Assembly (NCBI RefSeq): GCF_048128805.1
Contig: NC_136017.1
Location: 6,436,307 to 6,500,306, forward strand
Source: Centroberyx gerrardi
Lineage: Eukaryota; Chordata; Actinopteri; Beryciformes; Berycidae
Direction of reading: 5' to 3'
Length of the DNA: 64,000 nt
Shown: piece by piece, positions 1 to 64,000 of the stretch
Numbering within the stretch: position 1 is the stretch's first letter
Layout: every line of letters starts with the position of its first letter
Notes under the pieces: model-generated
Databases searched by the model: none
Told to the model about the DNA's origin: nothing
The model's input: only the letters and a program-made list of their open reading frames with translations
Translations under genes and position numbers: made by a program

Positions 1-225
1 CTTTCCTTACTTAGATTTACAAGCACATATTTTTAGAGAACAAAGTTCATAAAACGCATTTAGTTGTCTGTTTGTTTGATGGCGTGGAGGGTTTCTCTAA
101 TCCGCCATGCCTTTGACTCTTCACCCGGAAGTCCCGGCCTGCCTGTATTTATTAAGGAAAACATTCTTAACAAAAACCTTTTTCTATTGGCAAAAGCAGA
201 AAAAGTTTTGTTCTTCCACCAGCGT

Positions 226-298
226 GACCACGTGGCCTAATGGATAAGGCGTCTGACTTCGGATCAGAAGATTGAGGGTTCGAGTCCCTTCGTGGTTG
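226..298 (+). tRNA. tRNA-Arg (anticodon TCG)
   Basis: A 73-nt cloverleaf can be folded by eye. The 7-bp acceptor stem is GACCACG/CGTGGTT with one G-U pair at the end. The A box is TGGCCTAATGG, the anticodon stem is TCTGA/TCAGA, and the loop CTTCGGA reads anticodon TCG. The T arm contains GGTTCGAGTCC (B box). No run of four T follows at once, so the Pol III terminator is weak or further away. The same tRNA with the same flanks recurs in the 3' flank of unit B and, degenerate, in unit A, so it is part of the repeated unit. Confidence 0.9.
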
Positions 299-1194
299 GC
301 TTTCTAATTTAGCAGTTCCAGATGTTTCCATGAAAGCAGCAGGCATTGCAACCATGATTGATGTTTACTGGAAACTGAAATTCATCATGAAACTAGGGAT
401 GCTGTCAGGGGTGACACCAAGGGTATATCCCCGAAATTCCCCAATCCTCGAAGGCCCCATTAAGTCAAATGTAATAAAAAGCCATTCAATAATCACACAG
501 TAAGACTCCAGGGTTAATCTTCCCAATTATATTGGTTGTATGTCCCAACTATTTTTATTTTGCCAAATAATAAAATTTTTCCTTCTGGGCTAATCTTCAT
601 AACAATGAAGCTTGCATGCCGTAACTATTTTTATATCACAAATTAATAAAGTTAACCAGTTGATTATATTATTATTACTCCTAAACACTCCAAAATGAAT
701 GGATATAATCCTCTAGGGATTGTCTCCCCAATAATAAAGGGTATGTACCTTAACTATTTTTTTTAACACTGAATAATAAATTAACTCTTTTATTAATAAT
801 TATCATTAAAAGTTCAAACTTCATACAAATCTCCCCAATAGCCTGAACAATTCTCTTGACACAATCAGTTAATTAATAATACTTACAATAATCATAAACA
901 CATCAAAATCAATAGAGTTCTTCCTCTAGGGGTCATAAGTGTCCATACCAAATTTGAAAAGATTCTTATAAAAACTGTTCAAGTTATCGCATTCACATGG
1001 AGAATCCATAATATCCCCGAAAGTTATTTCGGGGAGTCAAAGTGGGAAGCAGACAAGAGTTTAAAGGGGAAAGCCAAAAAGACATTTTCCTTTCATGTTC
1101 AGAAATGTTAATAAAGAAAAAAATTGTCTTTCAGTGACAGCACCTGTCACTCAGAGATCACTCATAGACTTTTAGGTGTGCAAAACATTTTTTT

Positions 1195-1247
1195 TTTCTC
1201 AGTATATACCTTTTTGGACAAAAAACAAAAAGGTATATACTGAGAAA
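1195..1247. repeat. Perfect 22-bp hairpin
   Basis: Arms 1195-1216 and 1226-1247 are exact reverse complements (TTTCTCAGTATATACC at the outside), separated by a 9-nt A-rich loop. It lies in the AT-rich flank and overlaps no gene. Confidence 0.8.
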
Positions 1248-1679
1248 GAAATATGACCCCACACAAAGAAAGAATAAGAGCCCTATTGCCATATCTTAAC
1301 AAGATAAACATACATTAGAGTCGGTCTAAAGGAATAAGTATTACAAAATCTTACAAAGAAGCAAAAATACATTAGAGCAAGCATGGGATATAATATTGTA
1401 AGTCATTTAACATTTGTATGTTTATTGAACCTTTTGCATCTGTGGTAGCAGTCTAATCTCTTTAGCACTGCACTGTGATGGCTACTGGTAATCTAACTCT
1501 TATGCCTTTTCTTTAATATAGATTATTGTTATGAATTTAGCTCACGACCTCAGATGCACCTGTTGGGCCATGTGACCTAGACTGAGGATGGCCTGCAGGT
1601 GTGTCCTTTGGCATAACCTCTCCTCATTGGTCTGCTCCTCCTGTTCTATTTATTCTGTGATGTTTTGTGGTTGTTTCAT

Positions 1680-1765
1680 GTTTGCCTGATGAAGGTCTTA
1701 CTGACCAAAACGTTGCATTAAAGTATCAAGCAAGTGTAGACAGGGTGCGGGATTATACTTCTTTC
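1680..1765 (+). repeat. Dispersed repeat with CTGATGAAGG core
   Basis: The segment TTTGCCTGATGAAGGTCT ... AACGTTGC followed by AAGTGTAGACAG recurs at 36607-36690 (TTTGCCTGACGAAGGTCT ... AACGTTGC). A related core is found reversed at about 15200-15240. The spacing and conservation look like a SINE core or tail; the family was not identified. Confidence 0.5.
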
Positions 1766-1894
1766 TCATGTTCAGAAATGTTAACAATTATAAGACAAGA
1801 ATGTGGTTGTTGCTCACAGATGCAGTGATACGGCCTATCAGTGATATACATATATATATATATAGTCTATAGATAAGCTGATGAATGAGATACA

Positions 1895-1975
1895 ACGTGG
1901 CCTTGGCTGTAGCTCCGTGGGATAAAGAGCTGCTGGGGGTGTAGTGGTGTAAACAGTTGCTGGTTCAAGCTCCAG
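1895..1975 (+). repeat. tRNA-derived SINE-like head
   Basis: The segment reads GGCTGTAGCTCCGTGGGATA and then GTTGCTGGTTCAAGCTCC, which are degenerate A- and B-box-like motifs of a tRNA-derived SINE. A related copy lies at about 47888-47945 in the flank of unit B. Confidence 0.4.
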
Positions 1976-2984
1976 TCATCTCACTCTGAAGTATTTCCAT
2001 GTTATTGTCAATGTGAACAATTGTAGAAATAAGATGATGAAGGTGAACTCATCTAAACTCAGAAGCAGCTCAGCAGGATCAGCAGCTGGTTTATCCTTCA
2101 CTACCTGACAGTCTGAGTGTTGGTTCAATCCCTGATGGGGGAGAAATGTTCTTGTTAAATCTGCAATGTCTTTAACCTGACTGGTAAACTGGCTTACAGA
2201 GCAATATACTGTATCCTGGCTCCTATAGGCCGCTCCAAACAAATACACAGCATGTCCATACTGATCCAAATAAATAACAGACAACAGTTAGTAACTGGCT
2301 CCTACAGGCAGTTACATACACAGATACTATATGTGATTGACATGATATGTGGAGAGAGGAATACCAAATGTAACACACTATATATATTAATCGTAGTTGT
2401 AGACACGTTGACATGCAAATTTAATGCGTTTAAGGCAATAATTAAGAGTAATAGGCTAGTTGCATTCAGTTGGTCATACAGTATTTGGCTACATTTACAT
2501 GTGCACAATAAAAAAAATGCAATGCTTCAGGAGGTACTTTTGGGAAACCCGTTGGACAGGAGGAGACGACTCGTGCAGTTGTTGCGCCACCGGCAATTCA
2601 GTGTTTTTGGATGAGGATACGGAGTGAGGATTGGAGCGCAGTGATAGAGACAGAACTTTAAAATGTCCCGAAGACTTATGGCCATCCAGTTTGCCATGCA
2701 CAAAATCACAGATGTCTGTGTACCTGTTTTGCAAGAGCCTGGAGCTAGTTGTGCAATATTTTATCAAGGTACCCACATAATTATAAAGTAAGATGGAATG
2801 CAGTCCAGTCGCCTTCAGATGGCTATAGGGGTTTCATCAACCGATGGGAGGGCCCTTAAGTGACAGATATTGGTAAGAATCACCCCTTAATCTAGCCCTG
2901 ATATAGGACCCTTTGGTCGGAATGGTTATTCTCTCTCCCAAAGGCTCCTGTGCTGCTCCATTAAGAATTCTCCCTACAAAAGTC

Positions 2985-3065
2985 AGAGAGATAATCAAAG
3001 ACCACTTGTGTCCAGAGGGTTGCTGGTTTGAATCCTGGACTGGCTGGGAAAATCTGGGCGAAGGA
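2985..3065 (+). repeat. SINE-like head just upstream of SLC5A7-like copy A
   Basis: GTCCAGAGGGTTGCTGGTTT followed by GAATCCTGGACTGGCTGG resembles the B-box region of a tRNA-derived SINE. It sits about 210 bp before the start codon and is shared with copy B, where an inverted extra copy makes a palindrome. Confidence 0.5.
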
Positions 3066-3271
3066 ATGAGACAACCTCTCTCCTCTCTCAGCATGGTCCC
3101 TCCCTCATTTGCTCCGGTGCAGCTACTATATGAGCGTAATACAGGGCAAAGGAGAGCCTGCGGGCCAACTCAAACACACCTGCATACATAGCCTGCAGGT
3201 TGAAGAAGTAATATACTTTTTTGCAACTGGGGAAGTAAACGGTCGCTCAAGTCATTTTTTTATAATCCACA

Positions 3272-4590
3272 ATGGCTCTCAATATACCAGGTATGATAAT
3301 GATGATGGTCTTCTACTTGCTGGTCCTGGGAATTGGCATCTGGGCATCTGTAAAATCAAAGAGGATGGAGAGAGACATCCAGGGGGGCTGGATAGAAGTG
3401 GCCTTTTTAGCCAACCGGAGGGTCACCTTGGTCACGGGAGTCTTCACAATGACGGGTGAGACTCTATTTATCTCATCTGGTCACATTTGTATTGCATTGA
3501 ACGAATGTATTGTATTTCCCCAATTTCCTCCAGGGGATCAATAAAGTGCAATACTATCTTGTCTATTATTGCACCTACTGCCTAATCTCATCTGCTCTAT
3601 TTTGCTGTGCAATGGGGTTGATGAAACACTTAGTATAGTATCATTCTGGTAAACCGGTTTTGGTGAAGTGGTCCATCAAATAAAAAGTGAAGTAGTCAAC
3701 ATGAGTATTTATTTTCTGGAAAATCTCAGGGAGACTTCTGGCATCACAACAGTTTTCACAACTATTTATTTGTCTTTGACCGCAGCACAGCACATTGTAG
3801 ATTTGTCTGAGTCTTTATAAATTCAGAAATTGAAAGGTGTTTCCCTTGAAAAACATAATCTCACTCTCTTTGGGTGATTATGCATTTTCTTTTTTTTCTT
3901 TTCCTGCTGCAGCCACTTGGGTTGGAGGTGCCTTTATCATCGGTGTTGCACAGTCGGTGTACAACCCCACTGAGGGTCTACTGTGGGCTCTTGTTCCCCT
4001 GCAAATGTCCGTTTCATTTATTATCGGTAAGATCCTCTTGAATAATGTCAGTCTGAGTGAAAAAGTGTCACTTGCTCCGTTGCCTCCTGAACTTTATCAG
4101 TCATTATTTCTTAACTGTTACTTTACTGTAACATTATGCATTAGGTGGGTTTCAAGTTTAGATGGTACACAACAGATGAGACAGTTGAGTCCTAAATTTA
4201 TATTCTCTTATATTGATGTGTACCAGTATGCTTGTGTAAATTAATTTGCTAATAAATTCAGATGAAAAACATTGCTTGTGTTTATCTCTATTGATAAAAG
4301 AGAGCTGTTCTTCAATGTGTCAGTGACAAAAATGCTTGCTCTCTCTTTCTGTCTTTTAAAGGTGGGCTGTTCTTCGCCAAGCCAATGAGAGACAAAAATT
4401 ACATCACTATGATGGATCCATTTCAGAGAAAGTATGGAAAAGTACTGACTGGGTTTCTTGCCATTATTCCAGTAATAAGTGAAGTTATCTGGATTCCTGC
4501 CACGCTGATTTCCTTGGGTAAAAGCATGTGAACACACAAAAATGCACATAGTCTCTGTCTTTCTCATTCAGATTTTCCTCATACATTTAA

Positions 4591-4623
<33 letters not shown>

Positions 4624-7600
4624 CGTGTCTGCTTGCTACAGGGGCGACCATGAGTGTCATTTTGGATTTGCCCATCAGTGTATGCATCTGGATCTCTGCT
4701 GCGGTGGCTATCATCTACACTGTTCTTGGAGGTCTCTATTCAGTCGCCTACACTGATGTCATCCAGCTTTCTCTGGTGTTTTGTAGCTTGGTGGGTATTA
4801 CGCAATGAAACAAAGAAGTTCAGCTTTGCCAATGAACTGTGTCTCTTGGAAATGTACCAACATGAGCACGTTTCACGCACATTACTTTCATAATGTATTT
4901 TGGATGCAAGGATGATTTATTCCAGCATTCTTTATTTGAATTTCGTTGTCCTCCTCTGTCCATAGTGGCTGTGTGCTCCGTTTGTTCTGGCGAGTGACGT
5001 CTACACTGATATCACCAAAACGGCATTCAACCAAACATATCAGGCCCCCTGGGTTGGCCAGCTTGGGCCTGATAAAGCCTGGAGGTGGATTGATCATTTC
5101 CTAGTAATGGTAAAGTGAAGTAACAGAAAATTGGTTTAAAATTTGGCATGCTTGAGCCTGCTAGACCACATAGCTTATGAATGTGAATTATTCTAATGTT
5201 GCAGTTTTGCCCTTTACTCCTTGCACTTGACTGTAAAATTGTAATCCTGTAAACTGTAGACCTTTTTACCTTTTTACTCTTGTTTTCCAACATACACCTT
5301 TATTTATGCTGCTGCAATGACAGTTTCCCCTCAGCAATCAGATAATTTCCTAGTGATGGTAAGGTGAAGTAAGGTAAATTGGTTTATAATTTGGCATGTT
5401 TGAGCCTGCTGGACCACATAGCTTATCATCAACTTTCAGATGTCCTGCATTAAAGCCCCTATGTGTAGAATTTGTATCTGATTATATCATCCTCCAATTA
5501 ATTTTGATACCATAAAAGTTTGTCATTAGAAAACTGAGACCATTGTGGAGAAAACTGGTCAGTCTGTTGATTCTCTGTGCGGGGGTACGAACTGGCACGA
5601 AGTGCCGTACTGACTTACGGCAGAAACTCAAACCAAACCAGGAAGAAAACAGACACAGTTTGAATGCAGACTAGTAGCTTAGATTGAACAGCGTGAAGCT
5701 AATCAATATGGCAGATAGTGGTAACATGGAAGACAGGACTCTCTGCTGCACCCTCTGCAACAAAACAAAACAAGAAGCCTGTAACAGAAGAGGCTAAAAC
5801 AGCTAAGTTCCCGTTCCCCGGCCCCCCGGAACACGGCAGAGTTAACCGTGGCCGGGTGTTCACTCGCCGGGGGGGGTCATCCCTATGTTCCCTCAGCCCT
5901 GTGTGTTTAGGCAAGGAGCTCGTATGGTGGAGGTTAGGGTTAGGGTTGCTTGCGGTCGAGTGGTTCCAGGGCAGATGAGGTGGTTGGCTTGAGGCATGAG
6001 GTCACTGAGGTTAAGGTTAGAGCAAGCTTGCGGTCAAGGCTGTCAGAAGGTAAGTTGGGATAGGGTTGAGGGAACATAGACACGCTCCCCGGAGGAGAGC
6101 TAGACGGGAGCTGAAGAGGTTTAAGACCGACACAGAGCTGGCTTTCTTTCTCCTACCATAAATCCTCTAATATTGGCCCGGGTCTTTATTTACCTCAACT
6201 GCAGAGGGTACCAGGCCTTTATAGGAAGCAGGCATACATTAGAGACAGGCCTTTATTTCTAATTCCCTCTGTTTGATAAGTATATTTGCTCATATTTTAG
6301 TACGAAGCCTCCTTGTTTTCTGATCTGCTTCTGTTGGGGTACGTTAGGTAGACGTTTTTTTGTTACTACAATGCATTACGATAATTACGGTAATCGACGA
6401 CGGCATGCTCCAGAGACTTCCGCTGGCCGAGCCATCTTGTGGCACTTGTACGTTACTACAAACTACGGTTACAAACAGGCACCAGGAGTTTACCGGTATC
6501 CACCGTTGTTTGCATGTAAGCTGAAGCTAACTGAAGCTAGCTGAACCTGGGCGCCGATGTGTTCCCGGTGAATCTCGGCCGACCAGGATATAGGAACTAA
6601 TGCTTGAGCTACAGTTATCAGCAGTATTTTGTTTACATATTGTGGCTGTATGAAGCAAAATCAACAATTTTTAAATCCTACACATAGGGGGCACATAGGG
6701 AGGGTTAGGGTTAGTGGAGGCCTGGTGTCTGTAATTGATCTGGTATTTGCTGTATGAGACTGCAGTGCTCTGAGACGCTAGAAGACACAACAGTGGATCA
6801 TTACCAGCAACCAATAAAGTCATAGGAATATTTCCAGGGTGCTATTGAGCCGACCCTTGCACTCCTTACCATTGGTTACTTGTAATCTACAACGTGAAGT
6901 GAAGCTCATTCTGCTGTTGCACTGTTGCTCTTTACTCCTTGCACTTGACTGTAAAATTGTAAACTGTAGATACCTTTTTACTCTTTGTTCTCCAAAATAA
7001 ACACACAGTTTCACCTCACCAACTGATAAAGTTTATCTCATTGAAAGATGCTCTGGATAGGAGCATCAGCTAAATGCCTAAAATGTAATATGTACAAAGG
7101 AGATGGCTTGGTCTGTTTCACATCTTTCATTTTTCAGAGTGTGGGGAATATGGCAATTCAAGATTTTCATCAACGGACGCTCTCCTCCAGTTCCACGTCC
7201 ACAGCCAGAATCATCTGTTTTGCAGCAGCAGGCATCGTCATCATTCTTGGAATTCCTCCCGCGTTGATCGGAGCCGTCGCAGCCTCAACAGGTAAACCAG
7301 ACGGGTCGGGCAGCAGGGTGGTGTAGTGGGTAGGGGGGCCGTCCTACGACCAGAGGCTCCACCAAGCATCCGGCCTGCTGAAGTGTCCTTGAGCAAGACA
7401 CTGAATCCTGACCAGCTCTCTCTTCATCAGCACAGCACTCTAACCAGCAAAAAATCTGTCTCCATTCAACACAACGGCCAAAGGCGCACGCAAAACCTTT
7501 CTTGCGTGATAATGTGAACACTCCTTAATGCACAGAAAAACAGCGAGATGAAATCTAAGCTGTCAATCATCCCCACCTGCTGCACAGCTCTACCACCTGC

Positions 7601-10600
7601 ACAAACTATACACAGAGCAGCTTCTCACTAACCTTGATTCTGATAGATAAGTGGGGTGAACAAGCTGAGTCCAGAACTTGCAAGACCTGGACCATTAATA
7701 AGGGGCCCCAGACTTAACTGCCTTAAATAAAAACTTCCTAGTAGATTTCCTAGTAGATTCAAATATTCCATTCCCTTTCTTTTATCTCTTTTCGGCACCA
7801 ACTCTTATCTGTTTTGGGCTTTGTGTGTGTGTGTGTGCATGTGCAGCAGCCAAATTGGTACTTATCGATATTTTTTATGGTCTACGGTATAAACACACAC
7901 TAGCTGCAGCTGTAGCTATGTTGATTACCCACTTGTCCTTTTTATGGTCATGCTGGTGGCCACCCTAAATGTCTGTAATATTGTGTGCATCTTCCTATGA
8001 AGCGAGCCATTTATAATGGCTGCTTCTGTGGCTTACAATAAACAATTTGCCTTGGCCATACTGCACAGGTGGCTATTGAAACCAATGTGGTGACCTTAAA
8101 ACTAGCTGTAAGCTAGTTTTCCCCTTTTTCATTCTTTGTTTGTTGTCGTACATCTTCAGTGTTTTAATCACTTTGCTTCTACACTTTATCTCTGCAAAAC
8201 AAAACTAAACTAAAGTAGGCTAAACCATCTGACTAGTATCTCTGAAACCTGCATGTTTCCAGTCAGTTTCCTCTTACGTTTCAGACTGGAACTTGACCTC
8301 ATATGGTTCTCCTTCTCCATATGAGCGAGGGGAGGCGGCTATGGTATTGCCCATCACCCTTCAGCATCTTACCCCGACTTACATTTTCGCTTTTGGCATC
8401 GGAGCTATTGCCGCCGCTGTGATGTCATCTGCTGACTCTTTCCTCTTGTCTGCCACCTCCATCTTCACCACCAACATCTACCGGACCATCAGGAGTCAGG
8501 TGCAAGGAACAGGAGGGCGAAAATGGCAGACTGGAGCTTTAGTTACAAGCATTTCTTGGAAGCCGAGCTGTTCTGGAGGCAGAGATTATTTCATTGAGTT
8601 AAATCTCAACCAAAGAACCACAGTTTTCAAGACAGTAAGTTAGCTAACTGTCAAACTTGAATGACAAAGGAGTTCTGGGAATTAAAAAAAAAAAAAGTAT
8701 ATCATAAAATATAGTTTATTTCTGTTTTTCCTTCTTTCTTTCATTAATTCATGACCATGGCATTCATGATCTTCGAAGTTCAACAGTCTAGCTAACTAGC
8801 TTGATAGCGCTAGGCTAGTAGTATGCCTGATTTAGTCTTGGAAGCTCAGCTAGGCTAACTAGCTACACTAAATGATCTCACACAAATACGTGAAATGAAC
8901 ACGAACTCTAAAACGACGATTTACGTGCTGTGTATTATGGGAAAATAACGTTTCTCCACCACAAACTGAAGGTTCCCCCGCAATGAATTTACATATGTTC
9001 CTCCACCACAAATTTTAATTTGTTCCTCAGCCACGAATTTAACTACGTCCCAAAGCTTGGATAACGGTTAAATTTAGGCAAGTAAGTTTGGTTAAGGTTA
9101 GGGTAAAGATTATGGTTAAGTAGGCAAGTAAAACAACTTGGTTAAGGTTTGGGTTAAGGTTATGGTTCAGCAACTAAAACAACTTGGTTAAGGTTAGGGA
9201 AAGGGCTTGGTCATGGTTAAATAAGAAAAACGTTCGTTAAAAATTAAAATGTGGTTGAAATGTCCTTTGAAAACGCTGGGAATTGAACCGCTCGAAGGCA
9301 AGCGCATACGCCCGTCCACCATGCTACATAAATGTGACACTACTTCCTGTTTATTTTCATGTCTCCTTCACGTAACCGCTTCATGCTGGGAATATGTAAA
9401 TTTAACACTTTAACAAGTCGTGTTCATTTGACGTTTTTCTGAGAGATTAGTCTGATAATGTAGTATATAGACTGCATTTTTTCAGCAAGAGCACTAGGTT
9501 TCATAATATTTGCAACCTCCTCTTTTACCCCTTGTCTTTTCACTGGGTAACAATAAATTGCTTAAAGTCACTAGAAGTCACCAGATGATATCATACGCCA
9601 CATTGCATATGAATATATTTGCTACCCTGATCCTGATCTCCCCCTGCTCACAGTGGAGGGAACCCTATGTCGTGTATAACCCTGTCCAGGCAGGATTATT
9701 GCTGAACAACATTGGTAATGTAGTTTAAATCATTACACGCCAGTTATTTTAATGAACGATTGGGACAGTGTATTACTTTATTACTCCCATAAATTACTAA
9801 AAAACTGTGGTTCTTGATAATTTCCTCTGTCCACAGAGTGTTAACTCAACCAATGAGATTATTTCTGCCTCCAGAGCAACTCCGCCACTGAGAAATGTTT
9901 GCAGAACTAAAACTCAATTTGTACAAAGTGTAGCTCAATAGTTGGATCACTATCCAAGGTTAGGGGTTTCCTTTGTTGTGTCGCTCAATAATATTGCCAG
10001 GGTTAAGGGTTTGTTTCCCACTAGGGCCTCCCATGCTAAAAAACTCATGGTACTGTTAAGCACTTTGGATAAAAATGTCCACCAAATGGCATGGAGAGAG
10101 CAGTAATCATTAGCTACCATTAGCCCACAAAATGATTTACCCTTGTCTTCCATACAGCTAATTCTTGCCATTTAATCAGAGATTACTTTGTTTGTTGGGT
10201 AATGTTGGAGATTTAACTTCCACCCAAGAATTACTGTATGTGCTCTTCTCTTTAGGCATCGGATAAAGAGTTGCAGTGGGTGATTCGTGTCTCCATAGTG
10301 GTTGCAGGGCTTGTGGGTACATCCCTCGCCTCCCTGGACAACAGCATCATGGTGTTCTGGATCCTGGGCTCGGACTTTAGTTACACCGTCATGCTCCCCC
10401 AGCTGATTTGCGTCCTCTTCTGCGAGGTTTCCAATGGCTACGGGGCTATCACAGGCTATGTTGTTGCCGTGGTGATGAGAACTTTGTGTGGAGAGCCGGT
10501 GTTGGGACTCCCTGTCGTTCTCCATTTCCCGGGTTGCACTTTGGAGGACGGCGTTTACGTTCAGTACTCTCCTGTCAAGACCATCTGCATGCTCTCTAGT

Positions 10601-10807
10601 CTGGTCTCCATTCTGTTGTTTTCCTACATGGCGTCACTCCTGTTTAACAAGGGGATCCTTGCGGAGAAGTGGGACGTGTTCAAGGTGAAATCCCAGGGAG
10701 CGCCAACGCCGCCGGATGCCAAAGAGGATGAGGGTGACGATAAGACTGAGGTTCAAAATGAAAATGGCAACTCTGTTTTAGAGCCAATGCTGGATACAAG
10801 ATGCTAA
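3272..10807 (+). CDS. slc5a7: SLC5A7-like sodium-coupled transporter, copy A
   Basis: Member of the SSF/SLC5 family, closest to CHT1, which imports choline into cholinergic neurons with Na+ and Cl-. Eight coding exons: 3272-3455, 3913-4026, 4362-4517, 4642-4790, 4966-5109, 7138-7291, 8285-8499, 10256-10807. All have GT/AG borders and matching phases, giving 555 aa (human CHT1 is 580). Family blocks seen: FTMTATWVGG (58-67), [10 protein letters not shown] (100-109), [11 protein letters not shown] (180-190), MSSADS (347-352, with the Asp of human Asp349) and CGEP (450-453, with the Glu of human Glu451). Trp64 and Trp143 match human cage residues Trp62 and Trp141, but human Tyr91 is Met93 and Trp254 is Ile256. 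The C-tail is short and ends [14 protein letters not shown] context is CCACAATGG. It is a paralogue rather than a certain orthologue; substrate is inferred. Confidence 0.93.
4591..4625 (+). repeat. (GT)n(GC)n tract before exon 4 acceptor, copy A
   Basis: Alternating purine-pyrimidine DNA, GT repeats followed by GC repeats, ends 16 bases before the exon 4 acceptor at 4641. Copy B has the same tract, longer by a few repeats (about 39712-39751). Such tracts can adopt Z-DNA and are length-variable. Confidence 0.85.
5341..5440 (+). repeat. Duplicated exon 5 end and donor site in intron 5, copy A
   Basis: TTTCCTAGTGATGGTAAGGT and the next 70 bases repeat the real exon 5 end and donor (5095-5180) about 248 bp downstream. 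Copy B has only one such segment, and its following sequence matches the second A segment. The decoy donor GTAAGG is as good as the used one (GTAAAG). Confidence 0.75.
5878..6085. repeat. MITE-like repeat with TATGTTCCCTCA inverted ends
   Basis: The ends TATGTTCCCTCA and TGAGGGAACATA are inverted. The interior (GCATGAGGTCACTGAGG ... GCAAGCTTGCGGTCAAGG) matches the interior of the element at 35645-35900. It lies in intron 5 of copy A and is absent from copy B at this place. It also carries a short TTAGGG run at about 5936-5949. Confidence 0.6.
7305..7445 (+). repeat. tRNA-derived SINE in intron 6, copy A
   Basis: GCAGCAGGGTGGTGTAGTGG followed by a degenerate B-box area and AAGTGTCCTTGAGCAAGACA is the typical head and body of fish tRNA-derived SINEs. 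The same element is in copy B at 42415-42555. Confidence 0.6.
8549..9920 (+). mobile_element. Transposon-like element with inverted ends in intron 7, copy A
   Basis: The left end at about 8549 (CATTTCTTGGAAGCCGAGC) and the right end near 9895 (GAGAAATGTTTGCAGAAC) are inverted copies of one another. The same pair of arms, close together, forms the 170-bp fold-back in the unc80 intron at 56835-57005. The interior holds a GGTTAAGGTTAGGG-rich simple repeat (about 9060-9230). Copy B carries the same insertion at about 43400-44820, so it predates the duplication. No transposase was found. Confidence 0.55.
9915..10100 (+). repeat. tRNA-derived SINE in intron 7, copy A
   Basis: TGTAGCTCAATAGTTGGATC is an A-box-like head, and the tail TAAGCACTTTGGATAAAAAT ... 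ACCAAATGGCATG is the usual fish SINE tail. It is shared with copy B at 44825-45000. Confidence 0.65.
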
Positions 10808-11585
10808 TTTTGTTTCTTTTGACTTTGTTTTTTTTTTTTGTTTCTGTAATGTGATTGTTGGTGTGTGGTGGTAGGCCTGTCAGAAATGATTATTGGAAAT
10901 GATTACTGATGATGCAAATGCTTTATGTAAAATGGTTATGACACTGGCTGGCTTGGGGCGCCTTGACAAATTCTTATGGCTTATCACACGAGTGTCACAT
11001 ACATCCTTATCAGTGTAGCCCAGGGTGAATTTCAATTAGTTTTATATTAAAAAGAAAAAGAAAAAAAGAAGAAGAGTTCAGTTCTAAGTTGGATTGAAAT
11101 GCAATTAGTTCTGCATGTGTATTACAGCCTCACTAATATCCAAAACGCTAGTTATTTGATATCTATTGGTCATTAAATCCCTGATCTTCCAATCAGAATT
11201 CAGAGTGGTGGGACTTGGAAGAGCTAACTGCAAAACTACATAGCATGCAGACAAGAACCTGTTGAAACAGTAGAGAGTAAAGGGCTATCCAACACCATAA
11301 TATCCTAACTGTGGTTTACAACATGTTGGACCTACCTGTGGGGAATTATGTGTGAACGCTGTTAAGTTAAAGCTTGACAATAATTTTTTTAAGTGTTAAT
11401 GTTATGGTCTAAACTAGCCCCGTTGGGACTGGCACAACACTGCGTGGCTGCCAGTCCTGAGTCCTTGCATTAAAAACCTTGGCGGGAAAGGTTAAAGACT
11501 GAATTTTGCCAATCTGACAAGCTTTCTGGATTCCTTGAACCCTTTTCTGTTACACAAGTAAATCATATTGTGTGAAAGTATTTGA

Positions 11586-11591
11586 AATAAA
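11586..11591 (+). terminator. Candidate poly(A) signal of SLC5A7-like copy A
   Basis: AATAAA lies 780 bp after the stop codon and is followed within 30 bases by a T/G-rich stretch (CACCTTTGTGTGGCTTGTCC). It is the best placed signal in the 3' flank. The corresponding segment is missing from copy B. Confidence 0.5.
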
Positions 11592-12384
11592 GTATAAAAT
11601 GTCACCTTTGTGTGGCTTGTCCTAGTTGTTTTCATATGGATATCTTAGAAATGGCTGCCATTCTTCTTCTACGCCTCTTCCCTGTGTGGAAAACGTGCTC
11701 TTTGCTGCCCCCCTTTGCATCTTTTCTTTTGTTTGTTTGTACATGCTTCGGAAGTACAACTTTTTCCTGTGTCTGGACCCGCCTGCAGTCGGCCTCACCC
11801 GCCATTTTCCTGCATCGCCTGCATTCCATTTGGTAACGATTTCTCCTTGCCTCGCGTCTCATCCTCGACTCCTCGGTCAAAGGTCACGGGGGAAACGAGG
11901 ACAAGATGCGAGGAGGAGAGGAAGCGAGTGAACGGGCCCTGTCAATTGGAACATGCTCACATGCGCCATATTGAAGTGACGTTTGAAGTGTGGCGTTTGA
12001 GGCGCCTCGCGCACAGTATCTCCTTCCCCTCCACAAATGACAGCTGTCTAGTTTTATCCACATAGAAATGTTTCACAAATTTCAGATTAATGTGTAATTC
12101 ATCTCTGTCCGCTCCTAATGAGCCTCTTCTTCCTCATGGAGGCAGAACGCCTAACAGAAATGTATTAAGCTGATGGGTGTCTGTGCGTTACACCTGAGTA
12201 CCCTCCGACCACGCCTCATTGGGTCAGCGAGGAGACGACAACAAACATACTCTATAATTTAGGAGTAAACACAGTAAACTTTGAGAAGTTGGATTTTAGC
12301 CCTATAGGCAGGCGGTGGGCTATATATACATACTAATATATACCATAGGCATATCCAGGAAAACATTCTTGGCAAAAAAAGAAA

Positions 12385-12472
12385 AACCACGTGGCTTAAT
12401 GGATAAGGCATCTGACTGCGGGTCAGAAGACTTCTGATCAGAAGACTGAGGGTTGGACTCCCTCTGTGGTTG
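12385..12472 (+). pseudogene. tRNA-Arg pseudogene
   Basis: The acceptor halves AACCACG and TGTGGTT and an A box like that of the other two tRNA copies remain. The anticodon loop is changed (CTGCGGG), about 15 nt resembling a second anticodon arm (CTTCTGATCAGAAGA) are inserted, and the invariant T-loop C of the B box is G (GGTTGGACTCC). It sits at the same place in unit A as the intact tRNAs in the other flanks. Confidence 0.85.
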
Positions 12473-12854
12473 GCTTTCTATATTACAGCCTAACTCACTG
12501 ATATCCAAAACGGTAGATATTTGATATTGGTCATTAAATCCCTGATCTTCCAATCAGAATTCAAGAGAGGTGGGACTTGGAAGAGCTAACTGCAAAACTA
12601 GGTAGCTGCAGACAAGAACCTGTTGAAGCAGTAGAGACTAAAGTCTTTCTTTAGCAGGTAGCCTATTGCAATTGTGATTGCCGTTTACTGGAAACTGAAA
12701 TTCATTATGAAAGTAGGAGTCAAAATGCATATAAAGCACAGAAGTGCTTAAACAGGAACACTAAGTGCTTTAAGAATTCACTCCTTTCATGTTCATGTTC
12801 AGAAATATTAATAAAGAAAAACATTTTTTTGCACACCTAAAAGTCCACTGTATA

Positions 12855-12915
12855 GCTCAGTGAAATAAACAGGTGGCTATGGTGCACCAGGATCCTGGTT
12901 CAAACCTCAAGTCTT
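12855..12915 (+). repeat. SINE-like head in unit A flank
   Basis: TATAGCTCAGTGAAATAAAC and TCCTGGTTCAAACC are A- and B-box-like. The same segment occurs in unit B at 47668-47730. Confidence 0.45.
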
Positions 12916-13125
12916 GTCATTTTCACATCATGTAACAACAATTATAAGCTGATGAATGTGAGGTACAAGCAATGTGGCTGTTGCTCAGAGATGCAGTAAT
13001 ACAGCCGATCATTAGCAGTTTGAGCACGTATAAATAAGTTGATGAATGAGATGGAAGAAGTCTTTGGCTATGGTTGCTGGTTTGACTCCTGGCCCTCTCA
13101 CTCATGTTATTGTTGTCAGTAGTGT

Positions 13126-13656
13126 GTTTTATTTATTATTATTATTATTATTTATTACAGATATATTCTGATATATTATATATATTAAAATGATGATAAT
13201 TTATATTAAAAAAAAAGTGGATTCAAAAAAAGGAAGCCGGATTATTGATCTTCAGAGATAACCATCTATGGATGTGTGACCAGAATTGTGCTGTTATTGG
13301 ACATGAACAAAACATTAAATTGTTTATGCCACTAGAACAAATCACATGGATTAGCACCTTATCTAAGGCTTTTCAACTATCTACCTGTGTTTTTAATTAA
13401 CTGAATTAATGAGCACGGCATTGCTTACTATAGTATATTCTCTATAAGAACAGTTTACATTATACTTTTCAATAAACTCATTGTATTGCAAAAACACATC
13501 CATTTTCATCTGTTAAATCATGCTCAAATACAATGTGTTTCTCATACCACTCAGTTTTACATTTTCCTACTGATTGTTATTACTCTATTCTTCCACAAGG
13601 TGGAGCTGTGTGCTGTGAGGGCTGTATGGGTTAAAATAACATTTCTGTATTTCTAT

Positions 13657-13691
<35 letters not shown>

Positions 13692-15690
13692 CTTTATCTA
13701 TGTGCTGTCTGTGGTTTAGAGAAAACCATTGGTGGTGTTGGACTGTGTTAACTCTGGTTAGCAGAGCCTTTCTTGTCCCTGTCTCTCTCGACTCTGTACC
13801 CTGTCTACTGTCTCAGCTGTGTCTGTCCCTGTAATGTCCCTCCCCAGGACATCCAGGAAACCTGCTGGGAACGTTTCCCTAACTTTCCTAATATCCTGCA
13901 TCTCTCCAAGGCCCAGAGTGAAAATCATGTGACGTTTTGGCAGTCAGTTCCCTGACTGAGTGCAGAGTCTTCCAGTGATGCTGCTTTGTAACGCTGCTAT
14001 CTCCCAGGCAAACAGGCACATTTTTAACCCACCAACCGTATTTGACCACATCACACCGCTGCCCAAAGACAAATTACACATGCACCAAATCTACTGGATG
14101 CAAAGTATCTAATCACTTTACTGCTTCTCCAGTCTCTGCAGGGGGAAGGTGAGGCTTTGTCTGCCTTTCAACTATGATTAAATATCTATTGTGAAATATA
14201 GTTTGGGCAAAAATTAACATTCCTTACAAGATTGTTTTACAGCCTGAAGGTAAACATCTCTTGTTGAATGTGCATTTGTCTCCAGATTTCCAAATTCAGA
14301 GTTTCATGACACTTTTATACCTCAGCCGGTCTCAAGTGTGAAGAAAAATCTCTCTTGGAACGTGACTTTAGTTGATATTAAGCTACGAGTTCAGGACTCT
14401 TATTGCCAAGGTGCTGATATTTACATCTGGAATTTGTGATATAATTATTTTACAGCATAAAAATGCAGCATTTTCTTATTCCCAGATTTAGTGGGACTTG
14501 TTGACAAATGTAGGCTATGCTTTGTTTTCTGTGCCTGAATTCAACATATCTTGTTCAAGATCCACTCATCTGTTTTTCTCATGGTGGGAAGCACCAAAGT
14601 TTGCTCACTTCAAGTGCAATGTGACAACAGAAGGATTTAGCTCTTATGTGTAGCATATACTTTGAAATGATGAAATATTCATGATTTTACTGAATTTGAT
14701 TCTGCTCTTCTGATGGGTTTTAGCTTGCTGTGCTCTCTCACTTGATAAGGAGAAGAACGCCACAACGTGAGGCAATTACAGTTTTTCACAATTGCTTACA
14801 CACATTTTCTGAAACTAAGGCTCATTTTCTCAAAACTCTAAACACAGAAACACAAAACTCCACAAATGTCTTGCACAAAGAAACACTGTGTGCTCAATGA
14901 AACTCTTCTATGTACCGGTATATCTTATCTGTCGGCTTCGTTTTGCATTTTCAGTTACACTTACACACAGCAGCGTGTCGTAAACGATTACCATGTTACT
15001 AGCCTAGTCAAATATAAAACAACGAAGAGATAAAATAGTCTAATGGCATTTGTTTGACAGTGAAGTCAGAGTGAACACACGCACATCTCTTTTCCAGGTG
15101 CTGAGTTGAAATAGTTACTTCATGCAAATTCAAAAAGACTCGCAACACTGTGGCAGCTCCCAATATTTTGCTTACTTTATTCTACATTAAAAAATATGTT
15201 TCGAGCCCTCACAGGCTCTTCGTCAGGTGGTTTTTGCAATGAATCAGACAGGTTCAGGTGTTCGAGGAACACCTGAACCTACTTACTTTTTTTTGGACAA
15301 TGCACATTTGTTTCTTCTATATTTACATTGCATTGTATGTTTTCTTATTGTGCAAATAAACCTTTCTAAAAGCCTTCTCATTTGTTAGTTAACATTTCTT
15401 GGTGCAAGCTATTTTTCAGAACATTTTTAACAAATTATGCTTTTAAAAAGTGATGGGGACAAAATCGTCCATTTCAAAAAGTGGTGGGGACACGTCCCCA
15501 GCGTCCCCAGTGTAAATGACACCTATGCTATGTTGTATATCTGTAATGTTTCACCATACAGATACACGCCACATTTGGTGATAGTGTCCTGAGACATGCA
15601 GCGTCACACTGAGCCTTTCATTGAAGCTACATTAAGGAGGATGAAAAACACTAATCTAATCTACATAGTGAAATAACGGATGTGTCCTGA
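13126..15690. other. Intergenic DNA, no gene seen
   Basis: AT-rich unique sequence with a (CA)n microsatellite at about 13661-13690. No reading frame resembles a known protein and no exon-like block with splice borders was found. A segment near 15200-15250 carries the dispersed ACGAAGA/GAGCC repeat core in reverse. Confidence 0.6.
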
Positions 15691-15693
15691 CAG

Positions 15694-15701
15694 TATAAAA
15701 G
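15694..15701 (+). promoter_or_regulatory. Candidate TATA box of the CD38-like gene
   Basis: TATAAAAG lies about 30 bp before the start of a possible 5' UTR exon (about 15722-15799) that ends at a donor CAG|GTGCGT. The first coding exon of the CD38-like gene has a good acceptor directly before its ATG (CTGCTTTGCAG at 20554), so a separate upstream leader exon is expected. The linkage across 4.8 kb is inferred. Confidence 0.4.
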
Positions 15702-15721
15702 CAGGTACATTTGTCCTGAGA

Positions 15722-15799
15722 CTCACAGACCGCTGCATCAGACCAGATGCTCACCTGCTGAGTCGACACACCTCTCTGATCTACATAGCACAGAAACAG
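15722..15799 (+). other. Possible 5' UTR exon of the CD38-like gene
   Basis: Start is set about 25-30 bp after the TATA box and the end by the donor at 15800. It contains a four-codon upstream ORF (ATGCTCACCTGCTGA). If spliced to 20555 the leader would be about 79 nt. Transcript data are needed to confirm it. Confidence 0.35.
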
Positions 15800-17486
15800 G
15801 TGCGTTTCCTCTACTTTACCATCATAGAATGGGCCTCATGCAAGAAAAAAACAAAACTTTGTTGTTGACTAATGGATTGTATCTCTGTCACTTTAAAGAA
15901 ATGTTGAGTTTTAATATATAAATGACATTGTAAAGTAATGCATAATCATGTTGAGATTAACCAGTACAGTGGTTATAGTCATAGGAAAAATAGCAAGGGA
16001 GCACTGTTGGCTTTTTCAAAAGAAGGTAGTGCGTAATTTATTTTACCAGAGCCGCATAAAATCTCATAAGTATCCATGTGGGTTACATAGTAGCCTATAA
16101 GTGTGCTCAATACAAAGAGAAAACAAAAAACACTAATTTGCCAGGTTATTTGACAAACATTCAGATGAGACAAAGGCAAGGTTAGATCTATTGGGGGAAA
16201 TATATTATAGAGGGAGATAAATCTGATTTCTAGGCTATTTTACTCAAGTTGATAACGTTAATGTGGGTGCAAGTGAATCTAACCTTTAAAAAGAGAAATG
16301 GCTTTAGGTCTTACCAGGTTCAGGTGCAAGTCGCTGTCCAGGGCGACATCGCTGGACACCTGGCAGCTATATCGCCAATTATGGCAGGTATAGGCCTATT
16401 CTTTCATCTGTCTGTGTAACGGAGAATTCCTCCTGGCCCTCCTGTTGCAGTCATGGATCGCCTTGCTTTTTGCGTCTAATTTCATGTCAAGCCATTTCTC
16501 TTTTTTTATTTCTGTGATGGTGCCCTAACGACAAATCATAGTCCTATAATATTCCTAATACTCCGATATGGACTTGTCTGTGGTACTCAATAGTCAGTTT
16601 ATAGTGATCTTATCATGGGATTTTTGTCTTCTGTAGTATCACTATAATATTCCTATAGGGAATAATTGGGATATTTATTTAGTATTCATCTAAAATGTAT
16701 AGGGATACTATAGTTGTTTTTCGTAAGGGGACGCACAATAGACAACACTGCATTAACAGCACAAGCTATTTTCTCCCATTCCTTGGCTTTAGCAGGGCCT
16801 TTGATTCCACTATTGAATTATATTAAATATTATATGCTTTGGTTGACTTATTTCTGATAGTAGGACTTCAGTCTCAGACAGTGACGGACTGGGATCAAAA
16901 AACGGCCCTGGCATTTGCGACACAACGGCCCTATTTCCAAACTCAACACCAACCCCAATTGTTAACATAAAAAGCTTGAGATAAAACCATACAGACTGAC
17001 TAGAATGCAGAAGTTCGGAACACAGAACACACGCAACCGACACACATTACAATCGCTGATGAATGCCGACAACAATGCACACAATACTGTGAGCGGCAGA
17101 GCGCTACGACATGATACGCGCAACTAGTAAATTAAGGCACATTTGGCACAAATACATAGGCCAGACTTATTAAGCCTCAGTAAATAATAATACAATAGCT
17201 CCACCAAAACATGAAAAGAGCACCGCACAGCCACAGTATATAATAACTAGAAAAGGCTAAATTTTCTATAGAAAATTTAAGTGTGCTTGCCGCCTTTGAA
17301 ATGCCCCTGCCCTTAGACTTGGCGTTCACTAGCTTTGCTAAGCGGTGCAGCATTGCAATTGTTAGCATTTTGACAGACTAGACTCAGTAAACAGAGCCAG
17401 TTGCGTTCAAAGGCACTGCTGAGCGCGTCAGAAGCTCCGTTAAGCGTCGGCCGACGCGCAGCAACCACCATACTCTGTGTGTGTAC

Positions 17487-17840
17487 CGTAGCTTCAGTTA
17501 GCTTCAGCTACTGTGTGTGAGAAACCAGCTAACGTCCCTCCCGATCTCCGTCTGTCCCAAATGCATCAAGCCAGCCATTAAAAACTCTGCACTAGACTTT
17601 TAATATACAGAATAATAGGCCAAATACATCCATACTGATCTGATTCTACCTTAGCTTCAGTTAGCTTCAGCTACTGTGTGCTAACGCACCTCCCGATCTC
17701 GCAGCGCGGTCCGTCTGTCCCAAATGCATCAAGCCAGCCATTAAAAACTCTGCACTAGACTTTTAATATACAGTCCAAATACATCCATACTGATCTGATT
17801 CTACCTTAGCTTCAGCTACTGGGTGGGAGCCTCCCGATCT
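17487..17840 (+). repeat. Local tandem duplication, about 150-bp units
   Basis: The segment TAGCTTCAGTTAGCTTCAGC ... CAAATGCATCAAGCCAGCC ... GCACTAGACTTTTAATATA occurs twice in full and a third time in part, head to tail. Confidence 0.7.
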
Positions 17841-17869
17841 CCGCGGAGAAACAAGGACAAAACCAAACT

Positions 17870-18115
17870 TGAATTTCTGGCTCTGTGATCCTGTGATTGA
17901 GTCCACACGGTTCTCAGGTTTCCATATTCCAAGATGATAATGCCTCCATACACACTGCTGGTGAAGTGAAACCCCTTCCATGGCCTCCACAGTCACCAGA
18001 TCTAAACATCACTGAACCTGTATCAAGTTCTAGTAGATCTCCACCTCCTTCATCAAAGAAGTAGAGCTTTTCCCTCTTGAAGAAAGGTGTTTCTGTTATT
18101 TTGTCCATCCCCTGT
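17870..18115 (+). mobile_element. Decayed Tc1-like transposase fragment
   Basis: The plus strand reads FQDDNASIHTAG (about 17925-17960) and, after a frame change, WPPQSPDLN (about 17980-18006). These are the second and third catalytic regions of Tc1-family transposases. No intact reading frame or terminal repeat remains. Confidence 0.65.
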
Positions 18116-19588
18116 ATATTTTGTATTTAAAAATATAGTTTGTATTTACTTATTCATATATTCAGTCATTCATTCATTCATCTCGACTCAAACTACACGA
18201 TGACAGATTGGCAGAGCCCCCTACCAAACAGACACACATAGCAAGCAGCGACAGGTGAGTTCTATTTGTGTCCTTGCATGTACCTCGATGCACCCAAAGC
18301 CAGGCTTTAAAGCTGGCTCACGTAAAATAAACGGCCCGCTCTGACTACTAACTCGAATTTACCCCGCACTGTGCGGGCAGATCTCTGTAGACAGCGCTCA
18401 CAATGGAGCGTGGATGGTGAGAGGCTACAGAAACACAGACAGAGCGGATGGAAGTGTGAATGGAGGAGATGCCTTCCCCTGCAAAACTTATTTTATTGCA
18501 GTTATACTCTACCCGGTATTTGCGAAACAAAATCACTGAAGTGAAAGTTCTGTCACAAAACTATATTGTTACGTATCTTTGCGCATTTTTAAGTGGGTAT
18601 ACGGAAATCCTGGAGCCTTCTTAGTGGGTATATGGCGTATACCTGCATATCACATAGACTACACCACTGGACTCGGGGGATCAGACAGTGTGCGACCGGG
18701 GTGAACAAGAGGACGGCTGCGCCTGGCACCGGCGTCTCCAATGCGCCTTGTGCGCCATAATGCATCATTATTTATTACCTTGAGACATCCAGTCCAATTG
18801 CCATTCAAACACCTTGAATTTGTCAGATTTAATTGTGACAAATTGGGTCTTTGCTAAAAGACTGTAATGTACTTACTTGAGACTAATTCACACCATGTCA
18901 GCCTATAATGACATATAGAGCTTTTTGGACAAATGATCGGCTTTCAAACTAAAGCAACAAAGACGCTATTTAGTTGTAGCTTATAAGGGGGGAAATTGAG
19001 AGAAGGGGGGACAGACGTAGGAGTGGCCAAATTGTTATAGATGGTCTCTATTTTAGATTGAAAGAACTAGTGCAGTGCCCGTTCAAAACATGCCTGTTCG
19101 GAACGGGCCGATTGCTTGGCCTCCGGTATTGCTGCTTACAGTTTTCTCGAGAACCGCTCATCCAAACAACTTTGCTGGTGTTCTTCGGGAAAAAACACAC
19201 CCAAGTCACGGCTACTCGCGGTCAGAAACACCGGTGAAATACACTCTGGTTCCCAAAAAAAAACCACACAATAGGCATAGGCTATCAGTCGCTTACTTTG
19301 AGCTCTGCTGCTGCACAGAGCGCTGTTCGCTTGTTTATTCAAAGTTTATTAATATTGAACATATCGCGTGTCCAATCCGACACTGCACGTCCTTGGGTCC
19401 CCAGCAATACACCCGCCAAGTGTGAAGTAGATCGGACGAACGGTTCTCGAGATATGTGAAGGACACACACACAGACAGAGATTCCTTGCTTTATAGTATG
19501 ATGACAGGAAGGAGCTGCAACTCATAAAGTCTGGCTGCTGAGCCAGACTTTGAGTTGAGAGTAGTAGGTGGAGTGGGCGTTGGACAGG

Positions 19589-20098
19589 GAGTACTGTCCC
19601 CTATCATTGAGTACTTTCCTCAATAATTGAGTGCTGTCTCCTATAATTGAGTACTGTCCTCTATCATTGAGTACTGTCCTCTATAACTGAGTACTGTCCT
19701 CTATCATTGAGTACTGTCCCCTATAATTGAGTACTGTCCTCTATCATTGAGTACTGTCCCCTATCATTGAGTACTGTCCTCTATAACTGAGTACTGTCCT
19801 CTATCATTGAGTACTGTCCCCTATCATTGAGTACTGTCCCCTATCATTGAGTGCTGTCCCCTATAACTGAGTACTGTCCTCTATAATTGAGTACTGTCCC
19901 CTATAATTGAGTACTGTCCTCTGTAACTGAGTACTGTCCCCTATAATTGAGTACTGTCCCCTATAATTGAGTACTGTCCTCTATCATTGAGTACTGTCCC
20001 TATAATTGAGTACTGTCCCCTATAATTGAGTACTGTCCTCTATCATTGAACACTGTCCCCTATAACTGAGTACTGTCCCCTATAACTGAGTACTGTCT
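19589..20098 (+). repeat. 20-bp minisatellite, about 25 copies
   Basis: The unit is GAGTACTGTCCCCTATAATT with variants (CCTC/CCCC, ATAATT/ATCATT/ATAACT). Spacing is a strict 20 bp except one 19-bp unit near 20000. It lies in the probable first intron of the CD38-like gene and directly abuts a Tc1-like remnant. Confidence 0.95.
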
Positions 20099-20445
20099 CA
20101 AGTACAAGCAAATTCCTCAAAACTCATTGGATGGCGTTTCATCCTACAGCAAGACAACCATCCTAAACATACTGCTAAAGCAATTTTTCAATGCCGAAAA
20201 TTGGAAAGTACTACATTACTACTGCATTAATTTACAAATATGAAATAGCAACACTATGTGTAAGAAGTGTAATAATTTCTACATGGTGAAGCCAATATGT
20301 GTAAAAAAATACATAAAATAAAAGCTGAGAATCTGAACTTTAACCTCACATGAATTGTTTGGTTTAAAATCTAAAGTTGTGGAGTACGGAGTCACATGAA
20401 GAAAAAGATCTTTGTCCCAAACATTATGAGGGCACTGTATATAAC
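20099..20445 (+). mobile_element. Tc1-like element remnant
   Basis: CCTACAGCAAGACAACCATC and the bases after it translate as LQQDNHPKHTAKA, the second Asp region of Tc1-type transposases. The end near 20415-20445 (TTTGTCCCAAACATTATGAG then GGCACTGTAT) is like a Tc1-family terminal repeat. The coding part is broken. Confidence 0.6.
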
Positions 20446-20555
20446 TTATATGTTATTAATATAAACCTTTTTTCCTTTTTTTTTTTGAGTGAAACACTGA
20501 AGCAAATGAAAGCTCATTTCCAGTGACTGTTCATGTGTGTGCGCTGCTTTGCAGA

Positions 20556-23500
20556 ATGGCAGAAAGGTTTCAGTCTGTCTGGATGGCTCTGCTCCTTGCA
20601 TCTATCACTATGATGCTTCTTCAGCCACAAGAGGTTTGTCATATAATACATTATACTGCCATATAATACATTATACTGACATACAATACATCATACTGTC
20701 ATAATACATTACACTGTCATATAATACATTATACTGACATATAACACATTATACTGTCATATAATACATTATACTGCTGTTAAATATTAATTTAATGTGC
20801 TAAAGTATTTAGCATTGAGAAAATTCTGAAAATACATGAAAAAAATACATGAAAATACTGATATCAGCCAGGTACATCAATACTACTGATATCTAGCAGT
20901 CGGCTGAGTTTGTCTTTTCCCTTTCCCTCAGGCTGAATGTGGAGGTTGCCAATCATGTCCCAAGGAAGAAGTGTCTGAGTTTGAAAATGACTTTAGAGAG
21001 AAGTGTCGACAATTGTTCCCAGTAGAAATACATGATGAAAGGTACCAGTGTATCATTAAAGGAATAGTTCACCCAAAAATGAAAATTCAGTCATTATCTA
21101 CTCACCCCCATGCCAGCTGAAACTCGGGTGAAGATTGTTAGTCCATACAGCAGGCCCTGAGCTCCACAGCGGAGCGGCGTAGAAGCTTTCTCCAAAACAA
21201 CTGAAGTTGCTGGGGACCTGACTTGACTTAACGGTGAAAAAAATAATGGAAAATATCCATAAAATGGAAGTCTCCGGAAGCCAAACGATCCCAAAGTGAC
21301 TTGAAAAGACCGACATTTACACTATTATTTAGTTGAAATCGCCACTCTAGCTGTTGAAAAGTTCAGGTTTGCGCGCACCGAGAATGAGAACTACATGTGT
21401 AACTTTTCTTCGAGTTAGCAGAAACAAGACTTCCAGTTTCGGCGTTTAGCCTTCAAAATAAAAGCGTGAGATTTGAAAATGGGTAGAAATACTGTTTTAA
21501 ACCAATTACTTTGTATTTAATCATCAAATCCAATAAGTGAGCACCCTTATTAATGTTTGATGTCAACATAATAATGGAAAATGCCATGTGCCATTTTTAA
21601 CTATAAACGCTGCATGTATTACACTGTGCAGAATACATACAGAACAGAAACTTAAGTGGACATCAAACATTAATATGGGTGCTGAGTTACTGAATTTGAC
21701 GATTAAATGTAATTGTGTAATGTAAACAGTATTTCTACCTATTTTCAAATCTTGCACTTTTATTTTGAAGGCTAAACGGCCAAACCGGAAGTCTTGTTTC
21801 TGCTAATTCGAGCTAGTCTTACCTATCGAGGCCGGGGTGCCAAGTGAGGTATTTTGAAATAACAGCTAGAGTGGCGATTTCAGCTAAATAATGGTGTAAA
21901 TGTCAGTCTTTTCAAAGGCACTTTGGGATCGTTTGGCTTCCGGAGACTTGCATTATGCGGGACGAGCTGCATGGAGCCATTTTATGGATATTTTCTGTTA
22001 TTTTTTTCACCGTCAAGTCAAGTACGGTCCCCAGGAACTTCAATTGTTTTGGAGAAAGTTTCTACGCCGTTCTGCTGTGGAGCTCAGGGCTGTATGGACT
22101 AACAAACACCGAATGTCATTTTCCGATCCAATCCATTGACACAAATTTTCCTACAATAGCCATAAATATAGATGACTATTTATTTATTTTATTTACAGAG
22201 TTCATTTGATAGGGACAATGCAAATTAACATAGTGCCACTTCAACTGGTTACAAACAAGCTGATGCAACTGATGTTCTGCATACAGAGATTATAGCTATT
22301 GCTAGTTTCCAACTCCAGTCCCTAGTTAGGCTTTTAAGAGCAAAAAGAAAGGAAGAAATTATCAAGGTTACATACAATTATAGAACATTATTTAAAGAAA
22401 GAAAGAAAGAAAAAAATCTAATCATGAGATAAATAAAAATGCATACAGCTCTGATTTTGCTTCAGCCAGCCTTTAAAATTTGTATTAAAAGCCTTAATAT
22501 CTTGGATTAATTTTATTTCAGTTGGTAGTGTATTCCACATTTGAGAGCCCTTTATAGAAAAAGCTGACTGCCCAAAGGAGGTCTTACGGTGTGCGATTTA
22601 ACAATTTCCACTTGCTGCACCCTGGTGATCCTACTATTTTGCCTGCTGATAAACTTGCATAGAATATCTGGTGCCAAGTTTTGTAAGCATTTAAAAACCA
22701 GTTTGAGGTATGAAAATGTAATGAAATTATTAAAACTGAGCAAATTATACTGCTTCAATATGTGACAATGATGCCATCTATGGGTTTTTTTTATCCATTA
22801 TTTTTAAAGCTTGGTTATACAAAGATGTAATAGGCTTGATTGTAGACAAGGAGGCTTGGCTCCACACTGTAACACAGTAAGACAAATGTGGAAAAAATCA
22901 CTGCATGCATGTACAGCTGTGCTGCTTTAATTGGTATATGGCGTCTAATTAGTTTGAAGCAGTTTAAATTGCTTTATACTGTCTTTGAAATCTTTTTGAC
23001 ATGTTTGTCAAATTTGAGTTTGGAGTCTAGAACTATACCTAAAAATTTAAATTAATTTACCATCTCAATTTCTTCTCCCTGTATCGTTACTCTAAGTTTT
23101 TCTGATTGCAGTGTTTTTTTGATGGAAAAAAAAAAAAAAATAGTATTTTTCAGGTTCAAAGTGAGCTTATTTTGGTGAAGCCACTGACATACTCCGTTCA
23201 TATGTGATGATAATATCTCATTCAAGGCTTAAAATTCAGTGTGGCAGTGAGATTTGCGCAAACATTGTAATTACAGCACATGAATCTTGGATAAAGCGGG
23301 AGATTCCTTCAGCTAGGTGGAGACGAATATTAAAAATACATTTATGGAAAATGTGTGATGTCTGAGATAGAGCTGTTAGTTACACTGTGATGGTTCGACT
23401 GTTCTTTAAATGTGCTGACGACAGTCATTCATTAATGATGTTTTTGCTTCAGTTTATGAATCAAATGAGTGAAATTATTATACTAATGCCAGGTGTGACA

Positions 23501-26500
23501 CCTTCTGGAAGAAGTTCACCAGTGCCTTTGTCAAGAAGGATCCCAATGCCGTCAAACTAGGAGATTACATTGCCCTGGTCAAAGAAATACCCTTTAATAT
23601 ACCTAACGGCAAGGTGAGAAACCACCACAGTCATGTCAGATGTCACACCAGTGTTCATGTGTTCATGTGTTGTTAAAACACATTGCCTGTAATGTCATCT
23701 TTCTTGTGTCTCTTAGCTTCTGCTGTACAGTGGAGCCAGACAATGGGTGGATTTAGTGAAGACTCAGGACACCTTTTTCCATGTTTTGCACACCGTCTAT
23801 GGTATCTTGGACAAAAATCAGTGGTGTGGAAAGACAAACAGCAAAGGTAGTATTAAAATTAATTTCAGTGTGAGCAATGTAAAACATACAGGCTGCTCCT
23901 ATGGCATTGGTTCTTTAGTTCTAAACATAAGAGGCCTTTTCCCATGTGATTAGAATCAGGGATCATGTACAGGTAAAGGCTTGGATATGTTTTGTCAGAA
24001 ATGCTTCTGAGAACTTCTGAAACGAACTTCTGAAAGCCTGAACCTTCATGTTTTTTCAGAACATTACGATATGTAGGAGGAGCTTCAGCTGCTTGCAGGC
24101 TGTCCTTCTGTTGAAGAAAATATTCTGTGGTCTCTTTTGGATAATGGAAATCACTCAGTGATGTCAATAATCAAGCCGAGTCTCAGTCTCTTGTAGATAT
24201 AGAAGTTTATACGTGCACGGGGAGTGAGTACAGTTCATCAAGGCATGAGTTCCTCTATTCTCCGGGGAGATAAAGGAGTAGAAAACTTTTATAATGTGCA
24301 ACAAACAGCATCAGGTTCTGGAAAAGTACTAGCCATGTAGGCCTAGGTGTAGTTTCTCCAGTACCAGTGTGTGCCAGTGTAGGTGTTGCGCAATAGTGAG
24401 GTATAATCATTTGGTCTACACAGCAGCTTACCGGAAGTTGTTCTGAGGAGAAGCTACAGGCCCAGCATTCCCAGCATCCTTCACACCTCATTACATCTGG
24501 GCAGTCGCTGCAGAGGGGGATGGTGTGTTCGGACGTTTCTGTTTCGGAAAGTCACATTTTCAAACTGTATCACCCCCCCCCCCCCCCCCCCCCCCGTCTT
24601 CTCTCCTGTAGTTGTCCTTACTGAAGGTTGCCCTAACCCTAACCCTCCAGTCGATATGTACTGGGCTGATATCTCAAGTGCGGTGAGTCTCTGTGTTAGA
24701 TATTTCTGAACTAATTAGCATCTAGCTAGCTAAACATATTAGTGAAAGACAGCAAGGAAAGATGCAAGTGAAATATTTTCTTTGCTCTCACATGAACGGT
24801 ATCAAAGGTTTCTATTTAATTTTTTTTAGTTTTCTCCCTAATGCACATATTTGATCTGTTGCTTTGAGCAGCCAGTCCTGTTTCATTTACAGCTACACAG
24901 CTTCCACAAGCTCCATCTTTCTCCCTCTGGCCTGATAAAAGCATCTGCTAAAGGCCTAAATTGTCCAGTTACCCAGCAGAAAGAAACCAGCACCTACTGT
25001 ACACATTTTACATGGCATCAGTAATATCATCATTGCATTGGAGTAATTGATTGAATAGATTGAATAGATTTTGGCTGGAGTCAGAGTTACCACTCCTATT
25101 TGCCTGACAGGGACATTAAACTGATATTTCTGAAATAATCTGGTGTTTTGTGTTTCCACTCCAGTTGGCAAAGGCAGCATCGGGTACCGTCACTGTGTTA
25201 CTGAATGGAGAGTACAGGCGCACCAGGTAAATCAGGTTCACCTGTAATGAGATAACTCTTGTGCTGGGATTAAAAAAGTGTGTGTGTGCCAGTAGCGATA
25301 AAGACAGTAATCCATATTGAGTAGAAGTAAAAATTAGGGGTGTAAATCTCAGGCTTTACTACGATTCCATACAATTTCTTAAGGAAACTATTCGATATGT
25401 AAGGGATAATGTACAGCGAGCGGGTCATTATTGCGAAATAAACCTCTGCTTCGCTTCGGGGTCCTGCATCACCCTGTCGGGGTTTATTTCGCAATAATGA
25501 CCCGCTCGCTGTACATTATCCCTCTTATTACACGGCTACTTACTAAAGAAAGCAATAATTTGACACAAAATATTGATTTAAAAATGATTTTATTGATTTA
25601 AAAATGATTTTATTGCTTCCGCTACAAAAAATAGATTCTACGGTTGGAACTGCGTCCATAGCAACGTAAACTCTGTAGTGAAAACAATGATGACCCATCA
25701 AACCAGCAGGTCAACCAGTCTTTAAACACCGCCATAGCCCATACCGTGTTCCGTTTGGTGTTTATTTCATGTCTGTCTTCTTCAATTTTGTCGATTTCTC
25801 TGTCGTCCAGCTCTTTGTGTCTTTTAACCTCTCTTGCTTTTTCTGCGTTGTTTTCTTGTTCTGTTTCTGTTTCAGCCATTAACCATGAATCGAAAGTTTC
25901 ATGCTCTCCAAATATAACGTTTTTTTGCCACAGGGTGTCGCGAATGAGCTGACGTTGTTAAATTTAAATTAACCGTTAAATTTACCGGACTTCTTTCCGC
26001 GGATTTATATGATTGGACAATTGAACATGCCCCAGGTCTGCCATGCTGCTGTGTCATATGCGCATTTACAGAGTGCGGGCGGGTATGGACCAGGTGGAAG
26101 ATGCAAGCGATTTGATTACGGTCGTTCGGAAGGGACCAACGACACCAATACCAATTATACATTTAATGAACTGTCTTATATTATGATTTATTAAATAAAT
26201 CGATATCTGTCCTTTGCATCGATTGAGTTGGATCTTTACCTTTAGAATCGATCTATCGATTCAGATCGATGTATCATTACACCCCTAGTAAAAATGACAG
26301 ATTTCTTGTGCTTGTTTCCTTTTTATTTACTCCAAGCTTTTTTGGCCAGTATGAAGTGCCCAACTTAACCTTCAAAGACAGCAAAGTGACTGCCTTGCAT
26401 GTGTTAATGGTCACCGAGGAGTAAGTACAACATTAAACAACGTGTTGGAATGTTAATGAATAGAACTACAGTAAATATTTACAGTCATAGCGCTTAAGTG

Positions 26501-29500
26501 TTTGAGATTTTGAATCCTCAGTAATAGAGTAATAGAAACACAAATTTCATCAGCTGTATCTGCTATTTCTTAAGCATTCTCTTAAACATTTTATGGATTT
26601 AGGAGTTCTTTTTGACTGCCATGTTACATATTTCAAAACATAAGCACTTACTAGCACTTTCTGTGGTTATTGTTTGTAAAAGCTTTACATGTCGTGTTTT
26701 TCAGTTTACGAATTTGATGCTTTTGCACTTACTGAAAGTCCCTTTGACTAAATTGTAAATGTAAACATGTTTCTATATACAACGTGTTATTGTGATTCAT
26801 TTTCCAGTAGTCAGTTATTAAATGTACATTTTCCTTAAGGAATAAAAACGCTTGTAAAGACAAATCTCTGGAAGACCTGCGACAGGACATGGGAGAGTAT
26901 ATGGAGCGCTATGAGTGCAAATACATACCGAAGTAAGTTACCTTCACTACAACAGTTACATTACTTTCATGCTCAAATCACTTCATGAAGAAACATCAAA
27001 AACTAAACAGAATCAAAAATGAAGCAATAAATACATTCGGTATTCTTTGATCTCTGTATGTACAGTATATTTCCATTTAGTCAAATTAAAATGAGCAAAG
27101 CAAAGTGGGTGATGTCAGATGCCTTTAAACAGTAATATTGAGCTGGATGGGAGTAAAATATGGCTCTGCTAATCCAGTATTACCAATAACCAGAGCCATG
27201 TTTTACTCCCAGCCCAATCCAGTATTACAATAATCAGAGCCGTGTTTTACTCTCAATCTGGTTTTCTACAGCGCTCTTTGGTGAAGGATGCAGAATTATT
27301 CAGTTTTGTCAGGAGAATATTGCCTTGCTCAGTATCAGATGTGGATGTTATCCTGTATGAAAGTTGATTTATTCATGTTAACATAGTTTGTTCACAAAAA
27401 CACTGAGAGCTCAGTGCAGTAGATTTACAAGCTGGCGTGCTAACATTAGTTAGCTGACAGAACATTTGAATCCTCAGCAACCCAGCGACGCCAAGGGATT
27501 TGACAAAGAGTCAACATAGGACAAGTTGGGAATGAGAATGGGTTGGAGACTCTGTGCTACTGGTCTACTGTGCATCGACAGATATGATATATGATGTGAT
27601 GTGCACAAGACGCATTAAAGATCGATTTAGATGAATTTCTATACACTGACCAACTTTATACTTTGTGATGGTGTCAGTGTAAACTTGTGTAAACCGCAGC
27701 CATGATTCGTGGTTTTCAATGTCAACGGATTTCAGGTTGATTTCCAACTTTATTTTGAAACAGGTAGTAGTTAGTAGTGGGAATGGATGTTGCCTGCTAC
27801 AGTTTAAAGCCCTTTGCACACTGAGCCAAGATATTTCCACGATCTCACCTTTTTAAATCAGAATTTATCTAACTTTTGCTGTAAAAAGCACGAATCAATG
27901 GAAGCGGGTAGAAGGTTGAAGAGCGGACTGCCATTAAGATTTGATTGATTGAATTATCTAGCCAATTGTATTATTTCGCAGCCATCCCAAGGAAACTGAT
28001 TGGTCAGAATTTGAAGGTCCAGCCCCCTCTGCCTTGCAGATGTTTTTTTCCCTTACAAACCACAGTTTACAAAATGTTACCACGTAATAAACCTGTCAAA
28101 AGTCTGTGAGCGCGCAGACGGACATCCGTGCGTGGTTTTTTGCCTCACAGTTTACAAGCACGGAACTGAATGTACAAACCTGCAACGTGGAGGTTACAAG
28201 CACAGACCTGAACCTTGCAAAATTAAGCTTGCAACCACGGACCTGAAGGTACAAACTTGCAAAACTAAATTTACAAGCACAAACCTAAGTGTACAAGTAC
28301 ACCTTTTTGAATGATTTAGTATTCCACACTAGTGGAATTCAACACATGCACTGTGGGCCTGTACAGGATCTGTACTTGTTTAAAGGATAACATGTCTCGT
28401 GCATGTAGCCGATGCCCAATAAAACCATGTCCCAGCAGCCATAGACCTCCATTGTATTAAAAAAAACATTTAAAAACACGTCAAAGAGCCATGCCGTTGC
28501 TCTGGGCAGCATATTTCATCATCACGATGCACCGGGCCGGCCGACCTGTTCCTCAACTTAATAAGCCGGCTGTAAACACATTTTCGATCTCAGGAAAGTA
28601 GTTCTGTAGCACAGAAAATAGTCCCCGGCGTAATGAAGAATTTGTTCCCATTTGAATTTGATTTGGTAATAACTACAACAGCCTGACTTTTCACGGTAAC
28701 AGTTAGCAATTTTTAAAATTGAAACTATGTCTTTGTGAGCTGTATTTCAAGGTTTTTAGCTTACAATTGGAGCCAATGACTTCCGGTTTGAAGGCTAAAA
28801 AGGGAATGTGGGAAGTCGGAAAGTAACGGGAGAAGAGCAAACGCATTGTTGATTTTGTTATTTTCATAGGATTTGTTGACGATGAAGAAATGCATTAAAA
28901 AACACCAGCCTTATCCTTTAAATACCTTATAGTTCATTACTGTTTATCATTTAATTGCACAGTTCTCTTCTCCGTTTGCGTACTCGCGTTTGGCGACGTG
29001 CCTATAATATTTTATATAATAATGGCTACGCCTCAGTTTCCCCCTGTATATATTGTATTTTAGAAATAAATACACAGACATTTATTTGTTGTGTTGCTTT
29101 AATTACAAAGATGAAGTTTTGAAGTATGGTGTTGTTTTCTACATTAGGTTATTAGATTTGCTGTGGATGCAGACAGGCTGTAATGCTGATGCCGTCTGTT
29201 GGCGTCTTTGCTTGGCTGGCGAAGCCTATATAGACAATAGCTGAGAATGATGGTCTCCTCATTCCTTTTGGTTTCAACTATAAGTATTAATCATGGACTG
29301 ATGCTGCATTCTGGAGAAATTTTAATTAAGTATTCAATGACTTTTGTGTTGATATAGCCTACATATAGGCTTATTTACCCATATTCAATTCAATTCAATT
29401 TCTGCTTGTGCATTTTGAGGCTTTGTTCTTGTTTTCATGCTTTTGAAAGCGCGGGTAAAACGCAACTAAAACGGCACCAGAGACACAAACGCAGAACTCA

Positions 29501-31125
29501 CGCATGCTGCTGACGTGATGCATCCAGTGTAGATTTTCTGTTACAATTGGCTGAGCCGTGGATACAGCCAGTAGTGCTCCACACGCGCATCACTCTTTCG
29601 ATTAATTTTATTGACACAAAACAGGCAGGCAGGCCCCGAAAACCCCCCCACCCCACCCAAAAAAAAAAAACTTTTCTCATCGGATCTACACAAATCATGT
29701 AGGTCACCAATTTTGGATTCAAAAAGGCGAATTTTGCCGAAAGGTGACTAGTTTGCATCCCTGATTTATTTTGTAGAAATTAAATTTGCTAATTTGTATT
29801 TCTGTATGGAAATGCAGCCTAAAATGTTTATTTTTCAGGGGGGTCTTAGAAAAACATATTCCTGCAAATTGGTGGACAACGGCCAGTGAGTATATTTCTG
29901 GGGTATTTTTTTATAATCAATAATTTTCATTTTGATAAACTCCACAATACAGGGGATTTGAAACACAAAATAAAAAGTGTTTTTTAAACAAATGTCTCAT
30001 ATTCTTTAAGAACTGAAACACTGCGGGGTGTTCAGGAGCCTCACACAGTAAAATCATATTCTTTAAGAACTGAAATATAAAAAACTATGAATATCATCAT
30101 CATCATATAACGGCATATTATGGCCATTGTAAGTGATTTTTTTTTTTTTTTTACCAGACAGGGCAGGGGAGAAAAAAATCAGAAATTTGAGAGAAAAAAC
30201 TCATAATTTCTGAAGTTAAAGTCAGAAAATTGCAAGAAAAAAAAATTAAATCTGTGATTAAAGTCAGACAATAGGAATCACGTTTCGCTTACGCTTCACT
30301 TTGCAAGGTCTCTTCAAAGTCAATAAGCTTATGATAATATGATGATTTCGGGCTAAAAGCACAGCAATTTTGTTCTTGCTAAATCCGATTGCAAAGTATA
30401 GATTTGATAACGTCATCCACTGCAGGCATATAGCCTTAATGCGCGGCAAGAAACAAACCTTTTTCTTCCTTTTTTTTTCAAATCCTTTTTCTGACAAATT
30501 TCTGAGTTATTTCTCGCAAATTTCAGATTTTTTTTTCCATGTAAATTTCTGACTTTAATCTCAGAAATTCAAAAAAAATGTTCTCTGAATATTTACCGCC
30601 CTCCCCCGGCTGCAGTAAAAAAATAAAATTCACCTACAATTGCCCTAATATGCCGTCATATGATCATGATATCATCAATACTTTTTAAACAAACACAATT
30701 ACAGTAACTGTATATCACTATATATCCAAAAACACTGCCCCAGTTTCACCTACTGCAGCTATATCACATATATCCAGTATACACTACCAGTCAAGTTTGG
30801 ACACACCACATTTTTCTTTATTTTTACTATTTTCCACATTTTAGAATAATAGTAAAAACGTCAAAACTATGAAATAACACAAATGGAATTATGCAGTGAC
30901 CAAAAAAGTGTTAAAATGGAAAGAAAGTCATACACAAGCATCAACTTCACTATTTATATTTGTCTAAGAACCTTATTTAAAGCATTTAAGCATAAGCCTT
31001 TAGACAAAAATGGCTTTGAGCTAATGAAAAACACAGCACATTCAATCAGGTGGGTCCAAACCTTTGACTGGTAGTGTATCTGTATGGGCCAAAGTAATTG
31101 TGATTATTTCATTGCAGGTTCTTAA
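20556..31125 (+). CDS. cd38: CD38/BST1-like ADP-ribosyl cyclase, probably secreted
   Basis: Family enzymes convert NAD+ to cyclic ADP-ribose and ADP-ribose. Ten coding exons: 20556-20633, 20932-21041, 23493-23613, 23717-23846, 24612-24682, 25165-25226, 26337-26420, 26840-26932, 29839-29885, 31118-31125. Phases join to 267 aa. Residues 1-26 look like a cleavable signal peptide (hydrophobic WMALLLASITMMLL) and no other membrane segment or GPI signal is seen. Family hallmarks: QWCGK (138-142), YWADISSA with Trp164 (human Trp189), VLLNGEYR, and FFGQYEVPN with Glu197 (human catalytic Glu226). Human Trp125 is Tyr107 and Glu146 is not conserved. Cysteines of two human disulfides are missing as pairs. 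A possible N-glycosylation site is NLT (200). The last two exons are weakly supported: reading on past 29885 also gives a stop after about 13 residues. CD38 versus BST1 orthology is open. Confidence 0.82.
20639..20776 (+). repeat. Tandem repeat CATATAATACATTATACTG
   Basis: About seven 19-20-bp units start six bases after the first coding exon's donor site in the CD38-like gene. Confidence 0.9.
21058..22130. mobile_element. Large fold-back element in CD38-like intron
   Basis: The left arm (about 21062-21566) and right arm (about 21657-22120) are inverted copies, for example GCCACTCTAGCTGTT against AACAGCTAGAGTGGC and GAGCACCCTTATTAATGTTT against AAACATTAATATGGGTGCT. The left end, GGAATAGTTCACCCAAAAAT, is a very common fish dispersed repeat end. 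Short ORFs within it run through the arms and look non-coding. Confidence 0.75.
22160..23232 (-). mobile_element. LINE retrotransposon, 3' part, degenerate
   Basis: Read on the minus strand, the sequence gives broken reverse-transcriptase C-terminal motifs in order: WLHQNKLTLNLKN, FKFLGIVLDSKLKFDKHV, KLVFKCLQNLAPDILCKFI and SQMWNTLPTEIKLIQDIKAF, ending in a stop near 22420. Frames are interrupted by stops, and the catalytic box is outside the preserved part. It lies in the second coding intron of the CD38-like gene, opposite in orientation. Confidence 0.8.
24110..24480. repeat. Dispersed repeat, first of a pair
   Basis: GTTGAAGAAAATATTCTGTG ... TCTCAGTCTCTTGTAGATAT ... GAAGTTTATACG matches 31225-31600 in the same orientation, diverged. 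This length and layout could be a solo LTR; the family was not identified. Confidence 0.6.
24573..24595 (+). repeat. Poly-C tract (23 C) before exon 5 acceptor of the CD38-like gene
   Basis: The homopolymer ends 16 bases before exon 24612 and serves as most of its polypyrimidine tract. Its length may be uncertain in the assembly. Confidence 0.9.
25335..26287. mobile_element. hAT-type transposon with 8-bp target duplication
   Basis: The ends TAGGGGTGTAA and TTACACCCCTA are perfect 11-bp inverted repeats. They are flanked by the identical 8-bp sequence GTAAAAAT at 25327-25334 and 26288-26295, the hAT signature. It is 953 bp long and sits in a CD38-like intron. A minus-strand ORF at 25622-25879 (KRNTVWAMAVFKDWL near its end) resembles the N-terminal part of DUF3504/Crypton-type recombinase proteins rather than a hAT transposase. 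That resemblance is from memory and weak. Confidence 0.85.
25402..25523. repeat. Perfect 43-bp inverted repeat inside the hAT element
   Basis: Arms 25402-25444 and 25481-25523 are exact reverse complements (outer end AGGGATAATGTACAGC), separated by 36 bp. It may be a nested MITE or a transposon end pair. Confidence 0.9.
30090..30682. mobile_element. Fold-back MITE in last CD38-like intron
   Basis: The ends are inverted over about 45 bp (ATAACGGCATATTATGGCCA near 30110 against CCCTAATATGCCGTCAT near 30645). The interior is A/T-rich with inverted AAATTTCTGA-type segments. Confidence 0.55.
30780..31078. mobile_element. Tc1/mariner-type MITE
   Basis: The terminal inverted repeats are ACACTACCAGTCAAGTTTGG and CCTTTGACTGGTAGTGT. 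The element is bounded by TA on both sides (TA target duplication) and is about 299 bp with no coding capacity. It ends 40 bp before the last CD38-like exon. Confidence 0.8.
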
Positions 31126-31224
31126 AGTGGCCTCTCCATTTCCTGATAGCTAAAGTGCTGGAGACTCACACACACACCTGCTGTTGCTACACAATGACTG
31201 ATTGTTTTACATACTGGTGACTGT

Positions 31225-31600
31225 TGAAGAAAGTATTCTGTAGTCTCTTCTGAATACAGGAAATCATTCAGTGATATCAATAATCAGGTCTCAAGTCTCA
31301 GTCTCTTGTAGATATAGAAGTTTATACGCACACGGACAGAACAAAGATACAAGCTGGTGGCAGGTTCTTTGCTCTCTGAATAGAGAAGCAGAAAAAATGA
31401 TATAAGTATGATTTTCAGTACAAAGACAAGGAGTGGGTAGGGGAGGGTTGAAAGTGCAACAGTTAGGGTACTATGTGTGAGTTTCATATGTCCTTGGCTT
31501 TCTGTTAATAACAGGAACAGAACAAAGATCTGGTAAACAAGTTGCATGAAGGATTCAGTAGTTTTCCACTCTGCAAACAGATACACACTAAAGAAAGAAT
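31225..31600. repeat. Dispersed repeat, second of a pair
   Basis: This is the second copy of the repeat at 24110-24480, same orientation, starting TTGAAGAAAGTATTCTGTAG. It begins about 100 bp after the CD38-like stop codon, so it may be part of the 3' UTR. Confidence 0.55.
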
Positions 31601-31756
31601 GATATACTTAATGCATATAAATTATTATAAATGACTGCACGTGTAAACAGTTACAGGCAATAGGAGCTTTAAACCTTACTGAGGGATGGGAACACAACCA
31701 AAAAAATACACAACTTATGGTCACAGCACTTGTTTGTGGGGAGGGAAAGTGGGGGA

Positions 31757-32395
31757 GTGAGGCAAGGCAAGGCAAACTTTATTTATATATCACATTTCAT
31801 ACACAAGGAAAATCCAATGTACTTTCACATAAAACAGAAAATATACATAAAAATCCTCCTAAGCCAACTTGCTCAGGGCCACACACTGCAACTATTTAAA
31901 ATTACATTAAAAAGGAAAGAAAGAAAGAGAGAGATAAAATAGATAAAACATCAATAAAATAAATTAATAATAAAGATCATAACACCTGTTACATCTACAT
32001 ACAGATGATTTAGCAGAAGGCTACAGAGAAAAGGTATGTTTTGAGCCGACTTTTAAAAGCGCTGACAGTGGGAGCACATCTCAGTGCTTCTGGAAGTTTA
32101 TTCCAGTAATTGGGAGCATAATTACTAAAAGCAGCTTAACCAGATTTAGTTTTCACCCTGGGAACAAGTAACAGACCGGTCCCAGATGACCTCAGAGGTC
32201 TGGGTGGCTTATATCCTAAGAGCAGGTCAGAAATGGAGAGGTCTGTAGCGCTAAGCCATTTAGCGCTTTATAGACAAGCAGCAGAATTTTAAAATCAATT
32301 CTATCGCACACTGGAAGCCAATGCAGTGATCTAAGAACCGGTGTAATGTGTTCGGTTTTCTTATGCCGGGCTCAGATTACAGGAGTTTTTCGCAG
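31757..32395 (-). mobile_element. LINE retrotransposon, C-terminal and 3' part
   Basis: The minus strand reads ITPVLRSLHWLPVCDRIDFK, then LLVYKALNGLA, and AAFSNYAPNYWNKLPEAL before a stop. These are C-terminal reverse-transcriptase motifs of fish CR1/Rex/L2-type LINEs. The upstream part of the same element appears at 34668-34895, split off by a later insertion. Confidence 0.75.
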
Positions 32396-32619
32396 ATTTA
32401 TCCCCGATTCGCCCCTCCCGACAATCGGAGGAGAAATCAGGATCTGAGTCTTGGTCGGAACCGAAGTTCGGCACAGAATATCTGGTAATGTGAGCTGTTT
32501 ACAGATCAAATCTTAACCCTCCCGAGCTGTTCGAAGACGCATCAGAGCCGCTCGGATAATTTCTAACCTGTTTAATATTTGCGAGATAAATCTGGACGGT
32601 GACATCACTTCATTATGCC

Positions 32620-33748
32620 TTTCAACATTGGACAACAATAACGATAGTTACGCCCTCTAACAGGGCTCTATTGGCTTAGCCACTCATCTAGTCGCCTCAG
32701 CGCACTGAAAATTTGCATGCACGTGCTCAGCCAATCAGGATGAGCCTATACACCCTCTATGGGGCCTCGCACTATAAATGGCGAGCGGTCCCTCATTCAG
32801 CATCCACTAAGTCTTCAGCGACTCGTGGAGCAGCAGGGCGAGCTGTTCGAGGGCTCCGCCTGTGATCATAGAACTAGAGTTACAATACGTAACTATCGTT
32901 CTATTTCACACAGGCTTCGCCCTCTAACAGGGCTCTATTGGCTTAGGGGGCAAAGCCCGATGACTTCACTCCCTGCCGAGACACTAGAGGTGTACAGAGA
33001 CGTCATTATCTGTATCTGTATCTGTTCAACCAACAAAATTATCTGTGTCTGTATCTGTATTTGGATAGAAGACCGGAAGTGGGCGTGGTTTATACCGGAA
33101 GTCATCAGGCAAATGTTGTATTTTCTAACCTAATATTCATTGGCAATGCAATTTTTGTGCCTTCAAAGCGTCAATTGATGTAATATTGGCATACAATTAA
33201 CTATGAAATATATTTCCACATCCTCATACTGTACTTTTAATCTCTCTATCTTTCTCTTTTTATTATTTTTTTTATTTTTAACTAAATTCCATGAAACCTA
33301 TGGCTGATACATACAGCATGTTACATCTTAAACGGATGAATATTGACTGAAATACAAGGTAAAACATATATTAATATATAATATAATATAATATTTCGAC
33401 TGGGTTTTTTAAATAAAAAGGAAATTAACACAGGCTACAATTAAAAACTACAGGTTCTAAGCTTCATTTTGATGTATAGGTTACGGAGGTTTGAAAGAAA
33501 TCCAGCTACCACACCAGGCTTTTGTCTCGCTAGTAGAGGTCTGCAACCCGACCCGAACTCGACGACCCGAGACTGTATGTTGGGTATTGGCCGGGTCTTG
33601 GTTTTTAAATAAATAATTCGGGCTCGGGTCGGGTCGGGCTCGGTTGTTTTTTTTTCATGCGTGGAAAAAAGCACAATGTTTTATGCTCCTCGCTTTCTCC
33701 TGAAGCTCTGTGTCACACAGGCTGGGCACACACAGCCCCCCTCCCTCT

Positions 33749-33784
<36 letters not shown>

Positions 33785-34665
33785 CCTCTCTCTCTCTCTC
33801 TCTCTCCTCTCCGCTCTGTCACTGGTGCTGAAAGATGCAGCGGCTAAATGGGCTTTTTTCATTTGTGTTTTACTACTTCATTTTCTGTTTTACAAATGAT
33901 AAAGGGAAAATCAAGTCCTTTATTTCCATGTCAATCATGGCTTTTTTTTTTTCCCGAATAATAACGAGCAACTTCGGGTAGAAGAAATATCTGTTTCCAT
34001 CGCATTATTTGTGCTTTCCTGAATAACGTATTCGGATTCGGGTACATCCCTACGAGACACTAACACGAACAACATGCTGTGTCATATAGCCTTGATTGAC
34101 TGTAACAGTGCAACAGGTCAGGCAGATATGGTTCCGCTTACACCCATGTCTATAGAATGAGGGGCGTGAAAAACCAACGTTGCACCTAATCATGTTGACA
34201 AAAACAGTAAGGTGTAGCGCTGGCCAACCCAGTGGCCGGTTTCCATAGAGCTTCAACACGAGAGACTCGGGCCTATTAGGTCATTTCTTCACAGGTCTCG
34301 TGTACCAGTACTGAGTACTGAACCGGAGAAAGACCCAGACACATCCAACAGATAGAGCCTGATGAATGGACAGGGCATCGACCAGGACGCCGCTGTGCAG
34401 ATCTCCTCCACACCTGTTCCACTGAACAGTGCCGTCGACGCAGCCACACTCCCTACCCTACCCGCCAGCACATAAGCCTGTGATATTCCCTCACAGAGCC
34501 AGTCGGCATAAACGGTGCAGTCTCTCCTCTCTCTCCTCACCATGAGGAGGAGGATAGAAAGCCTCCAGCTGAATCGTCCTAGACCGAAAAGAACTATTGA
34601 TGTTCTTGGGTGCAAAAGACGGATTCTGTCTGAGTGTGGCACCACACTCAGACAGAATGACAGAC
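32620..34665 (-). mobile_element. DIRS-type tyrosine-recombinase retrotransposon fragment
   Basis: The minus-strand frame at 34289-34645 reads VGSVAASTALFSGTGVEEIC, then TAASWSMPCPFIRLYLLDVS, the C-terminal recombinase region of DIRS/Ngaro elements. The flanking GTTACAATACGTAAC segment and a repeated GCCCTCTAACAGGGCTCTAT (32653 and 32921) fit DIRS terminal or internal repeats. The 5' part is missing, and a hAT element interrupts it at 32985-34052. Classification is by motif only. Confidence 0.6.
32985..34052. mobile_element. hAT-type element nested in the DIRS fragment
   Basis: The ends TAGAGGTGTAC and GTACATCCCTA are imperfect 11-bp inverted repeats. They are flanked by an exact 8-bp target duplication CGAGACAC (32977-32984, 34053-34060). 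Length is 1068 bp; it is non-coding and includes a (TC)n tract at 33750-33810 and CGGGTCGGGTCGGGC-rich sequence. Confidence 0.85.
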
Positions 34666-34667
34666 AG

Positions 34668-34895
34668 CTGGTAAGTCACTTGGAGAAAGAGATATATAGA
34701 GCTGAGTGTCATCTGCATAATTGTGGTAATGAATGCTATTTTTCTGTATGATATGTCCTAGTGGAAGCATGTAGAGTTTGAATAACTGAGGGCCAAGGAT
34801 TGAGCCCAGTGGAACTCCACGTCATACTGACCCTTTCAGAGACAAAGTCACCGATAGACATATTCTAGCCAGTTAAAAGTGTCGTACCAGCTCCT
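34668..34895 (-). mobile_element. LINE fragment with YADD catalytic box
   Basis: The minus strand reads [18 protein letters not shown] and [17 protein letters not shown], the reverse-transcriptase palm with its YADD box. It is colinear with 31757-32395 on the same strand, with about 2.3 kb between where about 0.3 kb is expected, so the two parts are one LINE opened by an insertion. Confidence 0.8.
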
Positions 34896-35099
34896 CTGAA
34901 AGGACCTCTTTTGAAGTCCAAAATGTTTGGAAGGAAACTGGATATCTTTTACTTGCTTTGGACCTGTGTCTGGGCTTCCTAAATCTATCTCATTAGAGCC
35001 CTCTCCTGTCTTTCCTTCGTCTCTCCTCCCTGGCTCATCTGTGAAGCAGCAGTACACGACAAGATTTAGCCCTCTACTTTTATCTACCCACAACAAAAC

Positions 35100-35400
35100 T
35101 CACAACAACTCTATCAACTGTCTCATTTGCTCTATGTTTTACCTAGTTAACATATTTTTTCCTTTTATTTTTACATATTTTACTAATCACTCTCCTTTTA
35201 CACTGTATTTTTTTTTTATTGTCCTATATTAGTCTGATTTATTTCACACCTGTTATGCCATGTGTCTAATTTAATCATCACCTTGTCTTTTATGCCTTCC
35301 ATTTCACTCTTTTTCCCCCTCCTATATTAAGTGTTTTGAGCTACATTTTATTTATTAAATGTGATACGCTATACAAATAAAGGTATTATAAAGATACACT
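35100..35400 (+). repeat. LINE/SINE 3' tail-like segment
   Basis: It ends TTTTGAGCTACATTTTATTT ... ACGCTATACAAATAAAG, a common 3' tail of fish retrotransposons. No coding motif was seen. Confidence 0.5.
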
Positions 35401-35644
35401 AACTAGTCTGTGTAGTGTCTTCAAATGTCCACTAGATGTCATTAATACACAATGAACAAGGAACATAACATGGTACTTTAACCTCTAAATATCATCTTCA
35501 CAATGGCATACTTTGAATACACATACACATCTTTGAATGGCAACAATTGCTGCTGGCAATGGAAGCATGTAATGACCTGTTGCTAGCTTGACATTTCTGC
35601 TTGCTATTGAAAGTGAACTATGGTAGCCTGGTAGCGGAGTCATT

Positions 35645-35900
35645 CCTATGTTCCCAGGGTCCTATGGTCCCAGGGTCCTATGTTCCCAGGGTCCTATGTT
35701 CCCAGGGTGCTATGGTCCCAGGGTCCTATGTTCCCAGGGTCCTAGGCATGTGGTTCCCAGGCAGAGGAGGTGGCATGGGGTCACTGAGGTTAGGGTTAGA
35801 GCAAGCTTACGGTCAAGGCTGTCAGAAGCCACAGTTGTGGATGGAGCCAGGCATGGAGTTGTGGCTGGGTGGAACTTAGGACCCTGGGAACATAGATACG
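35645..35900. repeat. MITE with end-derived tandem repeat
   Basis: About six units of CCTATGTTCCCAGGGT (16-17 bp) at 35646-35742 are followed by an interior shared with 5985-6050. The element closes with the inverted end ACCCTGGGAACATAG near 35880-35897. Confidence 0.75.
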
Positions 35901-37049
35901 CTCCCTACATGCTAGTGTAGCAGACAGATTTCTGCTCTATCTGTTTCAATTGGAATCAGAATTAATTGCGTAATAAATGTCCGAGCATAACCACGTCCAA
36001 TTCAAACCCAATATCAGGAAAGTTTACAAAAACTTAAATGACAATATTTCAAATAATAATATTTCTAATACTTTTTAGATGCTTACTATTATGTACATAA
36101 GACCCTAAATTACATAGTTCGAAGGTTATTGTGGATTTGGGTTTCCAGAGGCTTTAATGATGAACTTCTTTTGAATGTCTTTTTGTGACAGTGCATGTAT
36201 AGAATCTATGGTGTGCTTCTGTAAAAGGTAATTCTGTTGCCTTCCTCTCCTCTTTTGCCAGAAACTAACCTGAGATGACATTCCTCCAGCTCCTGACAGA
36301 TCTGGATATTTATGTATCTGTACATGTAAGTCTAGGCCTCCTTGCATATGTGTCCACCTGTATATGTACATCTATATATTTATATGTGCTTCATTTTTGA
36401 CTTTATTATATATACTTTTTTTTTGTGAACTACGACATAGATGGTGGATTGAATATTAAATAGGTAGTAAATTGTGCATGTGAATGTGTACATTACTTGT
36501 ACTTTTTTGTAACTCCTGTATCATTTGACTGAGTGCCACTCTGATTAACCTGATTAGGTGCCTGTGGGCAGCCACTCCCTATATAAGTGGATTGTGGAAA
36601 AAATATTTGCCTGACGAAGGTCTCAGTACTGAAACGTTGCTTATTTTCTTTGCAAGTATAGACAGTGTGTGGGAATCTCTTCTAATGCTCTGCCAGAGAC
36701 AGAACTTTAAAATGTCCCGAAGATTTATAGCTATCCGGTTTGCCATGCACAAAATCACAGACAGCTGTGTACCAGTTTTGCAAGAGCCTGGAGCAAGATT
36801 TAATCCAGGTACCCACATAATTATAAGGTACATGGAAGGTGGAATGCAGTCCTGTCGCCTTCAGATGGCTGTAGGGGTTTCATCAACTGAGACGGAGAGC
36901 CCTTAAATGACAGATATTGGTAAGAATCACCCCTTAATCTAGCCCTGATACAGGACCCTTTGGTCGGAATGGTTATTCTCTCTCCCAAAGGCTCCTGTCC
37001 TGCTCCATTAAGAATTCTTCCTACAAAAGTCAGAGAGGACGAAAACCCT

Positions 37050-37150
37050 CTGGACACAAGTGTCCAGAGTCCAGTCCAGGACTCATACCAGCAACCCTCT
37101 GGACACAAGTGTCCAGAGGGTTGCTGGTATGAATCCTGGACTGGCTGGGA
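37050..37150. repeat. Near-perfect palindrome upstream of SLC5A7-like copy B
   Basis: GTCCAGAGGGTTGCTGG and its inverse CCAGCAACCCTCTGGAC face each other across a CACAAGT centre, about 37 bp per arm. Copy A has only one arm (2985-3065). It is about 250 bp before the start codon. Confidence 0.85.
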
Positions 37151-37390
37151 AAATCTGGGCAAAGGAATGAGACAAGCTCTCTCCTCCCTCAACAGCTACT
37201 GTCATGGTCCCGCCCTCATTTGCTCCGGTGCAGCTACAGTATATGAGCATAATACAGGGCATTATCTGAAGAAGAGCCTGTGAGCCAACTCAAACACACC
37301 CACACACCCCTCTGCAGGTTGAAGAAGTAATATACTTTTTTGCAACTGGGGAAGTAAACGGTCGCTCAAGTCATTTTGTTATGATCCACA

Positions 37391-39709
37391 ATGGCTCTCA
37401 ATATACCAGGTATGATAATGATGATGGTCTTCTACTTGCTGGTCCTGGGAATTGGCATCTGGGCATCTGTAAAATCAAAGAGGATGGAGAGAGACACCCA
37501 GGGGGGCCGGATAGAAGTGGCCTTTTTAGCCAACCGGAGGGTCACCTTGGTCACGGGAGTCTTCACAATGACGGGTGAGACTCTATTTATCTCATCTGGT
37601 CACATTTGTATTGCATTGAACAAATGTATTGTATTTCCCCAATTTCCTCCAGGGGATCAATAAAGTGCAATACTATCTTGTCTATTATTGCACCTACTGC
37701 CTAATCTCATCTGCTCTATTTTGCTGTGCAATGGGGTTGATGAAACACTTAGTATAGTATCATTCTGGTAAAACAGTTTTGGTGAAGTGGTCCATCAAAT
37801 AAAAAGTGACATTTTCTGGAAAATCAGAGGGAGACTTCTGGCATCACAACAGTTTCAACTATTCATTTGTCTTTGACCGCAGCACAGCACATTGTAGGTT
37901 TGTCTGAGTCTTTATAAATTCAGAAATTGAAAGGTGTTTCCCTTGAAAAACATAATCTCACTCTCCTTGGGTGATTATGCATGGATTTTTTTTTCTTTTC
38001 CTGCTGCAGCCACTTGGGTTGGAGGTGCCTTTATCGTCGGTGTTGCACAGTCGGTGTACAACCCCACTGAGGGACTACTGTGGGCTCTTGTTCCCCTGCA
38101 AATGTCCGTTTCATTTATTATTGGTAAGATCCTTTTGAATAATGTCAGTCTGAGTCACAAAGGGGCACAGGAAGGTTTTATTTCCAAAGTGAGATATCTA
38201 CCATGTGAAAAAGTGTCACTCAGGGCAAACACATGTATGGTGAAAAAAGAGAAAGCTACCCGAATTAAAAATACCCCTCCCTGATTTCCTTTCACTTTCA
38301 CTTATCGGTGTGTCGCAGATTATTTTCTCCACCCAGAGCTGTTCCAGTTCTGTTGACTCAAGTAGCTAGAAAAGTTGAAGATGATTTAACTTTATGCAAA
38401 TAAATACAAAATTTCATCGTACTGACTTAGCTCCTATCGGTACTACACGCCAACATCTTTGGACGAGCTATGCTAGCTCTCGTGATCTAAAGGCACGGTC
38501 GGCAAAACAATGCTCGTCGAACAAGTGTTGCAACACGTAACCAGTGACGTAATGTGAAGTCCTCGTAACATGTCCTGACAGTTGAGTAGAATTTTTTGCT
38601 CCATGCAGTTCACTCATATGAGCCTGACAGAAATACACTGTAGGAATCGTTAAGGAGATTTGTCCGTCACCCCCCCCCCCCCCTTGCTCAGTCTTGCTCA
38701 GAGTTGGTACACATTTACCATTTTCACAGATTTACTGTAACATTATGCGTTAGATCAGGCCTATTCAACTGGCGGCCCGCGGGCCAACTCCCCCGCCAAT
38801 CAAGTCACACCGGCCCGCCGATCAGTTCTGTTTACAAATAAATGAAATTTAAAACCTGAATTGAAAGAAATCACGCGAATAACGGGCATTTTTGCCACAA
38901 TAAATCCTTCAAACCAGCAGAGCGCTCCTGTGTAATGTAAACTAGATCCTGTTCTACATACTCCGGTACGGTAGGTGCAGTGTTGCCAACTTGGCGAATT
39001 TGTCGCTAGACTTAGTGACTTTTCAGACCCCCCTGGCGACTTTATTTCTCAAAAGCGACTAGCGACAAATCTGGTGAGTTTTTCTGACCATGGGAAGCAA
39101 TGTTAATGTGTTGAATCCCAAAGCATTTGGCAATAAATTGGTATGGCTGATGCCGGTTTGCTCTACTTGCCTGTCGAGGTCTGACGATCACAGAGCAGGG
39201 ACTGTAGGATAGGGTCCACTTGTAATTGCTACCGGCGTACGCCGAAACTATCAACGCTTAAAAAAAGAAAAGTTGATGCCGAAAATCGTCAATTCAACAG
39301 CGACTGGACTGAGAAATATGTATAAAGAAAAAGAAAAAAATAAAGAAAATGAAATTAAGCACTTGGCCTAATTATTTAAAGAATGCCTATTTATGCTTGT
39401 GTTTATCTCTGTTGATAAAAGACAGCTGTTCTTCAATGTGTCAGTGACAAAAATGCTTGCTCTCTCTTTCGGTCTTTTAAAGGTGGGCTGTTCTTCGCCA
39501 AGCCAATGAGAGACAAAAATTACATCACTATGATGGATCCTTTTCAGAGAAAGTATGGAAAAGTACTGACTGGGTTTCTTGCCATTATTCCAGTAATAAG
39601 TGAAGTTATCTGGATTCCTGGCACGCTGATTTCCTTGGGTAAAAGCATGTGAACACACAAAAATGCACATAGTCTCTGTCTTTCTCATTCAGATTTTCCT
39701 CATACATTT

Positions 39710-39750
<41 letters not shown>

Positions 39751-42700
39751 CGTGTCTGCTTGCTACAGGGGCGACCATGAGTGTCATTTTGGATTTGCCC
39801 ATCAGTGTATGCATCTGGATCTCTGCTGCGGTGGCTATCATCTACACTGTTCTTGGAGGTCTCTATTCAGTCGCCTACACTGATGTCATCCAGCTTTCTC
39901 TGGTGTTTTGTAGCTTGGTGGGTATTACGCAATGAAACAAAGAAGTTCAGCTTTGCCAATGAACTGTGTCTCTTGGAAATGTACCAACATGAGCACGTTT
40001 CACACACGTTACTTTCATAATGTATTTTGGATGCAAGGATGATTTATTCCAGCATTCTTTATTTGAATTTCGTTGTCCTCCTCTGTCCATAGTGGCTGTG
40101 TGCTCCGTTTGTTTTGGCGAGTGACGTCTACACTGATATCACCAAAACGGCATTCAACCAAACATATCAGGCCCCCTGGGTTGGCCAGCTTGGGCCTGAT
40201 AAAGCCTGGAGGTGGATTGATCATTTCCTAGTGATGGTAAAGTGAAGTAACAGAAAATTGGTTTAAAAATTGGCATGCTTGAGCCTGCTGGACCACATAG
40301 CTTATCATCAACTTTCAGATGTCCTACATTAAAGCCTCTATGTGTAGAATTTGTATCTGATTATATCATCCTCCAATTAATTTTGATACCATAAAAGTTT
40401 GTCATTAGAAAACTGAGACCATCGTGGAGAAAACTGGTCAGTCTGTTGATTCTCTGTGCGGGGGTACGAACTGGCACGAAGTGCCGTACTGACTTACGGC
40501 AGAAACTCAAACCAAACCAGGAAGAAAACAGACACAGTTTGAATGCAGACTAGTTGCTTAGATTGAACAGCGTGAAGCTAATCAATATGGCAGATAGTGG
40601 TAACATGGAAGACAGGACTCTCTGCTGGACCCTCTGCAACAAAACAAAACAAGAAGCCTATAACAGAAGAGGCTAAAACAGCTAAGTTCCCGTTCCCCGG
40701 CTGCCGACAGAGAGTGGGGGTACAGAAGGGAAAGAAACTATCATAGCCACATACATTTGTCAGCAGACGATGGCGTTCCTTCCAGCCCTGACCTGTGTGT
40801 GCAGGTTATAATTGCGTCGTTTAGTCCGCATTTGCCGTCTGGTTCCGACGTCCTGTGTCCGGTTCATGTGTGCTGCCTTCTGCCAGCTTGATCGGCCACA
40901 TTTAATACAATTCCATACTCGGATTACGTTACTTGATTTGTTTTTAGTCTAGTTTGTTAGTGGTAGCATTTTCCATTCAGTGCAGCTCGTAGCATCAGAA
41001 TAGTAAATGTTGGATAGGCTATGTTCACAACGACAGCGATCCCCCAAACATCTGCTAACCGGAATTCTCACAATAGCAAACTACTTCATAGTACAATGCT
41101 GTCATTCAGAATAATATAGGAACTAATGCTTGAGCTACAGTTATCAGCAGTATTTTGTTTACATATTGTGGCTGTATGAAGTGGGGTATCACAAACACTG
41201 CTAAGAGGTTGCAAAGATGTTTGCGACTGTCTTTTTTTTGCACTACCACTAGGAGTCGCCAAAATCAACAATTTTCAAATCCTACACATAGGGACTTTAA
41301 GCTTAAAGGCATAATATGTAACATTTCCGCATTAAAATAAATAAAAACAACTAGACCTATGTTATATATTTTTTTGAGTTGTGTACTTACATTATCCCAA
41401 ATGTTTCCAACAATGTTCAAACCCAGAGAAATCCGTAATTTTATTCAAGGTAACTGTGCGTTTCATTTGGTCGCCTGTCAATGGCGTCATATCCCCTTTA
41501 CCCCCTAACCTCCGGGGAAACACGGGAAACACCAGATGATACGTCAGAGTGAGGAAGGAAGTCAGCGAACTAGCCACTCTAGCCACTCTGTGTTTTTTTT
41601 CATTCTATTGTTTTTATTGCTCACTCGTGATGGATCACGATGATTCATTCCCGTTTGCTGCGTGTTCTGTCGCTGAAGCTGTCCCCGTAAAAAAAACTCC
41701 CATGATCCCACGCTACTTCACGACGTCATCAAACTACGTCTTTTGTTATTGTTTTGATTGAGAGACCCCTAGCGGCAGAAATTACATACTGTGCGTTTAA
41801 AGCATGAGGGTTAGGGTTAGTGGAAGCCTGGTGTCTGTAAATGATCTGGTATTTGCTGTATGAGACTGCAGTGCTCTGAGACGCTAGAAGACACAGCAGT
41901 GGATCGTTACCAGCAGCCAATAAAGTCATAGGAATATTTCCAGGGTGCTATTGAGCCGACCCTTGCACTCCATTGGCTACTTCTAATGCTGTTGATCTAC
42001 AACGTGAAGTAAAGCTCATTCTGCTGTTGCACTGTTGCTCTTTACTCCTTGCACTTGACTGTAAAATTGTAAACTGTAGATACCTTTTTACTCTTTGTTC
42101 TCCAAAATAAACACACAGTTTCACCTCACCAACTGATAAAGTTTATCTCATTGAAAGATGCTCTGGATAAGAGCATCAGCTAAATGCCTAAAATGTAATA
42201 TGTACAAAGTAGATGGCTTGGTCTGTTTCACATCTTTCATTTTTCAGAGTGTGGGGAATATGGCAATTCAAGATTTTCATCAACGGACGCTCTCCTCCAG
42301 CTCCACGTCCACAGCCAGAATCATCTGTTTTGCAGCAGCAGGCATCGTCATCATTCTTGGAATTCCTCCCGTGTTGATCGGAGCCGTCGCAGCCTCAACA
42401 GGTAAACCAGACGGGTCGGGCAGCAGGGTGGTGTAGTGGGTAGGGGGGCCGTCCTATGACCAGAGGCTCCACCAAGCATCCGGCCTGCTGAAGTGTCCTT
42501 GAGCAAGACACTGAATCCTGACCAGCTCTCTCTTCATCAGCACAGCACTCTAACCAGCAAAAAATCTGTCTCCATTCAACACAACGGCCAAAGGCGCACG
42601 CAAAACCTTTTTTGCGTGATAATGTGAACACTCCTTAATGCACAGAAAAACAGTGAGACGACCTCAGATGAAATCTAAGCTGTCAATCATCCCCACCTGC

Positions 42701-45700
42701 TGCACAGCTCTACCACCTGCACAAACTATACACAGAGCAGCTTCTCACTAACCTTGATTCTGATAGATAAGTGGGGTGAACAAGCTGAGTCCAGAACTTG
42801 CAAGACCTGGACCATTAATAAGGGGCCCCAGACTTACCTGCCTTAATAAAAACTGATGTCCTAGTAGATTCAAATATTCCATTCCCTTTCTTTTATCTCT
42901 TTTCGGCACCAACTCTTATCTGTTTTGGGCTTTGTGTGTGTGTGTGCATGTGCAGCAGCCAAATTGGGTTAGGGTTAGGGTTAGTAGGGTTAGGTTTTGT
43001 TTGTTGTATTTCTTCAGTGTTTTAATCACTTTGCTTCTACACTTTATCTCTGCAAAACAAAACTAAACTAAACTAGGCTAAATCATCTGACTAGTATCTC
43101 TGAAACCTGCATGTTTCCAGTCAGTTTCCTCTTATGTTTCAGACTGGAACTTGACCTCATATGGTTCTCCTTCTCCATATGAGCGAGGGGAGGCGGCTAT
43201 GGTATTGCCCATCACCCTTCAGCATCTTACCCCGACTTACATTTTCGCTTTTGGCATCGGAGCTATTGCTGCCGCTGCGATGTCATCCGCTGACTCTTAC
43301 CTCTTGTCTTCCACCTCCATCTTCACCACCAACATCTACCGGACCATCAGGAGTCAGGTGCAAGGAACAGGAGGGCGAAAGTGGCAGACTGGAGCTTTAG
43401 TTACAAGCATTTCTTGGAAGCCGAGCTTCTGGAGGCAGAGATTATTTCATTGAGTTAAACCTCAACCAAAGAACCACAGTTTTCAAGACAGCAAGTTAGC
43501 TAACTGTCAAACTTGATTGACAAAGAAGGAGTTCTGGGAATTAAAAAAAAAAAAAAGTATATAATAAAATATAGTTTATTTCTGTTTTTCCTTTCTTTCA
43601 TTAATTCATGAACATAGCATTCATGATCTTCGAAGTTCAACAGTCTAGCTAACTAGCTTGATAGCGCTAGGCTAGTAGTATGCCTGATTTGGTCTTGGAA
43701 GCTCAGCTAGGCTAACTAGCTACACTAAATGATCTCACACAAATACGTGAAATGAACACGAACTCTAAAACGACGATTTACGTGCTGTGGACACGTATTA
43801 AGGGAAAATAACGTTTCTCCACCACAAACTGAAGGTTCCCCCGCAATGAATTTAAATATGTTCCTCCACCACAAATTTTAATTCGTTCCTTAGCCACAAA
43901 TTTAACTACGTCCCAAAGGTTGGATAACGGTTAAGTTTAGGCAAGTAAGTAAGTTTGGTTAAGGTTAGGGTAAAGATTATGGTTAAGTAGGCAAGTAAAA
44001 CAACTTGTTTAAGGTTTGGGTTAAGGTTATAGTTCGGCAACTAAAACAACTTGGTTAAGGTTAGGGAAAGGGCTTGGTCATGGTTAAATAAGAAAAACGT
44101 TTGGTAAAAATTAAAATGTGGTTGAAATGTCCTTTGAAAACGCTGGGAATTGAACCGCTCGAAGGCAAGCGCATACGCCCGTCCACCATGCTACATAAAT
44201 GTGACACTACTTCCTGTTTATTTTCGTGTCTCCTTCACGTAACCGCTTCATGCTGGGAATACGTAAATTTAACACTTTACGTTTCACCAACACGTAAATT
44301 GGCTGTTAACAAGTCGTGTTCATTTGACGTTTTTCTGAGAGATTAGTCTGATAATGTAGTATATAGACTGCATTTTTTCAGCAAGAGCACTAGGTTTCAT
44401 AATATTTGCAACCTCCTCTTTTACCCCTTGTCTTTTCACATGGTAACAATAAATTGCTTAAAGTCACTAGAAGTCACCAGATGATATCATACGCCACATT
44501 GCATACGAATATATTGGCTACCCTGATCCTGATCTCCCCCTGCTCACAGTGGAGGGAACCCTATGTCGTGTATAACCCTGTCCAGGCAGGATTATTGCTG
44601 AACAACATTGGTAATGTAGTTTAAATCATTACACGCCAGTCATTTTAATGAACGATTGGGACAGTGTATTACTTTATTACTCCCATAAATTACTAAAAAA
44701 CTGTGGTTCTTGATAATTTCCTCTGTCCACAGAGTGTTAACTCAACCAATGAGATTATATCTGCTTCCAGAGCAACTCCGCCGCTGAGAAATGTTTGCAG
44801 AACTAAAACTCAATTTGTACAAAGTGTAGCTCAATAGTTGGATCACTATCCAAGGTTAGGGGTTTCCTTTGTTGTGTCGCTCAATAGTATTGCCAGGGTT
44901 AAGGGTTTGTTTCCCACTAGGGCCTCCCATGCTAAAAAACTCATGGTACTGTTAAGCACTTTGGATAAAAGTGTCCACCAAATGGCATGGAGAGAGCAGT
45001 AATCATTAGCTACCATTAGCCCACAAAATGATTTACCCTTGTCTTCCATACAGCTAATTCTTGCCATTTAATCAGAGATTACTTTGTTTGTTGGGTAATG
45101 TTGGAGATTTAACTTCCACCCAAGAATTACTGTATGTGCTCTTCTCTTTAGGCATCGGATAAAGAGTTGCAGTGGGTGATTCGTGTCTCCATAGTGGTTG
45201 CAGGGCTTGTGGGTACATCCCTCGCCTCCCTGGACAACAGCATCATGGTGTTCTGGATCCTGGGCTCGGACTTTAGTTACACCATCATGCTCCCCCAGCT
45301 GATTTGCGTCCTCTTCTGCGAGGTTTCCAATGGCTACGGGGCTATCACAGGCTATGTTGTTGCCGTGGTGATGAGAACTTTGTGTGGAGAGCCGGTGTTG
45401 GGACTCCCTGTCGTTCTCCGTTTCCCGGGTTGCACTTTGGAGGACGGCGTTTACGTTCAGTACTCTCCTGTCAAGACCATCTGCATGCTCTCTAGTCTGG
45501 TCTCCATTCTGTTGTTTTCCTACATGGCGTCACTCCTGTTTAACAAGGGGATCCTTGCGGAGAAGTGGGACGTGTTCAAGGTGAAATCCCAGGGAGCGCC
45601 AACGCCGCCGGATGCCAGAGAGGATGAGGGTGACGATAAGACTGAGGTTCAAAATGAAAATGGCAAATCTGTCTTAGAGCCAATGCTGGATACAAGATGC

Positions 45701-45703
45701 TAA
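37391..45703 (+). CDS. slc5a7: SLC5A7-like sodium-coupled transporter, copy B
   Basis: Second intact CHT1-like gene. Exons: 37391-37574, 38010-38123, 39483-39638, 39769-39917, 40093-40236, 42248-42401, 43143-43357, 45152-45703. Exon lengths and phases equal copy A, giving 555 aa. By my reading it differs from A at 12 residues: I36T, W40R, I71V, A146G, A291V, V346A, F353Y, A357S, V417I, H462R, K528R, N544K. All SSF motifs and the two substituted cage positions (Met93, Ile256) are the same. No frameshift or stop is present, so both genes look functional. The cluster V346A/F353Y/A357S flanks the conserved Asp351, which corresponds to human Asp349 near the sodium and substrate region. The 3' flank lacks the poly(A) signal of copy A; another AATAAA occurs at about 45947. 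Confidence 0.93.
38150..39390. mobile_element. Copy B-specific insertion in intron 2
   Basis: Intron 2 is 1359 bp in B and 335 bp in A. The extra DNA includes a poly-C tract (38670-38683) and a TTGCCAACTTGGCGAATTTG-type segment common in fish mobile elements. No ORF with recognisable motifs was seen, and exact ends were not resolved. Confidence 0.6.
41302..41802. mobile_element. Copy B-specific MITE in intron 5
   Basis: The ends TTAAAGGCATAATATGTAA and TTACATACTGTGCGTTTAAA are imperfect inverted repeats. The segment is absent from copy A, where flanking sequence joins at about 6688-6700. About 500 bp, non-coding. Confidence 0.65.
42415..42555 (+). repeat. tRNA-derived SINE in intron 6, copy B
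   Basis: Same element as at 7305-7445 in copy A, with GTGTCCTTGAGCAAGACACT in the body. It predates the duplication. Confidence 0.6.
42968..42994 (+). repeat. Short telomere-like tract replacing intron sequence, copy B
   Basis: 27 bp of TTAGGG-type repeats lie exactly where copy A has about 270 bp (7860-8132). Left flank CAGCAGCCAAATTGG and right flank TTTGTTTGTTGT are common to both copies. Confidence 0.8.
44825..45000 (+). repeat. tRNA-derived SINE in intron 7, copy B
   Basis: Same SINE as at 9915-10100, with the tail AAGCACTTTGGATAAAAGTG. Confidence 0.6.
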
Positions 45704-47363
45704 TTTTGTTTCTTTTGAATTTTTTGTTTTTTTTGTTTCTGTAATGTGATTGTTGGTGTGTGGTGGTAGGCCTGTCAGAAATGATTATTGGAAATGATTA
45801 CTGATGATGCAAATGCTTTATGTAAAATGATTATGACACTGGCTGGCTTGGGGCGCCTTAACAAATTCTTATGGCTTATCACACGAGTGTCACATACATC
45901 CTTATCAGTGTAGTAATTTCAATTAATATTATATAAAAAATAAATAAAAAGAGAGTTCAGTTTTAAGTTTGATTGAAATGCAATTAGTTCTGCATGTGTA
46001 TTACAGCCTAACCCGACATTTGATATCTATTGGTCATTAAATCCCTGATCTTCCAATCAGAATTCAAGAGAGGTGGGACTTGGAAGAGTTAACTGCAAAA
46101 CTAGGTAGTGTGTAGACAAGAACCTGTTGAAGCAGTAAAGGGCTATCCATCCTGAAACAACGCCATAATATCCTAACTGTGGTGTACGACATGTTAGACC
46201 TACCTGTGGGGAATTATGTGTAAATGCTGTAAAGGTAAAACTTGACTTTATTATTTTATGTGTACTGTAGCTAAATGTTATGGTCTAAACTAGCCCCGTT
46301 GGGACTGGCACAACACTGCGTGGGTGCCAGTCCTGAGTCCTTGCATTAAAAACTTTTGATCATTCAGGAACTTTGACTACAACTGGGCAAGGTTTACAGA
46401 CCGCATTTTGCCAATCTGACAAGCTTTCTGGATTCCCTGTGTGGCGAGCTGGAAAACGTGCTCTTTGCTGCCCCTCTTTGCATCTTTTGTTTTGTTTTGT
46501 TTGTTTGTACATGCTTCAGAAGTCCAACTTTTGCCTGTGTCTGTACCAAGTGGCCAAAACCTTGGGTGAATTTTGAAGCCAATAAGGAAGTGTCTGAAAG
46601 ACCACAGCCCAACTTCTCACTCAAAATATAAAGTCAATAAATTTTTTCGCAAGTGGTTATGGTCTCAAAAGCTAATTTCACTTCTTATATGTGTCCATAT
46701 GGCGATTTTCAAAATAATTGCATCATTAACGGGATATAACAGGTTATAAAACAGGGTTGTTTTCTGAGTGATTGACAGGTTGCCTGTCCAGTGATCGGCA
46801 GGTCGCCGGTTACGGACCAATAGCAGGCGGCGCTGTGGTCAAACCCCGGCTTCGCTGTGGCTGCTCCGGCTCCAAAAAATGTCAACATGGCGGCACTCGT
46901 AAACCCCAACAAAACGGCCCTTCAGAAACCTATGGGTGACATCACACTCACTACGTCTCACCCGCCTGCAGTCGGCCTCACCCGCCATTTTCCTGCATCG
47001 CCTGCATTCCATTTGGTAACGATTTCTCCTCGTCTTCTCGCCTCGCGTCTCTTCCTCGACTCCTTGGTCAAAGGTCACGGGGGAAACGAGATGCAAGGAG
47101 GAGAGGAAGCGAGTGCACTCTGATCTTAGAATGGCTGCCACTCTTCTTCTACACCTCTCGTCTTTTAACCAATTGGAACATCCTCATTTTTGGATGCAGG
47201 GTCAGCGTGGAGACGAGGCCACGAGGACGGAGTGGAGGACGCATTTTGGCCAAATGGAATGCACCTTTTATATACAGTATACATACTAATATACTGTATA
47301 CCATAGGCATATCCAGGAAAACATTCTTGGCAAAAAAAGAAAGTTATGCTGCTCCACCAGTGA

Positions 47364-47436
47364 AACCACGTGGCCTAATGGATAAGGCGTCTGACTTCGG
47401 ATCAGAAGACTGAGGGTTCGACTCCCTTCGTGGTTA
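47364..47436 (+). tRNA. tRNA-Arg (anticodon TCG)
   Basis: 73 nt with a fully paired acceptor stem (AACCACG/CGTGGTT), A box TGGCCTAATGG, anticodon loop CTTCGGA (anticodon TCG) and B box GGTTCGACTCC. It differs from the copy at 226-298 only in a few stem and loop bases. It lies 1.66 kb after the stop codon of the transporter gene, within the duplicated flank. Confidence 0.9.
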
Positions 47437-48340
47437 TCTTTCTAATTTAGTATTTCCAGAGGTTTCCATGAAAGCAGCAGGTAACCTATTGCAATCATGA
47501 TTGGCATTTACTGGAGACTGAAATTCGTCATGAAACTAGGAGTCAAAGTGCATGTAAAGCACACAAGTGCTGAGAGGGGAAAGCCAACTGTTTTAAGAAT
47601 TCATTCCTTTCATGTTCAGAAATGTTAATAAAGAAAAAAGAATCTTTGCACATCCAAAAGTCCTCTGTATAGCTCAGTGAAATAAACAGGTGGCTATGGT
47701 GCACCAGGATCCTGGTTCAAGCCTCAAGTCTTTTTATGTTCACATCATATAACAACAACAATTATAAGCTGATGAATGTAAGGTACAAGCAATGTGGCTG
47801 TTGCTCAGAGATGCAATAATACAGCCGATCATTAGCAGTTTGAGCACTTATAAATAAGCTGATGAATAAGATGGAAGAAGTCTTTGGCTGTAGCTCAGAG
47901 AGATAAGTAGATGCTTGTCATGCAGAAGGTTGCTGGTTCTGGCTCTCTCATGTTATTGTTGGCAGTAGTGTGAACCCTTATAGAAATAAGATGATGAAGG
48001 TGAACTCATGTGAACTCAGAAGTAGCTCCGCATCATAAGCAGCTGGTTTATCCTTCACTACCTGACAGCCTGAGTGTTGGTTTAATCCCTGATGGGGGAG
48101 AAATGTTCTTGTTAAATCTGCAATGTCTTTAACCTGACTGGTAAACACACTGTCTTACAGGGCAATGTACTGTATACTGGCTCCTATAGGCCGCTCCAAA
48201 GAAATACACAACCTGTACATACTGATCCAAATAAATAACAGACAACAGTTAGGAACTGGCTCCTACAGGCAGTTACATAGACACAGATACTATATGTGAT
48301 TGACATGATATGTGGAGAGAGGAGGAATACCAAATGTGAG

Positions 48341-48531
48341 ACAATCATACTTGACATCATTGGCACTGGCAATTCCTTCCTGTTTTGAAGGCTTTCCAGC
48401 AATAAGCTTTTTGAGTTTATTCCTTTCATAACTCATATTGTAATGCTCAATTTAGATACAGCTCATATTTGTTGTTTATGATTTTAATAAAAATGTATGT
48501 TTTTATTATTTTATTTCCCGTGTTCACTCTG

Positions 48532-48562
<31 letters not shown>

Positions 48563-51500
48563 CATTAAGAGCTTGCTGCTTTTTTTTTTTTTTACATCAT
48601 GACCATTTACTGGAAATGGAAAGATTCGAAGACAGGAAGAACATTGTAAACAATATCCATTTATTTTATGATATTCCAGAAATAGTTCAATATAGCTTTA
48701 TTCTGACATTGCACAAAGAAGACACAACATAATTATGACACAGACACATATATTTAAAGGGAACCCAGATTCAGTAAATTCGGTGGCTGTATGACTTCAA
48801 AATTCTTCTGAGGTTATGCTGTCAGGGCTCAGGTGCTGCTTTATAAGAGAGTTCATCCCCAGTGGCGGGACAAAACTTCCTTACAAACTGTAGTAGAGGG
48901 ATATGGCATTGATGTAGTATGTGGCATTTATACATTTGACATGTTTACTTTCAATCAGTCATGCACTTCTGCTTGCATTAATGGACAAAGTTTTGCATCT
49001 TGAAGATTGAAATTGTAAGAATTTGGTGAAACTTAAAATGAAGGTTCAGTTCACCTTGCCAGATTTCCCCCCTAATATTTAATCATACTACTCAGGCTTA
49101 TGCTTGACATTCTGTAGGATGAGAATGCGTTCAAAATGTTGAATGAAATGCCGCTTTCTCCTCCACCTTTGTGCACATCTGCTGCCGTCTAGCAGCTGAA
49201 TCATAGCTGAAGGAGAAGACAATCAGCTTACTTCTTCTTTCTTAACAGTGATCATTTTCATGGCATATGACTAGCAAAGTTAGGCGTCTTGTATCTTAAG
49301 ATGACACTGAAAATTTGGTAAGTATAAAAGCCAAGGTCCGCTGAATTCACATTGTCATTTTTATGATCTTAAAGCTAGAAACAAGCAAGGCTCTAATTTG
49401 TGATTTCATCGAGACCAAGAACATTAGACTCTAACGTTGGTAATAAAACACGATGCAAGTTTGCACAATTTTAGTGTTTGTATATACTGTATATAAAAGC
49501 TTTATCATTTGCACCCTATTCCCATTGGGGCCACCCAGGTTAAAAAAGTACCAGCACCCATGGTACTCAGTTACAGTTAAAAGTGTAGCATGTTATCTCT
49601 CTATCGTATACTGTATACAGCTGTGTGTGTGTAAGTTTCCCCAGTTTGTGACAAGAACTTTGAGGTAAACGCAACATATTCTTCAGTTACAGTAAAGTCA
49701 TCCTGTGCCAACTGTGTATCCATACGGTGATCACACACTGTGACACTGTTAAATATTCCAAAGAAATCTGAATACATGTTAAATACAGAGCTGACACACT
49801 GTAGAGAGAGGCAGCGAGACACTCACAGTGCATTGGTGTGCATGATGGCACATAGCAATCCTGCATATTGGGATCAACATCATAATTATTATTAATATAA
49901 TCATCATCATCATATCATATCATTGTCATTAATACGCTGCTTTAAATATAAGCCCAGCTATTCATCACTTTTCATGAATAGGGGAGAACAGGGTAAAATG
50001 AGCACTTTTTTCCTTTTTCTGCTACTATGGCTAAATAAATTTGTATTTATTACAAAGAAAAAAAAAATATATATACTTAAGGTTGTTAGGCATCCATGGA
50101 TATTAAAACATTTTCTGTAGTGAGTACAGTTTTAGAAGTACTACCCATTCAAAAAAAAAAAAGTCTTTTGGCTCAACTTGCCCCTGGGCTAGTGGCACAT
50201 TTCAATCCACAACCACCGTTTTGGAGTCCAGAGTTATGCTAAATTCATGATTTCATATTGTAGCTTATAGCCTTAAATTACATTTATAATAAAGCCTCAA
50301 ACATGCATACTTCCATTTAGATACAAGAAGCATGACAAAAAAAAATAAAAAAAATCACATCTTGGACCTAGCTCACTTAAAACTTTCTCCATACGCTCTT
50401 CTCCATCACTGATTCAGGTAAATTATTCTTGCAAAATCTGTGATCACATGATTCATTTTGTGCATGACACCTTGGATACAAGATGTGGCTCATCTTACCC
50501 ACAGGCTCAACTTACCCCGTCCTCCCCTACTGAAAAAGCTCATACCAGACATTCACAGGTTAGATTGCTGCTTGCTCAGTTTAAGTCAGGTCTTGTCTGT
50601 ACTGTACCAGGTCCCGTGCCATGGAGGGAGGTCAGAATACACTACAGACACAAACAGGGGGTAGACTCTAATAATTCTCTGTTAAGTTAAGGCATGGAAT
50701 GAGCAACGAGGTAACTGCTATCTACTGTATCGCTCAATCACAGTTGCAATAAGAGGAATCTTGTTGCCACGCTGTTCTGAACATAAACAACAGCATCACA
50801 GACACATAAAACGACATGAATGACACTGCAACAACATTAGGACATGTGACTGAAAGCCTTTAAGTCTGTCAGTGTTATATTTCTTCTGCCGCCGTAAGCC
50901 GATATAACTTTGTATTGAAACACAAGATACATTAAGTGTCTTTGGTCACAAATAAAATATTCTGCTGAGATATGATGCACACTGAGCAGCACGATAAATA
51001 TAATCATATTTAGTGGAATATATGGTTGACATCATGATTGTACAATGGCAGCTGTCAGCTGCAGAGCAACCAGTACTGGTCCATCTACTACTGAAGCCAT
51101 AATCTAGAACTGCATTGAACTGTACACTGCAAAACAAGCCCATCTTATCATATCTTCTCATTTAATAATGGATTCAATCTTTAAATCCTAGTTTTCTTAC
51201 AACAGGGAAAAGAAAATTGACAGTAGAGTGAGACAATGTCACGTTTCAAATGCAGCTTCACTAGTGGCACAAATTTTCTTGAAAAAAGTGAATCTTAAAA
51301 CTAGAAATCACCATATTCAAAGATAATATCACTTGATTTAAAAATAGTTCCTGTTTTAAGTCAAGTCGCACTGGAATCGAGTGAAATTCACCCATACTAT
51401 TGGAAGATTTTTTCACCTGTTTGGGGGGAAAAAATAACATTTAAAGACTGAATACAAGATTAAATGACTTAAAATGGACATTTTTTGCAGTGTAAAAACA

Positions 51501-52752
51501 CCTCACACACCAGACAAAACCCCAAGAATTAAACCTTGGGCACCAGTTTATAATAATCTTCCAAAATATAAAATCTCACCAGACTCGACCCTTCTGGATT
51601 ACAACCGTTTCTCGTTCCTGTCCCATACGATCACATATTATGTTTAAAATACATATACTGTATATTTCATCTACTTTATTCAATAAAAAGGTGCTGGGTT
51701 GCGCGAAGAACTCTTCACTTCAACCACATAAATAGCAACATTAGAATGGCTCTTGATATACTGTTAAATTTTACACAAAGAAATAACATGTTTCCATTTC
51801 CCCTCCCTTATAACATGACTGTGTAACACTTTGTACAAGTTATAGCATCTGCTTTTTGTATTTCATAAAGATCTTTACCTTCTTCAATATAGACAACAAA
51901 AGCTATAATAAGACTTAATTATATATATCAATCCTTTAAACATTTCTGTTCTTTGACAATTCAGTTGGTAGGTGTAACAATATCCACAATCATTATTATT
52001 ATTATTATAGAATGATAAAAATAAAGATAGAAAATAATAAATAATCTTAAATCTCTGATCTCAGTGGGTAAAACAGACCAGCAGGATGGCAAAGAACGAC
52101 TCAAAATTTACAGCATTTTAGCACTACTTCCTGTTCCCATATGTTTCTACATGGAGATAAGCAAGAAGGTAGATTGCCACTAAAATGTACATTCAACCCT
52201 CGGGGTATGAGGGTATATGAACAGATAGATCTGCAGTAATGATTTCAATGTTGATATTCAAGACTGACAGGAGGAGAAGATAGAAAGAAAGAGAAAGAGG
52301 TGAAGGAAGGGACTGGATTGAGGTATAAGTACTGTTGTGTACACTTAAGTTAATTCATGACTCTAGTGGAAGAGCCATTTCAAACTAAGTGTCTAGACTG
52401 AGGAAGGAGCAATTTGGTTTCAGGGCAAAGAAAACAGAAATCAAGTGATCTTAGTGGGATTTCAGTGGTATTGCTGACCTACAGATACACTTGGAGAGGC
52501 AGGGAGAAGTGGAAAAAACAGAAAACCCTACACTTGCCTCCTGCCTGTAGATTCCCATTCAAACCATGTACTTTTAGACTGTCAGTGAATCAAATCTAAA
52601 CAAGGATATTTGCCTTTTTGTCTGTCTTTAGAAAGTGATTAATTCCCAACATTTCACCTTGTATTGACAGCAAAAACAGTCGGGCAGCGTCGCTGTAAGT
52701 TACCCTGCAAGTACCTGGGTGGTGTGCGTGTAGCCGGCTTGTTGAAAGCAGC
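48341..52752. other. Gene-poor DNA, probably including the unc80 3' UTR
   Basis: No protein-like frame was seen. There is a (CA)n tract at about 48535-48562. On the minus strand, downstream of the unc80 stop, AATAAA occurs at 51675-51680 and is one candidate poly(A) signal. The true UTR length cannot be told from sequence. Confidence 0.5.
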
Positions 52753-54386
52753 TTACACGTGGGACTCGTCCAGGTCCAGGTCGACGGGGGAGAGGGGCAG
52801 GGGCGAGCGGCGGGGCGGCCGACGGGGCGAGGGCGGCGACAGCAGCGGGACGAGCAGCGGGTTCTCGGTGCCGTCGTCCTCGCTGAGCCTCAGCAGGGTG
52901 TCGCTGCGCGGCAGCAGGGCCGTCGTGTCCTCGTCCCCGGGGCTCTCCCTGATCCGGGACGGGCCCGGCGGCGGCGGCGGAGGCAGGGGCGGCGGAGGCG
53001 GGGGAGGCGGCGGCGGGGGGCCCGGGGCCGGCGCCGTTCCCAGCACGGGGAGCGGCGGGGGCAGAGGGGAGGAGGTGCGGGACAGGACGAGAGGGGAGCA
53101 GGTGTGGGAGAGGGGCAGCGGGGAGGAGGTGCGGGACGGGGGGGTCGGGGTGGAGGGGCGGGAGATGGAGGGGGGAGGGGAGAGGCTGCTGCGGAGGCCC
53201 CACTGCTCTCTCTTCTCCTTGCTGCTTATGGCTGGAGGGACCTGGAGGGGAAAAAAGGGGACGAACAAACTACTTTCAAAACACCTAAGATCTCTCTACC
53301 GCTCACATTAAACAACCCTCTATCCTGTAGTTTCTTCCTCAGATGTCCTGCAACTTTTGGATCCAACTCTACTCTTGCTCACCTGATTCAATTAAGGGCC
53401 ACACATTATCATAACACCTTAATTGAATCAGGTGTGCAACAGTAGAGTTGGATCCAAAAGTTGCGTATGGCAGTAATCCGATACTTTACATTAGCGATTT
53501 CCATCATCAGCAGGTAATCAGTATTCGAGTTACCTACCCTCCCTGCTCCCTCTGTGCTCCCTCTGCTGGTCCTACCTGTGTATTAGCGGGGCTGTGCAGG
53601 TCGGCGGTGACCGTGGCCGAGGAGGAGGAGGAGGGCACTTCCAGGGTCGGGGACTTGGAAGGGGCGGGGCTTGCCTTCCTGCCCTCGGGTTGCGGGTCCG
53701 TCGCGCCGGGTGTCGGGGGCTTGGTGGCGCCCGCGGACCCCTGCTGCCCCTGGTTCTCCGTAAAGGTGACCGACCTCTTTTGGTCTCCGTGCGCTGTGGA
53801 CACACACACAGGCGCGCGCACGTGGTCAAAACGGAGGGAACGGCGCCGCCTAGCGACTCGCTAACACATCAGCACCACCAAAGGGGGGAATGGAGGCAGG
53901 GGGAGGGGTACAGGAGGGTAGGCGGGGCTTGGGAGGGGATGCAAGACAGACATGCAGAGCGTCCTATTGGGTGAGGTTTCAGATAAAGGGGGGCGGGCCG
54001 TTGCAGGGAGGAGAGGAAGTGTTAAGGGTTGCGTCTCACCTTCACAGTCCAATAAAGTTTCTTTATTTCGAAACATAAGGCATGAGACAGAACAGAGTGA
54101 GAAGAGTCAGTTTGGTGAAACAACAAACACAGCATTGGAACAGAGACAGAGGTTGTGAACGGGGAGGAAGGGTCAGTTCAAGTCAGCACACAGGTGTTAC
54201 TGTGAAAAATACAGTATTGAATTGGGAGAGTAATGCTTTTTTAATGTATTTAGCAGTCTAAATTTGATTTAGTGTGTGCTTGATCTGAAGTGCAGGGTAA
54301 GTGTGGCAGTTAGTCAACTCATCCTTTTTTTTTTATTTTTGCGACACGCAGATTGACAACTATCACTCACTTTCTCTCAGTTCTCT

Positions 54387-54424
<38 letters not shown>

Positions 54425-57400
54425 AGGGGTGTGTGCTGTTACCCAGTGGTTTGTTCTTGGGCTGGATGCTCCTGCGGGTCGTGGAGAGCCGCGCCCCCGA
54501 TCGACCGCGTGGCTCGGTCTTTGGAATGGACAGCAGGGGGCGCCGCAGCTGCAGAAAACAAGCTGAATCACAATTTTGCAAAGGGAAACATGGCACTGTG
54601 CTCCAGGAACTGTACAGGTATTGGTGTTAGTTGTATTTTTATGCAACTTATGATGGATTGAAGTAGAAAAGCTGGATGGAAACAGATGGAAATGAGAGGT
54701 TTGCTAAAATGTACTCAATATCACAAAAACATTTTTACACTTGCTTGAGGCTGGAAAGTTTTTTGTCAAAGAAAGTATGTAATAAATAGTGCATTTACAT
54801 ACATACATACATACATATATATGCTTAGTTCAATCTCATTGCACAACATTTCAACAATTCAAAAGCGGTTTTGGATGTTCTTAAAGACTTTTTTTTGGTA
54901 ATCTCTTTTCCTATACAGAGCTAACTATTTACTTCTAATTACTTATTACTTGTATGAATGGTAGGCTATGCAACTCTGTGAGAACACTGTTTTTGTTCCA
55001 TGCTGCAGAGTGTTTGTCCCGTCCCATGGTTCAAACAGGAAAAATGTACAAAGTACCGATATCAATGTTGTTTCAATTTGCAGCTTTAAATGTGTTAAAA
55101 GGACACAAAAGACAGAATGAGTGCCCCCCACACACACACACACACACACACCTGTCTGAGGCCTCTCTTTCTCCCCAACGGAGGCTGGATCAGAAGGTTC
55201 TGCTGGCCCGGTTCACTCTGCACACTGGCAACCCTGGTACAACGAATCACACACACACACACACACAACCATATACACACACAAGACACAGAAATACACA
55301 GCGATGAAGAGAACAAAAGCCAACTGACTCCCCAGTTGTGCTCTCTAACTGGAGAGTAGAAAGGGTGAGTCGCTTCTATTCTACCCACTCACTCACCGCA
55401 CAAGACACACATTACAGGACACCCAATCACAGTGCAGAAAAACAGTGCTGCCACGATTCATACACTGAAAACACAACAGAGGGATAGTGGGGGCTGGAGT
55501 AGCAACACTGGAACGATGAAGTGGAGTCAGGATATGTTATCTTTACAGCATTTATTTATTTATCTTTTTTAAATCCAGTTTCCATTCAGAGACAAACATT
55601 TTTCTTTTATCTTTTATCTTAATTGTCTTTATCACTGAATTGCAAAAATGGAATTAGATCCAATCTGAAGGTTTGAAGGTTTCTGGATAGTGATGAGTTA
55701 ACATTTATTGATAGAATTCACACTTTTTTTTACATAGTTTGCCTTTTTTTTTTTTGCTGTGTGATGCACATTGAATTTGACTGATTAACAGCATCTGGAC
55801 AGAAATAGCCGTAAGGTGTTCCTGCATGACGGTTGCCACCCCAGTGCCCCCCGTCCCCCACAGATTGGTATCCAGAAAAGGACGGCCAATTTGATCAGCG
55901 AGAAGCCTGATAGACACGTAAACAGTATGAAACACCATGGCACCAATGGGCGAGAGAGAGGCTGACTTTGGTGATGGCACATCGACTGTAAAGACCCACA
56001 GCTAACGGAGAAGGACAGAGGCGGAGCTCCCTGGCCCCGGGGGTGGGGTGGGGGGGGGCTGGGGCCCTCTTTAGGAGGGCGGCGGTGGGTGGGGGGCCTG
56101 GTTAGGACAGCACAGCGGATGAGCTGAGAGGATGGGGGTCAGTGTGGAGCTCAAAGAGGGGGAGGTGGGGGGGAGGGGACAGAGACACGGCACACTGGAC
56201 CCACACAGAGAGAGATAGAGACAGGTAGGTGGGGGGGTGTGACGGGCCAAGGCGACTTGATTGGATGTAGATGAGTGATCAACGGCGAGACGGCCAATAG
56301 AGGAGGCCGTCCCGTGGCGATGCCCCTCCCCCTGGCGGACAGATGCAAGAACGCACCAACGGGACACACACAGAGAGAGGGCCACTGTACCTAGAGAGGT
56401 TACCCTCCTGCAGAAGGCCCTGGGACTCATCTAGCACATTGGGTTCACTGCAAAGGGGGGCGAAGGGGGAGAAGGGGGGTTTAGGGAGAGTCGAGACCCA
56501 TCGCCGCCCGAGTCCCACGCCCCTCCTCTGAGGAGAGGGGGGCAGGAAGCCAGGGCTTTCGCTCCAGACACGGTCGACTGCTAGTCACAGCCGGAGCAGA
56601 CGTTTTACATTCTTACCCAGATACTGTGTCTTAGCTACTTCACAATGCTGCTCTCAGGCTGCCGAGTAGAAAAATTACAAATCAACAGAGATATACAGAG
56701 AAAGAATGACTGTGGTTGTGATGACCGGGTGGTCCTTTTCAAAATTTTACATTACACTTTCCATAAACAAGCCAAGATTTGAAAAGAGGTGAACTGTGCT
56801 AGGATTCTGTCGCAGATTGGAGTTGTTAGACGAACATTTCTTGAAGGCAGAGCTGCTCTGGAGGCAGAAATAATCTCATTGGTTGAGTTAAACCTCAAAA
56901 TATAAATAAAAACTATCTTTGGCTTCACCCATTGAGGTTTAACAGATTATTTCTACCTCCAGAGCAGCTCTGCCTCTGAGAAATGTTTGTAGAACTAAAA
57001 CTAAAATTATGCATGTGTATGTGTGTATGTATTTGTGTGCATCTACTGTAAATTTGACATTGTACACTGTTTCTATTTCATGTGTTGGTGCCCGCATGTG
57101 TTTCTCTATTTACATGAAACCACATGCTTGAAGAAATGTGGTGTTGTATTCTTGTATGTGCGTTTTCCTAGAGTGTTTGTGTGCATGCATGTGTGTGTTG
57201 TGTTGGGGGGTGTCACCTGTGGCTGGGCAGCATGGTGGTGCGGGGGGCGTCGGGCTGCGAGGCCGCCGACCCCGTAGCGTGGCTGGAGAAGCGGCGCTGC
57301 GATATCACCCGGGGCAGGAAGGCCTCGTGCTCGCTCACCACACTGGGAATACTCATGGAGTCGTCTGGAGAGAGGAGGGGGGGGGGGGGGGGGGGGCAGA

Positions 57401-58647
57401 CACAGAGACAGAGGGATGCAAAAGAATACGATTCAAACATCATCCAGTATGATAGAGATGGACAAATGCAATGTGTTGAGTTGTAACCCCACAAATGCAG
57501 TCAAATTGCATTCAGATACAGTTAGGAAGACAGAAAGGGCAAGAGAGAGAAAGACAAAGAGAAAAAAGTAGAGTTACTCCTTCAGTTCATCTGCCCCATT
57601 CTAACGTGGATGAGGATTACAAGTGAGAAAATGAAAGTGACAAGTAAGTTTTCCTGACTCTCTTCGTCGTCCTCGTCGGTGCGGCTCAGCGTGTCCTGGG
57701 AGGGCTGGCGGGACGGCTGGCTGTCCTGCTCCCACACCGTGCCGGTGCCCGTGTTGGAGCGCGACATGGTGGCCAGGCTGAGGCGGTAGGCCGAGGTGGA
57801 GGTGCCCACCGTGCTGATGGACGTCTTGCCCTGGTAGGCTGTTGGGTGGGGTGAGGGGGTAGGGCAACATGCACAGACACAGACATAAGTAGGAGATTAG
57901 GTTAAGAAGGGAGAATGTTTTAGATATCCATAATTTAAAAACTGTAAGGCGGCGTTCACATGAGCATTTGTGAAGCATCAAAAAAGAAAATGCTGCAACC
58001 CAGCCCGTCAAAACAGTTGAAACTAGGAGGTAAACGCCATCCGCTAACGGATTTCATCAGCCAATAAAATTTTGTCTTGTCTTTGACTGCTTCAAAAGGT
58101 TTTGAGACGCCCACAACAACGCAGCCAAGGTGGTTTCATCACCCAAGACCTACTCAAAGAAAATGATTTCTGTTATGAATGTAAATCTGTATCACTGCGA
58201 AATACTGTTGAAGTTGTTGGCTAGCATGAACGCTTTACTTACAAAATAATAATTTAAAGGATCTAATTTGTTGTATCTTTGAGCAGTGAACATCAAGTAA
58301 CATGTTTTGAGTAAAAGCCTTCACATGTTACATAAATCCTTCAAAGGTGAATTCCCTTCCACTTCTTAAACTGCAAGTCCTGGGCTTAGGCAGGGACTCT
58401 ATTGGTTGAGCCAAACAAATCAATGCCTAAAATCAATAAAATGACACTTAAGTTTCAAGGTGAGTGTGACTGTCTGACCGGAGCCGCTGTGTACGGCCTC
58501 CTTCAGGATCTTGAGCTCGTTGTTGAACTCGGCGAACAGCGAGCTCTTGCACAGAGGCCGCGGGATGAAGCGGCGCTCCAGCTGGTCGGCGATGTGGTGA
58601 CGCGCCGTGATCTCCTCCTGGGAGTCCGCCGGCTGAGTCAGCAACTA

Positions 58648-58681
<34 letters not shown>

Positions 58682-61600
58682 AACACACGTGTGTATTGTG
58701 TGGTTTCAGTGAATTGCGTGTGCAGAAGAACAGAATGAAAAGAAAGACGATGAGATGGAAGAACATAAGCAAATCGAAGAAGAGAAGGTTAAAGAAAGTT
58801 GCAGAAAGTTGAAAAAGCTTCTTAAAAGGCACCATTAGTACTGGGACATGTCCAAGAATAGAAGTCGAAAATGAAAGCTGTAGGACAGTACAGACCAGGC
58901 TGGACCTTTACCTTGCACTGTATGAAGGGTCTCAGCAGGACGAAGATGGGGATGCGGGTTCGCACGATGAAGTCGATGAAGTCCCAGAAGGCCAGGCCGC
59001 CCACCTTCCTCAGGGCCATCTCCTTCACCTGCAGGCTCAGCCGGTACCACTGGTTCCCCAGCGAGCGCTCGAAGCAAACCAGCACCACCTTCAGAGCTGG
59101 AGAGGGAGGGAAGGAAGGATAGGGAAAAGAGAAACATTTAGCAAAGACACAGTAACATCCGAACAATCCCAAATTTCAAATGTGTCCTGTAACATCATGA
59201 ACCGAGGGTCAACAAAATGAACCCAGGCACATTGCAGCACCCTATCCATTTTAAATTGGAAAAACTAACTTAAACCAATTAAAACCAACTACAACATATA
59301 CATGTATCTGTATAAAAAGAATTTTCTACTGACTATTAAGATCTGAATCCACAGATCAAAAATCTATGAAGAAAAGTCTTCTTGAAGGGTCACATATTGA
59401 TCCAAATCACAATGTACAAATTTGATATATCCAATAGCTGAAATATTTACTGTGCCTGAATCTATGCTTTCCCAAATACTATGAACAGATTTCACTTAAA
59501 ATTGTGGTGAAAGCACTGAAATAAGTTAAATGTGCAAAAAAGGTATTGAACCACCAATGTGTCATAGTGTGATCTTTTATTCCTAGAATCTCAAATTAGA
59601 CCAGAGAACGCTCCAATTATTCAGGGCGCTTTAGGGCGTAAGAATAATTACTACCCTAATCACTACAAACTAAACACCTTGACCTTTATCATGGCATGTC
59701 GGCATATTTATCCTGTTTACACCATGGTATGGATGCTCTCTCTCATACCCAGATATGCCGCCTGGCTGGTGGACTCGGCCAAGCCCTCCCTGCGCAGGTC
59801 CTTCCCCGTGTCTCCCGGGGTGGAGCAGTGGGCCGGGGAGGCGTCCAGCATGAAGTTCTTGGTGCGGGAGGTGGAGATGATGCGAGGGGGCAGCAGGATG
59901 TTGATGACCGTCTGCAGCAGCAGGAAGATCTCAGGCTGCTCCAGGTGGGGGCTGTCTGCCATGGGGAACACACATTAGAGACACACATTAGCCGTTGTGG
60001 GGATCGAACCTGTGACCTATTGTGTACAGGACGGTCTCTTTAACCTTTAGGCCATCATGCTGCCCCATAGGCACCTTGCCTCTACTGAAGACCTGAGTTG
60101 AACTGCTACTAAAATGGGTAGCAATGATTTTTTTTTAGAACTGTTTTATTAAGAGTTTAATTCTAAAATGAGATATTCACCATTTAAAACTCTTACAAAA
60201 TGATAGCATGAGAGTAAATCACTTTGTGGTAAAGTTCAGAGTCGTCATAAGACATTTGCTTACACAATAGTTATATTTTTGAGGACAGAATCATCTCTAG
60301 AATCCACTTTTTTAAATTACAGGTAACAGCAAAATGTTTCAATAATGGCCATATAGCATTTTGGAAATTGGAAATGATTAAGTTCACAAAAATTGTACCT
60401 TGTGTATCGAGCTTTCTAGACAAACTCAAGCAACTACTTAAGTGGTTGAAAAGATTTAGTTTAATGATTTGTTTTAGGTTATATTTTAGCTACAAAATAC
60501 ATTGCCGATATGGAGAGTCGAGAGTAGATAGTTATATTTTCCAGGGCCTGTCCTAAGTAGATGTCTGTATGCCTTTACCTTTGCTCCCTGACCCCACAGT
60601 CAGCACAAAGGGAATGAGCAGGTTGAGCAGCATCCCCTCTCGCCTCTCCTGATTGGTGAATGGTGAGATCACATGGCTGAGAGGGAAGTCATCCTTTAAA
60701 GCCTGGGAGGGGAAATGGGTAAGTGAGGTGGAGGAAAGAAAACATAGGCACCAGTGAGGCAGTCTGATCAAACTTAAACTTGGTGCTGAACTTCAGAATC
60801 AGGAGAATGAACATAATACATTTACATATATTTGGATTTTAGTGCATAAAACATAACATGTCACGATTTTAGTTTCCACAAACAATAAACATAGACTATT
60901 GGCATATTATTGGCATAATACTGAAACATTTAATTTCACTTAGGATATTGATTTAAGATGCCAAAAGTGCAGTAAAATAATTGTACTCTTAAAATCAAGA
61001 CTAATAATCATAATGATTGTGATTACAGTGTCTAGCAAAATAATGGGGACTATTATTTTAGCTATAGTCATGCAGTACTAAATAGGAGACAATATACACA
61101 GTACCTCCAGTACTATGTATGCGGTAGTACGAGGGTGCAAAAAGAGCGCAGTGTGAATAATGTAACTGTGCAAGTAGAAAAATGTAAACTGTTAATCTAA
61201 ATCAATGATTTCTGGGTTAGGGTTAGGGTTAGGGTTAGGGTTAGCCTAACCCTAACACTATTACATTATACTATTATACTATAATATTATACATTATATT
61301 ATTATACTTCCTGAGTCAAAGCCGCAATATTCAACATTTTTCACATTAAATATTCTAACAATAAATAAAAAGAATATATTATACATTATCAGTGTCTGTC
61401 TGTGACCCTGTGTGTTCATGCCTAAATCCCCACCGTTTGATTAATAGATAGAGAGATATTAGAGATATTAATAGATATTTAGGAAGCCTGTAAGCACCAG
61501 TGGAGAACAGAGTCAGATGAAGATAGTGGAGGCCTACCTGGATCTGCAGGGCGACCAGTCGGACCACTGCTGTGCTGAAGGGGAGCGGAGGGGAGAGGTA

Positions 61601-63481
61601 GGGGCTGAGGTGGAGCAGCGGCAGCCCATCCGCCACACTGGAGGGACCCACCACACCCATCACCTGACACACACCAAAAAAAAACAGCTATTAGCCAAAA
61701 TGAAGGTGTGTGTCTTCTCCCAGTGTGTCTGCGTGTGTTTTTCCATACCAGGTTGACACAGACGTTGATGAGCGAGCGCAGGTGTGGGAGGAAAGAGATG
61801 ATTGGCTGTCGCTGCAGCGTCAGGCAGATCCCCTCAATCAGACTGCTGGCCGCCTCCCACTCCACCTGTCTCCTGGAGAACACACCCCCCATGCACACCC
61901 ACCCACGCACACACACACACACACAGAATCACAATATGCGCACACATACAAAAACACATTATCATAAATTCAAAAAAGCTTACAGCACTGTACCGCGTTC
62001 ACATCATATCAGATTTACCCTAAATACAAGTTGCAGATGGGGGGAAAAAAATGCTCATGTCAGCCACCTAGTGGAAATTATATGTAGGACATGTGGGGAT
62101 TTTTTGTAGGCGCTGATATCTCCCACTTGGTGTCATGAAGTGCATCAACAGGGTGCAAGCAGAAAATCTAACAATGTTGGCAGTCCAAGGTAAGAAAAAT
62201 CAAAAATATTAGTTATATTCACACTAATACTACGCTAAATCTACTTACAAAAAGCGAGCAATATCTGCTGCAGTTTATTTGTGGTTGATTTTTAAGCACC
62301 ACAACAATTGACGTAATTGCCATCTTGGATGTGGGCATTCCAATGAGTTAAACAGGTGAACGCTTCCAAGTTGTAGCAACCAGATGTCATCCCCTTCTTC
62401 TGCTTCTTCCGATATGACATGAACGCAGCATAACATCAAATATATCAAATCTATAAATCTAAAAACAGTGTAGAATCAAACCTAAGTAAGTTGAAAGTTA
62501 GACTAGTAAAAACACCTACCTCTGACTTCATACCATCCCCCATAAAACCATCACCAGTAAAAAATGTTTCATTCTGAGCCTAACAAAGCCTATATTGACA
62601 GCAAATATTGCAAAGCTCACAAACACAGCCAGCTACACACTGCAACAACAGTTCCTGGTGTGGAGTTCACACCAGTGACCAATGTTCCCTCTAAGCCAGT
62701 GGAGTCCAGTCCTTCCTCATGGATGAGTATGCAGGTTTTCATTCCAAGCCAAAGACGCCTGGCTTACTCCCATATTAAAGGGGTTACTGCAGCATGGAAA
62801 CATCTTAACATCCTAATCCTTCAGTTTTTTGTTTTTGCTGTTTACACAAACTATGTGTGTATGGCCAATAGCAGAGTTACTCTGTGGATGTAAACACAGC
62901 CAGTGAAATTGGCCATTAAAGTGTTTGGTTGGAACGAAGACCTGCATCCTCTCCCATGGCACAAGACTGGACACTGCTGGCTTAGAGGGAACATTGCCGG
63001 GATCTCTCTCCAATTCCCACATCGTCACACACGCACCCACCCACGCACACACACACACACACACACACACGAAAACACACAGCAGCAGCACTTACGGTAC
63101 AGCACGCACAAAGGCAGCGCTACAGAGGACAGTGCCAAGAAGCCGTCTATCTACTGTACACACCACGGCACTGGGACGGGCACTGGCACTGGCACGGCAC
63201 GACACACTCACGGGGATAGAGAGAAAAGAGTGGGCGCGCGTTCAACAGACCTGGTGCACAGTGCCTGTGGGCGAGCGCACCTGAGCGTAGGCATCTTGTG
63301 GATCTTGTTGAACATGCGGTCCAGCCTCTTGAGGATGAGGATGAGGGCGGGCCGCACCGCCTCAGCCGACCAGTCGGTGATGGGCAGCATCTCCATGATG
63401 TAGCGGCGCAGGCCTCGGCTCTCCATGGTCAGCGTGTCGTACGGCGCCAGCTTCAGCAGGGCGTGGGCGATCTCTGCCAGC
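52753..63481 (-). CDS. unc80: UNC80 (NALCN channel complex subunit), C-terminal 14 exons
   Basis: UNC80 is a large scaffold that links UNC79 to the sodium leak channel NALCN in neurons. Exons from 5' to 3' on the minus strand: 63481-63281, 61872-61749, 61663-61538, 60702-60579, 59955-59749, 59096-58912, 58644-58479, 57838-57659, 57364-57217, 56447-56391, 55233-55152, 54548-54443, 53793-53576, 53241-52753. Phases fit throughout and give about 803 aa. Very high similarity to human UNC80 is seen, e.g. RGLRRYIMEMLPITDW, RQPIISFLPHLRSLINVCVN, QLERRFIPRPLCKSS and SVQSEPGQQNLL. The end DESHV is shared with human and is a class I PDZ-ligand form (Ser at -2, Val at 0). The last exon adds a Ser/Pro-rich stretch with P11-L-P6 not in human. 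The gene is partial: upstream exons lie beyond position 64000. Identity is sure; some small alternative exons may be missed. Confidence 0.95.
53351..53463. repeat. Short hairpin MITE in last unc80 intron
   Basis: CAACTTTTGGATCCAACTCT at the left and AGAGTTGGATCCAAAAGTTG at the right are exact inverted 20-mers. The inner arms CACCTGATTCAATTAAGG and CCTTAATTGAATCAGGTG are also inverted. 113 bp overall. Confidence 0.9.
54389..54420. repeat. (CA)n microsatellite after an unc80 donor site
   Basis: On the gene's strand this is a GT repeat starting about 23 bases after the donor of exon 54443-54548. Similar tracts are at 55132-55151, 55247-55267, 58650-58679, 61908-61924, 63045-63071 and 63491-63511, several next to unc80 splice sites. 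Confidence 0.9.
56835..57005. repeat. Fold-back MITE in unc80 intron
   Basis: GCAGAGCTGCTCTGGAGGCA and TACCTCCAGAGCAGCTCTGC are inverted, as are AGTTAAACCTCA and TGAGGTTTAAC. The same arms bound the element in SLC5A7-like intron 7 (8549-9920). Confidence 0.8.
59990..60066 (-). repeat. tRNA-derived SINE head
   Basis: The minus strand reads GGGGCAGCATGATGGCCTAA (A-box-like) and then GGTCACAGGTTCGATCCCCA (B-box-like), the usual head of fish tRNA-derived SINEs. It lies directly upstream of the unc80 exon at 59749-59955 in gene orientation. Confidence 0.65.
61214..61257. repeat. Interstitial telomere-like repeat with inverted junction
   Basis: About five TTAGGG units run directly into CCTAACCCTAAC. 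It lies in an unc80 intron between exons 60579-60702 and 61538-61663. Confidence 0.9.
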
Positions 63482-64000
63482 CTGGGGAAGACACACACAC
63501 ACACACACACATATTCAGCGCCAACACTTCAACTAAATCAGTGCTATCCCAGGCCCATTCCTTGGCATGTGAGAATAGGTTAGTTAAGCTTATACCCACT
63601 GTCATGGTGTCCTGTATCAGTTCACCAGGCGTCATATAAACACGTGGTTCACAATCTGGATACCTCAAGTGGTTGCAAGATGATTCACGGTATCTGAAAG
63701 AATATATTTCTAATATACAAATTTATATTCACGTCTTTATCTGTGATTAACGCCTTTTTCATGTGAAATAAGGATTATTTCCAGGCTTTTCTAGACTTTT
63801 TCCAATAATTAATTACGTGAAATAGCTTTGTTTTTAGAGGTTGTGAGCTGAAAAACGGTGAGACCCAGAGATGTCCACCCCATCTTCAGGCTATTTGTGA
63901 GGTGGTGGTACAGTAGCCTAAAGGGCAGAGAAGGGGGTTTTGTGACCAGAGGGTTGCCAGTTAGAATCCCAGGGGAAAGTGAATGATAAACAAGAGAAGT
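63482..64000. other. unc80 intron, incomplete
   Basis: A (CA)n tract at 63491-63511 adjoins the acceptor of the exon at 63281-63481. A SINE-like segment (GTAGCCTAAAGGGCAGAGAA then GAGGGTTGCCAGTTAGAATC) is at about 63914-63970. No exon was seen. Confidence 0.6.

Follow-up and report, generated by a model that had tools for sequence, protein, structure and literature searches.

Human CHT1 (SLC5A7) holds choline in a cation-pi cage formed by W62, Y91, W141 and W254, as an initial annotation of the present locus had stated and as PMC11589582 describes; other background facts used here draw on literature that includes PMC13220886, PMC5515482, PMC10298005, PMC13142024, PMC9396271, PMC7141700 and PMC8438076. 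Two tandem genes of Centroberyx gerrardi encode CHT1-like proteins with an altered cage, raising the question of whether they still carry choline. Both lie in the window, the whole 64,000-nt stretch analysed here (GCF_048128805.1, NC_136017.1, positions 6,436,307-6,500,306, forward strand).

Layout of the two window genes

Spliced translation showed that the first gene (copy A, + strand, 3272-10807) consists of eight exons and encodes 555 amino acids without an internal stop, and that all seven of its introns are GT-AG. The second gene (copy B), likewise open, with eight exons and 555 amino acids, differs from copy A at 12 amino acids. Self-comparison of the window revealed a duplicated block whose left and right copies match piecewise at 88-98% identity (Table 1). 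The initial annotation covered 3913-7291, which corresponds to exons 2-6 of copy A.

Table 1. Positions of the genes, exons, key codons and duplicated blocks within the window
Feature	Positions	Strand	Remarks
Copy A exon 1	3272-3455	+	Start codon 3272; spliced translation and splice sites
Copy A exon 2	3913-4026	+	Trp64 (human W62) kept; Ala68 (G66), Phe69 (Y67), Gln75 (E73), Met93 (Y91)
Copy A exon 3	4362-4517	+	Trp143 (human W141) kept
Copy A exon 4	4642-4790	+	Asp190 (human D188, Na3) kept
Copy A exon 5	4966-5109	+	Spliced translation and splice sites
Copy A exon 6	7138-7291	+	Ala255-Ile256 where human has Pro253-Trp254
Copy A exon 7	8285-8499	+	Na2/Na3 motif MSSADS kept, 8422-8439
Copy A exon 8 and stop	10256-10807	+	Trp407 (W406) kept; Ile408 (Y407), Met404 (Y403)
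Copy A cage codons	3918-3920, 4005-4007, 4490-4492, 7156-7158	+	Trp64 TGG, Met93 ATG, Trp143 TGG, Ile256 ATT
Copy B, second tandem gene	37391-45703	+	Cage residues identical to copy A
Copy B exons	37391-37574, 38010-38123, 39483-39638, 39769-39917, 40093-40236, 42248-42401, 43143-43357, 45152-45703	+	
Copy B cage codons	38015-38017, 38102-38104, 39611-39613, 42266-42268	+	Same four positions as in copy A
Duplicated block, left copy	2646-13069	+	Self-comparison
Duplicated block, right copy	36695-47889	+	Self-comparison

Copy A carries an SSF domain (PF00474, residues 45-441, E 1.7e-32, score 113 bits, cut-off 22.8), and in a PDB sequence search its residues 1-516 aligned to human CHT1 (8j74; E 1.1e-146, 493 bits), without a gap between residues 40 and 365. 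Judged by sequence, both window genes are members of the SLC5/sodium:solute symporter family. Copy A shares 46% identity with the ordinary fish CHT1 gene C1, and exons 2-6 are equal in length between the window genes and ordinary CHT1 (114, 156, 149, 144 and 154 bases); the score to human CHT1 is 940 bits for C1 versus 493 for copy A.

Substrate pocket and ion sites of the window pair

The pocket was read from the alignment to solved structures and from published contact lists. Over human CHT1, Met93 of copy A stands at Tyr91, Ile256 at Trp254, Trp64 at Trp62 and Trp143 at Trp141, and the codons give the same two replacements in both copies, as the initial annotation had proposed together with the retention of the two Trp residues. 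An alignment with aromatic residues at positions 91 and 254, which would have refuted this, was not obtained; Met and Ile were found instead. Two of the four cage residues are kept in A and B. Like human CHT1 (8j74, 9bfi), the pair retains W62, W141, W406 and the Na2/Na3 side chains, but it differs by Y91M, W254I, Y67F, G66A, P253A, E73Q, Y403M and Y407I (the last two in the lid), and Y80E is a further change; of these the initial annotation had named Y91M and W254I. The contacts of hemicholinium-3 in human CHT1 are W62, E73, Y91, W141, L246, L247, W254, W406 and Y407, and Y407A weakens this inhibitor; in both copies the nine positions read W, Q, M, W, V, M, I, W and I, of which three are identical. 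The Cl- site loop reads VGGAF in the window copies versus VGGGY in human, with W141 kept; the change falls at human G66 (Ala here), where, as for the Cl- loop ligands of CHT1 generally, the ligand is a backbone nitrogen (PMC11589582).

The Na2 side chains S346 and S347 and the Na3 residues D188, D349 and S350 (PMC11589582) are identical in A, B and all 18 paralogues described below, in which the transport-path residues R47 and Q259 and the residues Trp141 and Trp406 are also kept (18/18). The initial annotation had named MSSAD and GEP as conserved Na+-region motifs. The Na2/Na3 side chains of the former are kept in both copies; GEP is absent from the ion-site residues named in PMC11589582 and gives no evidence for ion binding. 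The open frames and kept sodium side chains support the proposed intact sodium symporter gene with an altered cage.

Methionine is capable of weak contacts with cations. In human CHT1, Ala at W62, Y91, W141, W254 or W406 abolishes uptake (PMC11589582 among other sources), whereas proteins with Phe at W62, W141 or W406 still transport, with Km rising from 12 to 271-402 uM according to the published table (22- to 33-fold; the text of the same paper gives about 10-fold). The substitutions at Y91 and W254 reported in the material covered exclude Met and Ile. Because a single Ala at Y91 or W254 is enough to abolish uptake, high-affinity choline uptake would be lost here, and by analogy with these mutants micromolar choline uptake by the window proteins is unlikely. 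The initial annotation had put forward another substrate or a low choline affinity; the loss of high-affinity choline uptake is thereby supported indirectly, a new substrate being so far a proposal.

A clade of 18 paralogues with altered pockets

A genome survey found at least 20 CHT1-family members, each open from ATG to stop. Two are ordinary CHT1 genes (C1:12075137-12079970 and C10:25424617-25431095) and, unlike the window pair, have the full cage; both contain a short open insertion in exon 8, outside every position used, which was modelled as an intron (nine exons). The other 18 form one clade, in which the window pair groups with 16 other paralogues apart from ordinary CHT1, with support of 100/100 in trees both without and with ten bacterial relatives; the long branches C24 and C4 are less surely placed within it.

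Trp254, Tyr407 and Pro253, all kept in both ordinary genes, are each lost in 18 of 18 paralogues, the Trp254 position being Tyr in ten, Phe in four, Ile in two, Leu in one and Thr in one. Tyr91 is lost in 10/18. This residue is Tyr in 33 of 34 sequences outside the clade, while inside it position 91 ranks 11th (17 tied) of 517 columns by change count. Its alignment is less certain in C15c-f, C2a and C2b, which have a one-residue insertion in exon 2 (in C15c it reads G in one alignment and S in another); this insertion is absent from the window pair. Four cage aromatics are left in eight paralogues, with Tyr or Phe standing for W254, three in six and two in four, and, given the four-aromatic members, weak choline uptake may persist in part of the clade. 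The survey of positions 91 and 254 suggested in the initial annotation thus bears out the cage change in both copies but not as a feature specific to them: the pair stands at one end of a change that extends across 18 genes of this genome.

In bacterial genomes, a scan that used only copy A retrieved no relative, and a second one with a four-protein alignment retrieved 32. Ten of these entered the trees and all 32 the residue counts. W62 lies in one of the two short motifs by which they were picked and is thus partly selected for, whereas positions 67, 91, 141, 253, 254 and 406 were free. The results showed W254 in 32/32 and Y91 in 31/32 (Phe in the remaining one), and the sodium side chains, W62, W141 and W406 were kept, except for Ala at D349 in one relative. 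Bacterial sfCHT (9rws), which also aligned to copy A, keeps Y91 and W254, unlike the window pair. As both residues are near-invariant in these bacterial relatives and kept in both ordinary fish CHT1 genes, the cage change in the window pair is more than chance.

Selection was compared between the pocket, defined as the 70 codons within six residues of six published contact residues, and the rest of the gene in ten pairs, which share members and are non-independent. An excess of non-synonymous change in the pocket (p < 0.05) was found in six (C16a/b, C3c/d, C15e/f, C2a/b, C2a/C15c and C15a/b), although these p-values are not blind, because the pocket definition was fixed after the C2a/C2b differences were known; a shift control on C2a/C2b, in which 2/516 shifts were as high, is a partial guard. 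No excess at this threshold appeared in A/B, C3b/c, C15d/e or C1/C10. Non-synonymous change in C2a/C2b amounted to 26.2 on 160 pocket sites versus 21.3 on 1002 elsewhere, and in the ordinary pair C1/C10, whose pocket combines high synonymous with almost no non-synonymous change, to 1.0 on 160 versus 81.5 on 1008. For copies A and B the counts (2.0 on 162 pocket sites versus 8.0 on 1015 elsewhere) led to rejection of pocket-changing selection between them. In each of the six pairs with a pocket excess, dS too was higher in the pocket than elsewhere in the gene, significantly so in C3c/C3d and C15e/C15f. Pocket dN significantly exceeded whole-gene dS in only two of nine paralogue pairs (C2a/b and C15e/f). 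As dS varies among exons, gene conversion has to be taken seriously as another source of some of the excess, and patchy conversion may lie behind part of the pattern. Taken together, the data are suggestive of diversifying selection acting on the pocket in some pairs of paralogues, to which the window pair does not belong.

What the window proteins may carry

Because the window pair has lost half of the aromatic cage and pockets are altered in all 18 paralogues, the window proteins probably carry something other than choline. Our preferred reading, to which we give a probability of about two in three, is that they are working Na+-coupled symporters, derived from CHT1, with a rebuilt pocket that most likely carries a non-choline solute. 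A fish branch of SLC5A7/CHT1 would have arisen by gene duplication and retained the Na+-driven machinery while the substrate pocket was rebuilt. Na+, and probably Cl-, would still load through the kept sites; Trp62 and Trp141, which adjoin the bound Cl- in human CHT1, would hold one end of the substrate, facing a cage side that is now aliphatic. Micromolar choline binding would be lost and hemicholinium-3 no longer bound well. The cargo would most likely be a small organic solute other than choline; which one is a guess, an epithelial osmolyte or a nutrient being candidates.

Alternatively, Trp62, Trp141 and Trp406 could bind choline at hundreds of micromolar, which would be useful where choline is plentiful. 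The retention of these residues and of the sodium side chains and the Km of 271-402 uM of the human Phe mutants at three pocket positions are in keeping with such a low-affinity transporter, but in the human protein one Ala, at Y91 or at W254, suffices to abolish uptake, the window proteins have non-aromatic residues at both positions, and the lid residue Tyr407 and Pro253 are also lost in 18/18, beyond what affinity loss requires; we consider it unlikely. A ligand-gated sensor, in which ligand binding would trigger a Na+ current but no uptake, has a precedent within SLC5 in what PMC6171906 states for human SGLT3 (SLC5A4), whose substrate role has changed, although that protein belongs to the sugar branch. 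A diverged substrate site over kept ion sites would fit a sensor, but R47 and Q259 of the transport path are kept throughout the clade, and we consider it improbable.

It is about equally improbable that redundant copies are drifting to loss under relaxed constraint and that the cage change is decay. The dN/dS of nine young pairings (0.36-1.18, versus 0.08 in the ordinary pair) and the partial copies in the genome (exon-1-only fragments and lone exon 2 or exon 3 matches) point that way, but all 20 models are open with near-constant exon lengths, dN/dS over deeper splits is 0.15 (A/C16a), 0.19 (A/C15a), 0.26 (C15a/C15b) and 0.45 (C2a/C15c), the sodium side chains are invariant, and 53 of the 97 columns fixed outside the clade are unchanged inside it. 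Extending the preferred reading of a non-choline symporter to the whole clade, the 18 genes could be a fish family that is actively specialising, with a fixed Na+ engine, a pocket repeatedly rewritten by diversifying selection and differing new substrates, the window pair (W-M-W-I) being among the furthest from choline; we regard this as possible, but doubtful.

Stickleback has several SLC5A7 co-orthologues, possibly of the same expansion, which the relevant part of PMC9309457 mentions in a single clause without residue or function analysis. A salmon gill qPCR target named SLC5A7 has been discussed as choline uptake; the first frame of its forward primer reads RWDVFQ, the paralogue form, with WD at this site in 17 of 18 paralogues (the 18th is not alignable there) and YD in both ordinary genes. 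Studies of fish may class genes of the paralogue kind with choline transport, and SLC5A7 annotations of this sort are misleading should the paralogues carry no choline. With four, three or two cage aromatics over unchanged sodium side chains, the paralogues represent a natural series of CHT1 pockets, which could be used to ask which wall of the cage sets the choice of substrate and drug.

Copies A and B and the altered choline cage

The two tandem CHT1/SLC5A7-related genes of the window, copy A and copy B, lie within a duplicated block of approximately 10 kb, whose pieces matched at 88-98% in self-comparison. All seven introns of copy A are GT...AG, the span 3913-7291 considered in the initial annotation comprises its exons 2 to 6, and its product contains the sodium:solute symporter domain PF00474. 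The two proteins differ at 12 amino acids, with dS 0.022 and dN 0.009 over 517 codons (8 synonymous and 10 non-synonymous changes). Both end in EPMLDTRC (10781-10804 and 45677-45700), as does the paralogue C15c on contig 15; several further paralogues have similar ends, which are absent from the ordinary CHT1 genes C1 and C10. This C-terminus could be a candidate sorting signal.

Features of the window
Feature	Position	Strand	Remarks
Copy A gene	3272-10807	+	8 exons; spliced frame of 555 residues, stop-free
Copy B gene	37391-45703		head to tail with copy A; 555 residues
unc80 exons	58459-58641, 58861-59115, 59732-59971, 63253-63492	-	Pfam UNC80_C matches
tRNA-Arg calls (three)	225-300, 12385-12472, 47364-47436		in or adjoining duplicated block
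Tandem array	19589-20097		period ~20 bases; self-comparison

The neighbouring gene unc80 (exons within 58459-63492) lies on the strand opposite to both copies, and three other ORF segments of the window had no Pfam match. The tRNA-Arg call at 12385-12472 is unusual, being 88 bases long with anticodon GCG, and may represent a degenerated copy of the TCG gene. Extra copies of exon 1 were found at C21:6423088-6423270 (93% protein identity) and C21:5790909-5791091 (90%); no match to exons 2-3, 4, 6, 7 or 8 was found beside either, and both are apparently partial duplicates.

In a PDB sequence search, residues 1-516 of copy A aligned to human CHT1 (8j74 and others) at E 1.1e-146, and copy A also matched bacterial sfCHT (9rws) at E 1.7e-79. 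Residues are numbered as in human CHT1, according to the alignment with copy A (window number minus 2 through residue 366, thereafter minus 1). Choline in human CHT1 is reported to be surrounded by W62, Y67, Y91, W141, W254 and W406, and its ammonium group to be enclosed by the cage residues W62, Y91, W141 and W254 (PMC11589582). At the six positions, both copies read W, F, M, W, I and W. The altered cage proposed in the initial annotation was therefore borne out, with Met at Y91, Ile at W254 and Trp at W62 and W141. The Na2/Na3 side chains S346, S347, D188, D349 and S350 are unchanged in both copies, as is W141. Its two cage losses stand, but its account of the site was too narrow, since positions 66, 67, 73, 253, 403 and 407 are changed as well. 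E73 and Y407, which contact hemicholinium-3 in human CHT1, are replaced by Gln and Ile, the lid residue Y403 by Met, and P253 (the neighbour of W254) and G66 of the Cl- loop each by Ala.

A clade of 18 paralogues with a remodelled pocket

One genome was surveyed, the 779-Mb genome that contains the window, presumably of a teleost. Single-exon searches of it, in which locus counts are lower bounds, recovered the same 20 loci (exon 6, 20 matches; exon 7, 20 strong and 3 weak others; exon 4, 20 strong and 1 weak other). Gene models were obtained by fetching the exons and running a spliced-alignment script, and all 20 were open from ATG to stop, with near-constant exon lengths. The C1 protein scored 940 bits against human CHT1 and copy A 493 bits. 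C1 and C10, which share 89.5% identity, are ordinary CHT1 genes; all six aromatic contact residues and Y407 are retained in each. Zebrafish CHT1 genes are also two, slc5a7a and slc5a7b (PMC5515482). The 18 remaining members, including the window pair, formed a single clade in a tree with C1 and C10 (support 100/100), and did so again when ten bacterial sequences were added (100/100), with a bacteria-fish split of 100/100.

The proposed survey of positions 91 and 254, run on the 18 paralogues of this genome, showed Trp254 in none: the residue at 254 is Tyr (10 paralogues), Phe (4), Ile (2), Leu (1) or Thr (1), and that at 91 is Tyr (8), Ala (4), Met (2) or one of four others (1 each). Position 67 carries Phe (16) or Tyr (2), Trp is present at 141 and 406 in all 18, and neither Tyr407 nor Pro253 occurs in any. 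Aromatic residues occupy all four cage positions in 8 paralogues, three in 6 and two in 4, the window pair being among the last. The Na side chains are identical throughout; A343 is altered in one paralogue and V63 is Ile in three, both residues reportedly binding through the backbone (PMC11589582). Two paralogues (C16:8092113-8100879 and C16:8109659-8117816) have Phe at position 62, the other 16 Trp; W62F raises the tabulated Km of human CHT1 33-fold (PMC13220886).

Conservation and possible selection at the pocket

The comparison set comprised 32 bacterial relatives, which according to their titles represent six phyla plus one uncultured bacterium. W254, P253, W62, Y67, W141 and W406 were present in 32/32 and Y91 in 31/32, the remaining one having Phe; because the relatives were picked by a scan for two short motifs, the W62 count is partly selected for, the other pocket positions lying outside the selection. 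In 100 columns, no more than one of the 34 bacterial and ordinary fish sequences departs from the shared residue. Of these columns, 54 show no change in any of the 18 paralogues and 16 are changed in at least 16 paralogues; 11 of the latter lie at most ten residues from Y91, W141 or W254. When the pocket columns were omitted from tree building, the paralogue ancestor was read as having Tyr at position 254. Five further changes within the clade rank this position 58th of 517 columns (45 tied); position 91, with seven changes inside the clade, ranks 11th (17 tied).

The pocket was defined as the 70 codons at most 6 residues from the six contact residues. Between C1 and C10 these codons are almost frozen, with 1.0 non-synonymous changes on 160 sites versus 81.5 on 1008 elsewhere. 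Paralogue pairs can show the opposite, with 26.2 on 160 versus 21.3 on 1002 for the contig 2 pair C2a/C2b and 9.0 on 158 versus 5.0 on 1000 for the contig 16 pair C16a/C16b. An excess of non-synonymous pocket changes at p < 0.05 was found in six of nine paralogue pairs and not in the other three, which include the window pair. In all six, dS in the pocket was also above that of the rest of the gene, significantly in two; since dS is unequal between exons, part of the excess could stem from gene conversion in exons other than those of the pocket. Pocket dN significantly exceeded whole-gene dS in only two of the nine pairs, C2a/C2b (0.185 versus 0.036; pocket dS 0.081) and C15e/C15f on contig 15 (0.104 versus 0.036; pocket dS 0.166). 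Diversifying selection on the pocket is suggested in some paralogues, but not in the window pair. The young pair C2a/C2b (C2:36376257-36395201 and C2:36421201-36449225) has 26.2 of its 47.5 non-synonymous changes in pocket codons, its differences including Asn/Asp at 91 and Arg/Ser at 243.

Possible gill expression and probable function

In Atlantic salmon gill, the SLC5A7 transcript LOC106602131 is reported to be induced upon return to constant light, to an extent dependent on how long the prior short-day exposure lasted (PMC7141700). The forward primer published for it encodes RWDVFQ; WD is found at this site in 17 of the 18 paralogues (C24 being not alignable there), YD in C1 and C10, and LD in human CHT1. 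Against these sequences, the 20-base primer weakly suggests a paralogue. SLC5A7 also appears in a list of genes for the synthesis and transport of organic osmolytes that were changed in pupfish gill 6 h after seawater transfer, an entry that could be the ordinary gene or a paralogue (PMC8438076), and one clause mentions several SLC5A7 co-orthologues in stickleback (PMC9309457). Among the papers listed by searches of the open-access literature on SLC5A7 or choline transporters, no title or abstract opening describes the cage change.

In human CHT1, Ala at any of the surrounding pocket residues is reported to abolish transport, with surface protein not significantly lower (PMC11589582). In another study, the tabulated choline Km of 12 µM rises to 402 (W62F), 271 (W141F) and 358 µM (W406F), with Vmax about half, although the paper's text, unlike its table, puts the loss at approximately 10-fold; Y91F chiefly lowers Vmax, and replacing any one of five pocket residues with Ala eliminates uptake (PMC13220886). 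Judged from sequence and these human mutants, the Met91/Ile254 pocket should not support micromolar-range choline uptake and should bind hemicholinium-3 poorly. Since W62, W141 and the greater part of the Cl- loop are retained, the Cl--facing end of the substrate may be accommodated in the same way as in CHT1; the alteration would sit on the other side of the cage. The predicted role of the window pair is most likely Na+-coupled uptake of a small organic solute other than choline.
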